Source of the DNA: Roseobacter sp. SK209-2-6 | Lineage (GTDB): Bacteria > Pseudomonadota > Alphaproteobacteria > Rhodobacterales > Rhodobacteraceae | Direction of reading: 5' to 3' | Assembly (NCBI RefSeq): GCF_000169455.1 | Contig: NZ_AAYC01000001.1 | Span: forward strand, 458,001-522,000 | DNA: 64,000 nucleotides | In this document: positions 1 to 64,000 of the stretch, one piece after another | Position numbering within the stretch: position 1 is the first letter of the stretch | How the letters are laid out: every line of letters begins with the position of its first letter | Notes under the pieces: generated by a model | Told to the model about the DNA's origin: nothing | Databases searched by the model: none | What the model saw: the letters and a program-made list of their open reading frames with translations, nothing else | Translations under genes and position numbers: made by a program

Positions 1-2
1 CG

Positions 3-182
3 GAGGTGACGCTTTCGATCTGCGGTGAGCATGGCGGCAACCCCGAATCAATCGCATTTTGCCGTGAAGCAGGCTTTGATTATGTCTCCTGTTCGCCCTT
101 CCGGGTTCCCATCGTGCGACTTGCTGCCGCGCAGCTTGCAATTGGCGCCAAAACCGGAACCACAGCGCCAACATATACTTAA
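3..182 (+). CDS. ppdK: Pyruvate, phosphate dikinase, C-terminal end (partial)
   Basis: This is the last 59 codons of a gene that enters from the left edge. The frame reads [12 protein letters not shown], then [18 protein letters not shown], and ends at a TAA. These are the hallmark C-terminal motifs of PEP-utilising dikinases: CGEHGG carries the catalytic Cys of the PEP/pyruvate domain, and SCSPFRVP lies at the end of that barrel. The enzyme interconverts pyruvate, ATP and phosphate with PEP, AMP and pyrophosphate in the cytoplasm. Only the PEP-binding end is visible, so nothing can be said about the nucleotide and phosphohistidine domains or about regulation. PpdK is favoured over PpsA because the chain stops shortly after this motif, as in PPDK. 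Confidence 0.88.
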
Positions 183-361
183 AATTAAGGAAATCTTGTT
201 TTCTGCGCCGCAGCTTTTCCCCGGAACCAAAGGCGTGCCACTGACTGCGATACCTAGATGTTTGCGCCCAAACTGGACGCAGGCGGGGAAAATCGTTAAG
301 GGAGGCGGTCGTATGGGACTGGGGAGGCCCTGCGCAGATGGAAAAACAAGGACTCCTGACG

Positions 362-1009
362 ATGAAAACCCTGACCCTGGCTGCCCTATGTGCGGCGGCA
401 ACGACGGCGGGATCGATGGCTGTGGCCGATACCGGCCTGGGCGCGCTGTTCAAGCGCGAGCAATCCAGCCTCAACGCTGTTCCGCAGAACCGGCTGGCCG
501 GTCTTTTTGGGTTCAAGACGCGCAAGAACCGCCGCAATGTGACCGAAGTCACCATGAGCAAGGCCTGGTTGGCTGAGCAGCCCGCGGCGAAGGGCGATGC
601 AGAATTCGCCTGTCTGGCAGAGGCGCTCTACTTTGAGGCCCGTGGTGAAACCGTAAAAGGGCAATTCGCCGTGGCCGAGGTCATCATGAACCGGGCCAAA
701 TCGGCGCAGTTTCCGAACTCGCTCTGTAGCGTGATCAATCAGGGCACCGGGCGGCGCTATCAGTGCCAATTCACCTATACCTGTGATGGCCACGAAGAGG
801 TGATCCGCGAAAAAGCGGCCTATGCGCAGGTCGCCAAGGTTGCGCGGCTGACCATCGATGGGGCAGCGCCCAAGCTGACCGATGGCGCCACCTATTACCA
901 TACCACCGGCGTTAGCCCGCGCTGGAGCCGGAGCTTTACCAAAACCACCCGGATCGGTGTGCATCTCTTCTACCGGGATGACCGCTACACAATCGCTTCC
1001 AACGAGTAA
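362..1009 (+). CDS. SleB-type cell wall hydrolase, secreted
   Basis: The protein has 215 residues. An N-terminal signal peptide (about residues 1-23, MKTLTLAALCAAA) is followed by a basic linker and then a Hydrolase_2/SleB domain (about residues 75-210) with the family pattern CLAEALYFEARGE, VAEVIMNRAKS and CSVINQG. The Glu in EALYFEARGE is the expected catalytic acid of this lysozyme-like fold. It should cleave peptidoglycan in the periplasm, for remodelling rather than for spores. The ATG at 362 is chosen over an upstream in-frame ATG because AAGGA sits 9 nt before it and the signal peptide begins there. It stands alone between ppdK and folB. Confidence 0.85.
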   Translation: MKTLTLAALCAAATTAGSMAVADTGLGALFKREQSSLNAVPQNRLAGLFGFKTRKNRRNVTEVTMSKAWLAEQPAAKGDAEFACLAEALYFEARGETVKGQFAVAEVIMNRAKSAQFPNSLCSVINQGTGRRYQCQFTYTCDGHEEVIREKAAYAQVAKVARLTIDGAAPKLTDGATYYHTTGVSPRWSRSFTKTTRIGVHLFYRDDRYTIASNE

Positions 1010-1232
1010 GGTCCTGGGCGCTGACAGGGCTTTGCGGTCGGAGATCGATCGATTTTCGGCTGAAACCTGCGAAGTCAAAACAAGGCAGGCGGGTTCGTGG
1101 CGTCACAGAACGCCGCTTTCCGCGCCTAGCCTGGCGCAAGCAAGCCTGTTATGAGACGCTCGCGCGGGTAGGGTGATAGACCACAGCCCTATCGGGCGCC
1201 TGCCAGATCCTCGCCAGCCAAAGGCCCTCACC

Positions 1233-2150
1233 ATGTCCTCAGAAGTTCGCCTCGCATTTGAGCACCCTTCCGAAAGGTCCATTGCAACTGCACGCGGCCC
1301 TTTGGATCGAATTTCCCTGCGTGACCATATGGTCGAAGTTGAAATCGGCGCTTTTCAGGCAGAACGTGGCACCACTCAGCGGATCTGTTTCAATGTGGTG
1401 GTGGAGATCACCCCACTGCCAAAGGATCTGGATGACGATGTGGATCGCATCCTGTCCTATGATCGCGTGAGTGAGGCCATCGCTCATGAGCTAGCAGCCG
1501 AGCGGCTCAATCTTCTGGAGACCCTGGCCGAACGCGTGGCCGAACGGATCCTCTTGGAGCCACAGGCGGTGCGGGTCTTTGTTCGTATCGAGAAACTGGA
1601 TCGTGGCCCCGGTGCCCTGGGTGTTGAGATTGTGCGCTCTCAGGACCAGGTGAGCCATACGGTTGCCGAAGACGAGCCGCCACATCCACGGCTGATGTAT
1701 CTTTCCAATGCGGCCATCGACAGCGGCAATGTCTCTGCCTGGATTGATCAGATGGAATGCCGTCAGCGTCCCCTGATCCTCTGCGTGGGAGCGCATCCGC
1801 TGGAGACGCCAAAGACCGGCCATAAATGGACCCAGCGGCGGATTGACCTTTTGTCGATCGAGCAGAATGCCTGGCGTCTGGCGGCCAAAGATGACCGCTG
1901 CGTAGTGGTCGCTACCCGTACCGAATTGGACTGGGCCATGAAGAACGGCCAGATCTGCGTCTGGGCGCCCTCTAAAATTGTACTTGATGCGGTGGACGGC
2001 CCATCCGAAGCACCCACTGAATCGGTTGCATTGGCCTCCTGGTTTGCGGCAACATTCGAAGCGGGCGAGATGATTGTGATTGGCGCCGAGCTTCCTGCCA
2101 GCCCGCAGGTTCCGCTGCGCGCCGTGGATGTGGAGCAGACACAGCTGTGA
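1233..2150 (+). CDS. folB: Dihydroneopterin aldolase with a long C-terminal extension
   Basis: The first ~125 residues are FolB-like: ISLRDHMVEVEIGAF, then DRILSYDRVSEAI and LLETLAERVAERIL, the usual strand, active-site and helix pattern. FolB cleaves 7,8-dihydroneopterin to 6-hydroxymethyl-dihydropterin and glycolaldehyde in folate synthesis. The usual enzyme has about 120 residues; this one has 305. The remaining ~170 residues are not FolB. Segments such as ICVWAPSKIVLD and ESVALASWFAATF faintly resemble amino-acid-kinase-fold proteins, which is only an impression. It overlaps folP by one base (TGATG), so the two are translationally coupled. The ATG at 1233 begins just before the aldolase domain. 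Confidence 0.8.
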   Translation: MSSEVRLAFEHPSERSIATARGPLDRISLRDHMVEVEIGAFQAERGTTQRICFNVVVEITPLPKDLDDDVDRILSYDRVSEAIAHELAAERLNLLETLAERVAERILLEPQAVRVFVRIEKLDRGPGALGVEIVRSQDQVSHTVAEDEPPHPRLMYLSNAAIDSGNVSAWIDQMECRQRPLILCVGAHPLETPKTGHKWTQRRIDLLSIEQNAWRLAAKDDRCVVVATRTELDWAMKNGQICVWAPSKIVLDAVDGPSEAPTESVALASWFAATFEAGEMIVIGAELPASPQVPLRAVDVEQTQL

Positions 2151-3142
2151 TGTACTACCGGCCGCTGGTGCGGCATGGCGAGACCCGCCCTGAGGGGGCG
2201 CTGCCGCTGGTTGGCGGCGCGCTTTGGTTTTCCGAAGTGGAGCTGCTGCAACGCGAGGCTCCGCCGCGCATTGTGCCGGTCGGCCTGGTGCCAGAAGAGA
2301 TCCGTCACCGGCTGATGGCGCGTCGCGCAGCGATTGCCGGCCTCGACATGACCCGGCCCCAGATCATGGGCATCCTCAATGTCACCCCCGACAGTTTTTC
2401 CGATGGCGGTTGTCATAATGAGCACGAGGCGGCTGTGGCAGCGGCGCAGCGCATGGCGACAGAGGGGGCTTCGATCATCGATATCGGTGGTGAGAGTACT
2501 CGCCCCGGCGCGAAATTTGTCCCCGAAGATGAGGAAATCGAACGCACGGCCCCGGTGATTGCCGCCATTCGGGCCGCCTCTTCGGTGCCGGTGTCCATCG
2601 ATACCCGCAAGGCGCCGGTGGCGATGGAGGCGCTGGATGCGGGCGCGCAGCTGATCAATGATGTTTCAGGATTTACCTTTGATGCGGCACTCGCGCCGCT
2701 GGCGGCCCAGGCGGGCGCGCCGGTCTGTGTGATGCATTCGCAGGGCGATCCTGAAACCATGCAGGAGGATCCGAGATACGGAAATGTCCTGTTGGATGTC
2801 TATGATTTCCTGGAAGCACAGATCGATCGGTTGGAAGCCACAGGCGTGCCACGGGATCGCATCGTGGTGGATCCGGGCATTGGCTTTGGCAAGACTGAGG
2901 CGCATAATCTGGCACTTCTGAAAGGGCTTAGCCTGTTTCACGCGCTTGGTTGCCCGATCCTTTTGGGTGTCTCGCGCAAGCGTTTCATTGGCGAGATCGG
3001 GCAAGAGCCGCAGGCAGACAAGCGCGCACCGGGTTCCATTGCGGTGGCTCTGGCGGGTGTGGCCAAGGGCGTGCAGATCCTGCGGGTGCATGATGTGGCG
3101 GAAACTGCGCAGGCGCTGCGCCTCTGGCAGGCGATCCGCTGA
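2150..3142 (+). CDS. folP: Dihydropteroate synthase
   Basis: The enzyme condenses 6-hydroxymethyl-dihydropterin pyrophosphate with p-aminobenzoate to give dihydropteroate; it is the sulfonamide target. Signatures are clear: MGILNVTPDSFSDGG (pterin-binding loop 1), DIGGESTRPGA (loop 2), VSIDTRK, NDVSGF, DPGIGFGKT and LGVSRKRFIG near the C-terminus. The protein has 330 residues, longer than many FolPs because of ~65 N-terminal residues before the barrel. A GTG at 2147 and an ATG at 2150 are both possible; the ATG overlapping the folB stop is preferred. glmM, which often follows folP in other bacteria, is not here; exporter genes on the opposite strand follow. Confidence 0.93.
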   Translation: MYYRPLVRHGETRPEGALPLVGGALWFSEVELLQREAPPRIVPVGLVPEEIRHRLMARRAAIAGLDMTRPQIMGILNVTPDSFSDGGCHNEHEAAVAAAQRMATEGASIIDIGGESTRPGAKFVPEDEEIERTAPVIAAIRAASSVPVSIDTRKAPVAMEALDAGAQLINDVSGFTFDAALAPLAAQAGAPVCVMHSQGDPETMQEDPRYGNVLLDVYDFLEAQIDRLEATGVPRDRIVVDPGIGFGKTEAHNLALLKGLSLFHALGCPILLGVSRKRFIGEIGQEPQADKRAPGSIAVALAGVAKGVQILRVHDVAETAQALRLWQAIR

Positions 3143-3162
3143 GAACAAGCTGAAAAGCGCTA

Positions 3163-3226
3163 GCCCGCCGAGGGCGGGCAGCCCCCGTCCGCCCCCATGG
3201 GCGGGGGCTTTGCCCCCCCCGCGGAC
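3163..3226. terminator. Nested GC-rich inverted repeats between convergent genes
   Basis: The 110-base gap between folP and the convergent exporter holds several perfect stems: GCCCGCC/GGCGGGC (3163-3179, 3-nt loop), CCGCCC/GGGCGG (3189-3204, loop CCAT), GGGGGC/GCCCCC around a TTT loop, and an outer GTCCGC/GCGGAC. No good U-tract follows any stem, so it may be a factor-dependent barrier or an interspersed repeat rather than a classical intrinsic terminator. Confidence 0.5.
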
Positions 3227-3252
3227 AGGTGCAGCCCTCCTGTCCCGGTGCT

Positions 3253-4164
3253 CTAGCGGGGCTTTCCTTTAGTGAACAAGCGGGTCAGCGCTCCGAACTG
3301 GCTGATGCAAAGCCCACCCAGGATCAGCCCCATGGCCAGCAACATTGAGGCGGGGAGTTCCTCACCCAGGAAGACTGCGCCCAGAACCACGGCCCAGACC
3401 GGTACCTGGTAATTGGTGAGGGTCATAAAGGTCGGCCCTGCCTCACGCACCACGATGACCCGCAAGAGGTTGGCCGCCGCAGTCGGGATCAACCCGAGAA
3501 TGGCCACCAGCGCCAGGGTCTGGCTGTCCGGCATCTGCGGCGGGCCCTCGGTGCCCCAGGCGGCGGGAAGGATGACAAAACTGCCGATCACCAGAAACAC
3601 TGCCGCCAGCCCAACCGGATCCGCAGGTGGTAGCCGCCTGGTCAGGATTGAGCTGCAGGCGTAGCAGGCCGCCGCCGAAAGACAGGCTAGGCGGCCCAAG
3701 GTCTCCAGTTCTGACGAAGAACTCTCAAAAGCCTTGCCACCGATCAGCAGCGCCACCCCCAGAAAGCCGATGAGAAACCCGATCGCCCGGCGCAACACCA
3801 TGCGCTCCCCCGGAATGAAGAGATGCGCCAGCGGCAGCACCATCAGCGGGATTGCCGCCATGCTGAGCCCGGTAAAGCCCGAAGAAACATGCTGCTGCCC
3901 CCAGTTGATCAACATGAAAGGCAGGGCGGTGCTGAAGATGCCGATCAGGATCAGGGAGGGGTAGTCGCTCTCCTCTTTGAAGAGTTTGAACCCGCGCCAG
4001 CCCCAGATGAGGCACAGGAGCAGTGCGGCAAAGCCAATCCGCCCGGCGGCCAGCCAGAATGGCGTCATGCCTTCCAGCGCGAGTTTGATCAGCAGGAAGG
4101 TGCCACCCCAGACAAAGCCCAGGGTGGCAATCATCAGCCAGTATTTCCCCATCTTCTCCGGCAT
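3253..4164 (-). CDS. EamA/DMT-family transporter
   Basis: The protein has 303 residues with about ten hydrophobic segments arranged as two EamA repeats, the drug/metabolite transporter architecture. The family exports small metabolites, often amino acids or their analogues, from the inner membrane by proton exchange; the substrate cannot be read from sequence. N-terminal GFVWGGTFLLIKLALEG and the second-repeat VPVWAVVLGAVFLGE are typical. The ATG at 4164 has GGGGAG five bases upstream; a GTG three bases earlier would sit too close to it. It is closely similar in plan and wording to the next gene upstream (4258-5169), which suggests tandem duplication. Confidence 0.85.
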   Translation of the reverse strand: MPEKMGKYWLMIATLGFVWGGTFLLIKLALEGMTPFWLAAGRIGFAALLLCLIWGWRGFKLFKEESDYPSLILIGIFSTALPFMLINWGQQHVSSGFTGLSMAAIPLMVLPLAHLFIPGERMVLRRAIGFLIGFLGVALLIGGKAFESSSSELETLGRLACLSAAACYACSSILTRRLPPADPVGLAAVFLVIGSFVILPAAWGTEGPPQMPDSQTLALVAILGLIPTAAANLLRVIVVREAGPTFMTLTNYQVPVWAVVLGAVFLGEELPASMLLAMGLILGGLCISQFGALTRLFTKGKPR

Positions 4165-4257
4165 CACATCTCCCCTTTGATCCGAAGGGCAGATGATCCT
4201 TCTAATGTACTGGCGTCAATCGCAAAGGCTTCGCCCATCAGCGAAGCATCCCAATTT

Positions 4258-5169
4258 TCAGGGTCTCTGCCGGTGGGCTGGTGCCCGGCTGAGGAGTAGG
4301 CCGCCAAGGATCAACAAAAGGGCAGCAAAAAGCTGCGGTGGCAGGACCTCATTCAGCAGGACCGCGCCAAAGAAGACGGACCAGACCGGGACCTGATAGT
4401 TCACGGTCGACAGAAATCCGGGGCCGGCGCTGCGGGCAACCTGCACCAGCAGCACCTGCGCCAGCGCGGTTGGCACAAGGCCAAGATAGAGCACCGCCCA
4501 AAGCGATCTGCCTTCGGGCAGCGCTGGCAGGCCTTCCTGCCAGAGCGCCATGGGCACGATCATCGCCGCACCACAGCTGAGGGCCGCAGCGGAGAGCGAC
4601 AGGAGGTTCACCGTGGGGCAAAGCCGGGTGATGATCGAGCCAATGGCATAACAGAGTGCCGCGCCAAGGCAGGCCAGGCGTGCCAGTGATTCAAAATCGC
4701 TGCCAGCCGAGGCAAAAGCCTTGGTGCCAATCAGGGTGACAACACCTGCAAAACCGATGAGAAAGCTGAAGGTGCGGCGCAGGGTCATGCGCTCGCCGGG
4801 CACCAGGAGATGCGCCAGCGGTAGCACAAACAAAGGCACCACAGCCATACAGACTCCGGCAAAGCCACTGGCCACATAGGTCTGTCCCCAGCTGAGCAGC
4901 GTAAAGGGTAGGGCATTGGTGAAGAACCCCATGCCCAGGGCGCAGAGCCAGATCAGTCGCCCTTCGCGGCTATCGATCCGGGGCAGGCCGATGCCCATCA
5001 CCATCACGATCAACAAGAGAGCAGCAGCACCCAAGGTGATGCGGGCTGCCGCAATGCTGACAGGACCCAGCCCTTCCAGCGCGAGTGTGACCGCCATGAA
5101 AGAGGAGCCCCAGATCAGGCCCAGAATGATCAGTTTGATCCAATTGGCGGCGCCGGGGGAAGTTGTCAT
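4258..5169 (-). CDS. EamA/DMT-family transporter, tandem paralogue
   Basis: This 303-residue protein also has ten predicted membrane segments and two EamA halves. Shared phrases with its neighbour at 3253-4164 include the opening GLIWGSSFMAVTLALEG, LPLAHLLVPGERMTLRR and NYQVPVWSVFFGAVLL, so the pair very likely arose by local duplication. The start at 5169 is preferred over an in-frame ATG eight codons upstream because AAGGAAG lies at a normal distance before it. The two genes are 93 bases apart on the same strand and could be cotranscribed. The substrate is unknown. Confidence 0.85.
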   Translation of the reverse strand: MTTSPGAANWIKLIILGLIWGSSFMAVTLALEGLGPVSIAAARITLGAAALLLIVMVMGIGLPRIDSREGRLIWLCALGMGFFTNALPFTLLSWGQTYVASGFAGVCMAVVPLFVLPLAHLLVPGERMTLRRTFSFLIGFAGVVTLIGTKAFASAGSDFESLARLACLGAALCYAIGSIITRLCPTVNLLSLSAAALSCGAAMIVPMALWQEGLPALPEGRSLWAVLYLGLVPTALAQVLLVQVARSAGPGFLSTVNYQVPVWSVFFGAVLLNEVLPPQLFAALLLILGGLLLSRAPAHRQRP

Positions 5170-5195
5170 TTGGTTCTTCCTTTTGAAAATCAATT

Positions 5196-5825
5196 TCAGG
5201 AAAGTGAGATGCCTAAGGCAACTGCAATCTGGACGGCGACAATGAATAAAGCGGCAGTTTTGAGGCGAGGAAGGACACGACTTAGGATGCTTCTGCTCTG
5301 TTTGGGAGCTGCAGGTAGGTCAATCGCCTGATTTGTTGGCCCGAACCGAAAACACCTACTCTGTACGGTGGAGCCCTCTTTTTCAAACAGGCGGGCGGAG
5401 GCCTGGTTTGGAGCCCAGATCGTCGCGGTCAAGTTACTCCAGCGGTTTTCTATTGCGAGCTGCTTAACGTGGTTAAGCAATTGGCTTGCTACGCCCTGTT
5501 TGCGAAACTCGGGCAAGACGAAAATATCTGAAATGACACAAAGTGGTAGTTCTTGCTGTCGATCAAGGGCGTGCCGGCTAAGCTGTACGTAGCCTGCGAA
5601 AGTTCCATCTACCTCAGCGACAAAAATATTTGGGCTTTGCGCTAGCTGCTCACCCGTCTCTTCGACAAATGATTCGTCAATCGAAGGGGCGATCAATGCT
5701 TTGTGCATATTTTTAGGGAAGGCAAATGGTTGTTTCGACCTGTGCGTTTCGTATGTTGAAACACTGCATTCCAGAATTTTCTCTTTCAAAGCATAGGGCG
5801 AATTTTTAATGACGACTTCTTTCAA
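5196..5825 (-). CDS. GNAT acetyltransferase with a C-terminal membrane anchor
   Basis: The protein has 209 residues. The central part (about 55-160) is a GNAT fold: FVAEVDGTFAGYVQL, then ISDIFVLPEFRKQGVASQLL, the acetyl-CoA-binding motif A (R/Q-x-x-G-x-A type), and ASARLFEKEGS for motif B. About 20 hydrophobic residues end the chain (LKTAALFIVAVQIAVALGISL), a likely single membrane anchor, which is unusual for GNATs. It starts with TTG at 5825, with AGGA at a good distance and no internal ATG before the domain. Base composition looks less GC-rich than the flanking genes, consistent with lateral acquisition. The acetyl acceptor is unknown. Confidence 0.72.
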   Translation of the reverse strand: MKEVVIKNSPYALKEKILECSVSTYETHRSKQPFAFPKNMHKALIAPSIDESFVEETGEQLAQSPNIFVAEVDGTFAGYVQLSRHALDRQQELPLCVISDIFVLPEFRKQGVASQLLNHVKQLAIENRWSNLTATIWAPNQASARLFEKEGSTVQSRCFRFGPTNQAIDLPAAPKQSRSILSRVLPRLKTAALFIVAVQIAVALGISLS

Positions 5826-5851
5826 TGAGAGAATCCTAAACTACCCTTAAG

Positions 5852-5881
5852 AAAAAAGGCGCCCCAAATGCTTGGAGCGCC
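5852..5881 (-). terminator. Intrinsic terminator of ilvC
   Basis: Read on the minus strand, a 10-bp stem with one G-U pair (GGCGCUCCAA/UUGGGGCGCC) closes a 4-nt loop and is followed by six U. It lies 38 bases past the ilvC stop. Confidence 0.85.
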
Positions 5882-5918
5882 CTGCAGAGAAAAGGCTGCG
5901 GCGAGTGCCGCGGGCGCC

Positions 5919-7034
<1,116 letters not shown>

Positions 7035-7086
7035 TCAGGAAAATTTGCGGTATTCATTCGCCAGCTCATGGGATAGCATCACTTTC

Positions 7087-7542
7087 ATGCTTGATGATCT
7101 CGATAGACGCATACTCCGCCGCCTGCAAAGCGACCCCGACCAGTCGATTCCCGAATTGGCCGAAGATCTGGCGCTGACCCCGTCGCGCCTGTCGCGGCGG
7201 CTGGAGAAGCTGCGCGAGGGCGGCGTGCTCCTCGGCAGCCGCGCGCAGATCGACTGGCGCGCCCTTGGCTATGCGGTGGAGGTCTCCCTGCGCGTCACAC
7301 TGGATAAGACCAACCCACGCGCCTTTGATGAGTTCATTTCCGGGGCACGTGATATCCCCGAAGTGCTGGAGATTCAGACCTTCCTGGGTCAGGTCGACGT
7401 GCGCCTGTCGGTGATTGCCCGCGATATGGGGCACTACCAGCAGATCTACCGCACCCAGATCCTGACCCTGCCGCATATTGCCGATATCGAGGCCCTGATG
7501 CATGTGGCGCGGATCAAATCCAACGAGATGCTGCCGATATGA
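7087..7542 (+). CDS. Lrp/AsnC-family regulator (first of a pair)
   Basis: The protein has 151 residues: an N-terminal winged helix-turn-helix (residues 1-60, LDDLDRRILRRLQ then LAEDLALTPSRLSRRLEKL) and a C-terminal RAM ligand-binding domain (about 65-145). Lrp-type proteins form octamers or larger rings and respond to amino acids. The ATG at 7087 starts right at the conserved helix; upstream in-frame codons extend into the ilvC promoter region and are unlikely. It overlaps the next Lrp gene by four bases and diverges from ilvC, 145 bases between starts, making ilvC and self-regulation the obvious candidates. Confidence 0.88.
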   Translation: MLDDLDRRILRRLQSDPDQSIPELAEDLALTPSRLSRRLEKLREGGVLLGSRAQIDWRALGYAVEVSLRVTLDKTNPRAFDEFISGARDIPEVLEIQTFLGQVDVRLSVIARDMGHYQQIYRTQILTLPHIADIEALMHVARIKSNEMLPI

Positions 7543-7997
7543 CTGATCTGGACGAGATCGATTTTGCCCTCCTGCGGGCGCTGGCCCAGGATGCGGGTCA
7601 AAGTGCCGGTGCTCTGGGGCGGGAATTTGGCCTCAGCCAGCCCGCCGCCTGGCGCCGGATCAAGAGGCTGCAGGAGAGCGGCATTATTGCGGGCCGCAAG
7701 CTGGATCTGGACGCAGAGAAGCTGGGCTTTGGCGTGACCGTCTTTCTAGGCGTGAAGCTAGCCACAAAAGGACGTGTTTCACTGGAGGATTTTGAACGCG
7801 CCGTGACCGCGATCCCCGAGGTGCAGACGGTGGAGCATGTCCTGGGTATGTATGACTACCGGCTGCGGGTGGTGGCGCGGGATATTTCCGATTTCGAACG
7901 CGTCCTGCGTCGCCGGGTGATGACCCTGCCCGGAGTGGGCTCGGTTGATGCCAATGTTCTGTTGAGCGAAGAACGCCGCCCCGGCCCGCTGGGGTGA
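7539..7997 (+). CDS. Lrp/AsnC-family regulator (second of a pair)
   Basis: The protein has 152 residues with the same two-domain plan: LDEIDFALLRALAQD and FGLSQPAAWRRIKRLQ form the helix-turn-helix, followed by a RAM domain with VEHVLGMYDYRLRVVARD. It starts inside the stop of the preceding gene (ATGA overlap), so translation is coupled and the two products are likely made in equal amounts, possibly as a hetero-oligomer. The two proteins are similar only at family level, so the pair is old rather than a fresh duplication. The effector is unknown. Confidence 0.87.
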   Translation: MTDLDEIDFALLRALAQDAGQSAGALGREFGLSQPAAWRRIKRLQESGIIAGRKLDLDAEKLGFGVTVFLGVKLATKGRVSLEDFERAVTAIPEVQTVEHVLGMYDYRLRVVARDISDFERVLRRRVMTLPGVGSVDANVLLSEERRPGPLG

Positions 7998-8053
7998 TTT
8001 CTGGAATAGTGTCAGTTGTTTTTTGAGGTGTTGGTTTGAAACGCGAAGAAGCA

Positions 8054-8773
8054 ATGCCGCTAGAGGCAAAGCTGCCCCCGGATCATGAATTCGCAGAGCT
8101 GATTGCTGAGGCCTATCAGGTCTTTGCCTGTGAGAAGCCGACAGATACAGGCGTTTGCGATTGCTGCATGGATCGCAAGATACGGAAGCACTTCTTTGAT
8201 CCTGACATTGAGGCGATGCCTTTGCACTATCTGCAAGACTGGTATTTCGGGGATACTGGTACAGAGTTCACACAGCACACTTGGCGCTACCTGCTGCCGC
8301 GGGTTCTAGAGGTGCTCGCTTCTGGAGAAACCCTGTCGGGAATTGGGGTTGAAGTGAGTTTGAAACGATTCCCCACCGGTGTGCGGGAAAACTGGAAGCG
8401 GAATGAGTGGTCGGTTCTGGACCGGTTCCAGCGTATGTATTTGCATCGGGCAGCGATAGATAAGGAAGATGAACTCGACGGTGTCCTATGCATGTTCGGC
8501 ATCGCAGGCTGGCCGCTTGCCAGTTTGTTTGATCAGGTCTTGGAAATGCCTCCTCAGATACTGGCAGAGCGGCTCTGGAGCGATTGGTGCCGGTTCAATA
8601 CCCCGGGTGTGTGGGTGGGTGCTTTCTGGAGCAAAAAACAGGAGGCTGAGGTTTATTCGTTTTACCGGTCCAGGGAACTGCTTCAGAGAATGTCAGATCT
8701 TGCATTTGATCCTCAAACGCCTCCGGAACTGGCAGACAAGGCCTTGGCGGTGGCTGCAGTGATAGAGGGCTAA
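8054..8773 (+). CDS. Conserved-looking protein of unknown function
   Basis: A 239-residue soluble protein that I do not recognise. It has no signal peptide or membrane segment. A Cys cluster near the N-terminus (VFACEKPTDTGVCDCCMD, four Cys within about 15 residues) could bind a metal. The rest is rich in aromatic residues and Trp (QDWYFGD, HTWRYLLPR, WSDWCRF, WVGAFWSKK) and looks mostly helical. The ATG at 8054 is preferred to a TTG six codons earlier. It follows the Lrp pair by 56 bases on the same strand, so it might belong to that transcript, but nothing in the sequence says what it does. Confidence 0.6.
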   Translation: MPLEAKLPPDHEFAELIAEAYQVFACEKPTDTGVCDCCMDRKIRKHFFDPDIEAMPLHYLQDWYFGDTGTEFTQHTWRYLLPRVLEVLASGETLSGIGVEVSLKRFPTGVRENWKRNEWSVLDRFQRMYLHRAAIDKEDELDGVLCMFGIAGWPLASLFDQVLEMPPQILAERLWSDWCRFNTPGVWVGAFWSKKQEAEVYSFYRSRELLQRMSDLAFDPQTPPELADKALAVAAVIEG

Positions 8774-9037
8774 AGCAGATGTGGCTCAATCTGCTTTTGC
8801 AGGATCCCGCGTCTTTGAGAGCCCATCACGGCTGCTTGCACCCTGAACACCAGGTGATCAAGAAACCTTCGTAGCAGATCGGAAACAAGATTGACGGATT
8901 TGCAGGTCCCTTCTGTCGGTTCAGCGCTATCCTTAATGCACGGGATCGCCAGTATCGGCCTTCGCGGAACGGACGGTGGCGGTATGCACAGGTGGACCGA
9001 TCCGCAGGAAACACAAAGGCAAGGGAGGCCTTCTGAG

Positions 9038-10162
9038 ATGGCACTGCTCGACACCGTGGACCCGCAGGGTCTGGATGAATTCTCGGTGGTTTTCACCGAT
9101 CGCTCGCTGAACCACATGTCCAAGGCCTTTCAGGGTGTGATGCTGGACATCAATGCCATGCTGAAAGAGGTCTATAACGCCGAGGCCGTGGCCCTGGTGC
9201 CCGGCGGCGGCACCTATGCGATGGAAGCGGTGGCGCGGCAGTTTGCGCGCGGCGAAAAGGCCCTGGTTGTGCGCAATGGCTGGTTCTCCTACCGCTGGAG
9301 CCAGATCTTCGAGGCCGGCGGCTTCACCTCCTCTGCCACAGTCATGAAGGCGCGCCGCAGTGGCAATGAGGTGCAATCGCCCTTTGCCCCGGCCCCCATC
9401 GATGAAGTGGTCGAGGCGATCCGCGCCGAAAAGCCAGGTATCGTTTTTGCCCCCCATGTGGAAACCGCCGCAGGGGTGATCCTGCCGGATGACTATGTGA
9501 CTAGCATGGCCGCTGCCGCCCATGAGGTTGGCGCCCTGATGGTGCTCGACTGCATCGCCTCTGGCTGTGCCTGGATCGACATGGAAGCCACCGGCGTCGA
9601 TGTGTTGATCTCCGCGCCGCAAAAAGGCTGGAGCGCCTCACCCTCCGCAGGCCTGGTGATGATGTCTACCCGCGCCGCTGCCCGGCTGGAAGAGACGCAA
9701 TCGGACAGCTTCGCGCTGAACCTGAAACAGTGGCGCGCAATCATGAAGGCCTATGAGGATGGCGGTCATGCCTATCATGCCACCATGCCCACCGATGCCC
9801 TGCGTGCCTTCCGCGATACCATGCTGGAAACCAAGGAATATGGGTTCGACAAACTGCGCGAGGCGCAATGGGCGCTGGGCAATGGCGTGCGCGCCATGCT
9901 CAAGGACAAAGGCATCACCTCTGTCGCTGCCGAAGGCTTTGGCGCGCCGGGCGTTGTTGTCAGCTATACGGACGACCCCGAGATCCAGACCGGTAAAAAA
10001 TTCCTCGCCCTTGGCACGCAAATTGCGGCCGGTGTGCCGCTGCAATGTGATGAGCCCGAGGGTTTCCGCACCTTCCGTCTTGGCCTCTTTGGTCTCGACA
10101 AGCTCTATGATGTCGAGGCGACCCTGCAGCGTCTGGATCAAGTGCTCGAAAAAGCACTCTGA
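9038..10162 (+). CDS. Class V PLP-dependent aminotransferase
   Basis: The protein has 374 residues of the small-domain class V aminotransferase type (serine-glyoxylate, alanine-glyoxylate and phosphoserine aminotransferase relatives). LVPGGGTYAMEAVARQF binds the cofactor phosphate, LDCIASG holds the Asp that pairs with the pyridine nitrogen (about residue 171), and SAPQKGWS carries the Schiff-base Lys (residue 196). The ATG at 9038 has GGGAGG upstream; earlier in-frame codons lack a ribosome site. The substrate cannot be fixed from sequence; transamination of alanine, serine or a related amino acid onto glyoxylate or pyruvate is likely. It stands alone and converges on the ubiH-type gene. Confidence 0.85.
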   Translation: MALLDTVDPQGLDEFSVVFTDRSLNHMSKAFQGVMLDINAMLKEVYNAEAVALVPGGGTYAMEAVARQFARGEKALVVRNGWFSYRWSQIFEAGGFTSSATVMKARRSGNEVQSPFAPAPIDEVVEAIRAEKPGIVFAPHVETAAGVILPDDYVTSMAAAAHEVGALMVLDCIASGCAWIDMEATGVDVLISAPQKGWSASPSAGLVMMSTRAAARLEETQSDSFALNLKQWRAIMKAYEDGGHAYHATMPTDALRAFRDTMLETKEYGFDKLREAQWALGNGVRAMLKDKGITSVAAEGFGAPGVVVSYTDDPEIQTGKKFLALGTQIAAGVPLQCDEPEGFRTFRLGLFGLDKLYDVEATLQRLDQVLEKAL

Positions 10163-10179
10163 CCTGGTTTCATTTTGCC

Positions 10180-10226
10180 AAAAATACCTCCGCCGGAGGC
10201 ACCGGCTTTCCGATCAGGAAAGCCGG
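10180..10226 (-). terminator. Double hairpin terminator downstream of the ubiH-type gene
   Basis: On the minus strand a perfect 10-bp stem (CCGGCUUUCC/GGAAAGCCGG, positions 10202-10226) is followed by CCUCC-GGC-GGAGG (10187-10199) and then UAUUUUU. It sits between convergent genes and could stop transcription from either side, but only the minus strand has the U-tract. Confidence 0.7.
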
Positions 10227-10242
10227 ATTCCCTATATAGGAC

Positions 10243-11439
10243 CTATTTCACACCCAGTCCCATCTGCATCAATGTGCGGCGAACCGGTGCCAGAGAATAA
10301 AGCGCATTAAGGCCTAAGGCGCGCAGATCCCGCAGCGGGCGCGGCGCCAGCATCGAGGTGCGGTTCAGCAGATCGATGCCTTTGATCCGCAGCAGGATCT
10401 CATTGTGGCGCGCCTTGTGATAGGCCGAGAGCATCTCTGCATCGCCCAGTCCTTCGGGACGCGCGGCGGCCAGATCCAGCAGACAGCGCAGATCCACTAG
10501 CGACATATTGAGGCCCTGAGCCCCAATCGGCGGCACCACATGGGCCGCCTCTGCCATCAGGGCCAGGCGTTCGCCGTCCAGCCGTGCGGCGGACTGGCTG
10601 ATGATCGGCCAGATGGTGCGGCGCGAGGCCAGTTTCAGATCCCCGAATAGACCGCAGGAGCGGCGGGTCATCTCGGCCTCAAAGCGTTCGGGTGCCATCC
10701 GCAGCAGTTCATCCGCCCGCGCGCCGCGCTCCATCCAGACAATGGCAGAGGAGGGCTGGCCCTCATAGTCGGGCAGCGGCACCAGGGTGAAAGGCCCGCC
10801 GGAGCGGTGAATTTCGGTGGAGACATTCTCATGTGGCACAGGATGAGTGACCGCAAAGGCCAGGGCCTTCTGGCCGTAGCGGGTGGTTTTGACCGGAATA
10901 CCGGCGGCTTCGCGCATCGGCGAATTGCGCCCATCACAAGCCACCACCAGGCGGGCCTCAACCTCACTGCCGTCACTTAAGCTGACGCGGGCCTCACCGG
11001 TGCGGGTGAACAGCGATTTGGTGCCGGTTCCGGGCCGGAAATCCACATTGGCCAGCCCTTCGATGCGGGCCAGAAACTCCCGCCGTAACAGCCAATTGGG
11101 CAGGTTCCAGCCAAAGGGGCGGTCTGATATATCAGAGGCATTGAAATCCTTGACGATCCGCGCCTGGGGCAGGGCGCCGCCTGCATCAACGATGCGCATG
11201 ATCTGCAGCGGGGCTGCGTGATCCGCCAGCCCCTCCCAGAGGTCATATTGTGACAGAAGCTCCTGTGCAGGCTGCAGGAAAGCAGTGGTGCGCAGGTCAG
11301 ACCCTTCGGCATCGCGGGATGTCACCGGCGGAGTAGGATCGACGCAGATCACCTTGAAACCCGCAGCCCCGAAACAGGCCGCTGCCGTCAAGCCGGCGAC
11401 GCCGCCGCCGGACACTAGGATGTCACATTGCTCTGCCAT
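10243..11439 (-). CDS. UbiH/UbiF-family FAD-dependent hydroxylase
   Basis: The protein has 398 residues. An N-terminal dinucleotide-binding fold (DILVSGGGVAGLTAAACFGAAG), a central VVACDGRNSPMRE motif and a late AEAAHVVPPIGAQGLNMS motif are the three fingerprints of class A flavin monooxygenases in ubiquinone synthesis (UbiH, UbiF, UbiI, VisC). The third motif usually reads GDAAH; here Asp is replaced by Glu, a conservative change. It probably hydroxylates a polyprenyl-phenol intermediate at the inner face of the membrane. Which ring position is used cannot be told. The start has GGAAAGG upstream. Confidence 0.85.
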   Translation of the reverse strand: MAEQCDILVSGGGVAGLTAAACFGAAGFKVICVDPTPPVTSRDAEGSDLRTTAFLQPAQELLSQYDLWEGLADHAAPLQIMRIVDAGGALPQARIVKDFNASDISDRPFGWNLPNWLLRREFLARIEGLANVDFRPGTGTKSLFTRTGEARVSLSDGSEVEARLVVACDGRNSPMREAAGIPVKTTRYGQKALAFAVTHPVPHENVSTEIHRSGGPFTLVPLPDYEGQPSSAIVWMERGARADELLRMAPERFEAEMTRRSCGLFGDLKLASRRTIWPIISQSAARLDGERLALMAEAAHVVPPIGAQGLNMSLVDLRCLLDLAAARPEGLGDAEMLSAYHKARHNEILLRIKGIDLLNRTSMLAPRPLRDLRALGLNALYSLAPVRRTLMQMGLGVK

Positions 11440-11535
11440 AATCCGACCTTTCCTATCTTCCTTTCAGATAGGTCTGCGAGGCAGGGAATGACAAGCGACA
11501 AATAGCCCCGGAGCGCGACCAGGGCCATTTTGCCC

Positions 11536-11787
11536 TCAACCGCGCGAAATCGCGATCAGCAGGAGGAACATCACCGGCACCATGGCCAGTGCAGGCAGGT
11601 ATAGACCGGGGATACCAAAGAGCAGGATGGATGAACCCCAGAGGCTGACCAGAATTACCAGCGCATATTTGAAGTTCTCCGCCTCGCCATAGGCTACTTC
11701 TTTGGAGATGCGGCCAACAAAAGGCAGGGCAAAAAGCATGCGTTGCCACAGGGGCAGGCGGGCGGGGAGGGTATAGGCTAGTGCCAT
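11536..11787 (-). CDS. Small membrane protein, function unknown
   Basis: An 83-residue protein with a short soluble N-terminus and a hydrophobic C-terminal half that makes two membrane segments (ALVILVSLWGSSILLF and LPALAMVPVMFLLLIAI). The ATG at 11787 has AAGGA eight bases upstream. It is on the same strand as, and about 100 bases upstream of, the UbiH-type gene, so the two may share a transcript. I recognise no family. Confidence 0.65.
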   Translation of the reverse strand: MALAYTLPARLPLWQRMLFALPFVGRISKEVAYGEAENFKYALVILVSLWGSSILLFGIPGLYLPALAMVPVMFLLLIAISRG

Positions 11788-11983
11788 CAGCGCGGTCCTT
11801 TGTGATCTATCGCAACAGGGCAGCCGCAAAAGGCGCGGCCCAAGCCTGTCCGGCGCTGCATATAGGCGCGAAAAGATCTATTTTGGAGGTCGATTTTGCA
11901 CAAAGGATGGCTCTCGCCTGCGGCAGAGTGTCCGGCCCGCTGGTCCGCTGCCGCAAAGCACCCCCAAGGGGGCGCAATCGCGA

Positions 11984-12628
11984 TCAGAGCACTTTGGCAA
12001 GAAAACCGGAGAGATCGTCGGTGGAGTAGTGAACATGGTCATCCTCATGCGGATCAGGGGCCACATGAACCGTGCGCATACCCATGGCATGAGGAGCCGC
12101 CAGGTTGCGCGGGTCATCTTCGAACATGGCGGCGGAAGAAGCCTCTATCCCGGCCTTGCCAAAGATGATGTCAAAGGCTTCGCGCTCGGGCTTGGGACGA
12201 AATCCAGCATCCTCGACGCCATAGATGCCATCAAAGAGTCCGCTCAACCCGCGTGCAGCAAGCACTCGCTCTGCGTAGGGCGCGCTGCCATTGGTATAGA
12301 CGATGCGCTTGCCCGGCAGGTCTTTGATCCGGGCGGCCAGCTCACGGTCTTCTTCCAGATGATCCAGGGAAATATCATGCACGGCCTCAAGGTAGGGCAG
12401 GGGGTCCATGTCATGTTCGCGCATCAAGCCGGCCAGGGTGGTGCCGTGGTCACGCCAATAGCTGCTGCGCAGGCGATCAGCCTCTGCCGCATCCACGCCC
12501 AGTTCCTCCATGACATAGGAGGTCATCTTTACCTCGATCTGATCGAACAGACGGGCAGAGGGATGATATAGCGTGTTGTCCAGATCAAAGACCCAGTGAC
12601 GAACATGAGAGAAAGCGCGTTTGACCAT
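11984..12628 (-). CDS. HAD-superfamily pyrimidine 5'-nucleotidase-like phosphatase
   Basis: The protein has 214 residues. HAD motifs are in order: WVFDLDNTLYHP (nucleophile Asp and acid Asp), VYTNGS (motif II), KPEREAF (motif III Lys) and FEDDPRNL (motif IV). The sequence around the motifs matches the yeast Sdt1/Phm8-type pyrimidine 5'-nucleotidase branch, common as a single gene in Rhodobacterales. It would remove phosphate from UMP, CMP or similar small phosphates in the cytoplasm. The ATG at 12628 is chosen because homologues begin just before VFDLDNT; an ATG 20 codons upstream is possible. Confidence 0.82.
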   Translation of the reverse strand: MVKRAFSHVRHWVFDLDNTLYHPSARLFDQIEVKMTSYVMEELGVDAAEADRLRSSYWRDHGTTLAGLMREHDMDPLPYLEAVHDISLDHLEEDRELAARIKDLPGKRIVYTNGSAPYAERVLAARGLSGLFDGIYGVEDAGFRPKPEREAFDIIFGKAGIEASSAAMFEDDPRNLAAPHAMGMRTVHVAPDPHEDDHVHYSTDDLSGFLAKVL

Positions 12629-12839
12629 GAGACTGCCATAGGCAAAGCAGAGGGCGGAATCAATGCGTGCTTTGGCGATTTTGGACACAGGCCAAGGCCT
12701 GCAATCCGCATATTATCGGCCAATGCCCGGCCAGCGGGCTTGAATGCGCAGGCCTGACCTGTAGGAATATGCCAACCAATGCGCCAGAGGCAGTCCTCTG
12801 GGGGAGGTCCTCCCAAAGGGCAGAGATGTGGGAACTGAG

Positions 12840-13490
12840 ATGAACCAAAGCCGCAGCAGTCAAAAAGATGCCTATGCCCTGATCCTGGAAGCGATCGATG
12901 TCGGGGTCTATAAGCCCGGTGACCGGCTGGTCGAGAGCGATCTGGCTGAACGCTTTGGCGTCTCTCGCACTCCGATCCGTGAGGCCCTGCAGCGGCTGGA
13001 GACGCAATCCCTGCTGGAGCGCGACGGGCGCTCTTTGATTGTGGCCTCGCTGGATCACAATCAGATGGCAGAGCTATACGTGGTCCGCCGGGAGCTGGAA
13101 GGGCTGGCCGCGAGCCTGGCCGCACGCCATGCCACCGAAGAGGAAATCCGCGTGCTCAACGAAATGGTGCGCGAGGATGACGCCCTGGTGGACAATCCAA
13201 CCGAGTTGTCCAAGGCCAACCGGCGCTTTCACGAGCAGATCCACCTAGCCTCCCATAACCGCTATCTGGTGCAGCAGCTCAATCTGGTGCATCGCTCCAT
13301 GGCGCTGATGGCGACCACCTCGCTGGCGGCAGAAGGGCGTGGCGAAATTGCCCAGTCCGAGCACAAGCGCATCGTGGATGCCATCGAAGCCCGTGACGAA
13401 GCCGAAGCGGGGCAGGCGCTAAAGGATCACATTTCGGTCGCCTTCATGACGCGGCTGAAACAGGATGCGGGAAATCGCGGCAAGCAGTGA
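12840..13490 (+). CDS. GntR-family (FCD) transcriptional regulator
   Basis: The protein has 216 residues. The N-terminal winged helix (GDRLVESDLAERFGVSRTPIREALQRLE) is the GntR signature, and the C-terminal ~130 residues form an all-helical FCD ligand domain with a likely metal/acid-binding Asp and three His (RRFHEQIHLASHN, SEHKRIVDAI, LKDHISVAF). It starts at an ATG four codons after a GTG that lacks a better ribosome site. No catabolic genes are nearby (a HAD phosphatase diverges, a glycosyltransferase converges), so its target is probably elsewhere. Confidence 0.87.
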   Translation: MNQSRSSQKDAYALILEAIDVGVYKPGDRLVESDLAERFGVSRTPIREALQRLETQSLLERDGRSLIVASLDHNQMAELYVVRRELEGLAASLAARHATEEEIRVLNEMVREDDALVDNPTELSKANRRFHEQIHLASHNRYLVQQLNLVHRSMALMATTSLAAEGRGEIAQSEHKRIVDAIEARDEAEAGQALKDHISVAFMTRLKQDAGNRGKQ

Positions 13491-13522
13491 GCCGAGGCTG
13501 CGGCATGGACTGTGCGCTAGCT

Positions 13523-15544
13523 TCACAAAATGAAGGGCTGACCCGGGCGAGGTTCACGGTCTGCGGGGTGTCCCATAGGTACCTCTGGTGCGTGCAACCC
13601 GTGTGAGGTCTTGTCCCAGAATGAAGGGCGCACAAAGAGCTCATAGAGCGCCTTGTAAGAGGCGGCTGCACCCATGGCGAAGTAGAAGGACAGGCAAGGC
13701 GACCAAATCGCCAACCCTGGCCTGCCTGTGGCAAAGGCGGCAGCAATGGCAATGGCTACGCCCAGGAGTTCAAAAAAGACGAGGCTCACCGCCGCGAGTG
13801 TCACCCCTCCCGCGCCCAAGAGCGGTTCACTGGGATGCTCAAACCCTAGGAAGACCAGCCAGAAGCTCCAGAGAAAGGGGGCCATCAGGAACTGGCCGGT
13901 TGTGCCAAGAAAGAAGGCCTGAAATCCCAGAAAGCGCCGCGCCCCGAGTTGGCGCCACAATTGCCGGGGGTCACGCATATGCACCAGATAGGTCGACATA
14001 AAACCCTTTAGCCAGCGGGAGCGTTGCCGGGTCCAGGTAGCTACGCTGCAACTGGCCTCCTCATAGGTGACGCAGGAGAGCATCTCTGTGCGGTAGCCCA
14101 TTCGGCAGAGACGAACCCCGAGGTCAGCGTCTTCGGTTACATTGTGCGCATCCCAGCCGCCCAGATCTTCGAGGACCCGGCGGCGGACAAACATGGTGGT
14201 GCCGCCCAGAGGCACCACAAGGCGCAATCGGGCAATACCGGGCAGGATGATGCGAAACCAGCTGGCATATTCCAGGGTGAAGCAGCGGGAAATCCAGTTT
14301 ACCCGAGGGTTATAGTAATCCAAAACCCCCTGCAGGCAGGCCACTTCGGGTTTAGCCCTGGCAAAGCTGGCCGCCACCTGTTCCAACTGGTCGCTTTGGG
14401 GGGAGTCTTCGGCATCCCAGACCCCAATGATCTCTCCCCGGCAGAAGTTCAGCGCATAGTTCATGGCACGAGGCTTGGTGCGTAGATCGCCCCATTCCGG
14501 AACTTCAATGATCCGGACCCAATCCGGCAACTGGATTTCTGCCAGGGCAGACTGTGTTGTCTGATCGCCTTCTTCCAATACCAGCAAGACCTCACATCGT
14601 TGCTTGGGGTAGGTGAGGCGCAGAATGCGGCGCAGAAGGGCCTGGCTGATTTCAGCCTCTTGGTAGAGGGGGACAAGCACAGATATCACCGGGAGTGAAG
14701 CGCGACTTTCCTGTGACAGCGCAGAGGCCCTTGGCCGCGACGGCCCGCGGAGCCAGGCAGAAACCCCAGCCAGTTTGAGCAGGGTAAACAGGCCAAGGAG
14801 GGATGCTGCCAGAAGACAGAAGGCGGTGAAGAGCACTCTGGGGTAGATGATTGCAAGACAGGCCAATGTGCTGAGGGGAAGGTAGTGCAGCAGGCTCTCG
14901 GGGTGTTTTAGCAGTGAGCGGGCGCTTAGCAGGTTCGGCAGGCTGAAGTTGGCCTGCTGCGCCAAGCGAAAGCGGAAATAGAGCCAAAGGTGATGCGTGA
15001 TCTGACTCTGGGGCGCAAGGACGGGGACAAAAGGGCCAAAGACAGCCTCTAGTTTAGGGCGGCAGATTTCTGCGGTTTCGGCATCCGCAAAGGCAATCAG
15101 CAGCGTATCCCCCAGTTGCAGCCAGGGCATGGCCTGATTGCGGATCCAGTAAGAGGCGGGCAAGCTGTCCATCAAGGGTCGCGCAGGCCTGCTGCCGCTC
15201 AGGTCGACCCGACGCAGCGAAAGATGTTCGGGATCCGGTGGTGACGCGCGTTGAAATCCGGAGCCGTTCCACCGCAGGGTTTGCTCCAGGGCTGTGGCGT
15301 TTCTGACGGCGCGTTTGGCTTTTTTGGTCGGGGCGTTCTGCGCTGCTTTAGCATGCTGGGACAGGATAAGCCGCCGCAGTGCGGCTTGAGATGGATCTTG
15401 TGACGGATTTTCCGGGGTGTAATCCGACGTGTTTTCCGATTTGGTTTCTGAATCGTTCTTGGTCGCGTGGTTGGCAGGTCCGCGCGAGGCTTGAGGATGA
15501 TGAATCTGGCGCATAAGGAACCGGCGGAACTGTGGTTCACGCAT
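13523..15544 (-). CDS. Cellulose-synthase-like GT2 glycosyltransferase with N-terminal T2SSE-N-like domain
   Basis: The protein has 673 residues. Residues 1-80 are polar and basic, 105-170 (LPASYWIRNQAMPWLQLGD, LLIAFADAE) resemble the N-terminal domain of type II secretion ATPases, 220-260 form membrane segments, 285-515 are a GT-A domain and 540-640 add about three more segments. Catalytic landmarks are WDAED (376-380), TEDAD (470-474) and QRSRW (507-511), the D/DxD/TED/QxxRW set of processive beta-glycosyltransferases. It should polymerise and export a polysaccharide from UDP-sugars at the inner membrane. No BcsB, BcsC or PilZ partner is visible nearby. A terminator-like hairpin precedes the start (15559-15594). 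Confidence 0.85.
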   Translation of the reverse strand: MREPQFRRFLMRQIHHPQASRGPANHATKNDSETKSENTSDYTPENPSQDPSQAALRRLILSQHAKAAQNAPTKKAKRAVRNATALEQTLRWNGSGFQRASPPDPEHLSLRRVDLSGSRPARPLMDSLPASYWIRNQAMPWLQLGDTLLIAFADAETAEICRPKLEAVFGPFVPVLAPQSQITHHLWLYFRFRLAQQANFSLPNLLSARSLLKHPESLLHYLPLSTLACLAIIYPRVLFTAFCLLAASLLGLFTLLKLAGVSAWLRGPSRPRASALSQESRASLPVISVLVPLYQEAEISQALLRRILRLTYPKQRCEVLLVLEEGDQTTQSALAEIQLPDWVRIIEVPEWGDLRTKPRAMNYALNFCRGEIIGVWDAEDSPQSDQLEQVAASFARAKPEVACLQGVLDYYNPRVNWISRCFTLEYASWFRIILPGIARLRLVVPLGGTTMFVRRRVLEDLGGWDAHNVTEDADLGVRLCRMGYRTEMLSCVTYEEASCSVATWTRQRSRWLKGFMSTYLVHMRDPRQLWRQLGARRFLGFQAFFLGTTGQFLMAPFLWSFWLVFLGFEHPSEPLLGAGGVTLAAVSLVFFELLGVAIAIAAAFATGRPGLAIWSPCLSFYFAMGAAASYKALYELFVRPSFWDKTSHGLHAPEVPMGHPADREPRPGQPFIL

Positions 15545-15558
15545 GGTTTGCTCCAATG

Positions 15559-15594
15559 AAAAAAGCCTTGGATGTGATAAGCACCCAAGGCTTT
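15559..15594 (-). promoter_or_regulatory. Terminator-like hairpin in the leader of the GT2 gene
   Basis: On the minus strand a perfect 10-bp stem (AAAGCCUUGG/CCAAGGCUUU, 13-nt loop) runs into six U and ends 15 bases before the ATG at 15544, just ahead of the GGAG ribosome site. It has the form of an intrinsic terminator placed before, not after, a gene. It could be an attenuator of the glycosyltransferase gene or a terminator of carA readthrough; the carA stop is only 120 bases upstream. Confidence 0.75.
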
Positions 15595-15716
15595 GTCCGG
15601 AGTCTTAATAATACGTTAAGCCTGCCTTCCGATTGCCACAAGCGATCGGATATTAATCAGGTCTTAACGGCCGTCAGGAAAAGCTTCACGAGTCTTTTGC
15701 GAGTCTTTTCTTGGCC

Positions 15717-16877
15717 TTATGCGGCCTTGCGATTCGCCATGGCTTCGGCGAATCGTTCAAACAGATAGAAACTGTCCTGCGGGCCGGGGCTGGCTTCGGG
15801 GTGATGCTGAACCGAGTAGACTGGCCGGTCCGACATGCGGATGCCGCAGTTGGAGCCGTCAAACAGCGAGACATGGGTTTCTTCCACCCCTTCCGGCAGG
15901 CTTTGGGCGTCCACCGCAAAGCCATGGTTCATCGAGGTGATCTCCACCTTGCCAGTGCTGTGTTCCTTGACCGGGTGGTTGGCGCCATGATGGCCGTGGT
16001 TCATCTTGATGGTCTTGCCACCAAGCGCCAGGGCCAGCATCTGATGACCGAGGCAAATGCCAAAGACCGGCAGGTCCTTTTTCAGGACTTCCTGGATCAT
16101 CGGAACGGCATATTCGCCAGTGGCTGCCGGATCGCCGGGGCCGTTGGACAGGAAAACACCATCGGGACTATGGGCCAGTACCTCTTCGGCTGTGGCAGTG
16201 GCGGGCAATACGGTCACGTCGCAGCCGGCACTTGCCAGGCAGCGCAGGATGTTGCGCTTGGCGCCGTAGTCGATGGCTACAACCTTGTGCAAGGGGGCTT
16301 CCTGACGGGGGTAGCCGTCGGGCCAGGCCCAGCGCATCTCATCCCAGCGGTAGCTTTGGGTGCAGGTCACTTCCTTGGCCAGATCCATACCCTCGAGGCC
16401 GGGCCAGGCGCGCGCCTCTGCAACCAGGGCCTCGACGTCGAAATTGCCCTCGGGATCATGGGCCAGGGCGACATGCGGCGCGCCCTGCTGGCGGATCGCG
16501 CGGGTCAGGCGGCGGGTATCGATGCCGCCGATGGCGATGCGGCCGGTGCGGGTGAGCCATTCCTTCAGCTCTTCGGTGGCGCGCCAGTTGGACGACTGGG
16601 TCGGGTCCCATTTCACCACCATGCCGGCCGCGACAGGATCGGCGGTTTCGTCATCTTCGGGTGTGACGCCGGTATTGCCGATATGGGGGAAGGTGAAGGT
16701 GACGATCTGTCCTGCATAAGAGGGATCGGTCATGATCTCCTGATAGCCGGTCATTGCGGTGTTAAAGCAAAGCTCTGCAACGCATCGCCCGGTGGCGCCA
16801 AATCCGGTGCCATAGAATACGGTGCCATCGGCAAGCGCCAGGCATGCGGTTGGCTTGGACGGGGCGGTGTCGGCCAT
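15717..16877 (-). CDS. carA: Carbamoyl-phosphate synthase, small (glutaminase) subunit
   Basis: The protein has 386 residues, the usual length. The N-terminal CPSase small-chain domain (CLALADGTVFYGTGFGA, CFNTAMTGYQEIMTDPSY) is followed by a class I glutamine amidotransferase domain with GICLGHQ (nucleophile Cys) and HHPEASPGP (catalytic His and its partner Glu). It releases ammonia from glutamine and channels it to CarB for arginine and pyrimidine synthesis. carB is not in this window, so the two subunits are encoded apart. It diverges from yqeY, with 207 bases between the starts, an arrangement I associate with Rhodobacterales. Confidence 0.97.
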   Translation of the reverse strand: MADTAPSKPTACLALADGTVFYGTGFGATGRCVAELCFNTAMTGYQEIMTDPSYAGQIVTFTFPHIGNTGVTPEDDETADPVAAGMVVKWDPTQSSNWRATEELKEWLTRTGRIAIGGIDTRRLTRAIRQQGAPHVALAHDPEGNFDVEALVAEARAWPGLEGMDLAKEVTCTQSYRWDEMRWAWPDGYPRQEAPLHKVVAIDYGAKRNILRCLASAGCDVTVLPATATAEEVLAHSPDGVFLSNGPGDPAATGEYAVPMIQEVLKKDLPVFGICLGHQMLALALGGKTIKMNHGHHGANHPVKEHSTGKVEITSMNHGFAVDAQSLPEGVEETHVSLFDGSNCGIRMSDRPVYSVQHHPEASPGPQDSFYLFERFAEAMANRKAA

Positions 16878-17084
16878 GACGAGTCTCTCCTGCGGTGAAA
16901 TTCACCGGCTTTTAGGGGGCGCTGGCTGCCGGGTCAAGCCTGCGTTGCCGCCAATGGGCCAAAGCTCGCCCTCCTGCCTTCCTGGGTGCTTGCCCTGGGG
17001 GCAGTCAGTGGTAGCGCTCGCTTGAAATGCCGCGCCAGTTTGTCTAGAGGTTCAAATTCCGGTTCCTCTGAATGGAAAGAGAAA

Positions 17085-17558
17085 ATGGATACGCGAACCC
17101 AGGTCAACCAGGCCCTGAAACAGGCAATGAAGGATAAGGCGGCCTCTCGGCTGGCCACTCTGCGCCTGATCAATGCAGCGATCAAAGATAAGGAGATTGC
17201 GGCCCGCGGCGAAGATGGTGAGACCGTGATCGGGGATGCGGAAGTTCTGGCGATCCTTGGCAAAATGACCAAGCAGCGCAACGAAAGTGCCCGCGCCTAT
17301 GAAGAAGGCGGTCGCCTGGATCTGGCAGAGCGGGAACTGGCGGAGATCGCCATCATAGAAGAATTCCTGCCCAAGCAGCTGGACGAAGAGGAAGTGCGCG
17401 CCGCAGTGAAGACTGCGGTTGGCGAAGTGGGCGCCGAATCGATCCGCGACATGGGCAAGGTCATGGGTGCCTTGAAGGCCAAATACACCGGTCAGATGGA
17501 TTTCGGCAAAGTCGGTCCAATGGTCAAGGATGAGCTCTGCAAAGAGGGTGGTTGCTGA
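17085..17558 (+). CDS. yqeY: GatB/YqeY domain protein
   Basis: The protein has 157 residues with the full YqeY fold: TQVNQALKQAMKDKAASRLATLRLINAAIKD at the N-terminus, then GRLDLAERELAEIAIIEEFLPKQL and the C-terminal MGKVMGALKAKYTGQMDF helix bundle, which resembles the tail domain of GatB. GatB uses that domain to contact misacylated tRNA; whether YqeY does the same is not settled. The ATG at 17085 follows AAAGAGA. A strong intrinsic terminator ends the gene. Confidence 0.93.
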   Translation: MDTRTQVNQALKQAMKDKAASRLATLRLINAAIKDKEIAARGEDGETVIGDAEVLAILGKMTKQRNESARAYEEGGRLDLAERELAEIAIIEEFLPKQLDEEEVRAAVKTAVGEVGAESIRDMGKVMGALKAKYTGQMDFGKVGPMVKDELCKEGGC

Positions 17559-17595
17559 GGCTTCAGCGGCTGGCGCAATATGGTTGGAAATCAGG

Positions 17596-17620
17596 GGATC
17601 CGCGCTGCGGGTCCTTTTTT
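17596..17620 (+). terminator. Intrinsic terminator of yqeY
   Basis: An 8-bp stem with one G-U pair (GGAUCCGC/GCGGGUCC, 3-nt loop) is followed by six U, 38 bases after the yqeY stop. Confidence 0.85.
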
Positions 17621-18120
17621 GTTGGCCAAAGCCTGCTTTGAGCCCAACTTGTTCCTTGGTTTCCATCGCTGCGAGCGCTCGTAGTGTTAGAATTGCTGTG
17701 TGCGCAAGAATTTTGGTGGTGCTAATCAACAGAGTGAGCGGTCATTCATGCAGCTCGCAGCGGGATCACCCTACCCCCTGGAAACACAATTCGTGGGAGG
17801 AGATGCGGCTTGTCTGGACCACTATCGTTGAGGCTAGAAAGCGCTCTCGCTCGCAGCATGGTTCTCTCAGCAACGCCGCCTGGGTAAGGGCGCGACCATT
17901 CGAGATCGCGATCGAGTTCGATTGAAAGAGAGTGGCAGATTGCCGCGTACACAATCCCAGTCAAGTGTCAAAACCCCCTGCAATTAGCTGCTCAACTTCG
18001 AGCCCTTTGCCTGGGTAACGCATCTTTCCGTCTATTTTTGAAAAGCCGGATCCATCTCTCTTGCTTCCAAAATCCAACAACTTGAACGCAAACGCAGACG
18101 GCCAATTCGGTGTTGCTTCA
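17621..18120. other. Gene-poor stretch at the left edge of the accessory region
   Basis: About 500 bases without a convincing gene. Short open frames exist on both strands (the longest on the minus strand covers 17746-17964) but have no ribosome site, recognisable domain or coding bias. It marks the switch from core genes (carA, yqeY) to catabolic genes and may be a scar of insertion, although I see no integrase, transposase or direct repeat. Confidence 0.5.
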
Positions 18121-18154
18121 CCCTCTGGCATCTGATATCTCAGATGTCAGAGGG
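18121..18154 (+). promoter_or_regulatory. 34-bp inverted repeat ahead of the TRAP operon, probable GntR operator
   Basis: CCCTCTGGCATCTGATA faces TCTCAGATGTCAGAGGG; 15 of 17 positions pair. Its core ATCTGATATCTCAGAT (18130-18145) matches 14 of 16 bases of a site at 27139-27154 beside the GntR gene. It ends 23 bases before the dctP ATG. No U-tract follows, so it is more likely an operator than a terminator. Confidence 0.75.
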
Positions 18155-18177
18155 AATCTGGTTCAAGGGAGGAAACC

Positions 18178-19176
18178 ATGTTTAGTAAACCCGCAATCGC
18201 GCTTGGTGCGGTTCTGTCGGCAGGCCTTGCACTCGCTGCATCGGCTGAAACAGTCATCAAAATAGGCCACGGTGCCGCTGAAACGTTCCACATGCACCGA
18301 GCGTTGCTGAAATTCGAGGAGTTGGTCGAGGCCGGTTCGGGCGGGGAAATCGATGTCCAGATCTTCCCGTCCTCCCAAATGGGGCCTGACCGTGAAATGA
18401 TCGAAGGCGTTCAGACTGGTGTTCTGGAGATGGCCATTCCGCCATCATCCTTCTTTGCGGGTTGGGATCCTGCATTCGCCGTCATCGAACTTCCTTACAT
18501 GTACGCCTCAAAGGATATTGCCTTTGACGTGCTCGACAGTGAAGCAGGTGATGGCATGCTCGCACGGGTCGAGGATCAGGGCCTGGTCGGGCTGGGCTGG
18601 CTGGAACTGGGGGTGCGCAATGTCACCAACAATATCCGCCCGATTACCTCTCCGGCGGACCTGGAAGGTATCAAGCTGAGAACAATGAAGGTCCCGGCTC
18701 ATGTGGCGACCTTCGAGACTCTCGGGGCCAACCCCACGCCTATGAATTTTGGCGAGGTATATTCCGCCCTTCAGCAGGGGGTGATTGACGGGCAGGAGAA
18801 TCCGCTGGCGATCATCACGTCGCAACGGTTCTACGAAGTTCAGAAATTCCTTTCCACAACGGGCCATGTTTTTGCCGTCTATATGCCGGTCGTTTCCAAG
18901 CCGTTCTTTGACAGCCTATCAGAAGAGCACCAGCAGCTGATCCGTGAATCCATGGCGGCTGCACGTGCTCACCAGGCAGAACTGGTTGCATCAGAAGATG
19001 CGGCACAGCTGGAGAAAATTCGGTCTGCAGGCGTCGAAGTCCTCGAGTTGACCGCCGAGCAGCGGCAGGCCTTTGCCGATCAGACCGAAAGCGTGCGTTT
19101 GCAGTACCGCGAGGAAGTTGGCGCCGGGAACTATGATGCCTGGGTTGCTGCGGTAAGTGCCGCAAGCGGCAACTGA
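18178..19176 (+). CDS. dctP: TRAP transporter solute-binding protein (DctP type)
   Basis: The protein has 332 residues with a signal peptide (residues 1-23, ending ALAASA before ETVIKIGHG). The mature part is a DctP-family binding protein: GHGAAETFHMHRALLKFEELV at the N-terminus, then GIKLRTMKVPAH, which holds the conserved Arg that grips a substrate carboxylate, and FGEVYSALQQGVIDGQENP, the family signature. It captures an organic acid in the periplasm and hands it to the DctQM permease. Gene context (sugar-acid kinase and aldolase) suggests a hexonate or deoxy-ketohexonate. A good GGGAGG ribosome site precedes it, and an intergenic hairpin follows. Confidence 0.92.
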   Translation: MFSKPAIALGAVLSAGLALAASAETVIKIGHGAAETFHMHRALLKFEELVEAGSGGEIDVQIFPSSQMGPDREMIEGVQTGVLEMAIPPSSFFAGWDPAFAVIELPYMYASKDIAFDVLDSEAGDGMLARVEDQGLVGLGWLELGVRNVTNNIRPITSPADLEGIKLRTMKVPAHVATFETLGANPTPMNFGEVYSALQQGVIDGQENPLAIITSQRFYEVQKFLSTTGHVFAVYMPVVSKPFFDSLSEEHQQLIRESMAAARAHQAELVASEDAAQLEKIRSAGVEVLELTAEQRQAFADQTESVRLQYREEVGAGNYDAWVAAVSAASGN

Positions 19177-19200
19177 TGGCCGCTTAGAACTGCCGTAGAC

Positions 19201-19229
19201 TGGTGCCCGCGTTGTCCACACGGGCACCA
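19201..19229 (+). promoter_or_regulatory. Intercistronic hairpin between dctP and dctQ
   Basis: A perfect 9-bp stem (TGGTGCCCG/CGGGCACCA) with an 11-nt loop lies 24 bases after dctP and 22 before dctQ, without a U-tract. Such hairpins after a binding-protein gene often protect the upstream mRNA from 3' decay, giving more binding protein than permease; that role is inferred here. Confidence 0.65.
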
Positions 19230-19251
19230 GCCGTTCCTTGGGAGGGGAAAC

Positions 19252-19737
19252 ATGTCGGGTTTGAAATGGCTGGATAAGAACGCGGAGAAGGTCTTCGCAA
19301 GCTTGCTTTTGGCCGCAATTGTGCTGCTGATCTCTGGCAACGTCTTTATGCGCTATATTATGAATGCCTCTCTTTCCTGGGGTGAGGAACTGACGCTTTG
19401 GCTCTTCGTCTGGTTTGTCTGGATCGGGGTCAGTTACGCTTTTCATACGGGTGATCACGTCCGCATCACCGTGCTGCGGGATGTGCTGAGCAAGCGCTCA
19501 CGCCTCATCGCAGACAGCATCATCGCCATCCTGGTGCTCGGGTTTCTGCTGGCACTGGCATATGAGTGCATCAAGCTGATCCGCATGCCCTTTATCACAA
19601 GCCAGACTTCGGTGGTTCTGGGGCTTCCCATCCCAATTCTCTATGCTTCGGCGCCGGTTGGAGCAGTCCTGTCAGCAATCCGCGTCATTCAGCATTTGTT
19701 TCGAACCTTGCGCCTGATAGCGCACAGCAAGGCATGA
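19252..19737 (+). CDS. dctQ: TRAP transporter small permease subunit
   Basis: The protein has 161 residues with four hydrophobic segments. The family pattern appears as SGNVFMRYIMNASLSWGEELTLWLFVWFVWIGVSYAF, where the WxEE motif and following aromatic helix are typical of DctQ. It pairs with the large permease in the inner membrane and is needed for sodium-driven uptake. GGAGGGG precedes the ATG. It is followed ten bases later by dctM, so the two are a coupled pair. Confidence 0.9.
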   Translation: MSGLKWLDKNAEKVFASLLLAAIVLLISGNVFMRYIMNASLSWGEELTLWLFVWFVWIGVSYAFHTGDHVRITVLRDVLSKRSRLIADSIIAILVLGFLLALAYECIKLIRMPFITSQTSVVLGLPIPILYASAPVGAVLSAIRVIQHLFRTLRLIAHSKA

Positions 19738-19747
19738 GGGGGACATC

Positions 19748-21031
19748 ATGCTCGCCACTACTCTTTTTCTGACGCTTTTTGCGCTTCTGCTGTTCAGTGT
19801 TCCGATCGGCATTTGCCTTGGTCTGGCTACGATGACCGTCATGGTTTTTGTCGACGGCACCCCGCCGATGGTTCTGCTGGCGCGATCGGTCGTGACAGGC
19901 GCAGATTCATTCCCGTTGATCGCAGTCCCCTTGTTCATTCTGGCCGGTGACCTGATGCAGCATGGCGGCATGTCCCGCCGTATCGTTGGCTTCGCCAATG
20001 CTCTTATCGGACATATTCGCGGCGGGCTTGCCTATGTGAATGTCTTGGCTTGCGTGTTCTTTGCGGCCATTTCCGGATCCTCACCTGCAACCGTCGCCGC
20101 CATCGGATCGAACATGATCCCGGAGATGGAAAAAGTTGGCTACACCCGGCGCTTCAGCGGCGCACTGACGGCCTCTTCCGGGATGATTGGCGTGATGATC
20201 CCGCCCAGCATCCCGTTCATCATCTATGGGGTTACCGCCGAGGTTTCGATTGGGAAGCTGTTTCTCGCTGGTGTCGTTCCCGGCATTCTCTTTGCTCTGA
20301 TGTTCATGCTGGTTGCGCGTATCCTGTTGCGCAACGACGTGATGGTGCAGGAGTCCACCACCACGTTTTCCGGTGCCGGTGTCTGGCAGAGTTTTCGGAG
20401 TTCGATTTGGGCACTGCTTGTTCCAGGCATCATCCTGGGCGGGATTTATACAGGCATCTTCACCCCCACGGAAGCAGGCGCCGTCGCCGTTGTCTATGCA
20501 GCACTCATTGGGATTTTTGTCTATCGCGACATCACCGTAAAAGACCTGCCTGAAATCCTTGCCGGCAGTGCCAGAACCAGCGGCACCATTCTGGTTCTGG
20601 TGGTCATGGCAACCGCATTTGGCAGGCTGATCACCCTAGCGCGCATCCCATCGGAGCTGGCAGCAGCGATCACCAGCCTGTCAGACAACCCGATCATGAT
20701 CCTGCTGCTGATCAATCTGCTGCTGCTGGTAATCGGCATGTTCATGGAAACGATTTCTTCGATCATCATAATGACGCCGATCCTGTTGCCGGTTGCGACT
20801 GCTCTGGGTGTCGACCCGATAGTCTTTGGCGTCATTCTGGCGGTCAATCTAGCCATCGGTTTCTGCACACCTCCCCTGGGCGTAAACCTGTTCGTGGCCA
20901 GCAGTATCTCGAAGATTTCCATCGAGCAGCTTAGCCGGGCCATCCTGCCCTTCTTTGCCGGCATGCTGATCCTGCTGATCCTGGTCACCTATGTACCGGC
21001 CATTTCGCTTGCACTGCCGTCGCTGTGGTAA
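19748..21031 (+). CDS. dctM: TRAP transporter large permease subunit
   Basis: The protein has 427 residues with about twelve membrane segments, the full length for DctM. Typical elements are FPLIAVPLFILAGDLM near residue 60, the AISGSSPATVAAIGS motif, GMIGVMIPPSIPFIIYG, and the repeat-related FMETISSIIIMTPILLPVA and NLAIGFCTPPLGVNLFV in the second half. It carries the sodium-coupled transport path for the acid delivered by DctP. It lies ten bases after dctQ and 31 bases before the FMN oxidase gene, so the four form one transcription unit. Confidence 0.94.
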   Translation: MLATTLFLTLFALLLFSVPIGICLGLATMTVMVFVDGTPPMVLLARSVVTGADSFPLIAVPLFILAGDLMQHGGMSRRIVGFANALIGHIRGGLAYVNVLACVFFAAISGSSPATVAAIGSNMIPEMEKVGYTRRFSGALTASSGMIGVMIPPSIPFIIYGVTAEVSIGKLFLAGVVPGILFALMFMLVARILLRNDVMVQESTTTFSGAGVWQSFRSSIWALLVPGIILGGIYTGIFTPTEAGAVAVVYAALIGIFVYRDITVKDLPEILAGSARTSGTILVLVVMATAFGRLITLARIPSELAAAITSLSDNPIMILLLINLLLLVIGMFMETISSIIIMTPILLPVATALGVDPIVFGVILAVNLAIGFCTPPLGVNLFVASSISKISIEQLSRAILPFFAGMLILLILVTYVPAISLALPSLW

Positions 21032-21062
21032 AACCTTCACTCAATAACATGGCGTACCGCTA

Positions 21063-22208
21063 ATGGACCTAGACCTGTCACACCCCTCAATCGAAGACCT
21101 GCGGCGGGCGGCGCAAAAGCGGATACCGAAATTCGCTTTCGAGTATCTCGACAGCGCAACCGGCCGTGAATTGGGGCTCAAGGTGAACCGTGACGCGCTT
21201 GATGCGGTCGGCTTCATGCCGAGCGTCCTATGTGGTCGGACAAAGGCCAATCTGCAAACAAATTTGCTTGGTCAGTGCTATGACCTGCCCTTCGGGATTG
21301 CACCGGTCGGCATGTCCGGCCTGATGTGGGCCGGCGCAGAGCGTATGCTGGCGCAGGCTGCTGTTGCGCACAACATACCGTTTTCGCTGTCCAGCGTGGC
21401 GGTAGCGTCACCGGAGGATGTTTCACCCTATATCGGTCAGAACGGATGGTTTCAGCACTACCCGGTGAATTCGGCCGACCTGCGCCGCAAGATGCTGCCC
21501 CGGATCAAGGCAGCCGGGTTTCACACGCTCATCATCACCGTCGATGTCCCGGAAGAAAGCAGGCGCGAGCGTCAGAGGCGGGCAAACCTGACAGTGCCGC
21601 CAAAAACCGACCTCAGGACGCTGACCGAAATGGCGGCAAGGCCGACCTGGTGCCTGGCACATCTGCGCGAAGGCATCATACCGCGCATGAGGTTCTTTGA
21701 CGACTATGTGCCGCAACGCGGCCGGGAAAGCTTCACCCATGCCGGTGCCCTCATTCGGGGTATCCCGGATTGGCGATACCTGCAGGAACTGCGCGGCGAA
21801 TGGGATGGGCATCTGATCGTCAAAGGGGTGCTGCGGCCAGAAGACGCTCAGCGCATGGTGGATCTTGGTGCAGATTGCATCTGGGTGTCTAACCATTCAG
21901 GCCGCCAATTCGAAGCCGGGCCAGCCGTCATCGATCAACTGCCGAAAATCCGCGAGGCCGTTGGACCGGACGTCCCGCTCATCTATGACTCCGGCATCGC
22001 CTGGGGGCTGGATATCATGCGGGCCCTGGCTAAGGGTGCGAATTTCGTTATGGTTGGCCGCGCGTTTCAGTATGCCGTCGCGGCATTCGGAGCCAAGGGC
22101 ATCGACCATCTCGTGCATGTACTGAAGGCGGACGTCGCTGCAAACATGAGCCAGCTGGGAGTTGAACAGCTGGGCCAACTGTCACAATACCTATTAAAGG
22201 ATAAGTGA
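21063..22208 (+). CDS. FMN-dependent alpha-hydroxy-acid oxidising enzyme
   Basis: The protein has 381 residues of the glycolate oxidase / L-lactate dehydrogenase barrel family. IVKGV supplies the conserved Lys, and SNHSGRQ holds the catalytic His and substrate Arg. In the FMN-phosphate loop the usual GGVRRG is replaced by SGIAWG, so the two Arg are absent, while VMVGRAFQYAVAAFG further on resembles a Rhizobiales/Rhodobacterales subfamily. It should oxidise an L-2-hydroxyacid to a 2-oxoacid, passing electrons to quinone or oxygen. It closes the TRAP operon, so the imported acid may be its substrate. The ribosome site is weak; a four-codon frame (21050-21064) overlaps the start. Confidence 0.87.
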   Translation: MDLDLSHPSIEDLRRAAQKRIPKFAFEYLDSATGRELGLKVNRDALDAVGFMPSVLCGRTKANLQTNLLGQCYDLPFGIAPVGMSGLMWAGAERMLAQAAVAHNIPFSLSSVAVASPEDVSPYIGQNGWFQHYPVNSADLRRKMLPRIKAAGFHTLIITVDVPEESRRERQRRANLTVPPKTDLRTLTEMAARPTWCLAHLREGIIPRMRFFDDYVPQRGRESFTHAGALIRGIPDWRYLQELRGEWDGHLIVKGVLRPEDAQRMVDLGADCIWVSNHSGRQFEAGPAVIDQLPKIREAVGPDVPLIYDSGIAWGLDIMRALAKGANFVMVGRAFQYAVAAFGAKGIDHLVHVLKADVAANMSQLGVEQLGQLSQYLLKDK

Positions 22209-22241
22209 CCCGGTCGCACGAAGGCCAGCGCTTTGAGCCGG

Positions 22242-22646
22242 TCAATCTGCAGACTGCTTAAGCAGACTTTCCACAATCAGATCTGCCGTTGAGCGCGAGC
22301 AGGCCATCGGCAGATCGTAAACGATTGCAAGACGCGTCAATGCTTTGACATCAACGTCATGCGGCATAGGGGAGAGCGGATCGACGAAGAAGATCAGAGC
22401 GTCAAGCCTCTCTTCGCAGATCAATGCGCCGATCTGCTGATCGCCGCCTAGCGGGCCGCTTTTCAAACAGGTGACATCCAACGCCGGGAAGGCTTTTTGA
22501 ATCCGCCCGCCGGTCGTGCCTGTTGACACGATACGAACTGCCGCCAGGCAGGGCTGATGACGCCCCACCCAGGCTACGAGATCATTTTTTTTGGCATCAT
22601 GCGCAACAAGCGCAATACAAAACCCGTCAGCGGATGAATTGCTCAA
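22242..22646 (-). CDS. mgsA: Methylglyoxal synthase
   Basis: The protein has 134 residues. [36 protein letters not shown] and [18 protein letters not shown] match MgsA, including the phosphate-binding GTTG, the catalytic Asp in GGDQQ and the HD pair. It turns dihydroxyacetone phosphate into methylglyoxal and phosphate, a bypass of lower glycolysis. The only possible start is a TTG at 22646, preceded by AGGAG nine bases upstream and overlapping the cupin gene by 20 bases. It ends the seven-gene operon, an unusual place for mgsA, which generally stands alone. Confidence 0.9.
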
Positions 22647-23142
22647 CGTAGTCTTCTCCTAGCCCGACTTCCGCAAAGTGTTTCCGGCAGAGATCAATCT
22701 TGGTGAAGACATCTTCGTAGCCGGTTACTTCGCCCCAAGGATCTACATAGCACATTACACCATTGACCTGGAAATAGGTGACCATCTCTTCGACATCGTC
22801 CGGTACGACAAGCGTGTGTGTTTCCCCCGGCGGCTCGTAGACATAGCCGCCCTCTTCGGCGACCCAGTCATGTTCGAGGTAGTGCCAACGCCCTTTCAGG
22901 ACAAAGCCGTGGACGGGTTGCGGATGACGATGCCGCGACAGCACCCCAGCTTTTTTGACCTTCAAGAGGTTCATCCAATAGCCTTGCGACCGGTTCAGGC
23001 AGAGCGGCCGGAACCAGACATTTTCTGCCTGCGGCACCCAGAGTTTTTCGTCTTCGCTCATGGCGTTGGGGATCACGATTTCTTCCTGCGCGTCCTTCGG
23101 GAAGGGCAATTGATAGGGCATGCGGCTCGTGTCTTCGGTCAT
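22627..23142 (-). CDS. Cupin protein, 2,4'-dihydroxyacetophenone dioxygenase family
   Basis: The protein has 171 residues with one cupin barrel. [43 protein letters not shown] shows both cupin motifs with metal ligands HxH, then E or H, and a distal His. The family is named after a ring-chain-cleaving dioxygenase but most members are uncharacterised; in a sugar-acid operon an isomerase or epimerase role is as likely as dioxygenation. The ATG at 23142 has AGGAGG upstream. It follows the SDR gene by 10 bases. Confidence 0.83.
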
Positions 23143-23152
23143 GTCTTCCTCC

Positions 23153-23854
23153 TCACATCGCGAGATAACCACCGTCAACCGGGTAAACCGATCCGGTGAC
23201 AAAGCTGGCATTTTCGCTTAGTAGCCACCGCACTAGCGCGCCGACTTCTTCGGGTTTCCCCCAACGTTTCATTGGGGTGCGCGCCATGATCCCCGCTGTC
23301 CGATCCGGGTCGTCGCGCAGGCCTTGGGTCATTTCCGTCTCGATCCATCCCGGGGCGATAGCGTTGACCCGGACGCCATTCTCGGCCCACTTGCCAGCCA
23401 GCGCCTTCGTCAACTGGGCGACCCCACCCTTTGAGGCGGAGTAAGCCGGGACCAATGGCCCGCCAAAGGAACTGAGCATAGAGGCTGTATTGACGATGGC
23501 CCCGCCTTTTTTCGCCAGTAAAGGATGAGCCGCAAGGCAACAGCGCATAGTGCCGGTCAGGTTCACATCCAAAACCTTAGCAAACACGTCAATGTCGTAT
23601 TCCCCACCACGCAGAAGAATGCCTGCACAGTTCACCAATGCGTCGAGACGCGACAAATCTCCAAAAACTGCATCAACAGAGTTCTGATCGGTGACATCGA
23701 GAAGCCGGAGCGTAATCCCTTTCTGGTTCTCGAAACCGTCCAGTTCAGGCTGGGACACGGATGCGGCGATGACGGACCAGCCTGCCTCGGCCAGAGCCCG
23801 TGCGACGCCTGCGCCAATACCCCCTGTGCCGCCAGTTACAAGGACCTGTTTCAA
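23153..23854 (-). CDS. SDR-family NAD(P)-dependent oxidoreductase
   Basis: The protein has 233 residues, a classical short-chain dehydrogenase: VTGGTGGIGAGVARALA (cofactor loop), VNCAGIL, the catalytic Ser in NTASML, and YSASKGG with the Tyr-Lys pair, then APGWIETEM and a C-terminal PVDGGYLA. It starts with TTG inside the stop of the aldolase gene (TTGA overlap), so translation is coupled. It probably oxidises or reduces a hydroxyl of the sugar acid. In alginate-type pathways an SDR makes 2-keto-3-deoxygluconate from an unsaturated uronate product, one possible role here. Confidence 0.88.
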   Translation of the reverse strand: MKQVLVTGGTGGIGAGVARALAEAGWSVIAASVSQPELDGFENQKGITLRLLDVTDQNSVDAVFGDLSRLDALVNCAGILLRGGEYDIDVFAKVLDVNLTGTMRCCLAAHPLLAKKGGAIVNTASMLSSFGGPLVPAYSASKGGVAQLTKALAGKWAENGVRVNAIAPGWIETEMTQGLRDDPDRTAGIMARTPMKRWGKPEEVGALVRWLLSENASFVTGSVYPVDGGYLAM

Positions 23855-24477
23855 TCCAGTTCCTCCCAGGCGCTGACGAAGGCGCGGGCGCGCCTAGCGA
23901 TATCATCCAGTGCATAGCTCGGTTTGAACAGTGCTGACCCAAGACCATACCCGTCCACACCCGCTGCGTGATACGGGGCCATCGTTTCGGGTGTGATCCC
24001 GCCTACCGCCGCCACGACAGCATTTTTTGGCAGCACGGCGCGCATGGCTGCGATGGCTGCCGGAGGCACCAGTTCCGCCGGAAAAAACTTGAGCACAGAG
24101 GCGCCGATATCCAGTGCCGCAAACGCCTCGGATGGGGTCATGACGCCCGGGCACCAATATAGCCCGCGGGAAACGGCCTTGCGCCCGACGTCAGGATTCA
24201 TGTTCGGCGACACGATGATCCGCCCACCCGCGTCAGCGACAGCCTCGACTTGATCCACTGTCAGAACGGTGCCTGCGCCGACAATGGCCGTCTGCCCGTG
24301 GTGCTGCGCGATAAATTCGATCGACGAGAGCGGTTCAGGAGAGTTCAGAGGAACCTCGATAATCCGAAAGCCAGTCTCGACAAGCGTGTCCGCTACGGGC
24401 AGAGCGTTCTCCGTCTCCAGCCCTCTCAGGATCGCAATCAGCGCATTCCGAGAGAGTGCGGTCGCGAGATCTATCAT
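23851..24477 (-). CDS. dgoA: 2-dehydro-3-deoxy-6-phosphogalactonate aldolase
   Basis: The protein has 208 residues, a KDPG/KDPGal aldolase barrel. IAILRGLE is the N-terminal family motif, VGAGTVLT follows, and VLKFFPAE holds the Schiff-base Lys (usually LKLFPAE); the dehydratase-water Glu sits in IIEVPLNSPE. It cleaves the phosphorylated deoxy-ketoacid to pyruvate and glyceraldehyde 3-phosphate. Pairing with DgoK supports the galactonate rather than the Entner-Doudoroff enzyme. It overlaps dgoK by four bases. Confidence 0.9.
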   Translation of the reverse strand: MIDLATALSRNALIAILRGLETENALPVADTLVETGFRIIEVPLNSPEPLSSIEFIAQHHGQTAIVGAGTVLTVDQVEAVADAGGRIIVSPNMNPDVGRKAVSRGLYWCPGVMTPSEAFAALDIGASVLKFFPAELVPPAAIAAMRAVLPKNAVVAAVGGITPETMAPYHAAGVDGYGLGSALFKPSYALDDIARRARAFVSAWEELD

Positions 24478-25394
24478 CCAACCACCCCCGCGGCCCGGGC
24501 AATATGGAAATGTCCTTTTGCAACAATGTCATCAGGCGCATGTCTGCTTTCGTAGCCAGCGGTATTAAGTGCAATTTCGTATCGCTCTGACAAATCGCTT
24601 CGTCCTACAATGGTGATTGGGCCAAGACCTTCGGCGTCAGCCGTTGCAGCAGCGACTTCGGTCCCGATCAGCAATCCTGACATGTAGTCCGCCGCCGCAG
24701 CATCTGGGATTTTCCCCATCAGAGGAAGTGTGCGGACATGAAAGAGGCCGTGAAGCAGGTTTGACTGCCCTTCGAGCCCCGCTTTTACACCCATCACGAA
24801 CGCCTCTTTGCTGAAGGCATTGTCTTTCATCAAGGTGCCAAGGATCGTGTGCCCTTTCAAAGCGGCAAAAACCTCGCCCGTCATATAGGTCGAGAAGTCC
24901 TTGATCTCTCCTTCCGCGACCTGAACCCACTTGCTGTGCGTTCCCGGCATCACAAATGTGCCGCCGCTCAAACCAAGCGAGGAGGCCCCGATAATCTGGG
25001 TCTCTTCACCACGCATAACGTCCGGCCCTCCTGTGTCCTCGGTTGAGGCGCCGGTGACAAAGTGGATGCGCGTGCCATTTGCCGCCTTATGCAGGACCAG
25101 AGAGCGAGCCAGATCACCCGCACTCAACGGCATTTCAGCATAGGGTGTTTCCACCCAGCCGTTCCGGCTGGTGATCATGCCAGATGCCATGACCGGAAGA
25201 TCAGTACTGGCAACCCAGGGAGCAATGAGACGGTCAAGGACCTCCTCAAAAGCATGGCCATCGATCTGCATGATGCCCTCGGAGGACGCCACACTGTCGA
25301 TCACCTCACCATCCGCAGCTATGAGAAAAGCACGGAGCGATGACGTCCCCCAGTCCACGCCGATCAGGGCGGGTTCAGATACGGCCGAATTCAT
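24474..25394 (-). CDS. dgoK: 2-dehydro-3-deoxygalactonokinase
   Basis: The protein has 306 residues. LIGVDWGTSSLRAFLI at the N-terminus is the phosphate-binding strand of the ASKHA fold as found in DgoK, followed by MASGMITSRNGWVETPY and MPGTHSKWVQV. It phosphorylates 2-keto-3-deoxygalactonate on C6 using ATP. It overlaps the RraA-like gene by 20 bases and the aldolase gene by four, so the kinase-aldolase step is tightly coupled. A galactonate dehydratase, the usual provider of its substrate, is not in the window. Confidence 0.9.
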   Translation of the reverse strand: MNSAVSEPALIGVDWGTSSLRAFLIAADGEVIDSVASSEGIMQIDGHAFEEVLDRLIAPWVASTDLPVMASGMITSRNGWVETPYAEMPLSAGDLARSLVLHKAANGTRIHFVTGASTEDTGGPDVMRGEETQIIGASSLGLSGGTFVMPGTHSKWVQVAEGEIKDFSTYMTGEVFAALKGHTILGTLMKDNAFSKEAFVMGVKAGLEGQSNLLHGLFHVRTLPLMGKIPDAAAADYMSGLLIGTEVAAATADAEGLGPITIVGRSDLSERYEIALNTAGYESRHAPDDIVAKGHFHIARAAGVVG

Positions 25395-26064
25395 TCAGCA
25401 GATCCTCTACGGTTTTGCCCTGAGCAACCCATTCGCGGGTCTTTTCTTCGCGGTCCGCCTGCTCCTGAGCCAGACGCACGGTTTCTTCGGCGATTTCCTG
25501 AGGAACCACCACGACGCCCATCAGGTCGGCAACAATGAAATCACCGGGGTTCACCACGACGCCACCACAGGCGATCGGCACATTGATCGACAGCTCTTCC
25601 TTGCGTTCGGAGAACATCGTGTGGGTGCCGCGCGGCGTGATTGCGCGAGTCCAGATCGGCCAGTTGATGTCTTCCAGCTCGTCCGTGTCGCGCCCGGTGC
25701 CATCGACAATCATGCCGCGGATGCCACGGTTCTTGGCCAGGCCACCCATCAGGCCGCCGCAGACAGAGGTTTGCTGATCCCCGCCCGCATCTACAACGAT
25801 CACATCGCCGGGCTGGGCCATTTCAAGCGCCTTCAAAGGATCTACGAGGTCGCCTTTTGACAGTTGCACTGTCACGGCCTGACCAGTCACTTTTGCGCGG
25901 AACGCCGGCTTGATGGCACTGTCCATGACACCGGTGCGGTATTGCACATCAGCGAAGATGGCGGCTGCGGAATAGGCCTCGAGCACCTTGTCGAACTTCT
26001 TCAGCAGCTCCGGGTTGCGCTCAAATTCGTTGAAGACCCTGAGGTCTGTGCTGACGTCTGGCAT
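25375..26064 (-). CDS. RraA-like / HMG aldolase family protein
   Basis: The protein has 229 residues. DVIVVDAGGDQQTSVCGGLMGGLAKNRGIRGMIVDGTGRD is the family core: GG then RG, with the Arg and Asp in DGxxRD that place pyruvate enolate and metal in 4-hydroxy-4-methyl-2-oxoglutarate aldolases. True RraA of gamma-proteobacteria inhibits RNase E, but many homologues in sugar and aromatic operons are aldolases or decarboxylases of 2-oxoacids. Context favours an aldolase here. AGGAGG precedes the ATG at 26064, and the gene is the second of seven in the operon. Confidence 0.82.
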   Translation of the reverse strand: MPDVSTDLRVFNEFERNPELLKKFDKVLEAYSAAAIFADVQYRTGVMDSAIKPAFRAKVTGQAVTVQLSKGDLVDPLKALEMAQPGDVIVVDAGGDQQTSVCGGLMGGLAKNRGIRGMIVDGTGRDTDELEDINWPIWTRAITPRGTHTMFSERKEELSINVPIACGGVVVNPGDFIVADLMGVVVVPQEIAEETVRLAQEQADREEKTREWVAQGKTVEDLLNEFGRI

Positions 26065-26077
26065 TTTGTGCCTCCTG

Positions 26078-27109
26078 TTATACGGTGGATAGGGACAACG
26101 CGTCGGCGTTGACGGTGTAATCTGGGTTTTGCCCTGTCAGGACCTTGGCCACCTGCGTGGCTGCTGTGACCCGGGCGGCGAGAATGGATTCTTCGGAGTA
26201 ATAGGCCGCATGCGGTGTCACGAGCACGTTGGGCAGCGTGAACAGCAGATTGTCATCCGGCGTCCAATTGGCGCGTTTGGCGGGTTCCTCTTCGGGATCG
26301 TCGAGGCCTGCCGCAGCAAGGTGCCCCTCGGTCAGCGCCCGGAACAGCGCCTTGTTGTCGACCGTGGGTCCACGCCCGGTGTTCACCAGGATGGCCCCCG
26401 GTTTCATTGCCGCGAATTCGGCATCGGACAGGAAGTGATGCGTGTCCGGAGTCATCGGCGCCTGCATCAGAATGTAATCGGACCGCGCCAGCAGCTCTGG
26501 CTTGCCCACAAGCTCAACACCAAGTTTCGCGGCGGCTTCGCCCGGCAGGAAAGGGTCATAAGCGATGACATTCACGCCAAAGGCCCGCGCGCGCGCTGCA
26601 ATGGCCTGGCCTATCTTGCCAAGCGAAACGACACCCATAGTGCGTCCGCGCAGGCGATGTACGGGTTGGCCGCTCTGCCATTGCCATAATCCTGCGTGGG
26701 TTGCGCGGTCATAGTCGGGCAGTTTGCGGGCAAGCGCCAGCCACAGAGCAATCGCGTGATCCGCGACTTCCTCGGTGCAGTAGTTCTGTACATTGGTGAC
26801 AAGGATGCCTTTGGCGGTTGCAGCGTTCACGTCAACGATATCAACACCGACGCCGTAGCGCGCGATCACTTCGCAGCGCTGCATCCGGGTGATCGTTTCG
26901 TGTCCGATCCTGGCATATTGATTCATCATAGCCGCGCAGCGCCGCGCGGCATCGAACAGATCCGTCTCCTTTTTTGCCTGCAAGGCGACGACTTCTGCTC
27001 CAGCGGCTTCCAGAATTTCGGTTTCGACACTCACATCGCCGAAATCAAAGTCCGTAATCACAACAAGCGGCCGGTCGCTGCGCGGGGTGAAACTGGCTGT
27101 TTTTAACAA
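26078..27109 (-). CDS. D-2-hydroxyacid dehydrogenase, CtBP/phosphoglycerate dehydrogenase-like
   Basis: The protein has 343 residues. The NAD loop reads GVVSLGKIGQAIA (usually GLGRIG), and the catalytic set is NTGRGPTVD (Arg), DDPEEEP (Glu) and VTPHAAYYSEES (His), the last phrase typical of the CtBP-like subgroup. It reduces a 2-oxoacid or oxidises a D-2-hydroxyacid. I place the start at a TTG (27109) six bases after AAAGGAGGGG; the longer frame to 27373 runs through the operators and into the divergent gntR gene. It is the first gene of the seven-gene operon. Confidence 0.86.
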   Translation of the reverse strand: MLKTASFTPRSDRPLVVITDFDFGDVSVETEILEAAGAEVVALQAKKETDLFDAARRCAAMMNQYARIGHETITRMQRCEVIARYGVGVDIVDVNAATAKGILVTNVQNYCTEEVADHAIALWLALARKLPDYDRATHAGLWQWQSGQPVHRLRGRTMGVVSLGKIGQAIAARARAFGVNVIAYDPFLPGEAAAKLGVELVGKPELLARSDYILMQAPMTPDTHHFLSDAEFAAMKPGAILVNTGRGPTVDNKALFRALTEGHLAAAGLDDPEEEPAKRANWTPDDNLLFTLPNVLVTPHAAYYSEESILAARVTAATQVAKVLTGQNPDYTVNADALSLSTV

Positions 27110-27138
27110 TGCGGCCCCTCCTTTGCCCGATAACTGAT

Positions 27139-27154
27139 ATCTGATATTCCAGAT
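27139..27154. promoter_or_regulatory. GntR operator-like site, intergenic site 1
   Basis: ATCTGATATTCCAGAT lies between the divergent dehydrogenase and gntR genes. It matches the core of the repeat ahead of the TRAP operon at 14 of 16 positions and is itself partly palindromic. Confidence 0.7.
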
Positions 27155-27169
27155 TGCAAGCCGTGGTAT

Positions 27170-27185
27170 ATCAGATATTCTGGAT
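27170..27185. promoter_or_regulatory. GntR operator-like site, intergenic site 2
   Basis: ATCAGATATTCTGGAT agrees with intergenic site 1 at 13 of 16 positions. The centre-to-centre distance is 31 bases, about three helical turns, which suits cooperative binding. It lies 29 bases before the gntR ATG. Confidence 0.65.
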
Positions 27186-27213
27186 GGTGCAACTTGTTTC
27201 GAGGTGATCACCC

Positions 27214-27882
27214 ATGGCTTTAGAACGACCAAAATCTCTTCGAGAGCTTGCCTTGGAGTATCTTCGCAAGCGAATTGTCGATGGTACCTTTCAGATGGGA
27301 CAGGTTTTGTCGGAGCGGAAAATTTCCGAAGAGCTTGGGGTGTCGAAATCTCCGGTGCGGGAAGCACTGGCACAATTGCGTGACGAAGGTTTGGTTCAAA
27401 TTGAACCCCAAAAAGGCGCGCGCGTGTTCACCCTTACAGTTGATGAGGTGATCCAGATCTGTGACTTCCGCCAGGTGATCGAATGCGCCTCCTTCGAGCT
27501 TGCACTGCAAAGAGACCCAGCCGGCCTGGCGGCAGATATTGACAAGATCGTCCTAAAGATGGCTGCCAAAAAGGACACAGGTGATGAAGATGCTTACATC
27601 GCGCTCGACAATGAGTTTCACCAGCTCATCTTTGAACATGCCGGAAATGACTATCTGACAGCCAGCTATACGCGTTACGTCGGCAAGATTTCAGCACTTC
27701 GCAAACTTCTGTCACAACTTCCAAAACACACGGACCTCTCATTTGATGAGCATAGCGCCATCGCGGAGGCTGTCCGCAAGGGCGACCTTATGGAGGTCAA
27801 AGCTTTGCTTGCGGAACACATTGACCGGACCCGGAAAGCTTATACCAAGGCAGCCGACTTGCTGGGCGCGCCTGTCGAGTGA
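27214..27882 (+). CDS. GntR-family (FCD) regulator of the sugar-acid cluster
   Basis: The protein has 222 residues: winged helix at residues 8-70 (LRKRIVDGTFQMGQVLSERKISEELGVSKSPVREALAQLRDEGLV) and a helical FCD domain at 80-215 whose NEFHQLIFEHAGN and later His residues should bind a metal and a carboxylate ligand. It diverges from the seven-gene operon, and both intergenic sites plus the repeat ahead of dctP share a motif, so it most likely represses both halves of the cluster and is released by the substrate or an intermediate. Confidence 0.9.
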   Translation: MALERPKSLRELALEYLRKRIVDGTFQMGQVLSERKISEELGVSKSPVREALAQLRDEGLVQIEPQKGARVFTLTVDEVIQICDFRQVIECASFELALQRDPAGLAADIDKIVLKMAAKKDTGDEDAYIALDNEFHQLIFEHAGNDYLTASYTRYVGKISALRKLLSQLPKHTDLSFDEHSAIAEAVRKGDLMEVKALLAEHIDRTRKAYTKAADLLGAPVE

Positions 27883-28155
27883 AGCCGCTGATTCCTGCCA
27901 AGATAGCGCTGCAACGCGAATAAATTGGCCGTGCGGGTGAGGAATTCTCCCTCTCTTCCCAGCGTGGGGATGCCTGCATTGTTGCGCCAACAGAGCTAAT
28001 CGCGTGGCAGGAACGGGCAGTGAGACATCAAGATGCCAGTTGAGGGGCTCTGTTGTCGGATTTCGCCGCCTGTCGCAAGAAGATCAACTGCTGAGGCTGG
28101 AAGGTCAGGGTGCGGCCGGTCCGGTCCTGTGGGCAGAGGGCAGTCCAATTTGCTC

Positions 28156-28692
28156 TTAAGCCGCAATGCCGCGCAGGGCAGCTTTTGCAACGATGTCGAA
28201 GATCGACCGGTCCTTCGAGGCGGAAGCAACGATCATACCACCCTCTAGGGCCGCTACGATCAGCGCTGCAGTTTCCCTTTCGTTTTCGACGCCGTGTCTG
28301 GAGAGCAGTGTTTCCAGCCATGCCTTGTTCATCCCAAAGAATGCCTTTGTCCGCGCGTTGATATTCTCTGACAGGCCAATGGCTTCTGCCCCCATCACTG
28401 CGCAGAGGCAGATGGACTCACCCAGCACCAGGGCCTTGGCATAAAGCCCGACAAACGCCTCCAGTGCAGATTGCAGGTTATCCGTGGGGATCTTTTCGAG
28501 CTCCGCCTTGAACCGGTCGGCATAGCGCGCAACCAGGGCCTCACCCAGGTCGGGTTTCGTTGGGAAGTGATAATGAACACTGGCGCTTTTGATTCCCACA
28601 TCTCCGGCCAAATCGCGGAAACTCATCTCTGCAAAGCCCGCACCGCGCACACGTTTCTCGGCGGCTTCAAGAATTTTTTCTTTCATTGTCAT
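28156..28692 (-). CDS. TetR-family repressor
   Basis: The protein has 178 residues. The N-terminal helix-turn-helix (KEKILEAAEKRVRGAGFAEMSFRDLAGDVGIKSASVHYHFPTKPDLG) is typical TetR, with a helical ligand domain after it. The start is taken at 28692 (MTMKEKIL); in-frame codons further upstream run across the operators. It diverges from a five-gene operon, and two 18-bp near-identical sites lie between, so it is very probably the local repressor. The inducer is unknown; the operon suggests a reactive carbonyl, amine or similar compound. Confidence 0.88.
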   Translation of the reverse strand: MTMKEKILEAAEKRVRGAGFAEMSFRDLAGDVGIKSASVHYHFPTKPDLGEALVARYADRFKAELEKIPTDNLQSALEAFVGLYAKALVLGESICLCAVMGAEAIGLSENINARTKAFFGMNKAWLETLLSRHGVENERETAALIVAALEGGMIVASASKDRSIFDIVAKAALRGIAA

Positions 28693-28711
28693 GGGGCTAA
28701 CTCGCATCTGC

Positions 28712-28729
28712 CTACTGATTGATAGATAG
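28712..28729. promoter_or_regulatory. TetR operator-like site O1
   Basis: CTACTGATTGATAGATAG matches the site at 28763-28780 in 15 of 18 positions. It ends three bases before the -35 element of the forward promoter and lies 20 bases from the tetR start, so it could also block tetR transcription. Confidence 0.72.
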
Positions 28730-28732
28730 CTG

Positions 28733-28761
28733 TTGACAGTTTTCAGGTCAATTCCCATTAT
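28733..28761 (+). promoter_or_regulatory. Sigma-70-type promoter of the DJ-1 operon
   Basis: TTGACA (28733-28738), a 17-base spacer and CATTAT (28756-28761) make a near-consensus promoter. The predicted start near 28768 lies inside operator O2. Confidence 0.7.
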
Positions 28762-28762
28762 T

Positions 28763-28780
28763 CTACCTATCGATAGATAG
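28763..28780. promoter_or_regulatory. TetR operator-like site O2
   Basis: CTACCTATCGATAGATAG is an 18-bp palindrome with 8 of 9 positions paired. It covers the expected transcription start of the DJ-1 operon, the classical place for a repressor. Confidence 0.78.
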
Positions 28781-28799
28781 ACGCAAAGGAACTCTGACA

Positions 28800-29501
28800 A
28801 TGACTACTGGAAACCAGCAAAAGCGCGTGCTGCTCATCATGTCCTCGGTGGATGAAATGGGCATCTCGGGTAAACAAACCGGCACTTGGTTCACAGAACT
28901 GGCGGCGCCCTATTACATCCTGACCGAAGCCGGGTATGAGGTTGTCTTTGCCTCGCCCGAGGGCGGCGCGGCTCCGATTGATCTGCTTTCAATGAAGGCC
29001 CCTTTCACAACCGAATACACCGAGCGCTTCTTCAACGACCCGGTGGCAATGTTCGCCGCTCAGAACACCCGCAAGCTTCGTGAGATCGACTATTCGACCT
29101 TTGATGCACTCTTCGTGCCTGGCGGCTATGGGCTGATCTGGGATCTGGCAAGCGACAGCTACACGATCAAGATGATCAAGGACTTTTACGAAAGCGGCCG
29201 CCCTGTTGCGATGGTTTGCCATGCGCCTGCCATCCTGCGCGACATCAAGCTCTCAAATGGCGAATACCTGGTGAACGGTGTCGATCTGACTGGCTTCAAG
29301 AACGAAGAGGACAGCGAAATCGAGCTTCTGCATCACCTCTTGTTCTCGCTTGAGGACGAGTTGAAAGGCCGGGGTGCCAATTACATCAGCAAGGCCAACT
29401 GGGAGGCGAATGTTGTTGAGGATGGCGCCTTGATGACCGGCCAAAGCCCTGCCTCCGCGCCACCGCTCGCCGAAGCCCTGAAAGCACGCTTGGCGGCCTA
29501 A
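28800..29501 (+). CDS. DJ-1/PfpI-family protein
   Basis: The protein has 233 residues. The DJ-1 fold shows LLIMSS, the Glu-containing loop FASPEGG, VPGGYGLIWDL and the nucleophile elbow AMVCHAPAIL with its reactive Cys. The Cys followed by His is the pattern of the Hsp31/glyoxalase III-like branch, whose members convert methylglyoxal to lactate or act as chaperones; others hydrate isonitriles. It is the first gene of the TetR-controlled operon, starting 20 bases after operator O2. A stress or detoxification role is likely, but the substrate is open. Confidence 0.85.
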   Translation: MTTGNQQKRVLLIMSSVDEMGISGKQTGTWFTELAAPYYILTEAGYEVVFASPEGGAAPIDLLSMKAPFTTEYTERFFNDPVAMFAAQNTRKLREIDYSTFDALFVPGGYGLIWDLASDSYTIKMIKDFYESGRPVAMVCHAPAILRDIKLSNGEYLVNGVDLTGFKNEEDSEIELLHHLLFSLEDELKGRGANYISKANWEANVVEDGALMTGQSPASAPPLAEALKARLAA

Positions 29502-29558
29502 TGAAAACCGCCGGGGTGGTTGCTCAAATTGCCCCGGCACCTCATACGGAGAGAGCCT

Positions 29559-30539
29559 ATGTCCACCGCATTGCAACCTGTCGACAGCGTCGAGATCCTT
29601 GTTCTGATCGACAATAAGACCGATGCTTTGTCGAGCCTGCCCGAGGGCTTCACCGATGAATGGGTGAATCTGCACAAAGCGGGGATGGAACAGATTTCCG
29701 GCGCAGGCCAGTGCTGCGCCAATCATGGACTGGCGTTGATTATTACCGCGCAGCGCGGCGGCACCAAGCATGTGATGCTCTTTGATGCGGGCCCGGTGGA
29801 TTTCGCCGTCGAATACAACGCCTCCCGCCTCGGTGCATCCTTTGGCGAGATCGAGGCCATCACGCTGTCGCATGGCCATTGGGACCATGCAGGAGGCATT
29901 CCGGCGGCCATCGATCTGATCCGCCAGGGCGGCCAAACTGGCGACCTGCCCGTGTATCTGCATCCCGGCATGTTCCGGAAGCGGGCCTTCCCTCTGTCCA
30001 CGGGCGAGTTGATCGAGATTCGCGAGATCGCCACGCCAGACGAGCTTTCGGCGCAGGGCGCGATGCCGGTGGTCACAGATCAGCCGCTAAGCGTTCTGGA
30101 TGACATGTTCTATATCTCCGGTGAAATCCCGCGCGTGACCTCCTACGAGGCCGGCTTTCCGGGACATGTTCAGCGCAACGCAGAAGACACCGGCTGGGAA
30201 GATGATCCTCTCCTGATGGACGAACGCTATGTCGCGGTGAATATCGCGGGCAAAGGGCTGGTAGTTTTTTCCGCCTGCTCGCATGCGGGCATCGTCAACG
30301 TGCTGCATGCGGCACGGCGGGACTTCCCCGGCGTACCAATCCATGCGCTGACCGGAGGGTTTCACCTGGCGGGCGGCAACGAGCGGATCATCGAAGACAC
30401 CGTCGCCGACTTCGAGCAGTTCAACATCGGCCTAATCCTGCCGGGGCATTGCACCGGATGGCGGGCGACCAACGCCCTCGAACGCGCCTATGGCGAGCGG
30501 GTGGTGCCCATCGCTGTCGGCATGAAGATCCCTCTTTGA
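29559..30539 (+). CDS. MBL-fold metallo-hydrolase
   Basis: The protein has 326 residues. LSHGHWDHAGG is the metal-binding HxHxDH motif; later FSACSHAGIVN and TGGFHLAG, then LPGHCTGW, supply further His/Asp ligands. The wording fits the COG1237-type branch of the metallo-beta-lactamase superfamily, whose few known members act on pterin phosphates or serve as hydrolases of lactones and esters. The ATG at 29559 has GGAGAG upstream. It follows the DJ-1 gene by 57 bases and precedes the cupin gene by 14. Confidence 0.85.
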   Translation: MSTALQPVDSVEILVLIDNKTDALSSLPEGFTDEWVNLHKAGMEQISGAGQCCANHGLALIITAQRGGTKHVMLFDAGPVDFAVEYNASRLGASFGEIEAITLSHGHWDHAGGIPAAIDLIRQGGQTGDLPVYLHPGMFRKRAFPLSTGELIEIREIATPDELSAQGAMPVVTDQPLSVLDDMFYISGEIPRVTSYEAGFPGHVQRNAEDTGWEDDPLLMDERYVAVNIAGKGLVVFSACSHAGIVNVLHAARRDFPGVPIHALTGGFHLAGGNERIIEDTVADFEQFNIGLILPGHCTGWRATNALERAYGERVVPIAVGMKIPL

Positions 30540-30553
30540 AGAAGGTAAGTGAC

Positions 30554-31228
30554 ATGGAACTCAACGCAAACTTTGATGAACGCGCTGTGGTGCATTCCGG
30601 GCAAGAGCCTTGGATCAGCTCGCCAATGAAGGGCGTGGACCGGCGGATGCTGGACCGGATCGGCGACGAGGTGGCACGCGCCACTACCATCGTGCGCTAT
30701 GCCCCGGGCAGCTCATTTTCGGCCCACACCCATACTGGGGGCGAGGAATTCCTGGTGCTTGACGGGGTTTTTCAGGACGAGCATGGGGACTTTCCGGCCG
30801 GAACCTATGTGCGCAACCCGCCCACGTCTTCGCACACACCAAGCGCGGCAGAGGGGGCAACGATTCTGGTAAAACTCTGGCAGTTCGACCCTGAGGACCG
30901 GAGGCAGGTTACAATCGACACCAAGGCGCAAAAGCCGCAGCGGGTATCGGAGGGCGTGGTGGAGATTCCGCTCTTTGAGGATGCGCGTGAGCGGGTCCGG
31001 ATCGAGATCTGGGAGGCGGGCCAAAGCGTCTCAGCAAGCCACAAAGGGTTCGAGGCCCTGGTGCTCGAAGGCAGTTTTACCGAAGGCGGCGAGAATTTTG
31101 TGAAAGAGTCATGGCTGCGACTGCCTGCGGGCATGGATTTGAAGGCGCAAGCGGGCCCTGAAGGCGCGCGTCTCTGGGTGAAATCCGGGCATCTGGCCGA
31201 ACCGCCGGTTGCCCCGGGTGCGGGGTAG
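30554..31228 (+). CDS. Double-cupin (ChrR-like) protein
   Basis: The protein has 224 residues with two cupin units. The first (SAHTHTGGEEFLVLDGVF, FPAGTYVRNPPTSSHTP) keeps the HxH, Glu and distal His ligands; the second (VSASHKGFEALVLEGSFTEGG) has lost most of them. It resembles the cupin half of ChrR anti-sigma factors, but no zinc-binding ASD domain or sigma factor gene is present. An enzymatic role, for example dioxygenation or epimerisation, is as likely as sensing. It overlaps nothing and is followed after four bases by the SDR gene. Confidence 0.8.
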   Translation: MELNANFDERAVVHSGQEPWISSPMKGVDRRMLDRIGDEVARATTIVRYAPGSSFSAHTHTGGEEFLVLDGVFQDEHGDFPAGTYVRNPPTSSHTPSAAEGATILVKLWQFDPEDRRQVTIDTKAQKPQRVSEGVVEIPLFEDARERVRIEIWEAGQSVSASHKGFEALVLEGSFTEGGENFVKESWLRLPAGMDLKAQAGPEGARLWVKSGHLAEPPVAPGAG

Positions 31229-31232
31229 GATC

Positions 31233-31907
31233 ATGTCAAAACCTCTTGCGATCGTGGCCGGTGCCGGTCCGGGCCTTGGGCAAACCGTGGTCTCGTCATT
31301 TGGCCAGAACGGGTACACCACTATTGGCCTGAACCGGACTTTGCCCAATGCCGCAGCTTCCACGCTGGCCCTGGACCTGACCAGTCAGAGCCAGACAATG
31401 ACTAGGCTGCGTGAACTGTTTTGCACCCATGGCGTACCCGAGCTGGTGGTTCACAATACCGCAAAGCTGGTCATTTCCCCCTTCGAGAACACAAGTATCG
31501 AGGAATTCGAGGAGACCTGGCGTGCGATGGTGTTATCCGCCGTTAATCTTGCCAAAGTTGTCATGCCTGCAATGGCCAAAGCCGGGGGCGGAACCTTCAT
31601 CATTTCAGGAGCCACTGCCAGCTTGCGCGGCGGAAAAAACTTCTCAGCATTCGCTTCGGCCAAAGCTGGCTTGCGGGCCCTGGCCCAGTCACTGGCCCGG
31701 GAATACGGTCCGAAGGGCGTGCATGTCATACATGTCATTCTTGACGGGATCGTGGACACTGAAACCAGTCGTGCGATGCACGGTCTGGACGCATCGCGCA
31801 TGTTAAAGCCAGCGGACCTTGCAAGCATCTATCTTGCGCTGGCCAAACAACCCAAATCCACATGGACACATGAATTGGATCTTAGGCCCATGGGGGAGCC
31901 ATTCTGA
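31233..31907 (+). CDS. SDR-like protein lacking the catalytic tyrosine
   Basis: The protein has 224 residues with an SDR fold. The cofactor loop reads AGAGPGLGQTV, and the Ser region is FIISGATAS, but the usual Tyr-x-x-x-Lys is Phe-Ala-Ser-Ala-Lys (in FSAFASAKAGLRALAQSLARE). I recall other SDR-like families with the same Phe, so this is a family trait rather than a sequencing error. Its reaction may differ from simple dehydrogenation. TAGGA precedes the ATG. The stop overlaps the start of the next gene (TGATG). Confidence 0.8.
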   Translation: MSKPLAIVAGAGPGLGQTVVSSFGQNGYTTIGLNRTLPNAAASTLALDLTSQSQTMTRLRELFCTHGVPELVVHNTAKLVISPFENTSIEEFEETWRAMVLSAVNLAKVVMPAMAKAGGGTFIISGATASLRGGKNFSAFASAKAGLRALAQSLAREYGPKGVHVIHVILDGIVDTETSRAMHGLDASRMLKPADLASIYLALAKQPKSTWTHELDLRPMGEPF

Positions 31908-32992
31908 TGCAGACAGAAGTACTTATCGTTGGCGGCGGCCTGTCGGGCCTCGCCCTTGCCGATCACCTGACCCGGCAAGGCAAAGACTTCCTGCTGGTTG
32001 AGGCGCAGGACCGACTGGGCGGGCGCATCATGACCAAAGAGAGCGCCGACGGCCGGTTCGATCTGGGTCCCGCCTGGTTCTGGCCGGGTCAGCCGCGGAT
32101 TGCGGCGCTGGCCCGGCGGTTCAATATCCAGGTCTTCGAACAGTTCTCAACCGGCGATCTGCTGTTCCAGGATCAAAGCGGAGCGGTCCACCGCGGGCGG
32201 GGCTATGCCTCCATGCAGGGATCTTTGCGGCTTGCCGGCGGGATGGGGTCTCTGATCGAGGCATTTTCAAACGTTCTGGACCCGGCGCGGGTGATGATCC
32301 GTACTAGGTTCACTGCCGTGGCCTGCAGCCGGGACGGGATCACCGCCACCCTTGACCAGGGCGGCATGGCGTTGACAGTGTCAGCCGGCCAGATCGTGCT
32401 GGCCGTGCCGCCGCGTGTCATAGCAGATACGGTCAGGTTCGATCCGGCGCTCAACGCCGCACAGCTTCAATCTCTGAAAGACATGCCCACCTGGATGGCA
32501 GGTCAGGCCAAGATTTTGGCTGTCTATGATACCCCCCATTGGCGCAACGCGGGCCTCTCGGGCGATGCGATGAGCCATCGCGGCCCGATGGCCGAAATCC
32601 ACGATGCCTCTCCGATGGCAGGCGGCCCCTATGCGCTCTTTGGCTTTGTAGGGGTGCCTGCTGGAGCCCGCGCGGCACATAAAGAAGAGGTGATGCAGAT
32701 GGCCCTTGCACAGCTGATCGCAATGTTCGGCCCGGAGATGGCCAAACCGCGCGATTTGATGCTGCAGGACTGGGCGGCAGTCCTAGAGATCGCCAGACCG
32801 CAGGATCAAAAACCGGTCGGCTACCACCCTAACTATGGCTTGCCGCAAGCGTTGCGCCCGCTTGCCGAGCACGGCGTTCACTTCGGCTCGACCGAGACTG
32901 CTGAGGTCTTTGGCGGTTTCCTTGAAGGCGCGCTGGAGGCTGCGGAATTCCTGTCTGAGCGCCTGAAGTCAGCAATTGATGCAAAAGTTTAG
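31907..32992 (+). CDS. FAD-dependent amine oxidase-like oxidoreductase
   Basis: The protein has 361 residues. LIVGGGLSGLALADHLTRQGKDFLLVEAQDRLGGRIMT is the FAD-binding fold followed by the amine-oxidase GGRxxT phrase; LAGGMGSLIEAF, IVLAVPPRVI and the C-terminal HFGSTETAEVFGGFLEGALEAAE match monoamine-oxidase-type proteins, although the chain is about 80 residues shorter than typical MAO. It probably oxidises an amine, or a carbon-carbon bond, to the imine or alkene. It is the last gene of the TetR-controlled operon and is coupled to the SDR-like gene. Confidence 0.84.
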   Translation: MQTEVLIVGGGLSGLALADHLTRQGKDFLLVEAQDRLGGRIMTKESADGRFDLGPAWFWPGQPRIAALARRFNIQVFEQFSTGDLLFQDQSGAVHRGRGYASMQGSLRLAGGMGSLIEAFSNVLDPARVMIRTRFTAVACSRDGITATLDQGGMALTVSAGQIVLAVPPRVIADTVRFDPALNAAQLQSLKDMPTWMAGQAKILAVYDTPHWRNAGLSGDAMSHRGPMAEIHDASPMAGGPYALFGFVGVPAGARAAHKEEVMQMALAQLIAMFGPEMAKPRDLMLQDWAAVLEIARPQDQKPVGYHPNYGLPQALRPLAEHGVHFGSTETAEVFGGFLEGALEAAEFLSERLKSAIDAKV

Positions 32993-33060
32993 CCCTCCCT
33001 CCGCCCGGAGGTGATGCCCCCAGGCCGATAGCGACCACAAACTCAACGTGGAGGAGTTTC

Positions 33061-33306
33061 ATGGCTGAAAGTTTTCTGCATGATCGATCAAAGGCGGACT
33101 TCCGGAACCGTCGACACTCTTCATCGAAGCGCAACGGATACTCGGAAGAGGCTCAGCTGCTAGATGAATCCACAGTCATTGTCAGGAATGCCTCTTTCGT
33201 GATGTGTCTTGACGACACCTACGGCTGGTTTGAGCGCGCAAGGAGCCAATCAGAAAACAATTTTGCATCGGGATGCCCGATCGCGGTTTCATGCTGGGTC
33301 AAATAG
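33061..33306 (+). CDS. Doubtful small open frame with a strong ribosome site
   Basis: An 81-codon frame opens seven bases after GGAGGAG, an excellent ribosome-binding sequence. The protein (MAESFLHDRSKADF...) has no known family, and its last third overlaps the convergent LysR gene. It could be a real small protein or the 5' remnant of a deleted sixth operon gene, since it lies 68 bases after the amine oxidase. Confidence 0.3.
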   Translation: MAESFLHDRSKADFRNRRHSSSKRNGYSEEAQLLDESTVIVRNASFVMCLDDTYGWFERARSQSENNFASGCPIAVSCWVK

Positions 33307-34106
33307 AAATTTTCCTGCGCCGGAATTTCCAGGCTAAAGGGTTTGGCGAGAGAACCTGTGGCCAGTCTCTGACGGGCCAGTGACGACCGAGTGAGAATGA
33401 CACCAAAAGTGGGTGTTAAAATTTCAAAGCCGAGGTTGTTGGTGTCCACATGTAGGCATTTGTCGTCGCCTGCGCAGTCGAGCTTCGCCTCACGGAGCCA
33501 GTTTGACCAGCCTTCTGCGTAGCCAATGACGTGAATTAACGTCTGTTCGCGCAAGGAGGCCAAATTCTGCAGAGCACCACTTGCCAACAGCCCCGGATGA
33601 CAAGCTGGAAATAGAGCGTCACGGGTAAGCTGGGTCACACGAAGGCCCGGCCATTCTCCATCGCCATACCGTATGTCCAGATCACAGTGGCCCTCAGATG
33701 AGTTTTCGTTCCAGACATTTGAGATGATCCGCAGCTTTATGTCCGGATGGTGGTTTTGGAAGTCATGCAGGTTATGTGCCAGCCAAAGCACACCAAACCC
33801 AATTGAGGTTCTTATGGTCAGCGCATCGTTAGGGCCTTTGGAAAAAAGCTCGTGGGTTCCATATGCCAGATCCTCAAAAGCTTGGTTCACGACCGGCAGA
33901 TAAGCCTGGCCGACACGTGTGATTTCTATGCTCCTCGCATGGCGCACGAAAAGCGGGGCCTTCAAATAGCTCTCAAGAAGTTTGACCTGTTTCGAAACAG
34001 CGGCTTGCGTCAGATTTAGTTCTTGTGCCGCATGCGTGAAACTGAGGTGCCGCGCAGTCGCTTCAAATGCGCGCAACCAGATAAGGGGTGGGAATGATCT
34101 GCTCAT
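33219..34106 (-). CDS. LysR-family regulator, GcvA-like
   Basis: The protein has 295 residues. The winged helix (PPLIWLRAFEATARHLSFTHAAQELNLTQAAVSKQVKLLES) matches the GcvA/AmpR branch of LysR regulators, followed by a substrate-binding domain (about 95-290). The start at 34106 (MSRSFPPL) sits where homologues begin. It diverges from the DmdA-like gene with 103 bases between starts, the normal position for a LysR activator of its neighbour. The ligand is probably the demethylase substrate or a product. Confidence 0.88.
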   Translation of the reverse strand: MSRSFPPLIWLRAFEATARHLSFTHAAQELNLTQAAVSKQVKLLESYLKAPLFVRHARSIEITRVGQAYLPVVNQAFEDLAYGTHELFSKGPNDALTIRTSIGFGVLWLAHNLHDFQNHHPDIKLRIISNVWNENSSEGHCDLDIRYGDGEWPGLRVTQLTRDALFPACHPGLLASGALQNLASLREQTLIHVIGYAEGWSNWLREAKLDCAGDDKCLHVDTNNLGFEILTPTFGVILTRSSLARQRLATGSLAKPFSLEIPAQENFYLTQHETAIGHPDAKLFSDWLLARSNQP

Positions 34107-34209
34107 GGCCAAATGACCTATAACTAAAACACGGGCTAAGGCAAGATATTGGTTGTTTGATTGGCTCAGAGCATTCGACTTATTTGCTCCCATACTAGGG
34201 GAGAGACAA

Positions 34210-35313
34210 ATGTTCACAGTATTTCCAAATGCGCGTATTGCGCCTTCACCTTTCTACGATGCATGCGTCGCAGAGGGAATGGTGTCTGCCTCGATCTATA
34301 ACAGCATGGTCATGCCCTCCTCGTTTGGGGACAAGGATGCTGAGTATTGGCGGGTGATCGAAGGCGTCTCTCAATGGGATGTCAGCGTCCAGCGCCAAGT
34401 GCAGTTGAAAGGGCCAGATGCCGCCAAACTGGCGCAGGCGATCTCGGCCCGGGACTTATCGAAATGCCAGATTGGTCAAGGGAAATATGCGCCAGTTTGC
34501 AATTACAAAGGCACGGTAATCAACGACCCGGTTGTGATGAAGCTGGACGAAGATTTGTTCTGGCTGTCGATCGCTGATAGCGATATCTGGCTTTGGTCCA
34601 CGGCCATTGGCGCCGAACGCGGTCTGGATGTCGAGATCTGCGATCCTGGTGTTTCACCCATGGCTTTGCAAGGTCCCCGCGCCGAAGAGGTCGTCGCCGA
34701 TGTGCTCGGGGAATGGGTGCATAACATCCGGTATTTCTGGTTCAAGGAAACCCAGGTCGAGGGCATTCCTATTGTCGTACAACGGGCCGGGTATTCCAAA
34801 CAGGGCGGCTTCGAAATCTACCTGCGTGACAGCTCAAAAGGTACCGCACTTTGGAACATCTTTAAAGAAGCGGGTCAGCCCTATGGGATCGGGCCAGGCA
34901 GTCCGCAAACAGCAGAACGGACCGAAAGCGGGCTGCTTTCTGTTGGCAGCGACACGGACGCAACGACCAACCCCTTTGAAGTCCGTCTCGGAAAATTCAC
35001 CGATATTGACTTGGAGGGAGATGTCGTCGGCCTGCCTGCATTGCGTCAGATTTCAGAGGCTGGGCCAAAACGTCACCAATTGGGCCTTGTACTTGAAGGC
35101 AAAGACCCGGCGCCTTTGGGTTTCACTTGGGATGAAATCTACAAAGACGGAGCAAAAGTCGGCGACATGACCAACTGTATTTGGTCGCCGCGCATGAAGG
35201 CCAATATCGGCTATGCGCTGATCTCTGCCGATCTCATGCCAGGACAGGAAGTCGCCGTAGTTCGAAATGGAGTCTCGGTCTCTGCAAATCTGGTTGATCT
35301 GCCGTTTTTGTGA
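34210..35313 (+). CDS. DmdA-like folate-dependent demethylase (GcvT superfamily)
   Basis: The protein has 367 residues, the length of DmdA, the dimethylsulfoniopropionate demethylase. The order of motifs follows DmdA: IFPxxR-like opening (VFPNARIAPSPF), SIYNSMVMPSSF, QWDVSVQRQV, INDPVVMKL, MALQGPRAEE, GYSKQGGFEIYLRD (GcvT has TGExGFEI here) and ERTESGLLSVGSDT before the C-terminal barrel. It should move a methyl group from an S, N or O atom to tetrahydrofolate. Whether the donor is DMSP is open: the partner genes encode 2-oxoacid oxidation, not the DMSP route (DmdBCD). Confidence 0.82.
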   Translation: MFTVFPNARIAPSPFYDACVAEGMVSASIYNSMVMPSSFGDKDAEYWRVIEGVSQWDVSVQRQVQLKGPDAAKLAQAISARDLSKCQIGQGKYAPVCNYKGTVINDPVVMKLDEDLFWLSIADSDIWLWSTAIGAERGLDVEICDPGVSPMALQGPRAEEVVADVLGEWVHNIRYFWFKETQVEGIPIVVQRAGYSKQGGFEIYLRDSSKGTALWNIFKEAGQPYGIGPGSPQTAERTESGLLSVGSDTDATTNPFEVRLGKFTDIDLEGDVVGLPALRQISEAGPKRHQLGLVLEGKDPAPLGFTWDEIYKDGAKVGDMTNCIWSPRMKANIGYALISADLMPGQEVAVVRNGVSVSANLVDLPFL

Positions 35314-35371
35314 CCGAAACCGACCCAGCCCACCGTTTCGCACTAGAAAACCAGCCAAGGGGGCATAGCCT

Positions 35372-38300
35372 GTGCCAAAAGACACTGCCGATTTTTCAGA
35401 CATCTCGCTTTCGGACAAGTACAACCTTGACGCGGATCGCGCCTATATGACGGGCACACAGGCACTGGTGCGGTTGTGCCTTATGCAATCGGAATATGAT
35501 CGTTCGGCTGGGTTAAAGACTCGCGGGTTCGTCACAGGCTATCGCGGCTCACCTCTTGGCGATGTGGACCGGCAGTTTTCGAGTGCTGGCAAATGGCTGG
35601 ACGAAGCGGGTGTGGTATTTCAAGAAGGTTTGAACGAAGACCTTGCTGCCACAGCTGTTTGGGGCACCCAGCAAGTCAATATGCGCGGCGAAGGCACTTG
35701 CGACGATGTCTTTGCTCTCTGGTATGGCAAGGGTCCAGGTGTTGATCGTTCGGGGGACGTGTTCCGGCATGCCAACTTGGCAGGCACCTCCGGCAATGGA
35801 GGTGTTCTGGCGCTGTTGGGTGATGATCATACCTGCGAAAGCTCCACCACCTGCCACCAAAGCGAATATGCTTTACTTGACGCGATGATGCCGGTGCTGA
35901 ACCCGGCGAATATCGAAGAAATTCTTAGCTTTGGCCTGCACGGTTGGGCATTGAGCCGATACGCGGGGCTATGGGTTGGTCTGAAATGCGTCAAAGACAA
36001 TGTGGAAAGCAGCGGTTCGGTCACTATCCCGCAAGGGTTTGCACCTCAAACGCCTGATTTTGACCTGCCGCCCGGCGGGTTGAGCATCCGGGCGAACGAT
36101 GACCGCCATGATCAGGAAAGCAGACTCCATCAGCACAAGCTGGATGCGGCACGCGCATATGCCCGGTCAAATATGCTGGATCGTGTTGAATTTTCAGGCG
36201 GCAAGTCCCCTAAAATCGGTGTCATCAGTACTGGCAAAAGCTGGATGGACCTGGTCACAGCAATGACAATACTGGGCATTGATTCCACCCGTGCTGAAGA
36301 GATCTGCCTCGCGACTTACAAAGTCGGCATGGTCTGGCCGCTTGAACCTCAAGGCCTCAAGGCCTTTGCGGCGGGCCTCGACACATTGATCGTCGTGGAG
36401 GAAAAACGAGGCCTGATCGAGACCCAAGTGCGCGAAATCCTCTATGGCTCCTCAAATGCTCCGATGATTTTCGGAAAACGGGATGAGGTTGGACAACGGT
36501 TATTTCCCGAAGAAGGTGCTTTGGACGCGGTGATGATCGCCCGTGCATTGGCTCCACGTTTGCCAGGAATCGATGGACCAGCTGCCTTGCGCAAATATGA
36601 CAGGAGCGCACCGCCAAACCTGTCAGCCAAGCGGACACCATATTTCTGTGCAGGCTGCCCCCACAATAGCTCCACCGTGCTCCCGCATGATGCGCGCGCC
36701 TATGCAGGCATCGGCTGTCACTGGATGAGCCAAGCAATGGACCGCTCTACCGAGGGCTATACACAAATGGGCGGTGAAGGCGCCAACTGGATCGGAGAAG
36801 CACCATTCTCAGCCCGCAAGCATGTGTTCCAGAATCTCGGTGACGGCACCTACAACCATTCGGGGCTGATGGCGATCCGCGCGACTGTCGCATCAGGCGT
36901 CAACATGACCTTCAAGATCCTCTACAATGACGCAGTCGCCATGACTGGCGGGCAAACGCATGAGGGCGGCCTGTCCCCCTATCAGATCGCTGCTGAGGTT
37001 TTGGCTGCAGGGGTCAGCCGACTTGAAATCATCTCAGATGAACCTGAAACGGTCGACTGCTCAAAATTTACAACCGTCTCAAAGGTTCACCACCGAGATA
37101 ATCTCAATGCTATTCAGTTGGAATTGGCTGCAACCCAGGGCGTCTCTGCGCTGATCTACATTCAAACCTGTGCCACTGAGAAACGCCGCCGCCGCAAGCG
37201 GGGCTTGATGGAAGCATCAACAAAGCGGGTGATCATCAACCCTGAGGTCTGCGAAGGCTGCGGCGATTGTGGTATTCAATCCAACTGTGTAGCGATTGCG
37301 CCTTTGAGTACCTCTTTGGGTACCAAACGGGTGATTGACCAATCCAGCTGCAATCAGGATTTTTCTTGTATCAAAGGGTTTTGTCCCAGCTTTGTGGAAA
37401 TCGAAGGCGGTGCTTTGCGCAAAGCTGCCAAGGACATCTCCTTTCCCAGCGAGGTGCCCGAACCTTTGAATTTGCCCAATCTCGATACCCCTTTCAGCAT
37501 CCTATTGACGGGGGTTGGCGGCACGGGCGTGGTGACTATTGGGGCGCTTTTGGCCATGGGTGCCCATCTTGAGGGCAAAGGAGCCGGTGTCATCGACATG
37601 GCTGGCCTTGCGCAAAAGGGCGGCGCCGTGACTTGCCATATCCGCATTGCAGCACAGCCAGAAGACATCAAAGCGATCCGTATCGCGCAGGCCAGCGCTG
37701 ATCTTATGCTTGCCTGCGATGCTTTGACTGGAGCCGATGTGCCCGCAATCACCTTACTCAAGGATGACGGGTGGATCATCGCGAATCGCGATTTGATGAC
37801 CACCGGGGCCTTTGCTCGAGACCGGAATTTCAGCTTGCCCTCGGATGAAATCATCGGCGCGTTAGAAGCGGCTGTTCCTGCTGGCCATGCCATGACCGTG
37901 AATGCGTCAGAGATTGCTGAACGGATTTTGGGCGACACAATCGGTGCCAATTCATTCTTGCTGGGAGCAGCGTGGCAAAAGGGGCAGATACCGGTGTCGA
38001 AGCCTGCGCTGTATCGTGCGATTGAATTGAACGGTGTTTCGATTGAATTCAACAAAGCTGCATTTGAATGGGGTCGGGCTTGGGCGTATGACCCCGCACG
38101 CATTGAGCCATCTGGCAAACAGATGGCGGAGGGGACGCATATTGAGGCTTTGCCCTCTCTCATAGAGGATCGGGTGAACCGTCTGACCGCTTATCAAAAC
38201 GCCCGGTACGGCGAGACCTACCGCCAGTTCGTGGAGCAGTTCAGCTCCTTGGACAAGAATCCGAAGAAACAGCTCTCTGTCACCGTGGCCAGAAACCTGT

Positions 38301-38806
38301 TCAAGCTGATGGCCTACAAGGACGAATACGAAGTCGCCCGGTTGTTGACTGATAGCAGTTTTGAGGCACGGATTGCTGAGCAATTCGAGGGCGACTACGC
38401 CATCATCTATCAATTGGCACCGCCAATGTTGCCCGGCAGAACAACTGCAACTGGCAGACCGAAGAAACGCAGCTTTGGCTCCTGGGTAAGGCCAGCGATG
38501 CACATTCTGAAACAAGGCAAGGTTTTACGCGGCACGGTTTTTGATCCGATGGGCAGAACGCAAGAACGTCAGCGAGAACGCGCCCTGATCACACAGTACC
38601 GCGACGATATCATCAAATATGCCTCTAACCCGCAGACAGCTGCGTTGGACCAACTGCTTCAGCTCGCCGCTTTGCCTGACCAAATTCGAGGTTTTGGCCC
38701 GGTCAAAGAGGCGTCGATGGTACAGGCCGCTGAAGCACGCGCTTCCCTCATTTCAGAATTGGCAGGTGCGAACGCCACCAGCGCTAACACGCTCAACGGC
38801 GCTTGA
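35372..38806 (+). CDS. Indolepyruvate ferredoxin oxidoreductase, fused single chain
   Basis: The protein has 1144 residues. The first ~600 hold the alpha-type and TPP-binding parts (GYRGSPLGDVD, LNEDLAATAVWGTQQ, CAGCPHN, GIGCHWM, NLGDGTYNHSG). A Cys-rich segment near 620-675 (CEGCGDCGIQSNC and CNQDFSCIKGFCP) binds iron-sulfur clusters. Residues ~710-900 form the gamma domain (GVGGTGVVTIGALLAMG), and the end is a DUF6537-type region. It oxidatively decarboxylates aryl or branched 2-oxoacids to acyl-CoA. The start is a GTG eight bases after AAGGGGG. The natural electron acceptor is unclear. Confidence 0.92.
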   Translation: MPKDTADFSDISLSDKYNLDADRAYMTGTQALVRLCLMQSEYDRSAGLKTRGFVTGYRGSPLGDVDRQFSSAGKWLDEAGVVFQEGLNEDLAATAVWGTQQVNMRGEGTCDDVFALWYGKGPGVDRSGDVFRHANLAGTSGNGGVLALLGDDHTCESSTTCHQSEYALLDAMMPVLNPANIEEILSFGLHGWALSRYAGLWVGLKCVKDNVESSGSVTIPQGFAPQTPDFDLPPGGLSIRANDDRHDQESRLHQHKLDAARAYARSNMLDRVEFSGGKSPKIGVISTGKSWMDLVTAMTILGIDSTRAEEICLATYKVGMVWPLEPQGLKAFAAGLDTLIVVEEKRGLIETQVREILYGSSNAPMIFGKRDEVGQRLFPEEGALDAVMIARALAPRLPGIDGPAALRKYDRSAPPNLSAKRTPYFCAGCPHNSSTVLPHDARAYAGIGCHWMSQAMDRSTEGYTQMGGEGANWIGEAPFSARKHVFQNLGDGTYNHSGLMAIRATVASGVNMTFKILYNDAVAMTGGQTHEGGLSPYQIAAEVLAAGVSRLEIISDEPETVDCSKFTTVSKVHHRDNLNAIQLELAATQGVSALIYIQTCATEKRRRRKRGLMEASTKRVIINPEVCEGCGDCGIQSNCVAIAPLSTSLGTKRVIDQSSCNQDFSCIKGFCPSFVEIEGGALRKAAKDISFPSEVPEPLNLPNLDTPFSILLTGVGGTGVVTIGALLAMGAHLEGKGAGVIDMAGLAQKGGAVTCHIRIAAQPEDIKAIRIAQASADLMLACDALTGADVPAITLLKDDGWIIANRDLMTTGAFARDRNFSLPSDEIIGALEAAVPAGHAMTVNASEIAERILGDTIGANSFLLGAAWQKGQIPVSKPALYRAIELNGVSIEFNKAAFEWGRAWAYDPARIEPSGKQMAEGTHIEALPSLIEDRVNRLTAYQNARYGETYRQFVEQFSSLDKNPKKQLSVTVARNLFKLMAYKDEYEVARLLTDSSFEARIAEQFEGDYAIIYQLAPPMLPGRTTATGRPKKRSFGSWVRPAMHILKQGKVLRGTVFDPMGRTQERQRERALITQYRDDIIKYASNPQTAALDQLLQLAALPDQIRGFGPVKEASMVQAAEARASLISELAGANATSANTLNGA

Positions 38807-38821
38807 GAAAGGGACCCCAAG

Positions 38822-40195
38822 ATGTCAGTAGAAAAAGCCATCGAGCGTCTGTCGCAGAGGTTTGGGGCGCAGCTAAGCGTCTCGCTGCCGGTGCGGCGTC
38901 AGCATGGACAGAACGAATCTCATTTCGACGAAGCTCTGCCCGATGCGGTCGTGTTTGTGGAAAATACCCAGGATGTCAGCGATCTTCTGCGCATCTGCAA
39001 CGCGGAAAATTGTCCTGTCACACCTTGGGGTGCGGGCACCGCTTTGGAAGGTCAGCACCTGCCGGTATTTGGCGGCATCTCTTTGAACATGATGGCACTC
39101 AACCAGATAGTTGAAATCAGCCCCGAAGACATGCGCGTCACAGTCCAGCCCGGCATGACGCGCATGTCCCTGAATGAAGAGTTGCGGGCGACGGGATTGT
39201 TCTTTTCTGTCGATCCCGGCGCGGATGCCTCGATTGGCGGAATGCTGGCGACCCGTGCTTCAGGTACGACAACAGTGCGGTACGGAACGATAGCCGACAA
39301 TGTACTGGCGCTTGAGGTGGCACTGGCAGACGGTCAGATTATCCGTACCGGTACCCATGCGCAAAAATCAGCGGCAGGATACGATTTGACGGCCTTGATG
39401 GTCGGATCCGAAGGAACGCTGGGTGTCATTACCGAAGCAACGCTGCGTCTGCATGGTGTTGCCGAAGCCGTATCGGCAGCCTCTTGCGCATTCGAAACCA
39501 TTTCAGATGCAGTTCAAACCGTGATGTTGACCATGCAGATGGGTGTTCCAATAGCCCGTATTGAATTGCTGGATGAAAGCTACATTGAGGCGGTGAACGC
39601 AAATGCAAACCTTGGCCTTCCGGCGAAAACGCATCTGTTCTTTGAATTTCACGGCTCCGAAACCGGTGTGTGTGAGCAGGCAGAAACCGTCAGGGGCATT
39701 GCGGAAGAGTTCGGCGGCGGGGTTTTCACCTGGTCCGCAAACACGGATGCACGCAAGGCCCTATGGAAGGCGCGGCACAGCGCATATGAAGCGATGATGG
39801 CACAGTATCCCGGCCATACATCATTGGTAACTGATATCTGTGTACCAGTCTCAAAACTGGCTGCAGCCATCGAATTTGCCCGGCATGAGATTGCGGACTC
39901 CTCGATCAACGGCGCAATCGTTGGTCACGTCGGTGACGGCAACTTCCACGCGCAACTGATGCTGAGAGAAGGTTCGCAGGATGACCTTACGGAAGCCAAG
40001 CGTCTAGCCGATCTAATTGCTGAGTTCGCGCTGCAGCATCGTGGAACCGTCACGGGCGAACACGGAGTAGGTCTTGGGAAGCAACAGCTTTTGTCGCTTG
40101 AACACGGTGGTGCTGTAGATGTCATGCGTGCGGTGAAATCGCAACTTGACCCTAGAAACATCCTAAACCCCGGCAAGATTTTTGAAAACGCTTAA
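38822..40195 (+). CDS. FAD-linked 2-hydroxyacid dehydrogenase, GlcD/D-lactate dehydrogenase type
   Basis: The protein has 457 residues. The PCMH FAD domain shows PWGAGTALEGQ, VDPGADASIGGMLATRASGTTTVRYG and GSEGTLGVITEATL; the C-terminal oxidase cap has GHVGDGNFHAQL, with His ligands, and TGEHGVGLGKQQ. It oxidises a D-2-hydroxyacid to the 2-oxoacid. It follows the ferredoxin oxidoreductase gene by 15 bases, and its product, a 2-oxoacid, is the type of substrate that enzyme takes. The two steps make a short hydroxyacid-to-acyl-CoA route. Confidence 0.9.
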   Translation: MSVEKAIERLSQRFGAQLSVSLPVRRQHGQNESHFDEALPDAVVFVENTQDVSDLLRICNAENCPVTPWGAGTALEGQHLPVFGGISLNMMALNQIVEISPEDMRVTVQPGMTRMSLNEELRATGLFFSVDPGADASIGGMLATRASGTTTVRYGTIADNVLALEVALADGQIIRTGTHAQKSAAGYDLTALMVGSEGTLGVITEATLRLHGVAEAVSAASCAFETISDAVQTVMLTMQMGVPIARIELLDESYIEAVNANANLGLPAKTHLFFEFHGSETGVCEQAETVRGIAEEFGGGVFTWSANTDARKALWKARHSAYEAMMAQYPGHTSLVTDICVPVSKLAAAIEFARHEIADSSINGAIVGHVGDGNFHAQLMLREGSQDDLTEAKRLADLIAEFALQHRGTVTGEHGVGLGKQQLLSLEHGGAVDVMRAVKSQLDPRNILNPGKIFENA

Positions 40196-40582
40196 CGCGC
40201 AGCGCATTCAATTTGGACCCGTATCTTGCAGGCGCAAATTCAAGGTAGCTTGACACTCAACGGGGCTCCTTACGAAGCCAGTTTGTGTCATCCATTTGAA
40301 TTTCGCCAAGACTGACCGGAAAGCTCACGCTTGCGACAATTGCATATGGAATGCAGTTCACTCGGTGAGTGCTTAGGACAGGGAGCTATCCGCGTTGCAA
40401 CGAAAAGACGGTTGAGATCTCGGTATCATCGTGGCTTTGATTGACCGCTCTGACGACAGAGGTTGCGATGCAAAAATGAGCGAGCCGCATCCGCAATCGA
40501 ATGCTGCGACAGAGAACAACCAGAAGCGCAATGGCAGCAGTGTCCGCCGTGCTGACTTCCTCGGTGTTCAACTGCGATTGAC
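40196..40582. other. Gene-poor stretch at the right edge of the accessory region
   Basis: About 390 bases lie between the FAD oxidase and the DUF2244 gene. A 61-codon minus-strand frame (40386-40571) has no ribosome site or recognisable product. No terminator or repeat stands out. Like the stretch at 17.6-18.1 kb it marks a return to core genes. Confidence 0.5.
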
Positions 40583-41059
40583 CTAAAAGAACTTGGCCAG
40601 TTCCTGGAACAGTTCCTTCCGCTCCTCCTCGGACAAGAAAGCGCCGATTTCCACCTCTCGGCCATTTCCCTTTAGCGTGACGTAGTTCGGGACCGGGCCG
40701 CCTTCAGCATGCAGCTCAGCCCGGGTCCAGTAGCGGTTGCATTGCCAGCTTTGAGAGGAGCCATCGGCATTGCGCCGCTCCAGCTGGGCGTTGTCTTCGG
40801 TCAGTGTCAGAACCTCCAGGATCTGACCATCGCGGCGGTTGCGGTCCAGCGCGTATTTCATGCCAAAAAGCGCCAGCAGCAGAAACGGCAAAAGCGCCCA
40901 GAGGAGCGGCGAGCCCAGCAGCGGCAGTAGCGGCAGCGTGATCAAAAGCCCCGTCACAGAGAGAAACCGCGCATAGCCCCGGGGCCGCAATGATTGATGC
41001 GGCCAGAGATGCAGCTCTTTGCGGGTGTCGTCTTCTGATGGCATCCAAGCATAGGGCAT
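40583..41059 (-). CDS. DUF2244 membrane protein
   Basis: The protein has 158 residues. Two adjacent membrane segments (ARFLSVTGLLITLPLLPLLG and LLWALLPFLLLALFGM) are followed by a soluble C-terminal domain with LERRNADGSSQSWQCNRYW and FLSEEERKELFQEL, the DUF2244 plan. Its function is unknown; members often sit by cytochrome oxidase genes, as here, which hints at respiratory-complex assembly or copper handling. The ATG lies at 41059. It follows ctaD on the same strand but beyond a terminator. Confidence 0.85.
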   Translation of the reverse strand: MPYAWMPSEDDTRKELHLWPHQSLRPRGYARFLSVTGLLITLPLLPLLGSPLLWALLPFLLLALFGMKYALDRNRRDGQILEVLTLTEDNAQLERRNADGSSQSWQCNRYWTRAELHAEGGPVPNYVTLKGNGREVEIGAFLSEEERKELFQELAKFF

Positions 41060-41194
41060 GGTTCGAAGGGTTTCTTGAACAAAAAACAGGATTGCGGCGC
41101 CTATCCGGCGCGACCACAGCGAGTAGATCTCAGGGAAAATATGAACCTTTGATGCAGGAATTCAAGCGCTTCTCTTGGCGCGTTTTGCCGCAAG

Positions 41195-41233
41195 AAAAAG
41201 GCCCCGAAGCATCTGCTCCGGGGCCTTCTTTTT
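41195..41233. terminator. Bidirectional intrinsic terminator after ctaD
   Basis: A perfect 9-bp stem (AAGGCCCCG/CGGGGCCTT, 12-nt loop) has U-rich tracts on both sides (A-run on the left, CTTTTT on the right). It lies 22 bases past the ctaD stop. Confidence 0.85.
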
Positions 41234-41248
41234 AGTCTTTAGCATCCC

Positions 41249-42922
41249 TTAGTGAGAGTGGGACTTGTCCCAGTCTTCCTGCTTGGGCAGGATTTCAAAG
41301 GTGTGCTCTGGCGGTGGAGAGGGCAGGGTCCACTCCAGGGTATCCGCATATTCGTTCCAGTAGTTGTTCTGGGTGACGCGGGCGCCGCGCAGCAGTGAAT
41401 AGATCACCACGCCGAAGAACAGGATGAAGGAAGCGAAGGAAATGAACGCGCCATAGGACGAGATCTTGTTCCAGTAAGCAAAACCCTCTGGGTAGTCGAT
41501 GTAGCGACGTGGCATGCCCTGACGGCCCAGGAAGTGCTGGGGGAAGAAAGTCAGGTTGGCACCGATGAAGAACATCCAGAAGTGAATCTGTGCGCCCAGC
41601 TCGTTGTACTGACGGCCAGTCATCTTGCCGAAGTAGAAGTAGATGCCGGAGAAGATCGCAAAGACCGCGCCCAAGCTCATCACGTAGTGGAAGTGCGCCA
41701 CAACATAGTAGGTGTCGTGATAGGCACGGTCCACAGCGGCCTGGGACAGAACCACGCCGGTTACACCGCCAACGGTGAACAGGAACAGGAAGCCAAAGGC
41801 AAACATCATCGGTGCTTTGAACTCGATCGAGCCCTGCCACATGGTTGCGATCCAGGAGAAGACCTTAACGCCGGTGGGCACCGCGATGACCATGGTGGCC
41901 AACATGAAGTAGGCCTGTTGGTTCAGCGACATGCCAACGGTGTACATGTGGTGTGCCCAAACGACAAAGCCCAGAACACCAATCGCGATGATCGCCCAAA
42001 CCATTGGCAGGTAGCCAAAGACGGGCTTGCGCGAGAAGGTGGCGATGACGTGAGAGATGATACCAAAGCCAGGCAGGATCACGATGTAAACTTCGGGGTG
42101 ACCAAAGAACCACAGGATGTGCTGGTAGAGGATCGGGTCGCCGCCGCCTGCGGGATCAAAGAAGGTGAAGCCAAAGTTGCGGTCCATCAGCAGCATGGTG
42201 ATCGCGCCCGCCAGAACCGGCAGGGACAGAAGGATCAGCCAGGAGGTGACAAAGATCGACCAGCTAAACAGCGGCACCTTGAACAGGGTCATGCCGGGGG
42301 CACGCATGTTCAGGAATGTGGTGATCATGTTGATCGCACCCAGGATCGAGGAGGCGCCGGAGACGTGCACCGCAAAGATCGCCAGATCCATCGAGAAGCC
42401 GCCCTCGGAAGTGGAAAGCGGCGGGTAGAGAACCCAGCCCACGCCTGAACCGGCCTGATCGTTGCCGCCAGGTGCCAGAACCGAAGCCACGGCCAGGGAG
42501 GTGCCTGCAACATAGAGCCAGAAGGAGAGGTTGTTCATCCGCGGGAAGGCCATGTCCGGTGCACCGATCTGCAGCGGCATGAAGTAGTTGCCAAAACCGC
42601 CAAACAGCGCCGGGATAACCACGAAGAACATCATCAGGATGCCATGCGCGGTGATCAGCACGTTCCAGAGGTGACCGTTCGGAGTACATTCGGCAGAGGC
42701 GTCAGCGAAGAAACGCGCCCCTTCCATACACATGTACTGAACGCCGGGATCCATCAGTTCAAGCCGCATATAGACGGTGAACGCGACGGAGATGAAACCA
42801 ACAATCGCCGAAACGATCAGGTAGAGAATGCCGATATCCTTATGGTTCGTGCTCATGAACCAGCGGGTGAAAAAGCCCCGCTCGTCTTCGTGGCCGTGAC
42901 CATGAATGGCTGCGTCTGCCAT
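41249..42922 (-). CDS. ctaD: Cytochrome c oxidase subunit I (aa3 type)
   Basis: The protein has 557 residues with twelve membrane helices. It holds the low-spin heme a ligands, and the binuclear centre is marked by [16 protein letters not shown] (HisTyr-crosslink helix and CuB ligand), [10 protein letters not shown] (two CuB His) and [11 protein letters not shown] (heme a3 and heme a His). It reduces oxygen to water while pumping protons. Subunits II and III are not in the window; ctaD standing alone is usual in Rhodobacterales. The start has AGGAGG upstream. Confidence 0.97.
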
Positions 42923-43165
42923 TTAGGTGCCTCCTGTTGCATAACTTCGGGCCGTGCGGAAAGACTCCGGGCGGCCTCAGACTCACCCGCGGTTTTAGAG
43001 TGTGGGCTTTGGGCCTTCAATGGCGGAGTTTGATCTGGATCAAGAATAATTGTCGCGGGGGCTTGTTTTGAGTGCTTGACGCCGCGTTTGCAGCCCTTTT
43101 TGCGTCGAATTGCTTGTGCCGCACTGCGGCATTCTTGCATCGTCACCTCAGAGGAGGAACGCACA

Positions 43166-43918
43166 ATGGCATTTCACTACGTGACTACCGAGGAAGCACA
43201 GGCCGCAGAAGGCCTGCGGGCTATTGTCGTGGGGGGTATTCCCAGCCCCTGGGGTGAGGCCATGAAGGCTATGTTTCACGTCAAAGGACTGGAGTGGCAG
43301 GCGGTGCGGCTGGATCAGCGCGACCCAAACCAGGGGAGCTGGGCCGGTGAGGTCAGCGCGCCCGTAGTCTTCTGGCAAGACGAGGCGCCCGTATCGGATG
43401 CCCTGGGGATCCTGACCCTCTGTGAGCGGTTGGCGCCAGATCCTGGTTTGGTGCCGCAAGAGCATCGCGAAATCATAGAAAAGGCCGTGATGCGTTTGGC
43501 CGGGCCCGGTGGCCTTGGCTGGCAGCGACGACTGCAGCAAGTGCATGCGGGTCTTAGTGGTGAGGCAGGGTTCCATCCAAAGATTGCACAGTATCTGGGT
43601 CACAAATACGGCTATAGCCCCGAAGCGGGTGAGGCCGCTGAGGGTGAAATCTGCCGAATGCTGAGTGAGTTTGCGGAAATGCTGCCTGAGGGGGGGGATT
43701 ACTTTATCAGCGGACAATTCACAGCGGTGGATATCTACGCAGCTGCCTTCATGGCGCTCTTTGCGCCGCTGCCGGAAGCGGAGTGCGCTATGCACCCGGT
43801 GACTCGATCAGTTTTTGAAACGCTCACACCCTCAATAGAGGCCGCGCTGGCTCCAAAGCTCTTGGCGCATCGGGATCGTATCTATCGAACACATCTGGAG
43901 TTGCCGCTGCAACTCTAG
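43166..43918 (+). CDS. Glutathione S-transferase-like protein
   Basis: The protein has 250 residues. The N-terminal thioredoxin-like part has AIVVGGIPSPWGEAMKAMFHVKGLEW and APVVFWQDEAPVSDALGIL, where VSDA replaces the usual ESxA glutathione-binding Ser region. The C-terminal half is helical with ISGQFTAVDIYAAAFMA, the GST-C cap. The catalytic residue is not obvious, so activity toward glutathione is uncertain. GAGGAGG precedes the ATG at 43166. It diverges from ctaD. Confidence 0.7.
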   Translation: MAFHYVTTEEAQAAEGLRAIVVGGIPSPWGEAMKAMFHVKGLEWQAVRLDQRDPNQGSWAGEVSAPVVFWQDEAPVSDALGILTLCERLAPDPGLVPQEHREIIEKAVMRLAGPGGLGWQRRLQQVHAGLSGEAGFHPKIAQYLGHKYGYSPEAGEAAEGEICRMLSEFAEMLPEGGDYFISGQFTAVDIYAAAFMALFAPLPEAECAMHPVTRSVFETLTPSIEAALAPKLLAHRDRIYRTHLELPLQL

Positions 43919-43989
43919 CAGCTGCATGCTTGACCTGGTGGGCGCAAGCGGTCAGAACTCTCGCGACCCGAAAAAAAGGAGACATGATC

Positions 43990-44415
43990 ATGACGGCCTA
44001 TGATCCTGAAAACATCTTTGCGAAAATCCTGCGGGAGGAGATCCCCTCCATACGGGTCTATGAAGATGATGCGACATTGGCTTTCATGGATATCATGCCC
44101 CGTTCGGATGGCCATCTGCTGGTGATCCCCAAAACGCCTTGCCGCAATGTTTTGGATGCCAGCCCGGAGCAACTCAGCGCGGTTATGTTGACCGTTCAAA
44201 AGCTGGGTCAGGCCGTGCTCAAAGCTTTTGACGCGGACGGGGTTACCATCCAGCAGTTCAATGAAGCCGCCGGCGGACAGGAGGTCTTCCATCTGCATTT
44301 TCATGTGCTGCCCCGTCATGAGGGTCTCAGCCTGCGCGCACCCGGAAAGATGGGAGATATGGAGGCAATCGCTGCCCATGCCGAAGAAATCCGCACCTCT
44401 CTTGCGATGACGTAA
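43990..44415 (+). CDS. HIT-family nucleotide-binding hydrolase
   Basis: The protein has 141 residues. FAKILREEIPSIRVYEDD begins the fold, and VFHLHFHVLPR is the HxHxH active site of the HINT branch. Such enzymes remove AMP from aminoacyl or lysyl adenylates and other phosphoramidates. Two in-frame ATGs lie near 43984; the one at 43990 has the better spacing from AAGGA. The reading frame follows the GST-like gene after 71 bases. Confidence 0.9.
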   Translation: MTAYDPENIFAKILREEIPSIRVYEDDATLAFMDIMPRSDGHLLVIPKTPCRNVLDASPEQLSAVMLTVQKLGQAVLKAFDADGVTIQQFNEAAGGQEVFHLHFHVLPRHEGLSLRAPGKMGDMEAIAAHAEEIRTSLAMT

Positions 44416-44699
44416 ATTGTACCGCCCCGCAGTGCGAAATGCCGAAAAAAGAGCATTCGAGATTGACCGCTAACGGTTGTGGTTGAATTTGAGTTTTTTT
44501 TGCGTATAAGTTTCTTAAAATTGATATGGGCTTGAACATCTTCGCCAGGAGAATGTGCTAGGCTCTTGGGGAGGTTCCTGCCGGTTTCGGTAGGTAGTGA
44601 AGCAGAAAGCTGTCCTTCGAAAAATTAGATTTGTGGCTGCCCGCATCTGTGGGGAGGCGGATGTCCTGTGTCCGCTTGGTTGGTAAAGAGGGAACTGGG

Positions 44700-46484
44700 A
44701 TGAAAGCACGGCAGCGCTCTGTGCCTTCCCGCGAACAGGTGGTCGCGGCAATCTACGAAACGGTCCTTCGCCCCGAACTGTTTGACCGTTTCGGAGGCAG
44801 GCAAATAGCAGAATGGACGCAGGAAATGCCTGCGACCCCCTGGGGGTGGAACCCCGTTTTTGAGGCGCCTGAGTTGCAGGCACATTTTGCGCGCGCACTT
44901 GAAATCCTGGAGCAAGAGTGGAACCAGCAGGGCCAACCCACACTCTTGTCATTGCCTTCCAGCAATCCGGCGATTGGTGGGATGGCGGCAGAGGGCTGTT
45001 GGGCGGTTTTTGCTCCAGATGGGACTCTGTTGCGGCATTCCGGCAGTTTTGGCCCCGTCGTCCAGCTTAAACAGGGGTTGGCGCAGGATGCTTTAGGCGC
45101 GCTGGGCGTCTCTGCGCAGGGCATGCAGATCTGGCGAGATCTTCTGTATCGGGTGCGCCAAAAATCGGAAGGTTGGCAACAAATCCGGGCTGCGGGCACA
45201 ATAGATCCTGGTCGCCTCCTCATGTGTCGCCCGATCATGACTGGCGCTGGGGATATGCCAATCGCGGTTGTTGTTGAGGTGCTGGATTTTGCCAGTGGGC
45301 CTACCATCTCCAAGTTCCTGCAGGAGACCTTCTCGCTGGAAGGGGGCGAACTGCAATGCCTTGAGGATTTCTTTTGCAATGGCACCTCTCTTCAAGAGGG
45401 AGGGGGGCAGCTTGAACAGCTTTTGGCCATTGTCGCGCGAACCGGTGCACCGGGACTTGCGGAATTTGCGCGTCTGGTCAGTTTTCTGACCTGGGAATAC
45501 AAAACGGACCAGGAAATCGCTGAAGGTCGGCGGCTGCCACCGCAAAGCCTGCTGGAGCATGATGGGCGGGTGACGCAGGTTTTTCGTCTGGGGGCTGACA
45601 CCGGACAGCCTGTCATTTTTGCGCATGGCATAATGGATGGGCTTGCAGGGTTGCAGCGTATGCAGCCCGAGTTGAGGCGGGCGGGTTTTCGTGTCTACGC
45701 GCCAATGCGTGGCGGTTATGGTGCCTCTTCTCCTGCGCCAAAGGACGGTGAGCAGCTGCAGGCTTTTATCGATCAGGTGCACGCACTGATCGAGACTGAA
45801 AATCTGCAACGGCCAATACTCATGGGGCATCGCAGCGGCGCGATCTTTATCCGCGCGGCGGCCCTGCAGTTGCGCGATCGGATCGGGGGGGTGCTTGGGG
45901 TCGCTCCAGCGGCTGCTTTCCACAAATTTCGGCTATATGGCATGCTGCGCGGACATCAGCGCAGCCTTGCTCTGGCCGCGCAATTCGCTCCCAAGCTTAT
46001 GCCTGTTGTGTTAAAAAGCTGGTCTCGCTCCGTGCAGCGACGCGGCGGTGCAACGCTGATGCGACGACAGATCAGCCGTGGGAGTCAGATCCTACCCCGC
46101 CTGAACCAGCTGGATCTGGATCGGGTGTTGACCCAGAGCCATAGCCTCACCATGCAGCAAGATGGCAGCGGGGTGACCGTGGACTTAAAGCTGCTAACCC
46201 GAGATTGGCGCCCGGAAGTGCGCGGGGCGATAAGTCAGGCGATTTTCCTTTGTGGTGAGGGCGAAGCAATGGATGCGCTTGATGGCCTCTTTTCGCGAAT
46301 GGGCGAGAGGGCACAGATGCGGTTTTGTGAAGGATTGGGCGCGGTGATGCTCTATCTGGCGCCAGAATTGGTTCTTTCGGCTCTAGAAGAGCTTGCCCTG
46401 CCGCAAAAGAAACCTTTTCCGACATCCATAACGCCCAATGCGCCTACGGATGCCTCATCTGCGCTGGTATCTAAACCCTTGTAA
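44700..46484 (+). CDS. Regulator-like alpha/beta-hydrolase fold protein with degenerate catalytic site
   Basis: The protein has 594 residues in three parts. Residues 1-230 contain a PAS-like sensor (AVFAPDGTLLRHSG). Residues ~250-297 (FLTWEYKTDQEIAEGRRLPPQSLLEHDGRVTQVF) look like a worn LuxR helix-turn-helix. Residues 300-590 form an alpha/beta-hydrolase fold with PVIFAHGIMDG. The nucleophile elbow reads MGHRSGA, so Arg (378) stands where Ser should be, and GAVMLYLAPE has Ala where the catalytic His is expected (my alignment by eye). It probably binds rather than cleaves a ligand. Family membership is inferred; related LuxR-hydrolase proteins exist in alphaproteobacteria. Confidence 0.68.
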   Translation: MKARQRSVPSREQVVAAIYETVLRPELFDRFGGRQIAEWTQEMPATPWGWNPVFEAPELQAHFARALEILEQEWNQQGQPTLLSLPSSNPAIGGMAAEGCWAVFAPDGTLLRHSGSFGPVVQLKQGLAQDALGALGVSAQGMQIWRDLLYRVRQKSEGWQQIRAAGTIDPGRLLMCRPIMTGAGDMPIAVVVEVLDFASGPTISKFLQETFSLEGGELQCLEDFFCNGTSLQEGGGQLEQLLAIVARTGAPGLAEFARLVSFLTWEYKTDQEIAEGRRLPPQSLLEHDGRVTQVFRLGADTGQPVIFAHGIMDGLAGLQRMQPELRRAGFRVYAPMRGGYGASSPAPKDGEQLQAFIDQVHALIETENLQRPILMGHRSGAIFIRAAALQLRDRIGGVLGVAPAAAFHKFRLYGMLRGHQRSLALAAQFAPKLMPVVLKSWSRSVQRRGGATLMRRQISRGSQILPRLNQLDLDRVLTQSHSLTMQQDGSGVTVDLKLLTRDWRPEVRGAISQAIFLCGEGEAMDALDGLFSRMGERAQMRFCEGLGAVMLYLAPELVLSALEELALPQKKPFPTSITPNAPTDASSALVSKPL

Positions 46485-46561
46485 AGTCGCCAAGCTCAAG
46501 CTGCCGCATGATCTCCAGGATCTTAACGGCAATCAGGCTGGTCCAAACTCGACCCGGCGTT

Positions 46562-47224
46562 TCAGCCAGCGGGGTGGTCAGAGAAGACTTCTGCAAACGC
46601 GCGTCGCAGTGCCAAATCCGCATCGGTCATACTCACTGGCAGGCCCATATCAACCAGGCTGGTCACACCGTGCTCCTGGATGCCACAGGGAACAATGCCG
46701 GTGAAATGCTCCAGATCCGGCTCAACGTTGAGAGAGATCCCGTGAAAGCTGACCCATTTGCGCAGGCGAATGCCGATTGCAGCAATCTTGTCCTCGCAAA
46801 GGCTTCCATCAGCGCGAAGCGGTTTGTCCGGGCGTTCAATCCAGACCCCGACGCGGCCGTCTCTGATATGTCCCGTCAGGTTGAACTCTGCCAGGGCCTT
46901 GATCACCCAGGTTTCCAGCTCATTGACAAAGCGGCGCACATCGCGGCCGCGTTTGCCGACATCCAGCATGACATAGACAACCCGTTGTCCCGGCCCGTGA
47001 TAGGTATATTGCCCGCCGCGTTTTGTGGCATAAACCGGGAACCGCTCAGGGTCGGTCAGATCTTCGATCTTGGCGCTGGTCCCGGCGGTGTAAAGTGGCG
47101 GATGTTCGAGCAGCCAAACGCATTCTTCGGCCGTGCCCGCAGCGATGGCAGAGGCGCGCTCCTCCATGAAACGCACCGCCTCATCATAGTCGACCAGACT
47201 GTCCGAAGTGATCCATTCAACCAT
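46562..47224 (-). CDS. lipB: Octanoyl-[acyl-carrier-protein]-protein N-octanoyltransferase
   Basis: The protein has 220 residues. [16 protein letters not shown] is the family signature, DKIAAIGIR has the catalytic Lys, and GIVPCGI the catalytic Cys. It transfers octanoate from acyl carrier protein to lipoyl domains, the first step of lipoate synthesis. An ATG at 47239 is an alternative start five codons earlier; MVEWITS at 47224 is the usual beginning. It converges on the hydrolase-fold gene and diverges from the caspase gene. Confidence 0.95.
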
Positions 47225-47360
47225 TAAACTTCTATCCATTTTCCAAGCCAGAGGTGCGAATTTCCGGTTGAGTAACGGATTCCCGCCTTTCTATGGGCCT
47301 ATTTCGCCTCTAGGCTCAATGCAAGCTGTTCTGTTCGCTTGTATTTGGAGGTTGTACATT

Positions 47361-49034
47361 ATGGGGAAACTAAAGCCGCTGCTCACGATCGCAATTATGG
47401 CATCACTGGCGCTTTCACGACCCGCCGCTGCTGATGTCGGAGACTTTGCCGCAGGCGCCATCATCGGTGGCATCATCGGTGGTGCAATCACCAAGGGAAA
47501 CAACCGTAAGCGACAAACAACAACACGCCGCCGCAGCCGTCTGCCTTCAACCCAGGAAGGCAAGGCGATCCAGGGCGGGCTCAACTATTTTGGCTTCAAC
47601 GCTGGAACTGTCGACGGCCAGCTGGGGCGCAAATCTCGCAACGCGATCTCGCAATATCAGGCCTATCTCGGCTATCCGGTTACCGGACAGCTGAATGAAT
47701 TTGAACGAGAGCTCTTGTTCAGCTCGCACCAGCGTGCCCTGGCCAGCGGCTATCTCGCCACTCAGCAAGCGATGTCTCACCCAGATGGGCCCAAGGGGTT
47801 GCTGCGTATCTATCTGCAAGAGCGCATGGCGCTGCAACAGCAGCAACAGGGTTATAACCAGCTTCCGGCGACAACGATGGTGAACAACCAGGGTGCTCAG
47901 GCGGGCACCAATGCCTATGGCGCGCCACAGCAATATAGTCAGGTCGTGCCACAGCCCGGTGTGCAGCATCAGGGTGGCGTTGTGACAACCTATGGGGCCG
48001 CACAAAACGTGCAGGTCTATGGTGGCCAGGTGCAGGGTCAAGTGCAGGGCCAGTATCAGCAACAGGGACAGGTCTACCAGCCGCAAGGTCAGGTCTATCA
48101 GCAGGGGCAGGTGCCCCAGGTCCCACAACAAGGGCAGGTCTATCAACAGGGACAGGTGCCACAGCAGGGGCAAGCCTATCAGCAACAGCAAGTGCTGCAG
48201 GGGCAGGTGATGGCTTCGGTCCAGGGGCAGCAGCAACAAAATCTTGCGCTGCAGGCCGGGGGCGCAGCGGTGAGCCAAGCGGCCCTGCAGCAGGATCCGG
48301 CTATTGCGCCGCCCCTGCGACGTAGAGCTTTGGTGATTGGCGTTGATGGGTATCAAAACCTCGATGCGCTGCAGAAGGCCCGCAATGACGCACAGGCCAT
48401 CAGCACAACCCTGGTTGGCCTCGGTTTTGATGTAACCACCCTCTATGATGTGGGGCGTCGGGACATCAATGGGGCGGTCTCCACCTTCTCCAACCAGATC
48501 GAACCGGGCGATGAGGTGCTCTTTTACTTTGCCGGTCACGGCGTCGAGGTGGATGGGCGCAACTATCTGCTGCCTGCCGATGTGCCGATGGTGAATTTTG
48601 GCGATGAGACCTATCTGACCGGTGAGAGCATTGCCGCGGATCGCATCCTCAACACTTTCCAGCGCCGTGGCGCGCGTTCAACCGTGATGATTCTGGATGC
48701 TTGTCGTAACAATCCTTTCCCAAGGGATGGACAAAGATCTGTCGGCGGCAGCCGTGGTCTGGTGCGCATGGAGCCACCAAAGGGCGCATTCATCCTCTAT
48801 TCCGCTGGGGCGGGTCAGACCGCTTTGGACCGGCTTTCGGATCAGGACGCCAACCCGAACTCCGTCTTTACACGAGCATTGCTGCAGCGGCTGAATGAGC
48901 CGGGCATGTCCCTGCACGAACTGGCCAAACTGGTACGGCGCGACGTGCAGAAGCTGGCTTCGACCGTCAATCATGACCAGTTCCCCTCTTATTACGACCA
49001 AATGTCGGGGGAACTGATCCTTAGTCAGAACTAG
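47361..49034 (+). CDS. Secreted caspase-like protein (peptidase C14) with glutamine-rich tract
   Basis: The protein has 557 residues: signal peptide (1-24), Gly-rich segment (28-44), basic stretch (48-62), a peptidoglycan-binding-type repeat (66-110, IQGGLNYFGFNAGTVDGQLG), a Gln-rich linker (155-312), and a caspase fold (320-555). Catalytic residues are visible: FYFAGHGVE (His393) and MILDACRNNPF (Cys448), the p20 pattern of metacaspase-like proteases. It probably acts in the periplasm or envelope. The linker has about one Gln in two in its core. Targets are unknown. It is single, with its own terminator. Confidence 0.88.
   Translation: MGKLKPLLTIAIMASLALSRPAAADVGDFAAGAIIGGIIGGAITKGNNRKRQTTTRRRSRLPSTQEGKAIQGGLNYFGFNAGTVDGQLGRKSRNAISQYQAYLGYPVTGQLNEFERELLFSSHQRALASGYLATQQAMSHPDGPKGLLRIYLQERMALQQQQQGYNQLPATTMVNNQGAQAGTNAYGAPQQYSQVVPQPGVQHQGGVVTTYGAAQNVQVYGGQVQGQVQGQYQQQGQVYQPQGQVYQQGQVPQVPQQGQVYQQGQVPQQGQAYQQQQVLQGQVMASVQGQQQQNLALQAGGAAVSQAALQQDPAIAPPLRRRALVIGVDGYQNLDALQKARNDAQAISTTLVGLGFDVTTLYDVGRRDINGAVSTFSNQIEPGDEVLFYFAGHGVEVDGRNYLLPADVPMVNFGDETYLTGESIAADRILNTFQRRGARSTVMILDACRNNPFPRDGQRSVGGSRGLVRMEPPKGAFILYSAGAGQTALDRLSDQDANPNSVFTRALLQRLNEPGMSLHELAKLVRRDVQKLASTVNHDQFPSYYDQMSGELILSQN
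48012..48236 (+). repeat. In-frame glutamine-rich imperfect repeat
   Basis: Within the caspase gene, codons for residues 218-292 repeat the theme QGQVYQ/QQGQVPQ; 36 of 75 residues are Gln. The DNA copies differ at synonymous positions, so the repeat is old and selected at protein level, not a fresh slippage product. Confidence 0.85.
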
Positions 49035-49105
49035 CTGCGCAGGGTGCTTTCCTTTGGGGCATTGACTGCGCTAGGGGAAGCCTGACCGGCAAGAGAAACA
49101 CCCGC

Positions 49106-49135
49106 AAAGACAGTCAGGATACCCTGGCTGTCTTT
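49106..49135 (+). terminator. Terminator after the caspase gene
   Basis: A 13-bp stem with one G-U pair (AAAGACAGUCAGG/CCUGGCUGUCUUU, loop AUAC) lies 71 bases after the stop; the U run is three and part of the stem. Confidence 0.7.
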
Positions 49136-49279
49136 CGTCTGCTGGCCAGATTTGCCATAGGGCTACAGCGGGCGTGCATCTGCGCCGATAGGGACTGGAA
49201 AATAGTCAGAAGAAACGCATTTTGCCTCTTCACATCCCTTAGTGGCTCGTCTAATACCCCCTCACCAAGCCTAGACAGT

Positions 49280-49366
49280 GCGGTCGTGGCGGAATTGGTA
49301 GACGCGCAGCGTTGAGGTCGCTGTGGGGTAACTCCCGTGGAAGTTCGAGTCTTCTCGACCGCACCA
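49280..49366 (+). tRNA. tRNA-Leu (anticodon GAG)
   Basis: The acceptor stem GCGGTCG pairs with CGACCGC, the anticodon stem CAGCG/CGCTG holds the loop TTGAGGT (anticodon GAG), the long variable arm is typical of Leu, the T arm reads GTTCGAGTC, and CCA is encoded. It decodes CUC and CUU. No integrase or attachment repeat is next to it. A promoter of the form TTCACA-N17-TAATAC (49229-49257) may serve it. Confidence 0.96.
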
Positions 49367-49534
49367 TTTTACACTCCGGTGAATTCACTACACTCTAGAT
49401 TTTGTCGAGACGCGAATGCTTTTGAGTATTTTGCGAACCGCAGTTGGTTGGTTTCATCGCCAAGGCAGACCACAAACCCATCACAATCAATGCGCCCGAG
49501 GATTGCGGGTTGGTGGGTTGATTGACGACCTGCC

Positions 49535-50920
49535 TCAGTTGCGCCAGAGCGCTGTCCCAGGGTGGAACTGCGACCAGGCAAACCAGAAGGCTTGATGACT
49601 GCCGAGATCAGCCCCTTTGCCATCCACCGCCTTCACGCCGCCAGCCTCCAGCTTTAGGTGAACATTCTCATAAGAAATGCGCTGCCCCTGTTTCAGAGCT
49701 GCAATCGCAGTGCTGCGCTGGAAGGCAACGGGTTTGCCTGAGGCTGTGACGATGCCGATAATATCCTCATGGACGGGGAGGCGCGGATCGACGTCTCCTA
49801 TTGGAAAGATCGGCCCCTCCGCATCCCGACCATTGCGAAAATCAAAATCCCGGCCAAGCGCCAACTCTTCAGCCAGCACGGTGGTTTCGGGATGTGCCCG
49901 TTTCCAGGTGCCCCAGTCGGTGGTCACAACCGAGGCCTGTTTGAGCGTGAGGCCGCGCTTTGCAAGCGGGCCGGTGACCGCCTTGCCGAGGAAAGTGTCA
50001 AACACTGAATAGGTATTGACGTCATACATGATCTTGTTGGATCGGATCAGCAGACCAGAGGTGCGCAGCACCGGACGTTTCACCCCTGCGGGCAATTGAT
50101 CGGTGAAATAGGCCTGGGCCGAGCCGCAGAGTGTGCAATAGGGAATACCCAGGTCCCGACCGCCAAGGGTATCATTCACCATTTCGCGCACTTCCATGAT
50201 GCGTCGGGGGTAGGCGCGATAGGCGCCGTTGACCTCAACCCCAAAGACAATGTCGCTGTCCTTTAGCCATGTTGCCTCTGTCGCGCTGCTGACCTTCGGG
50301 TTGTCTGCGGCGGGAATGCAGTTGCAGGCCTCATCAGTCTGGCCAAAAGGTCGGTCATCGATCAGAACACCGCCCCAGGAGACCCGTCGCCAATCGATAC
50401 TGCCGGGCGCAAAAATCCGATCCCACCCCGGAACCACACCGGTAAAGATCGCGCGCTTCACGGCCAGATAGTCAGGAGGTTCTGGGATATCCCAGGCGAT
50501 GAGGTGATCGGTAAGCGCGCCCCAGCTGTTGCGTTTGGACAGCCGTTTCCCAAGTAGGTCAGAGGCGGTCTCCGTCAGATCCTTGTTGATACTGCGCGCC
50601 GAGATAAAGCGCAGCATGTCGGCGATGAGCCAGGCAAGGCGCGGGTCACCTGATGCAGCGATGGTCTCCAGCGCCCGAGTTTGCTCCAGCCCCCAGGTCT
50701 GCTGCGCGATACTCTCAACAAAGGCAGTGTTTACCGCCTTGCTCAGCCCTGGAGATAGGGGGCCGCCTGAGATCTTGGGCGGCTGCCCGAATTCCTTGAT
50801 CACATAGTTGGGCAGTGGCGGTCGCTCCTGCGCGGCCGTTGGTCCAGATAGGCAGACAGAGAAGATCAGCAGCGGTAGTAGGAGAATGCGACGCGAAGGA
50901 AAACAGAAGACTGAAGCCAT
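49535..50920 (-). CDS. DUF3179-family protein, secreted
   Basis: The protein has 461 residues with an N-terminal signal sequence (about 1-30, ILLLPLLIFSVCLSGPTAAQ). The C-terminal half is DUF3179: YPRRIMEVREMVNDTLGG, IPYCTLCGSAQAY (a CxxC that could bind a metal or redox centre), SNKIMYDVNTYSVFDTFLGKAVTG and TTVLAEE. The N-terminal half (about 60-180) looks like a helical repeat. The function of DUF3179 is not known. AAGGGG precedes the ATG. It faces tRNA-Leu. Confidence 0.85.
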   Translation of the reverse strand: MASVFCFPSRRILLLPLLIFSVCLSGPTAAQERPPLPNYVIKEFGQPPKISGGPLSPGLSKAVNTAFVESIAQQTWGLEQTRALETIAASGDPRLAWLIADMLRFISARSINKDLTETASDLLGKRLSKRNSWGALTDHLIAWDIPEPPDYLAVKRAIFTGVVPGWDRIFAPGSIDWRRVSWGGVLIDDRPFGQTDEACNCIPAADNPKVSSATEATWLKDSDIVFGVEVNGAYRAYPRRIMEVREMVNDTLGGRDLGIPYCTLCGSAQAYFTDQLPAGVKRPVLRTSGLLIRSNKIMYDVNTYSVFDTFLGKAVTGPLAKRGLTLKQASVVTTDWGTWKRAHPETTVLAEELALGRDFDFRNGRDAEGPIFPIGDVDPRLPVHEDIIGIVTASGKPVAFQRSTAIAALKQGQRISYENVHLKLEAGGVKAVDGKGADLGSHQAFWFAWSQFHPGTALWRN

Positions 50921-51328
50921 AGCGGGCCCCTTTGTACAATTGCCTCATCTCGCCGCCGGCCCTTTGCCTCAACAAGCATTGAGGGGCTTTCTTTTGAAGC
51001 TCGCCTCCAAGCAACGATTGCTCACAGGCTAGGCAAAATGGCCGTCTGATACCAATCACACCTCTATCAAAAAAGCGTGGAAGGGCACTCTTGCATCGGT
51101 GAGGTGTTTTTGTGGAAACTTGGGGTGCTTTGGACCGAGGTGTCTGACCCAGCTTCGGTGCAAGAAAGGGGAAGCATAGAGAGTGAAACAGATAAAGACG
51201 GAATCGTTGCGTCAGTTTCACGCGGGATTTCAGTGAGGTTTCGCAAATTTCCTAAGCAAGTGTTTACCTAAACAAATTAGTTTTTGGTATATTTCGCGAG
51301 TAACGCGTATCCTGTTTTGGAGTTTTGA
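50921..51328. other. Intergenic stretch with one orphan hairpin
   Basis: About 410 bases separate the divergent DUF3179 and kinase genes. The only structure I see is CCTCAA/TTGAGG (50967-50984) followed by GGCTTTCTTTT, terminator-like on the plus strand although no plus-strand gene lies just upstream. A 64-codon frame (51077-51271) has no family. Confidence 0.45.
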
Positions 51329-53527
51329 ATGCCGGTCTGGGTTGTACAGGCAAGTGGAGGGGGGCAGCTTGCTGCCTTTCTTCTGGTGTTTGTAGCAGGC
51401 TGCCTAACGGGTGGCATGCTATATCGCCGCTTTCATGCCGCGCGAGAAAGACGATCGGCCCTGTATGAGCTTGAACGCCTGCGCATCATGTTCGAAGACG
51501 CCATTGCTGCGATCGATGATGGCTTTGTTCTCTATGATGAAGCCGACCGGATGTATATTTGCAATGATGCATTTCGAAACCAGTTCGGCTCCTCCCAATC
51601 CATTCTCAGCGAAGGTCTGACCTATGAGGAGCAGATTGAAAAGCTTGCGCGCTCTGGCATTGTTCCCGGGATAGAAGGGAAAGAGGAGGATTTTGTTCGC
51701 GGACTAATGGAAAAACGGCACAGTGAATTTGGGCTGACAAAAGTTTTTCAGACCCATGATGGCCGCTGGATCCGGCAGCGGGACAAAAAGACATCTGCAG
51801 GAAATGTGGTTGGATTGCGTACCGATATTACTGAGTTGAAGGAACGTGAACTCGAACTCGAAGAGGCGCGGCAACAGGCGGAAGCGGCTGCTGAAGCAAA
51901 GACCGCCTTCCTCGCCAATATGAGCCACGAAATTCGCACCCCGATGAATGGGGTCATTGGTATGGCTGAACTCTTGGAGGAAACGGACCTGAACGAAGAG
52001 CAGCGGATGTGTACCAAGACTGTTGTTGAATCTTCGAATGCTCTTTTATCCCTGGTGAATGATGTCCTTGACTTCTCAAAGGCAGACGCTGGGAAAATGA
52101 CGGTGAACAAAGCGCCCTTTGACCTCGTTGAATGTCTTTATAGTACAGCGACTTTGCTGGCGCCCAACGCGAGTGAGAAGAGCATTGAAATCTGTTTGGA
52201 CATTCCAGACGATCAACCCTGTTGGTGCCTTGGCGACCAGGGACGGTTGCGGCAGGTTCTTATTAACCTGGTTGGAAATGCGATCAAGTTCACGGAAACC
52301 GGTTTTGTCCTGATCAAATTGGAGGTGAATACCGAAAGCGATCTGATGAGATTTCTGGTCCAGGACACTGGAATAGGCATTCCGGCCTCAAAGGTAGACA
52401 CCATCTTCGATGTGTTTGAGCAGGTGAATTCTGAAACAACCCGCCGCTACGACGGGGCGGGGTTGGGGCTCGCTATTTCCAAGAAACTGATTGAGTTGAT
52501 GGGAGGCACGCTGGGAGTGACCTCAAAATTGGGTGAGGGATCGGAGTTCACCTTTGCCTTGCCCCTGGAATCTTGCGAGCCAGTGGAAGAGCCAAGGGTG
52601 TCTTTAGAGCAGGAGCTTCCACAAGGCATCAGGGTTTTGGTGGTTGATGATCTTGAGGTCAATCGTTTGATCTTGCAGAAAACCTTGACCTCTTGGCAGG
52701 CGCAGGTTGTGCTTGCAGAAAACGGGCCACACGCTCTGGAGTGCCTTGAAAAAGAAGAGCCGTTTGATCTAGCCATTCTGGATTTCCAAATGCCGGGAAT
52801 GGATGGCAATATGCTGCTGGAGAGGTTCCGAGAGCATCCCAGCGCACAAAAAATGCCGGTTGTGCTTCTCTCTTCAGTGGACGCTGGTCTGGATTCGGGA
52901 AAAACCAAGGGGCTGGGATTTGCGGCCTCATTGTTAAAGCCGATGCGGGCAGCACGCTTGAAGCAGGTTTTGCTTGGGATCTTTGCGACCCCGTCGGCGG
53001 AGGGCTCGGTTTGCAACGAACGGAAGAGCCTGGACGATTATGATCTAAATGGTGTGCGGATTTTGGTGGCAGAGGACAACCGTACCAACCAATTGGTGAT
53101 CCGAAAAATGATCGAGAAACACGGCGCCGAGGTTGAAATCTGCGCCAATGGACAAGCGGCTGTTGAGAGTTTTGCCCAGTCACCACCTGATTTGGTCCTG
53201 ATGGATGTCTCTATGCCTGAGATGAATGGCTATGAGGCCACCCGCAGGATCCGCGAAGGTGAGACCCTTGCGCAACAACCGCCGGTTCCAATTCTTGCCC
53301 TCACCGCCAATGCAACGCCGAAAGACCGTGAAAAATGCCTGCAAAGCGGGATGACTGATTTCCTGTCCAAACCTGTACGCAAGGCTGTGGTCCTGCAGAA
53401 AATCGAAGAGTACCTTGCCGCGAAGGTTTCGATGAACGGGCATCAAAAGAGCGATGCCAACCTGCCAGAAGGTCCCAAAACCTGCTGCGAGAACCAGGCA
53501 ACGCCTTCCGCAGTAAATCTTAGATAG
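51329..53527 (+). CDS. Hybrid sensor histidine kinase with two receiver domains
   Basis: The protein has 732 residues: one N-terminal membrane segment (13-31), a PAS-7-type sensor (52-170), a coiled linker, HisKA (LANMSHEIRTPMNG, phosphorylated His200), HATPase (NLVGNAIKF, DTGIGIP, GAGLGLAIS), receiver 1 (VLVVDD, Asp485) and receiver 2 (ILVAEDN, Asp626; conserved Lys in LSKPV). There is no periplasmic loop, so it senses a cytoplasmic or membrane cue. No histidine phosphotransfer domain or response regulator lies adjacent; a phosphorelay partner must be elsewhere. It precedes a chemoreceptor gene by about 300 bases. Confidence 0.93.
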   Translation: MPVWVVQASGGGQLAAFLLVFVAGCLTGGMLYRRFHAARERRSALYELERLRIMFEDAIAAIDDGFVLYDEADRMYICNDAFRNQFGSSQSILSEGLTYEEQIEKLARSGIVPGIEGKEEDFVRGLMEKRHSEFGLTKVFQTHDGRWIRQRDKKTSAGNVVGLRTDITELKERELELEEARQQAEAAAEAKTAFLANMSHEIRTPMNGVIGMAELLEETDLNEEQRMCTKTVVESSNALLSLVNDVLDFSKADAGKMTVNKAPFDLVECLYSTATLLAPNASEKSIEICLDIPDDQPCWCLGDQGRLRQVLINLVGNAIKFTETGFVLIKLEVNTESDLMRFLVQDTGIGIPASKVDTIFDVFEQVNSETTRRYDGAGLGLAISKKLIELMGGTLGVTSKLGEGSEFTFALPLESCEPVEEPRVSLEQELPQGIRVLVVDDLEVNRLILQKTLTSWQAQVVLAENGPHALECLEKEEPFDLAILDFQMPGMDGNMLLERFREHPSAQKMPVVLLSSVDAGLDSGKTKGLGFAASLLKPMRAARLKQVLLGIFATPSAEGSVCNERKSLDDYDLNGVRILVAEDNRTNQLVIRKMIEKHGAEVEICANGQAAVESFAQSPPDLVLMDVSMPEMNGYEATRRIREGETLAQQPPVPILALTANATPKDREKCLQSGMTDFLSKPVRKAVVLQKIEEYLAAKVSMNGHQKSDANLPEGPKTCCENQATPSAVNLR

Positions 53528-53829
53528 GGTTTTATCCTCGGCATTTCCACGGCTGCGGATCTTTTGCCCATGATGTTATGAACTTTTTTAGGGAAAGTTG
53601 AATCAAGCTTTCTGGAGCCCCTCGAAACTGTTGGGGTCTTGTTTTGAGTTGTGTTGAGATTTTTGATTTTTCAAATGGTTGTATTTGCGGCCTACTATCT
53701 TGTTTTTATTAACTAGGGGGTTCGACTCAGCTTTCTTGCCTGATGTGGGTTGGAATTGTCGAAATAACAAAATTTTAGGCCCTCTCACCTAGGATCGCAT
53801 AGCGCGCGCTAAATAGGGAATATTCCAGA
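53528..53829. other. AT-rich intergenic region before the chemoreceptor
   Basis: About 300 bases, more AT-rich than the genes around it. No open frame with a ribosome site and no clear repeat is present; it should hold the chemoreceptor promoter, which I could not fix. A weak CCCC/GGGG hairpin with a following T-rich stretch near 53617-53645 may end the kinase transcript. Confidence 0.45.
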
Positions 53830-55734
53830 ATGCCAAATATAATCTACCGGCTGTCGGCTCGTATCTATCTACTGGCTGGGATAGCGATTGCTTTGGCGGC
53901 GCTGCTGACATTTTTCATCCTCAGTAGGGCGGTTCAAAACGCCTATGACATGCGGGAGCAGGAGCTGCACCAGTTGACCGATCTGGCTCTCAGCCAGCTC
54001 TCCGGCCTTGAGGCCCAGGTGCAGGCCGGAACCCTGGACGAGGCGGAAGCCCGGGAATTGGGGCGCGACAGGTTGACAGCATTGCGATTTGGAGAGGCAG
54101 GCTATTTCTATGCCTTTGATCTGGATCTTGTCATTCGGGCGCACCCGACGCGGCCCAATTGGGTGGGCACCACCCAGACGCAGATTGAGGATCTGAACGG
54201 CGTGCGGATCTTTCCCGAACTTCTGGCTGTGGCGGAAAACCAGGGTGCGGGGCCGCTGATCTATCATTTTAGCAAACCTGATTCAGATGTGGCTGAAGCC
54301 AAAATGGGCTATGTGCAGCTATATGAACCCTGGGGATGGGTTGTTGGCACCGGTGCCTATGTCGCAGATATTGATGAAGAGCTCTCCACGATGCGCCTCA
54401 CAGCCGGGGTTGCCCTTCTTGTCAGCCTTGCCATCCTAGCAGTTGGCGCTGGGGTGATTACAAAAAGTGTGACCGGCCCGATCGGCGCCTTGAAAGCGCG
54501 CATGCAAAGCATGACCGAGGGCAACACCGAAGATGCGATCCCTGCGACCGACAACAAGGGCGAAGTCGGTGAGATCGCTGGAAAAATCGAGAAATTCCGC
54601 CAATCTCTGCACCGGCAGAAGGGTATGGAGCAGGAACAGCGTGAGCGGGAGCGGACCCAGGCTGAGGTGGTCGAGGTTCTGAGCAGACGTTTGTCAGCCC
54701 TGTCCGGTGGCGATTTGACCAACAAGATTGGTTCAAACTTTCCAGAGGAATACAGCCAACTTCGCTGTGACTTCAACAAGACCGTAGATCAGCTTGGGGC
54801 AACGATCTCCAAAGTGGTGGAAACCACGGGTAGCATTCGCAAAGGTGCGTCTGAAATCAGCCAAGCTTCAGAGGATCTGTCTCACCGGACGGAAAGCCAA
54901 GCTGCAACGCTGGAAGAAACGGCCGCCGCCTTGGATGAGTTGACCGCATCGGTCAAATCCGCTGCAGATGGTGCCCGCCGGGTGGAAAACACCATGGAAG
55001 AGGCGCGTCAGGAAGCTGAAAACAGCGGTGAGGTTGTCCAGAGCGCGGTTACGGCAATGACCGAGATCGAGCAGAGCTCCTCCAGCATTGCGCAAATCAT
55101 CTCGGTGATTGACGACATCGCCTTCCAGACCAACCTCTTGGCCCTGAACGCCGGGGTCGAAGCCGCACGGGCTGGTGAAGCGGGCAAGGGCTTTGCGGTT
55201 GTGGCCTCTGAGGTGCGTGCCCTGGCGCAGCGCTCCTCTGATGCGGCGATGGAGATCAAGACCCTGATCGGCGACAGCTCCAAACAGGTGGAGCGTGGCG
55301 TGGATCTGGTTGGCAAGGCGGGCGATGCGCTGCACAATATCGTGGAACGCGTCAGTCATATCTCCAAGCTGATCACGGGCATCGCCGAGGGCGCGGTGGA
55401 GCAATCCACCGGCCTGGGTGAAATCAACACCGGTGTGACCCAGCTGGATCAGGTGACCCAGCAAAATGCCGCCATGGTGGAAGAGGCCAAAGCCTCCGGT
55501 CATATGCTGAACAATGATGCGGCAAAGCTGGTGGATCTGGTCGCGGGCTTCAAATTGGGAACGCATTCACATCAGGGTGGTTTTGCCAGCAAGCAGACGC
55601 CTCCTGTGCAGCCTGTGGCCCCCTCTGCTCATGGGGGCGAGGATTGGGACCAGGATGAGGCAGAGCCGACACCAGCAGCTCAGCGATCCGCGCAGGCAGG
55701 AAATACTGCAGAAGATCTCTGGCAGGAGTTCTAA
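53830..55734 (+). CDS. Methyl-accepting chemotaxis protein with a single Cache domain
   Basis: The protein has 634 residues: membrane segment 1 (12-34), an sCache-2-like periplasmic domain (about 36-185; FGEAGYFYAFDLD, AHPTRPNWVG, YEPWGWVVGTGAYV), membrane segment 2 (190-212), HAMP (213-265), a second HAMP-like stretch, then the signalling hairpin (330-560) with the conserved tip region IISVIDDIAFQTNLLALNAGVEAARAGEAGKGFAVVASEVRALAQRS. The C-terminal LWQEF looks like a CheR-tethering pentapeptide. It detects a small organic acid or similar ligand and controls the CheA kinase; cheA is not in the window. Confidence 0.93.
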   Translation: MPNIIYRLSARIYLLAGIAIALAALLTFFILSRAVQNAYDMREQELHQLTDLALSQLSGLEAQVQAGTLDEAEARELGRDRLTALRFGEAGYFYAFDLDLVIRAHPTRPNWVGTTQTQIEDLNGVRIFPELLAVAENQGAGPLIYHFSKPDSDVAEAKMGYVQLYEPWGWVVGTGAYVADIDEELSTMRLTAGVALLVSLAILAVGAGVITKSVTGPIGALKARMQSMTEGNTEDAIPATDNKGEVGEIAGKIEKFRQSLHRQKGMEQEQRERERTQAEVVEVLSRRLSALSGGDLTNKIGSNFPEEYSQLRCDFNKTVDQLGATISKVVETTGSIRKGASEISQASEDLSHRTESQAATLEETAAALDELTASVKSAADGARRVENTMEEARQEAENSGEVVQSAVTAMTEIEQSSSSIAQIISVIDDIAFQTNLLALNAGVEAARAGEAGKGFAVVASEVRALAQRSSDAAMEIKTLIGDSSKQVERGVDLVGKAGDALHNIVERVSHISKLITGIAEGAVEQSTGLGEINTGVTQLDQVTQQNAAMVEEAKASGHMLNNDAAKLVDLVAGFKLGTHSHQGGFASKQTPPVQPVAPSAHGGEDWDQDEAEPTPAAQRSAQAGNTAEDLWQEF

Positions 55735-55752
55735 AAATGTTCAAACCAGGCG

Positions 55753-55791
55753 GAGCGGCGAAACCTGCAGTCTCGTCGCTCTTTGCTTTTT
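55753..55791 (+). terminator. Intrinsic terminator of the chemoreceptor gene
   Basis: A 9-bp stem with one G-U pair (GAGCGGCGA/UCGUCGCUC, 11-nt loop) is followed by UUUGCUUUUU, 19 bases past the stop. Confidence 0.8.
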
Positions 55792-55806
55792 CTCGCTTCT
55801 CAGGCG

Positions 55807-56793
55807 CTATGCGGTTTTGAGAAGGCGGGCCCAGGCGCGTGCAGGAAAATCAGACCTCTGCGGCTCCAGCATCTGTTGGCCCATGAACCAGTAGACATAG
55901 CGTTCGAATGGAAAATCCGTGAGAACCTCCGCCGCCCGGTGCAGGTTCTCTTGCAGCTCTTTGCTGGTGTGGCAGACCAGAGTGGCGTGGTGGTAGTCGG
56001 CTTTGGCGCAGGTCAGGACGGGCTTGCGCTGCAAAAGTGCCTCAAAGCCGACAGCGGAGTTTTGTGACAACACCACCGCTGAGGCGGCGATCAAGTCATG
56101 CACACTGGCAGTGCTCAGCTCTGCATTTCCGAGTTTTTCGCAAAGGGCTTGCAGCTGGCATAGGGCCTGAGCGTCCTGCAGCGGATGCGGTTTTATATAG
56201 ACCCTGCCGGTCACAGAAGCGCAGGCAGAGGTGATCATCTCAGCAGTGTTCAGATAATGCACCGACTGGCGGTATTTTTCGATGTCCTGAACAAATATGG
56301 CTACATCCGCTGGTGCAAGCCCACCAGGTATCTGCCTGTCTTGCGCGCGTTTGGAGATATTGTGCCGCAGGACGTGATCACGCAGCTCGCTAAAAAAGCC
56401 CACTGCTGCATTGCTGTCCACCCACTGCGGGTCAAATTCCTGATCGACCAAGCTGGAATTCCAGTAGTACCCCTGCGGATCCAAATACCAGAACCCCTTT
56501 AGATAGCTGGGCTGCGCATGAAAAATATGGGCCCCCTTTGGTCGCTTGGGGCCAATGACGATTTGCCGATGGTTGCTGTCCAGCAGTTCGAAGGAGAGTA
56601 GGTTCTCCGCATGGATGAGCAGCGGTTTGTACCCCTGCGACTGCGCTGCAGCCCCGATTTTTTCAAAGAAATCGCAGTGACCTTCCAGAATATGGCGGAA
56701 CCAAGCCTCTTCTGCATGCAGGATCAAGGGCCGCAAGCGACTCTCTAGCTGGCGCAGATGGTTGAGCTTTCGAAAGCTGCCCCGTTTTTGCAT
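55807..56793 (-). CDS. KpsC/LpsZ-like capsule polysaccharide protein
   Basis: The protein has 328 residues. IKPHPLQ and SQNSAVGFEALLQRKPVLTCAKADYHH match the C-terminal part of KpsC/KpsS-like Kdo transferases, a GT-B-type fold that builds the Kdo linker of group 2 capsules; the Ser-Ala-Val-Gly-Phe-Glu loop holds the nucleotide sugar. The chain is shorter than KpsC and has one unit. No kps export genes are close, so it may modify another surface glycan. It is an orphan between the chemoreceptor and icd. Confidence 0.75.
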   Translation of the reverse strand: MQKRGSFRKLNHLRQLESRLRPLILHAEEAWFRHILEGHCDFFEKIGAAAQSQGYKPLLIHAENLLSFELLDSNHRQIVIGPKRPKGAHIFHAQPSYLKGFWYLDPQGYYWNSSLVDQEFDPQWVDSNAAVGFFSELRDHVLRHNISKRAQDRQIPGGLAPADVAIFVQDIEKYRQSVHYLNTAEMITSACASVTGRVYIKPHPLQDAQALCQLQALCEKLGNAELSTASVHDLIAASAVVLSQNSAVGFEALLQRKPVLTCAKADYHHATLVCHTSKELQENLHRAAEVLTDFPFERYVYWFMGQQMLEPQRSDFPARAWARLLKTA

Positions 56794-56886
56794 GAGGTAA
56801 GAGAGGTTCCTTGCTGTACGATCATAGTGCTTCTGACAACTTCCGGGCTGCTCTGCAGAACGTCAAGCCTGCCGGTTGAGAAGCGC

Positions 56887-56915
56887 AAAAGAAAATACCC
56901 GGAGAATACTCCGGG
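56887..56915 (-). terminator. Intrinsic terminator of icd
   Basis: On the minus strand CCCGGAG/CUCCGGG (loop of 4) is followed by a U-rich run (UAUUUUCUUUU), 27 bases past the icd stop. Confidence 0.85.
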
Positions 56916-56941
56916 CATTTCTAATTCGTATCTGCCTGAGA

Positions 56942-59155
56942 TCAGTCGATGATTGCGTTCAAGGTTGCGGAGGGACGCATAACCTTGGCTTTCAACTCAA
57001 CACTGGGGCGGTAGTAGCCACCGATCTCTGCCGCTGGTCCTTGTGCTGCGGCCAGCTCTGCGAGGATGGCCTCTTCACCTTCGGCCAGCGCCTGAGCAAG
57101 AGGGGCAAATTCTGCAGCAAGAGCAGCATCTTCGCCCTGAGTGGCGAGGGCTTCTGCCCAGTAGCGCGCAAACCAGTAATGGCTGTCGCGGTTATCTGGC
57201 TGGCCAACTTTGCGGCTAGGGGAGCGGTTGTGGTCCAGAATGCCCTGGGTCGCGGCCTCAGCCGCGACACCCAGAACCCCTGCCTTGGCATTGCCCTGGC
57301 TGTCGGCGAGGAAGTTCAAGCTCTCACCCAGGGCGCAGAATTCGCCCATGGAGTCCCAGCGCAGGTGGTTTTCTTCGACCAGCTGCTGCACGTGTTTTGG
57401 CGCAGAACCACCGGCACCGGTTTCAAACAACCCGCCGCCCTGCATCAGCTTCACGATGGAGAGCATCTTGGCCGAGGTGCCAAGCTCCAGGATCGGGAAG
57501 AGGTCGGTCAGATAGTCGCGCAGCACGTTGCCGGTGATGGCGATGCTGTCCTTGCCGGCGGTGATGGTTTCCAGCGATTGGCGGGTCGCTTCGCGCGGGG
57601 CCAGGATCTGGAAGTTCTCCGCAACGCCTGCCGCTTCCAGCGCAGGGGTCACATATTTGATCAGCTCGGCGTCATGGGCACGACCTGCGTCCAGCCAGAA
57701 GATCGCTTCGGATCCGGTCAGGCGCTGGCGATCACGGGCCAGTTCGATCCAGTTCTCGATCGGTGCCTTCTTCACGGTGCAGGAGCGCCAGATATCGCCC
57801 GCTTCAACCTCATGGGAATGCAGGGTCTCACCATTGGCCAGCACGATACGGATGCTGCCATCCGCGGGGGCTTCGAAAGTGGTTGGATGAGAACCGTATT
57901 CTTCGGCCTTTTGCGCCATCAGGCCGACGTTGGCTACGGCACCGGCGGTGGTCACGTCCAGCGCACCATTGGCTTTGAAGAAATTGATGGTCTCATCATA
58001 GACGGTGGCATAGCAGCGATCAGGGATCACGCAGTTGGTGTCACCCTTGTTGCCAGCCGCATCCCAGCCTTTGCCGCCAGCGCGGATCACCGCAGGCATG
58101 GAGGCGTCGATGATCACGTCGGAGGGCACATGCAGGTTGGTGATGCCTTTGTCACTGTCGACCATATACATGGCGGGGCGTTCGGCTGTAACAGCCTCAA
58201 TCGCAGCCATGATGTCTGCATTGCCTGCAACGCGGTCCAAGAGGTCACCCATGCCGGAGTTCGGGTTCACACCCAGGGCGTCCATCTCGGCGCCGAATTT
58301 TTCGAACACAGGTGCCAGCCAGGCCTTGACCGCATGGCCGAAGATGATCGGGTCAGAGACCTTCATCATGGTGGCCTTCATGTGCAGCGAGAACATGGTG
58401 CCGTCCGACTTGGTGTCCTCGATAGCGCCTGCCAGGAAGGACGCAAGTGCCTTGGCGGACATAAAGGTCGCATCCGCAACGGTGCCTTCGTCCAGCGGGT
58501 AGCTATCTTTCAGAACGGTAGTGGAACCGTCTTTGCCAACAAACTCGATCTTCGCATCACCGGCCTGTGCGGCACTGATGGTGGCGGATTTCTCATTTGC
58601 GTAGAAATCATTGCCAGGCATGGAGGAGACTTTGGTTTTGCTGTCGGAAGCCCAGTCACCCATGGAGTGGGGATTGGCCTGGGCATAGTTCTTGACCGCC
58701 TTGGCGGCGCGACGATCAGAGTTGCCTTCGCGCAGGACCGGGTTCACCGCAGAGCCCTTGATGGCGTCATAGCGGGCACGGATGGCCTTTTCCTCATCCG
58801 AGGAAGGCTCTTCCGGGTAGTTGGGCAGGTTGTAGCCCTGGCTCTGCAGTTCTTCGATTGCGGCCACCAGTTGTGGCACCGAAGCAGAGATATTCGGCAG
58901 CTTGATGACATTGGCTCCGGGTGTCTTCACCAGCTCGCCCAATGCGGCCAGATCATCGGATTGACGCTGCTCTTCGGTCAGGTTTTCGGGGAAGGTCGCG
59001 ATGATGCGCCCTGCCAATGAAATATCAGGGGTGCCAACAGTGATTTCTGCGGCGGAAACGAACTTGCGAATGATCGGCAGGAATGAGGCCGATGCCAGCT
59101 CGGGCGCTTCGTCTACAATGGTATACAATATGTCGGGGTTTGATTTTTCTGCCAT
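56942..59155 (-). CDS. icd: Isocitrate dehydrogenase, NADP-dependent, monomeric type
   Basis: The protein has 737 residues, the length of monomeric IDH. Family phrases include [99 protein letters not shown] and [14 protein letters not shown]. The enzyme converts isocitrate to 2-oxoglutarate in the citric-acid cycle with Mg or Mn. The ATG at 59155 has AAAGG upstream. It is a single gene with its own terminator. Confidence 0.97.
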
Positions 59156-59512
59156 TTTCCACAACCTTTCAGCGATAACGGAAGCTTTTTTGACTTAGCC
59201 TGACGGCACGGTGCCCCGGAACAGGGCAGAGGAAGCCAATGGATAACAATACGACCCACATGACGATCCTTTTCTGGCCCCCGTTTAGAGCAGGAGCGCC
59301 CTCGGTGCAATCACCTGCTTGGGATTTTGCAAGCGCAGATTGACGCGGCGCGGGAGTTTGGGGGGATTTCGCATAGTTTTCTACCCATTCGAATAGGTCG
59401 CCACGCGAATGCGTCAGCAATGCTACCTCTGCCTAGCTATCAGGTCTTGGTAAACAAAAGTTAACCTTGAATTGTGGCCAGATTTGAGGCCTCAGCAACA
59501 AGGTGACATTTG
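59156..59512. other. Divergent promoter region of icd and the glycosyltransferase gene
   Basis: About 360 bases without a gene. It must carry both divergent promoters. I see no long palindrome or repeat; short open frames on the minus strand (59113-59420) look non-coding. Confidence 0.45.
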
Positions 59513-60811
59513 ATGAAGCCCAACAATAACGCCTCTTCTTTGCTTATTTATGCGCCGGTGCCGCTCTATCTGCATGAGGGTGTGTTCTACATTGAGAAGC
59601 AAGCGATAAACGGGCTTCGCCTCTGGTCAGAGCATTTCAAACCCGTCACTGCAATGATGCCTTTGGCCAAGGGCGCACCGCCTGAGGGGTGGGAGCCAAT
59701 TCATGCACATTTGAAAGATCTCGAAGGGGCTCGGATTGAGCCTTTGCCCATGGCCTACCGGCCGGACCAGTTTTTGCGGGCCTTCCCTGCCGCGAAAAAA
59801 CGAATCAAAAAGCTGATTTCGCAGTCAGAGTATCTGAGCTTTGCGATTGGCGGTTTGTTTGGCGATTGGGGCTCTGTGGCCTCTTTGCTCGCTCATCGCA
59901 TGGGGCGCCCCTTTGCGGTCTGGACCGACAGGGTCGAATCCGAGGTGATGCGCTACGGGCGTCACGGCGGCACCTGGCGCAGCCGCCTGCGTGCGCGGCT
60001 CTATCATCGGCCGATGGCGCATCTCGAGCGGGCCGTGATTCGCCGGGCTCATCTGGGGCTGTTTCATGGGGCAGAGACCTTTGATGCCTATCGCCCCTAC
60101 TGCAAGAACCCGCAGCTGGTGCATGATATCCACCTATCAGCGCGCGATCACATCAATACCTATTCGCTGACCCAGAAGCTTGTGGAGCTGGAAGATTCGC
60201 CGCTACGCATCGCCTATGCTGGGCGCGCAGATGCCATGAAAGGCCCCTTTGATTGGCTGGCGGTGCTAGAACAACTCAAAGTGCTGGGCGTTCCGTTTGA
60301 AGCGACCTGGCTGGGGGAAGGGGCGGCCCTGCCGCAAATGGATGCCCGAGCAAAGCGGGCGGGCTTGGCCGATAGGCTGCGACTTCCAGGTTTCGTCTCC
60401 TGTCGTGCCAAGCTTTTGGAAGAGCTCCAACGCGCTCATATTTTCTTATTTTGTCACAAAACACCCGAGTCACCGCGCTGCCTGATCGAGGCTCTGACAA
60501 GTGCAACACCTCTTGTTGGATACGGAGGAGCCTATGCCTGCGATCTGATTGCCGCGCATGGTGGCGGCCACCTGGTGAAGCCTGGGGATACCGAAGCGCT
60601 GGCGCAGAGGATCAACTCGCTTCACCAGGACCGTGGTGAGCTTGCACGGCTGATCAGCAATGCCGCTCTGGATGGGGACCCCTTTACCGATGATCATGTC
60701 TTTGAGCAGAGATCGCAGATCATCAAACAGTTTTTGCCCCGTTTCCCCTGCAAGCCGGAGGCGGAGGCACCCGCTTGGGTGTGCCCTCTGGCCAGATCCG
60801 CTGTGGGCTGA
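59513..60811 (+). CDS. GT-B glycosyltransferase (family 4 like)
   Basis: The protein has 432 residues. The C-terminal Rossmann half has RIAYAGRADAMKGPFDWLAVLEQL, FEATWLGEGAALPQM, LRLPGFVSC and ESPRCLIEALTSATPLVGYGG, the E-x7-E nucleotide-sugar motif of GT4. The N-terminal acceptor half (LIYAPVPLYLHEG) is distinctive. It adds one sugar to a lipid- or protein-linked acceptor in the cytoplasm, perhaps for a capsule or LPS. AAGGTG precedes the ATG. Icd diverges, so the gene is an orphan with the KpsC-like gene 2.7 kb away. Confidence 0.82.
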   Translation: MKPNNNASSLLIYAPVPLYLHEGVFYIEKQAINGLRLWSEHFKPVTAMMPLAKGAPPEGWEPIHAHLKDLEGARIEPLPMAYRPDQFLRAFPAAKKRIKKLISQSEYLSFAIGGLFGDWGSVASLLAHRMGRPFAVWTDRVESEVMRYGRHGGTWRSRLRARLYHRPMAHLERAVIRRAHLGLFHGAETFDAYRPYCKNPQLVHDIHLSARDHINTYSLTQKLVELEDSPLRIAYAGRADAMKGPFDWLAVLEQLKVLGVPFEATWLGEGAALPQMDARAKRAGLADRLRLPGFVSCRAKLLEELQRAHIFLFCHKTPESPRCLIEALTSATPLVGYGGAYACDLIAAHGGGHLVKPGDTEALAQRINSLHQDRGELARLISNAALDGDPFTDDHVFEQRSQIIKQFLPRFPCKPEAEAPAWVCPLARSAVG

Positions 60812-60923
60812 CCAAATTTCATAGGAAGGGCAATCTTGCTTGGCGCGCGCCACTGGGGAAACCGGGCAGGGGCGTGTCGCGCGGATGGTGGTTCAAATCA
60901 TCTAAGTTCCAAGCTCAGGGAGG

Positions 60924-61448
60924 TTAGTCCCGGACTTCTTCGGGTGCGACCCCCCAGAGTTTTGATTTCGGTGCCCAGCCGCTATAGCCGCCTGCGGTGA
61001 TTTCACACCAGGCCTCGGCGCATTCGCCCAGCCGCGCAACAACCCCGTATTCAAAGGCAGCGGTAATCGGAGCCTGAGGGTTTGGATGCGCATGTACCGT
61101 CAACATGTCTTCTTGGATCAGAACGGTGCGAACGCCGGACAAAAGCGCATAGTGAACCCAGCCGCCTGCGCCATCCTGGTCACGGACGCGACGCCAGTGC
61201 CCATATTCTGCTGTGATTTCCAGTGGCATGCCTCGGCGCTTAAATACCCAATCGATCCGATGGGTCAGCGAAGGGCCGCGCCGTACATTGCCTTCCGAGG
61301 CTTTCATTGAAACATAGCGGGGCAGGGGCAGATTGGTGACCGGACCGCGCTTTCCCTTGGCCCAGGCTTCGGAGATTGGGGCGACAACAAAGATCGCCAA
61401 AGAAAGCACCGCGGCAATCCGCCGCCATCCGGTGGGTTGTTTGATCAC
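60924..61448 (-). CDS. Secreted SH3-domain protein
   Basis: The protein has 174 residues with a signal sequence (about 1-29). Residues 40-100 form a bacterial SH3 repeat (ASEGNVRRGPSLTHRIDWVFKRRGMPLEI) and 110-165 a second one. Such domains bind peptidoglycan or proteins in the periplasm. It starts with a GTG because no ATG precedes the signal peptide. It diverges from the hydroxyacid dehydrogenase gene. Confidence 0.85.
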   Translation of the reverse strand: MIKQPTGWRRIAAVLSLAIFVVAPISEAWAKGKRGPVTNLPLPRYVSMKASEGNVRRGPSLTHRIDWVFKRRGMPLEITAEYGHWRRVRDQDGAGGWVHYALLSGVRTVLIQEDMLTVHAHPNPQAPITAAFEYGVVARLGECAEAWCEITAGGYSGWAPKSKLWGVAPEEVRD

Positions 61449-61655
61449 AGCCTGTTTTACCTTGCTCGTGCTTCGCCTGTCGGCCTTGTTTTTCCAAGAT
61501 CCTGCAGCGCGCCTCTCTGAATGCCTCTTTGGGGAGTTTCAGAAGAAATTTGTTCTGCTTGCCTCGGTTGTGGCGGTTGGGTTCTTGTGCCCAGTCCCGT
61601 CCTGCGCCACCATGCCACCAAGGCATGCGAATTGAAAAGCCAGGGGAGAGCAAAA

Positions 61656-62642
61656 GTGGCAAGAGAACGTCTGAGTGTTGTTGTTACGCGACGGTTGCCA
61701 GAGCCTGTTGAAACACGGCTTTGCGAGTTGTTTGATGTCAAGTTGCGCGGTGATGATACGCCAATGTCCCGCCAGGAGCTTGTCGCCGCGATGCAGGATG
61801 CGGATGTGCTGGTTCCGACCGTCACCGATACCATTGATGCAGGCCTATTGGGCCAAGCCGGAGAGCGGCTCCGTCTGATCGCCAACTATGGCGCTGGGGT
61901 TGATAATATCGACGTGGCCACTGCCCGCCAGCGTGGCATCCTGGTCTCCAACACCCCGGGTGTGTTGACAGATGATACTGCCGATATGGCCATGGCGCTG
62001 ATCATGGCCGTGGTACGGCGCATTCCCGAAGGTCTGTCCGTGATGCAAAAGGGTGACTGGCAGGGCTGGGCCCCTACGGCGATGCTGGGCGGGCGGCTGG
62101 CCGGGCGACGCCTGGGCATTCTGGGCATGGGGCAGATTGGCCAGGCCGTCGCGCGCCGGGCAAGTGCCTTTGGCATGCAGGTGCATTATCACAACCGCCG
62201 CCGCCTGCGCAGCGAGGTTGAGACCGCGCTGGAGGCCACCTATTGGGAGAGCCTCGATCAGATGGTGGCGCGTATGGATGTCATCTCGGTCAATTGCCCC
62301 TCGACGCCTTCGACCTTCCATCTTTTGAACGCGCGTCGCCTGAAGCTGCTGAAACCCAATGCGGTGATTGTGAATACATCGCGCGGCGAGGTGATTGACG
62401 AACATGCCCTGACACGGATGCTGCGCGCCGGTGAGATCGCCGGTGCTGGCCTTGATGTTTATGAGCATGGAACCGATATCAATCCCAGGTTGCGCGAGCT
62501 TCCCAATGTGGTACTGCTACCTCATATGGGGTCTGCGACCCTCGAGGGGCGGATTGAGATGGGCGAGAAAGTCCTATTGAATATCAAGACCTTCGAGGAT
62601 GGGCATCGGCCACCGGACCAGGTGGTGCCAGCTATGCTCTGA
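61656..62642 (+). CDS. D-2-hydroxyacid dehydrogenase (glyoxylate/hydroxypyruvate reductase type)
   Basis: The protein has 328 residues. The NAD(P) loop GILGMGQIGQAVARRASAFGM has HNRRR after the second strand, which favours NADP. Catalytic residues are in NTSRGEVIDE (Arg), DVYEHG (Glu) and LLPHMGSAT (His). It reduces glyoxylate or hydroxypyruvate, or oxidises D-glycerate. I choose GTG at 61656 with AGGGGAG upstream; earlier in-frame codons cover the SH3 gene's promoter. A small terminator separates it from the next gene. Confidence 0.87.
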   Translation: MARERLSVVVTRRLPEPVETRLCELFDVKLRGDDTPMSRQELVAAMQDADVLVPTVTDTIDAGLLGQAGERLRLIANYGAGVDNIDVATARQRGILVSNTPGVLTDDTADMAMALIMAVVRRIPEGLSVMQKGDWQGWAPTAMLGGRLAGRRLGILGMGQIGQAVARRASAFGMQVHYHNRRRLRSEVETALEATYWESLDQMVARMDVISVNCPSTPSTFHLLNARRLKLLKPNAVIVNTSRGEVIDEHALTRMLRAGEIAGAGLDVYEHGTDINPRLRELPNVVLLPHMGSATLEGRIEMGEKVLLNIKTFEDGHRPPDQVVPAML

Positions 62643-62658
62643 CAGCCCCCGCAACGAG

Positions 62659-62679
62659 CCCCTGCTGAAACAGGGGTTT
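62659..62679 (+). terminator. Short hairpin after the hydroxyacid dehydrogenase
   Basis: CCCCTG/CAGGGG with a 6-nt loop is followed by UUU, 17 bases after the stop. It is weak and would allow readthrough into the transferase gene. Confidence 0.55.
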
Positions 62680-62696
62680 CACGCAGGGAGTTCAGA

Positions 62697-64000
62697 ATGA
62701 AGTTTGCAATTTCAATTGCCATGATGTTGTCGGCCTCCGCCGCCTGGGCGCAGGAAGCCGCGGATGCGGTCGCCCCCGAAGGCGCGGGCGCAGGTGTGGT
62801 AGAGGCGATCTCCGACGCCGCCGTTGCTGCAATGCAGGCCAAAACCGCGGGTCAGGTCGTCGAGAGTGAAAACTGGATGGTTGCCGCTGCAAACCCGCAT
62901 GCGGTGGAGGCCGGAGCCGCGGTGCTGCGCCAGGGGGGAAGTGCGGCGGATGCCATGGTGGCGGTGCAGACCGTCCTGGGCCTGGTGGAACCACAATCTT
63001 CAGGGCTGGGCGGCGGCGCCTTTCTGGTTTGGTATGACGCTCAAACCGGCGCCCTGACAACACTGGATGCCCGTGAGACAGCCCCGCTTGCGGCAACACC
63101 GCGTCTGTTTCAGGACGAAAACGGCGAGCCGCTAAAGTTCTTTGATGCGGTTGTGGGAGGGCGCTCTGTTGGAACACCCGGAACGCCCGCATTGTTGGAG
63201 GCCGCCCATCGCCGATGGGGAAAGGCCAATTGGGGCAGCCTCTTCGAGGCGGGCATCAAACTGGCGGATGAGGGCTTTAGGGTTTCCCCCCGTATGGCCG
63301 GATCTATTGCGCGGGATGCGGACCGACTGTCACGCTTCCCAGAGACGGCCAACTACTTCCTGCCCGGCGGGGTGCCGCTGGAGGCAGGGGCAGAACTAAA
63401 GAACCCAGCCTATGCAGAAGTCTTGAGGGTACTGGCCGCAGAAGGTGCAAAGGGCTTTTACACCGGGCCTATTGCCGCTGACATCGTGCGCGCGGTGAAC
63501 ATGGCACCGGGCAATCCGGGTGTTCTGTCCGAGGTGGATCTGGCGCTTTATCAGGTGAAAGAACGCCCTGCTGTCTGCGCTGAATATCGGGAGTTTGATG
63601 TCTGTGGCATGGGGCCGCCCTCTTCGGGGGCGCTGACCGTTGGGCAGATTCTGGGTATGTTGGGCGGCTATGACCTGGCCGCTCTGGGGGCCGAAAGTGC
63701 TGAAGCCTGGCGTCTGATCGGCGATGCCTCTCGCCTCGCCTTTGCGGATCGTGGCCGCTACATGGCCGATAGCGACTATGTCCCGGTGCCCACAAAAGGT
63801 CTGGTTGACCCGGCCTATCTGGCTGAGCGCGGGGCCGCTCTGCAGCAGGGCAGGGCGCTGGAGCGGGTTGCACCAGGCAAGCCAGAGTTTGACCATGCCA
63901 CGCTGGAGAGGCGCTGGGCCGATGATGAGTCGATCGAGTTCCCCTCGACCTCGCATATTTCCATCGTGGACCAATACGGCAATGTGCTGTCGATGACGAC
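62697..64000 (+). CDS. ggt: Gamma-glutamyltransferase, N-terminal part (runs off the edge)
   Basis: The visible 434 residues begin with a signal peptide (about 1-18, ending AAWAQ) and continue with the GGT large chain: AANPHAVEAGAAVLRQGGSAADAMVAVQTVLGLVEPQSSGLGGGAFLV, LDARETAP and GPPSSGAL. FPSTSHISIVD near the right edge has the Thr that becomes the small-subunit nucleophile after self-cleavage. It hydrolyses or transfers the gamma-glutamyl group of glutathione in the periplasm. AGGGAG lies before the ATG. Confidence 0.93.
   Translation, partial: MKFAISIAMMLSASAAWAQEAADAVAPEGAGAGVVEAISDAAVAAMQAKTAGQVVESENWMVAAANPHAVEAGAAVLRQGGSAADAMVAVQTVLGLVEPQSSGLGGGAFLVWYDAQTGALTTLDARETAPLAATPRLFQDENGEPLKFFDAVVGGRSVGTPGTPALLEAAHRRWGKANWGSLFEAGIKLADEGFRVSPRMAGSIARDADRLSRFPETANYFLPGGVPLEAGAELKNPAYAEVLRVLAAEGAKGFYTGPIAADIVRAVNMAPGNPGVLSEVDLALYQVKERPAVCAEYREFDVCGMGPPSSGALTVGQILGMLGGYDLAALGAESAEAWRLIGDASRLAFADRGRYMADSDYVPVPTKGLVDPAYLAERGAALQQGRALERVAPGKPEFDHATLERRWADDESIEFPSTSHISIVDQYGNVLSMT

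Follow-up and report, generated by a model that had tools for sequence, protein, structure and literature searches.

The stretch of Roseobacter sp. SK209-2-6 DNA analysed here, a window of 64,000 nucleotides, carries between positions 18121 and 27882 a set of twelve genes and their putative control sites (Table 1). Profile searches placed all twelve genes where the initial annotation had them, each named gene being matched by its family profile. Apart from the regulator gene they form two convergent operons, dctPQM-FMN oxidase on the plus strand and CtBP-RraA-DGOK-KDPGal aldolase-SDR-cupin-methylglyoxal synthase on the minus strand. From RraA through methylglyoxal synthase the minus-strand genes overlap by 20, 4, 4, 20 and 20 bases, for the starts chosen. 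The CtBP gene probably begins at the TTG at 27109 (343 aa), behind AAAGGAGGGG, and not at the GTG at 27373. The methylglyoxal synthase reaches 145 bits with a second model, TIGR00160, just under its cut-off of 146.9, and KduD is the top NCBIfam model for the SDR, at a score far under the KduD cut-off.

Table 1. Genes and operator-like sites of the locus, in window coordinates.
Feature	Position	Strand	Remarks
Operator-like palindrome ATCTGATATCTCAGAT	18130..18145	+	Upstream of dctP; 0 mismatches to ATCTGATATNYCAGAT
dctP, TRAP solute-binding protein	18178..19176	+	PF03480 (DctP), 301 bits; nearest solved chain 4p47
dctQ, TRAP small permease	19252..19737	+	PF04290, 111 bits
dctM, TRAP large permease	19748..21031	+	PF06808, 420 bits
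FMN-dependent 2-hydroxyacid oxidase/dehydrogenase	21063..22208	+	PF01070 (FMN_dh), 385 bits
Methylglyoxal synthase	22242..22646	-	PRK05234, 177.6 bits (cut-off 84)
Cupin_7 protein	22627..23172	-	PF12973, 73.6 bits; longer ORF to 23211
Short-chain dehydrogenase (SDR)	23153..23854	-	198.7 bits
KDPGal aldolase	23851..24477	-	PRK09140, 272.7 bits (cut-off 207)
2-dehydro-3-deoxygalactonokinase (DGOK)	24474..25394	-	PF05035, 312 bits
RraA-like metal-dependent lyase-fold enzyme	25375..26064	-	Central; PF03737, 142 bits
CtBP-like D-2-hydroxyacid dehydrogenase	26078..27109	-	TTG start; PF02826 (2-Hacid_dh_C), 184 bits
Operator-like palindrome ATCTGATATTCCAGAT	27139..27154	+	Between CtBP and gntR; 0 mismatches
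Second, overlapping operator-like palindrome ATATCAGATATTCTGG	27161..27185	.	3 mismatches; occurs in relatives too
GntR/FCD-family regulator	27214..27882	+	PF00392 and PF07729; divergent from CtBP

A palindromic operator, ATCTGATATNYCAGAT, is common to both operons. The copy ahead of dctP lies within a longer inverted repeat (18121-18154), whose first base is also the first base of the region as initially delimited. The two copies are the only perfect ones in the window, and monosequence shuffles gave 0-1 sites at two or fewer mismatches. A further site at 11122 (2 mismatches) was taken as chance because it falls inside the coding ORF 10243-11439. Among relatives, 40 of the 43 testable loci have a site with no more than two mismatches on the 5' side of dctP. 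The proposal that these genes constitute a regulon is upheld, since in the 1.25 Mb scanned (27% of the genome) perfect copies precede just these two operons. Taken together with the route proposed below, the reading of the locus as a self-contained GntR/FCD regulon for the uptake and catabolism of a sugar-derived 2-hydroxy acid is tentative, falling only a little short of probable. The clean operator offers a handle for finding the inducer.

The conserved gene order recurs in many of 80 relatives' loci anchored on RraA. Their hosts are mostly marine, many of them marine roseobacters (Ruegeria accounts for 14 of the 80 record titles), and loci are present also in Pantoea, Entomohabitans, Kaistia, Halomonas and Neorhizobium. 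Given this recurrence, the gene overlaps and the common palindrome, the gene set is more than a chance assembly. The SDR accompanies the cupin in 41 of 42 cupin loci, and a methylglyoxal synthase gene is found in 27 of the 80; these three genes have no place in the model proposed below.

The initial annotation saw in these genes an incomplete De Ley-Doudoroff route with no hexonate dehydratase. The lower half of that route (DGOK and KDPGal aldolase) is indeed present, and the upper half has no linked dehydratase. Profile searches detected no MR_MLE, ILVD_EDD or Aldedh domain in any of the twelve genes. A linked hexonate dehydratase is likewise absent from 75 of the 80 relatives' loci, an MR_MLE/IlvD homologue being present in five (21 of the 80 loci are shorter than 18 kb). 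In three loci (Pantoea, Entomohabitans and Halomonas) the CtBP-RraA-DGOK-aldolase set has beside it a member of the enolase superfamily that is close to 3,6-anhydro-D-galactonate cycloisomerase (5olc) and is unexplained by our model.

The locus might nevertheless be an ordinary galactonate-type regulon that relies on an unlinked dehydratase gene and uses its extra genes for minor substrates. The genome of SK209-2-6 holds no clear dehydratase elsewhere and just one candidate under the cut-off: we interpret its only two ILVD_EDD matches as biosynthetic IlvD and as Edd, and its best MR_MLE protein scores 233.6 bits against a galactonate-dehydratase cut-off of 311. In Notoacmeibacter marinus (L091/G246), where the cluster is complete, there is no NF010624 match at E<=0.001, and the IlvD family is represented by distant members only (32-36%); neither dehydratase type is present beyond IlvD/Edd-like proteins. 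Across 40 cluster genomes, 29 encode a protein 60-84% identical to an IlvD-type enzyme found beside another DGOK, so that a dehydratase elsewhere is possible for those genomes; some MR_MLE-family match occurs in 39, yet the galactonate-dehydratase cut-off is exceeded in only three. An unlinked dehydratase, which the initial annotation had regarded as telling against its reading, has one candidate under the cut-off in this genome, no recognised candidate in Notoacmeibacter and IlvD-type candidates in the 29 genomes. DGOK is encoded elsewhere in 13 of the 14 genomes without it at the RraA locus, a weak result as 147 of 198 family genomes match DGOK anyway; ten such places were examined, with KDPGal aldolase in six and an adjoining dehydratase candidate in three or four. 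Both alpha- and gammaproteobacteria retain the CtBP/RraA core, which would be unexpected if its genes were dispensable extras, and we consider the galactonate reading unlikely.

The enzymes acting on 2-hydroxy acids show a pattern of replacement among relatives. The slot directly behind dctM is filled by the FMN oxidase in 31 of 43 TRAP loci and by a LarA-like nickel-pincer 2-hydroxyacid isomerase in six. Over the 80 RraA-anchored loci the FMN oxidase occurs in 35 and the LarA-like isomerase in nine, never both, and the dctM tree implies at least three changes between the two states. The LarA-like protein of these relatives scores 517 bits with NF052515 (cut-off 400), and in locus L100 LarB, LarC and LarE adjoin its gene; the LarA system is not in the window. 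LarA enzymes invert C2 of 2-hydroxy acids (PMC7583248; PMC11770544). CtBP is kept in all nine LarA loci and is reduced to a stub in three others (L093, L095, L096). Two of these, L095 and L096, show the FMN oxidase and retain 69-70 residues of the CtBP C-terminus ahead of an intact RraA, the next-best CtBP relatives in their genomes being about 40% identical or less; the L093 locus does not extend far enough for an FMN oxidase to be seen, and one stub genome is a 1.9 Mb assembly. Such a distribution, with few independent events behind it, would be expected were CtBP replaceable by the FMN enzyme and not by LarA. FMN paralogues of about 50% identity in three of the LarA genomes represent a common family protein, found in 101 of 198 family genomes. 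From these comparisons of sequence we infer that CtBP and the FMN oxidase work as a pair in redox chemistry at C2, so that the extra genes would be a non-random set.

In the route that we propose, the TRAP transporter would import both C2 epimers of a 2-hydroxy sugar acid. The FMN enzyme would oxidise the 2S acid, and the CtBP-like NAD enzyme the 2R acid, to one 2-keto acid, such that oxidation at C2 would substitute for the dehydration step. Among relatives, the FMN enzyme would be replaced by a LarA-type epimerase that turns 2S into 2R for CtBP, and an ABC/SDR/SMP-30 branch would bring in a sugar as its aldonate. The 2-keto acid would then be handled by RraA and the KDGal kinase/aldolase pair, with the RraA-like enzyme acting at the 2-keto-acid stage either as a parallel pyruvate aldolase or by trimming the acid for the kinase. 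The convergence of both epimers on one 2-keto acid through C2 redox chemistry is, in our judgement, probable; a 2-keto-3-deoxy identity for that intermediate is possible but doubtful. The substrate is perhaps a 3-deoxyaldonate; we know of no abundant natural one. RraA is the most conserved protein here, yet it would be redundant with the kinase/aldolase pair if the acid were 3-deoxy from the start. Breakdown of a sugar acid by C2 oxidation in place of water removal, as the gene set appears to achieve, would be a so far uncharacterised form of a textbook sugar pathway.

The window RraA carries the residues G104-X20-R125-D126-X2-E129 (aligned to 3noj), and the first motif position is G in 86 of 86 sequences. 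Judged by these residues, the protein would belong with the class II RraA/HMG aldolases, whose active-site motif we take to be G-X20-R-D-X2-E/D or D-X20-R-D. A structure model built from six sequences was too poor for use (mean pLDDT 50.7). RraA is 79-97% identical in a six-sequence alignment, a conservation partly built in by its use as the anchor for the 80 loci, and against five relatives DGOK is the more divergent (47-73%, versus 82-97% for RraA). It is conceivable, if somewhat unlikely, that this RraA-fold enzyme carries out a new step on the 2-keto sugar acid (dehydration, trimming or an epimerising retro-aldol) that yields the KDGal-kinase substrate and replaces the enolase- or IlvD-type hexonate dehydratases of a widespread pathway, both C2 epimers being used by way of the FMN oxidase or a nickel-pincer epimerase.

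Alternatively, RraA could itself be the missing dehydratase, CtBP and the FMN enzyme (or LarA) doing no more than fix the configuration of an ordinary hexonate at C2; RraA would then form KDGal, followed by DGOK and KDPGal aldolase in gene order. The conservation of RraA would suit such a role, as would its overlap with DGOK, which accompanies it in 65 of 79 loci, the distant RraA (27.6%) near another DGOK in L162, the Caballeronia RraA that adjoins a sugar kinase and a royal-jelly-family gene, and the presence of the cluster in Notoacmeibacter without a recognised alternative dehydratase. The RraA-family enzyme FlDet is a 2-keto-3-deoxyglucarate dehydratase/decarboxylase (PMC8563752), but its substrate is a 2-keto acid and not an aldonate. 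Moreover, LarA would make CtBP needless, yet every LarA locus retains it, and CtBP has been lost in FMN loci, where this scheme requires it. We doubt that RraA is a hexonate dehydratase of this kind. Decidedly improbable is a route in which oxidation at C2 would yield a 2-ketoaldonate, or a branched acid such as 2-ketoapionate, for RraA to split or rearrange, with CtBP perhaps using released hydroxypyruvate and with DGOK and the aldolase now serving some other keto acid that can be phosphorylated. In its favour, CtBP is similar to phosphoglycerate dehydrogenases and glyoxylate/hydroxypyruvate reductases, loci L118, L126 and L139 have CtBP-RraA without DGOK, and DGOK is more divergent than RraA. 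Against it, the KDPGal aldolase scores above its family cut-off and its link with DGOK is kept in 61 of 65 loci, observations that speak for a 2-keto-3-deoxy-6-phospho intermediate.

An unusual sugar acid, as first suggested, is the likely substrate. Its suggested origin in algal polysaccharides was not borne out, there being no lyase, sulfatase or glycoside hydrolase among the twelve genes and the loci being present also in Pantoea and the other genera named with it above. Solved relatives of the TRAP-binding protein were set aside as a guide to the DctP ligand; their ligands, presumably pantoate, erythronate and mannonate, give only a hint of sugar-acid type. The ABC-binding-protein relatives of the sugar branch were rejected as a clue to the substrate, being generic (ribose, allose, galactofuranose). 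Elsewhere, on some plasmids though not on all examined, the VOC/TIGR03645 family adjoins LysR, DJ-1-like, flavin-oxidoreductase and SRPBCC genes; these neighbours hint at reactive-carbonyl chemistry and do not fix the substrate. The occurrence of the cluster in many marine roseobacters makes it probable that its substrate is a common organic acid that has so far escaped notice. If C2 oxidation is indeed the entry, the KDGal/KDPGal ends of sugar-acid catabolism could be reached without dehydration, and searches for dehydratases would miss the pathway. The cluster also places an uncharacterised LarA group (NCBIfam group 22), an RraA branch that is likewise uncharacterised, and the glyoxalase-like family TIGR03645 in a defined setting.

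A literature search, with subscription journals largely outside its scope, found no published description of this cluster, and comparison with known systems shows likeness in parts. The De Ley-Doudoroff D-galactonate pathway has the same KDGal kinase and KDPGal aldolase, here adjacent and overlapping, whereas the locus has a C2-redox pair and an RraA-like enzyme and no linked galactonate dehydratase. The Zobellia 3,6-anhydro-D-galactose pathway (dauABCD; PMC5698469) likewise leads to KDGal and finishes with KDGal kinase and KDPGal aldolase, and its cycloisomerase (5olc) has a homologue in the gammaproteobacterial variants; the aldehyde dehydrogenase and cycloisomerase domains of that pathway are absent from the twelve genes here. 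The L-gluconate (lgn) route of Paracoccus 43P (PMC12632266) epimerises C5 and dehydrates D-idonate by LgnE, which accompanies LgnH/LgnI. It too places a redox epimerisation ahead of KDGal kinase and KDPGal aldolase but, compared at the level of domains, the present locus has C2-type redox enzymes and no linked dehydratase-family domain; an L-glucose/L-gluconate lgn cluster, with its matching lower half, was rejected as an identity since it requires the dehydratase. HMG/CHA aldolase (PMC5065237) and FlDet (PMC8563752) have the same fold and metal/pyruvate-binding motif residues as the RraA-like enzyme, which differs in its linkage to a KDGal kinase, with no alpha-ketoglutarate-semialdehyde dehydrogenase or aromatic-pathway partner. 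The sulfofucose pathway (PMC12421959) needs a PF13378 dehydratase and has no kinase, and was rejected as an identity. Its racemisation of sulfolactate by two dehydrogenases involves other enzymes, another substrate and another downstream route, but it embodies the idea behind our proposal, a pair of C2 dehydrogenases that differ in stereochemistry and yield one and the same 2-keto acid.

All 12 genes that the initial annotation had assigned to this cluster were found in the window, with gaps in the minus-strand operon of 13, -20, -4, -4, -20 and -20 bases (with the start codons used). A domain search of the 12 proteins detected no MR_MLE or ILVD_EDD domain (dehydratase families) and no aldehyde-dehydrogenase domain. 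The description as an incomplete De Ley-Doudoroff route stands. "C2-oxidising variant" fits the set better, and its substrate class would most likely be a 3-deoxyaldonate or a comparable 2-hydroxy sugar acid.

Cluster features in the window and CtBP remnants in related loci
Feature	Position	Strand or setting	Mismatches
TRAP operon dctPQM-FMN oxidase	18178-22208	+	
CtBP-RraA-DGOK-KDPGal aldolase-SDR-cupin-methylglyoxal synthase operon	27109-22242	-, facing TRAP operon	
GntR/FCD gene	27214-27882	divergent from CtBP	
Palindrome copy	18130	upstream of dctP	0
Palindrome copy	27139	between CtBP and gntR; second overlapping copy follows	0
CtBP C-terminal remnant, L095	7651-7857	directly before RraA	
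CtBP C-terminal remnant, L096	9776-9982	directly before RraA	
CtBP C-terminal remnant, L093	3578-3784	directly before RraA	

That these genes form a regulon, as first proposed, is upheld by a 16-base palindrome, ATCTGATATNYCAGAT, shared by the two operons. Its two zero-mismatch copies in the window are the sole sites with fewer than two mismatches in 1,249,731 scanned bases (27% of the genome, window included), where seven more sites have exactly two. The loci of 80 relatives, 1.45 Mb in all, hold 174 sites with up to two mismatches, of which 171 are no more than 350 bases 5' of a cluster gene, namely GntR, SMP-30, dctP, ABC, CtBP or one of a few others. A site precedes dctP in 40/43 testable loci, SMP-30 in 46/52 and GntR in 52/60, and CtBP in 12 of 15 loci lacking VOC. 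The putative operator is not universal, since Pantoea, Halomonas and several rhizobial loci are among the misses.

Six aligned RraA orthologues served to retrieve the relatives' loci. Of 117 pattern matches, 95 held up on confirmation, and the 80 best among these make up the set used here (14 with Ruegeria record titles, 21 under 18 kb). Because the loci were fetched through RraA, its presence in 80/80 is by construction; free of this bias, RraA at 82% identity or more occurs in 7/198 family genomes, and the FMN oxidase (at least 84%) in three, all among those seven. The fullest roseobacter version runs from GntR through SMP-30 lactonase, sugar ABC transporter, SDR and a VOC/TIGR03645 protein to CtBP, RraA, DGOK, aldolase, SDR, cupin and methylglyoxal synthase, then FMN oxidase, dctMQP and a second GntR; the window version is without the ABC-lactonase-VOC part. 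Per 80 loci we counted CtBP 73, DGOK 65, aldolase 61, VOC 57, SMP-30 53 (VOC in all 53), SDR 43, dctP 43, cupin 42, FMN oxidase 35, methylglyoxal synthase 27, LarA-like 9 and Pantoea-type MR_MLE 3. Two loci (L103, L112) hold just TRAP, CtBP, RraA, DGOK and aldolase, plus GntR. In one Ruegeria the first GntR is followed by a further sugar ABC operon, which encodes a relative of the uronate dehydrogenases.

The cluster is plasmid-borne in Marinovum algicola (pMaD2), with several transposase genes around it, and RraA homologues also lie on plasmids in Pantoea, Neorhizobium, Bradyrhizobium and Caballeronia. In locus L178 (12117-12840, G007:C43), DGOK consists of two overlapping open pieces (47%, 52%) adjoining an intact RraA at the contig end, either a broken gene or a sequencing error. 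Behind the window's regulon, at 28156-32992, a TetR gene and then closely spaced plus-strand genes for DJ-1/PfpI-like, metallo-beta-lactamase-like, Cupin_7 (ChrR-like), SDR and flavin amine-oxidase proteins look like a separate operon, which may resemble sigma-E/ChrR-type singlet-oxygen genes. At 35372-38806, a 1144-aa 2-oxoacid:ferredoxin oxidoreductase-type protein (POR and DUF6537 domains) is flanked by a GCV_T-type protein and an FAD-linked oxidase.

The slot directly behind dctM, at the TRAP operon end, holds the FMN oxidase in 31/43 loci, a nickel-pincer isomerase of NCBIfam group 22 (LarA-like) in six and neither in six. The two enzymes co-occur in 0/80 loci (probability 7.6e-5 if loci are treated as independent, which relatives are not), and a dctM tree requires three or more switches from one of these states to the other. 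The Marinovum group-22 protein scores 517 bits (cut-off 400), and L100 has LarB, LarC and LarE near its LarA-like gene. The LarA homologues characterised so far act on 2-hydroxy acids, including gluconate, by inverting the configuration at C2 (PMC7583248; PMC11770544); neither text mentions group 22. No FMN-oxidase orthologue was found in the nine LarA genomes (best match 52%; relatives at about 50% identity are common across family genomes), and CtBP is kept in 9/9 LarA loci. Read most simply, the FMN enzyme, from the 2S acid, and CtBP, from the 2R acid, would converge on one 2-keto acid, which the LarA route would reach only with CtBP. In three loci all that is left of CtBP is the final 69-70 codons (81-88% identity); other CtBP relatives in these genomes reach about 40%, short pieces up to 45%, and absence is weak evidence in one, because its assembly is 1.9 Mb. 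The FMN oxidase is present in L095 and L096; L093 is a 4.7 kb contig. The same C2-redox pair occurs in another setting in L177 (3717-5967, G072:C5), where an FMN oxidase gene (63%) immediately follows a CtBP-like one (36%) and there is no RraA.

The window RraA retains G104-X20-R125-D126-X2-E129, the first position being G in 86/86 sequences compared; this is reportedly one of two catalytic motifs, according to 2014 work. Either of two motifs is present in most RraA homologues, which are probably class II pyruvate aldolases (PMC5065237), and the RraA-family FlDet is a 2-keto-3-deoxyglucarate dehydratase/decarboxylase inactive on KDG and KDPG (PMC8563752). This motif class and the FlDet activity support 2-keto-acid chemistry for the family, and make such a reaction a candidate for the window enzyme. 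Another RraA-kinase pairing lies on Caballeronia plasmid p3 (L064, 18796-20648), where a sugar kinase, a second RraA-family gene and a royal-jelly-family (lactonase-like) gene adjoin.

An MR_MLE or IlvD homologue occurs in 5/80 loci, adjoining the core in L133, L135 and L137 and further off in L124 and L142. The Roseobacter sp. SK209-2-6 genome has two ILVD_EDD matches, read as biosynthetic IlvD and as Edd beside KDPG aldolase, and five MR_MLE matches, the best scoring 233.6 bits against the galactonate-dehydratase cut-off of 311. Three of 40 cluster genomes exceed this cut-off and 39 have some match; 29/40 encode a protein 60-84% identical to an IlvD-type enzyme found near another DGOK, a count that argues against dehydratases being generally absent. 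IlvD-family matches are all at or below 37% in three genomes (G214, G242, G246), one of which, Notoacmeibacter marinus (G246, full cluster), has no match to the galactonate-dehydratase model NF010624 at E 0.001. DGOK lies elsewhere in 13/14 genomes whose RraA locus has none (family baseline 147/198); ten such sites were examined, with KDPGal aldolase beside DGOK in six and a dehydratase candidate in three or four.

Pantoea, Entomohabitans and Halomonas combine CtBP-RraA-DGOK-aldolase with an enolase-superfamily enzyme, for which the closest solved structures to the Pantoea protein are 4ggb, galactarolactone cycloisomerase, and 5olc, 3,6-anhydro-D-galactonate cycloisomerase (PMC5698469). This cycloisomerase relative in gammaproteobacterial variants is the sole link found to the algal polysaccharides first suggested as a source, and the window contains no such gene.
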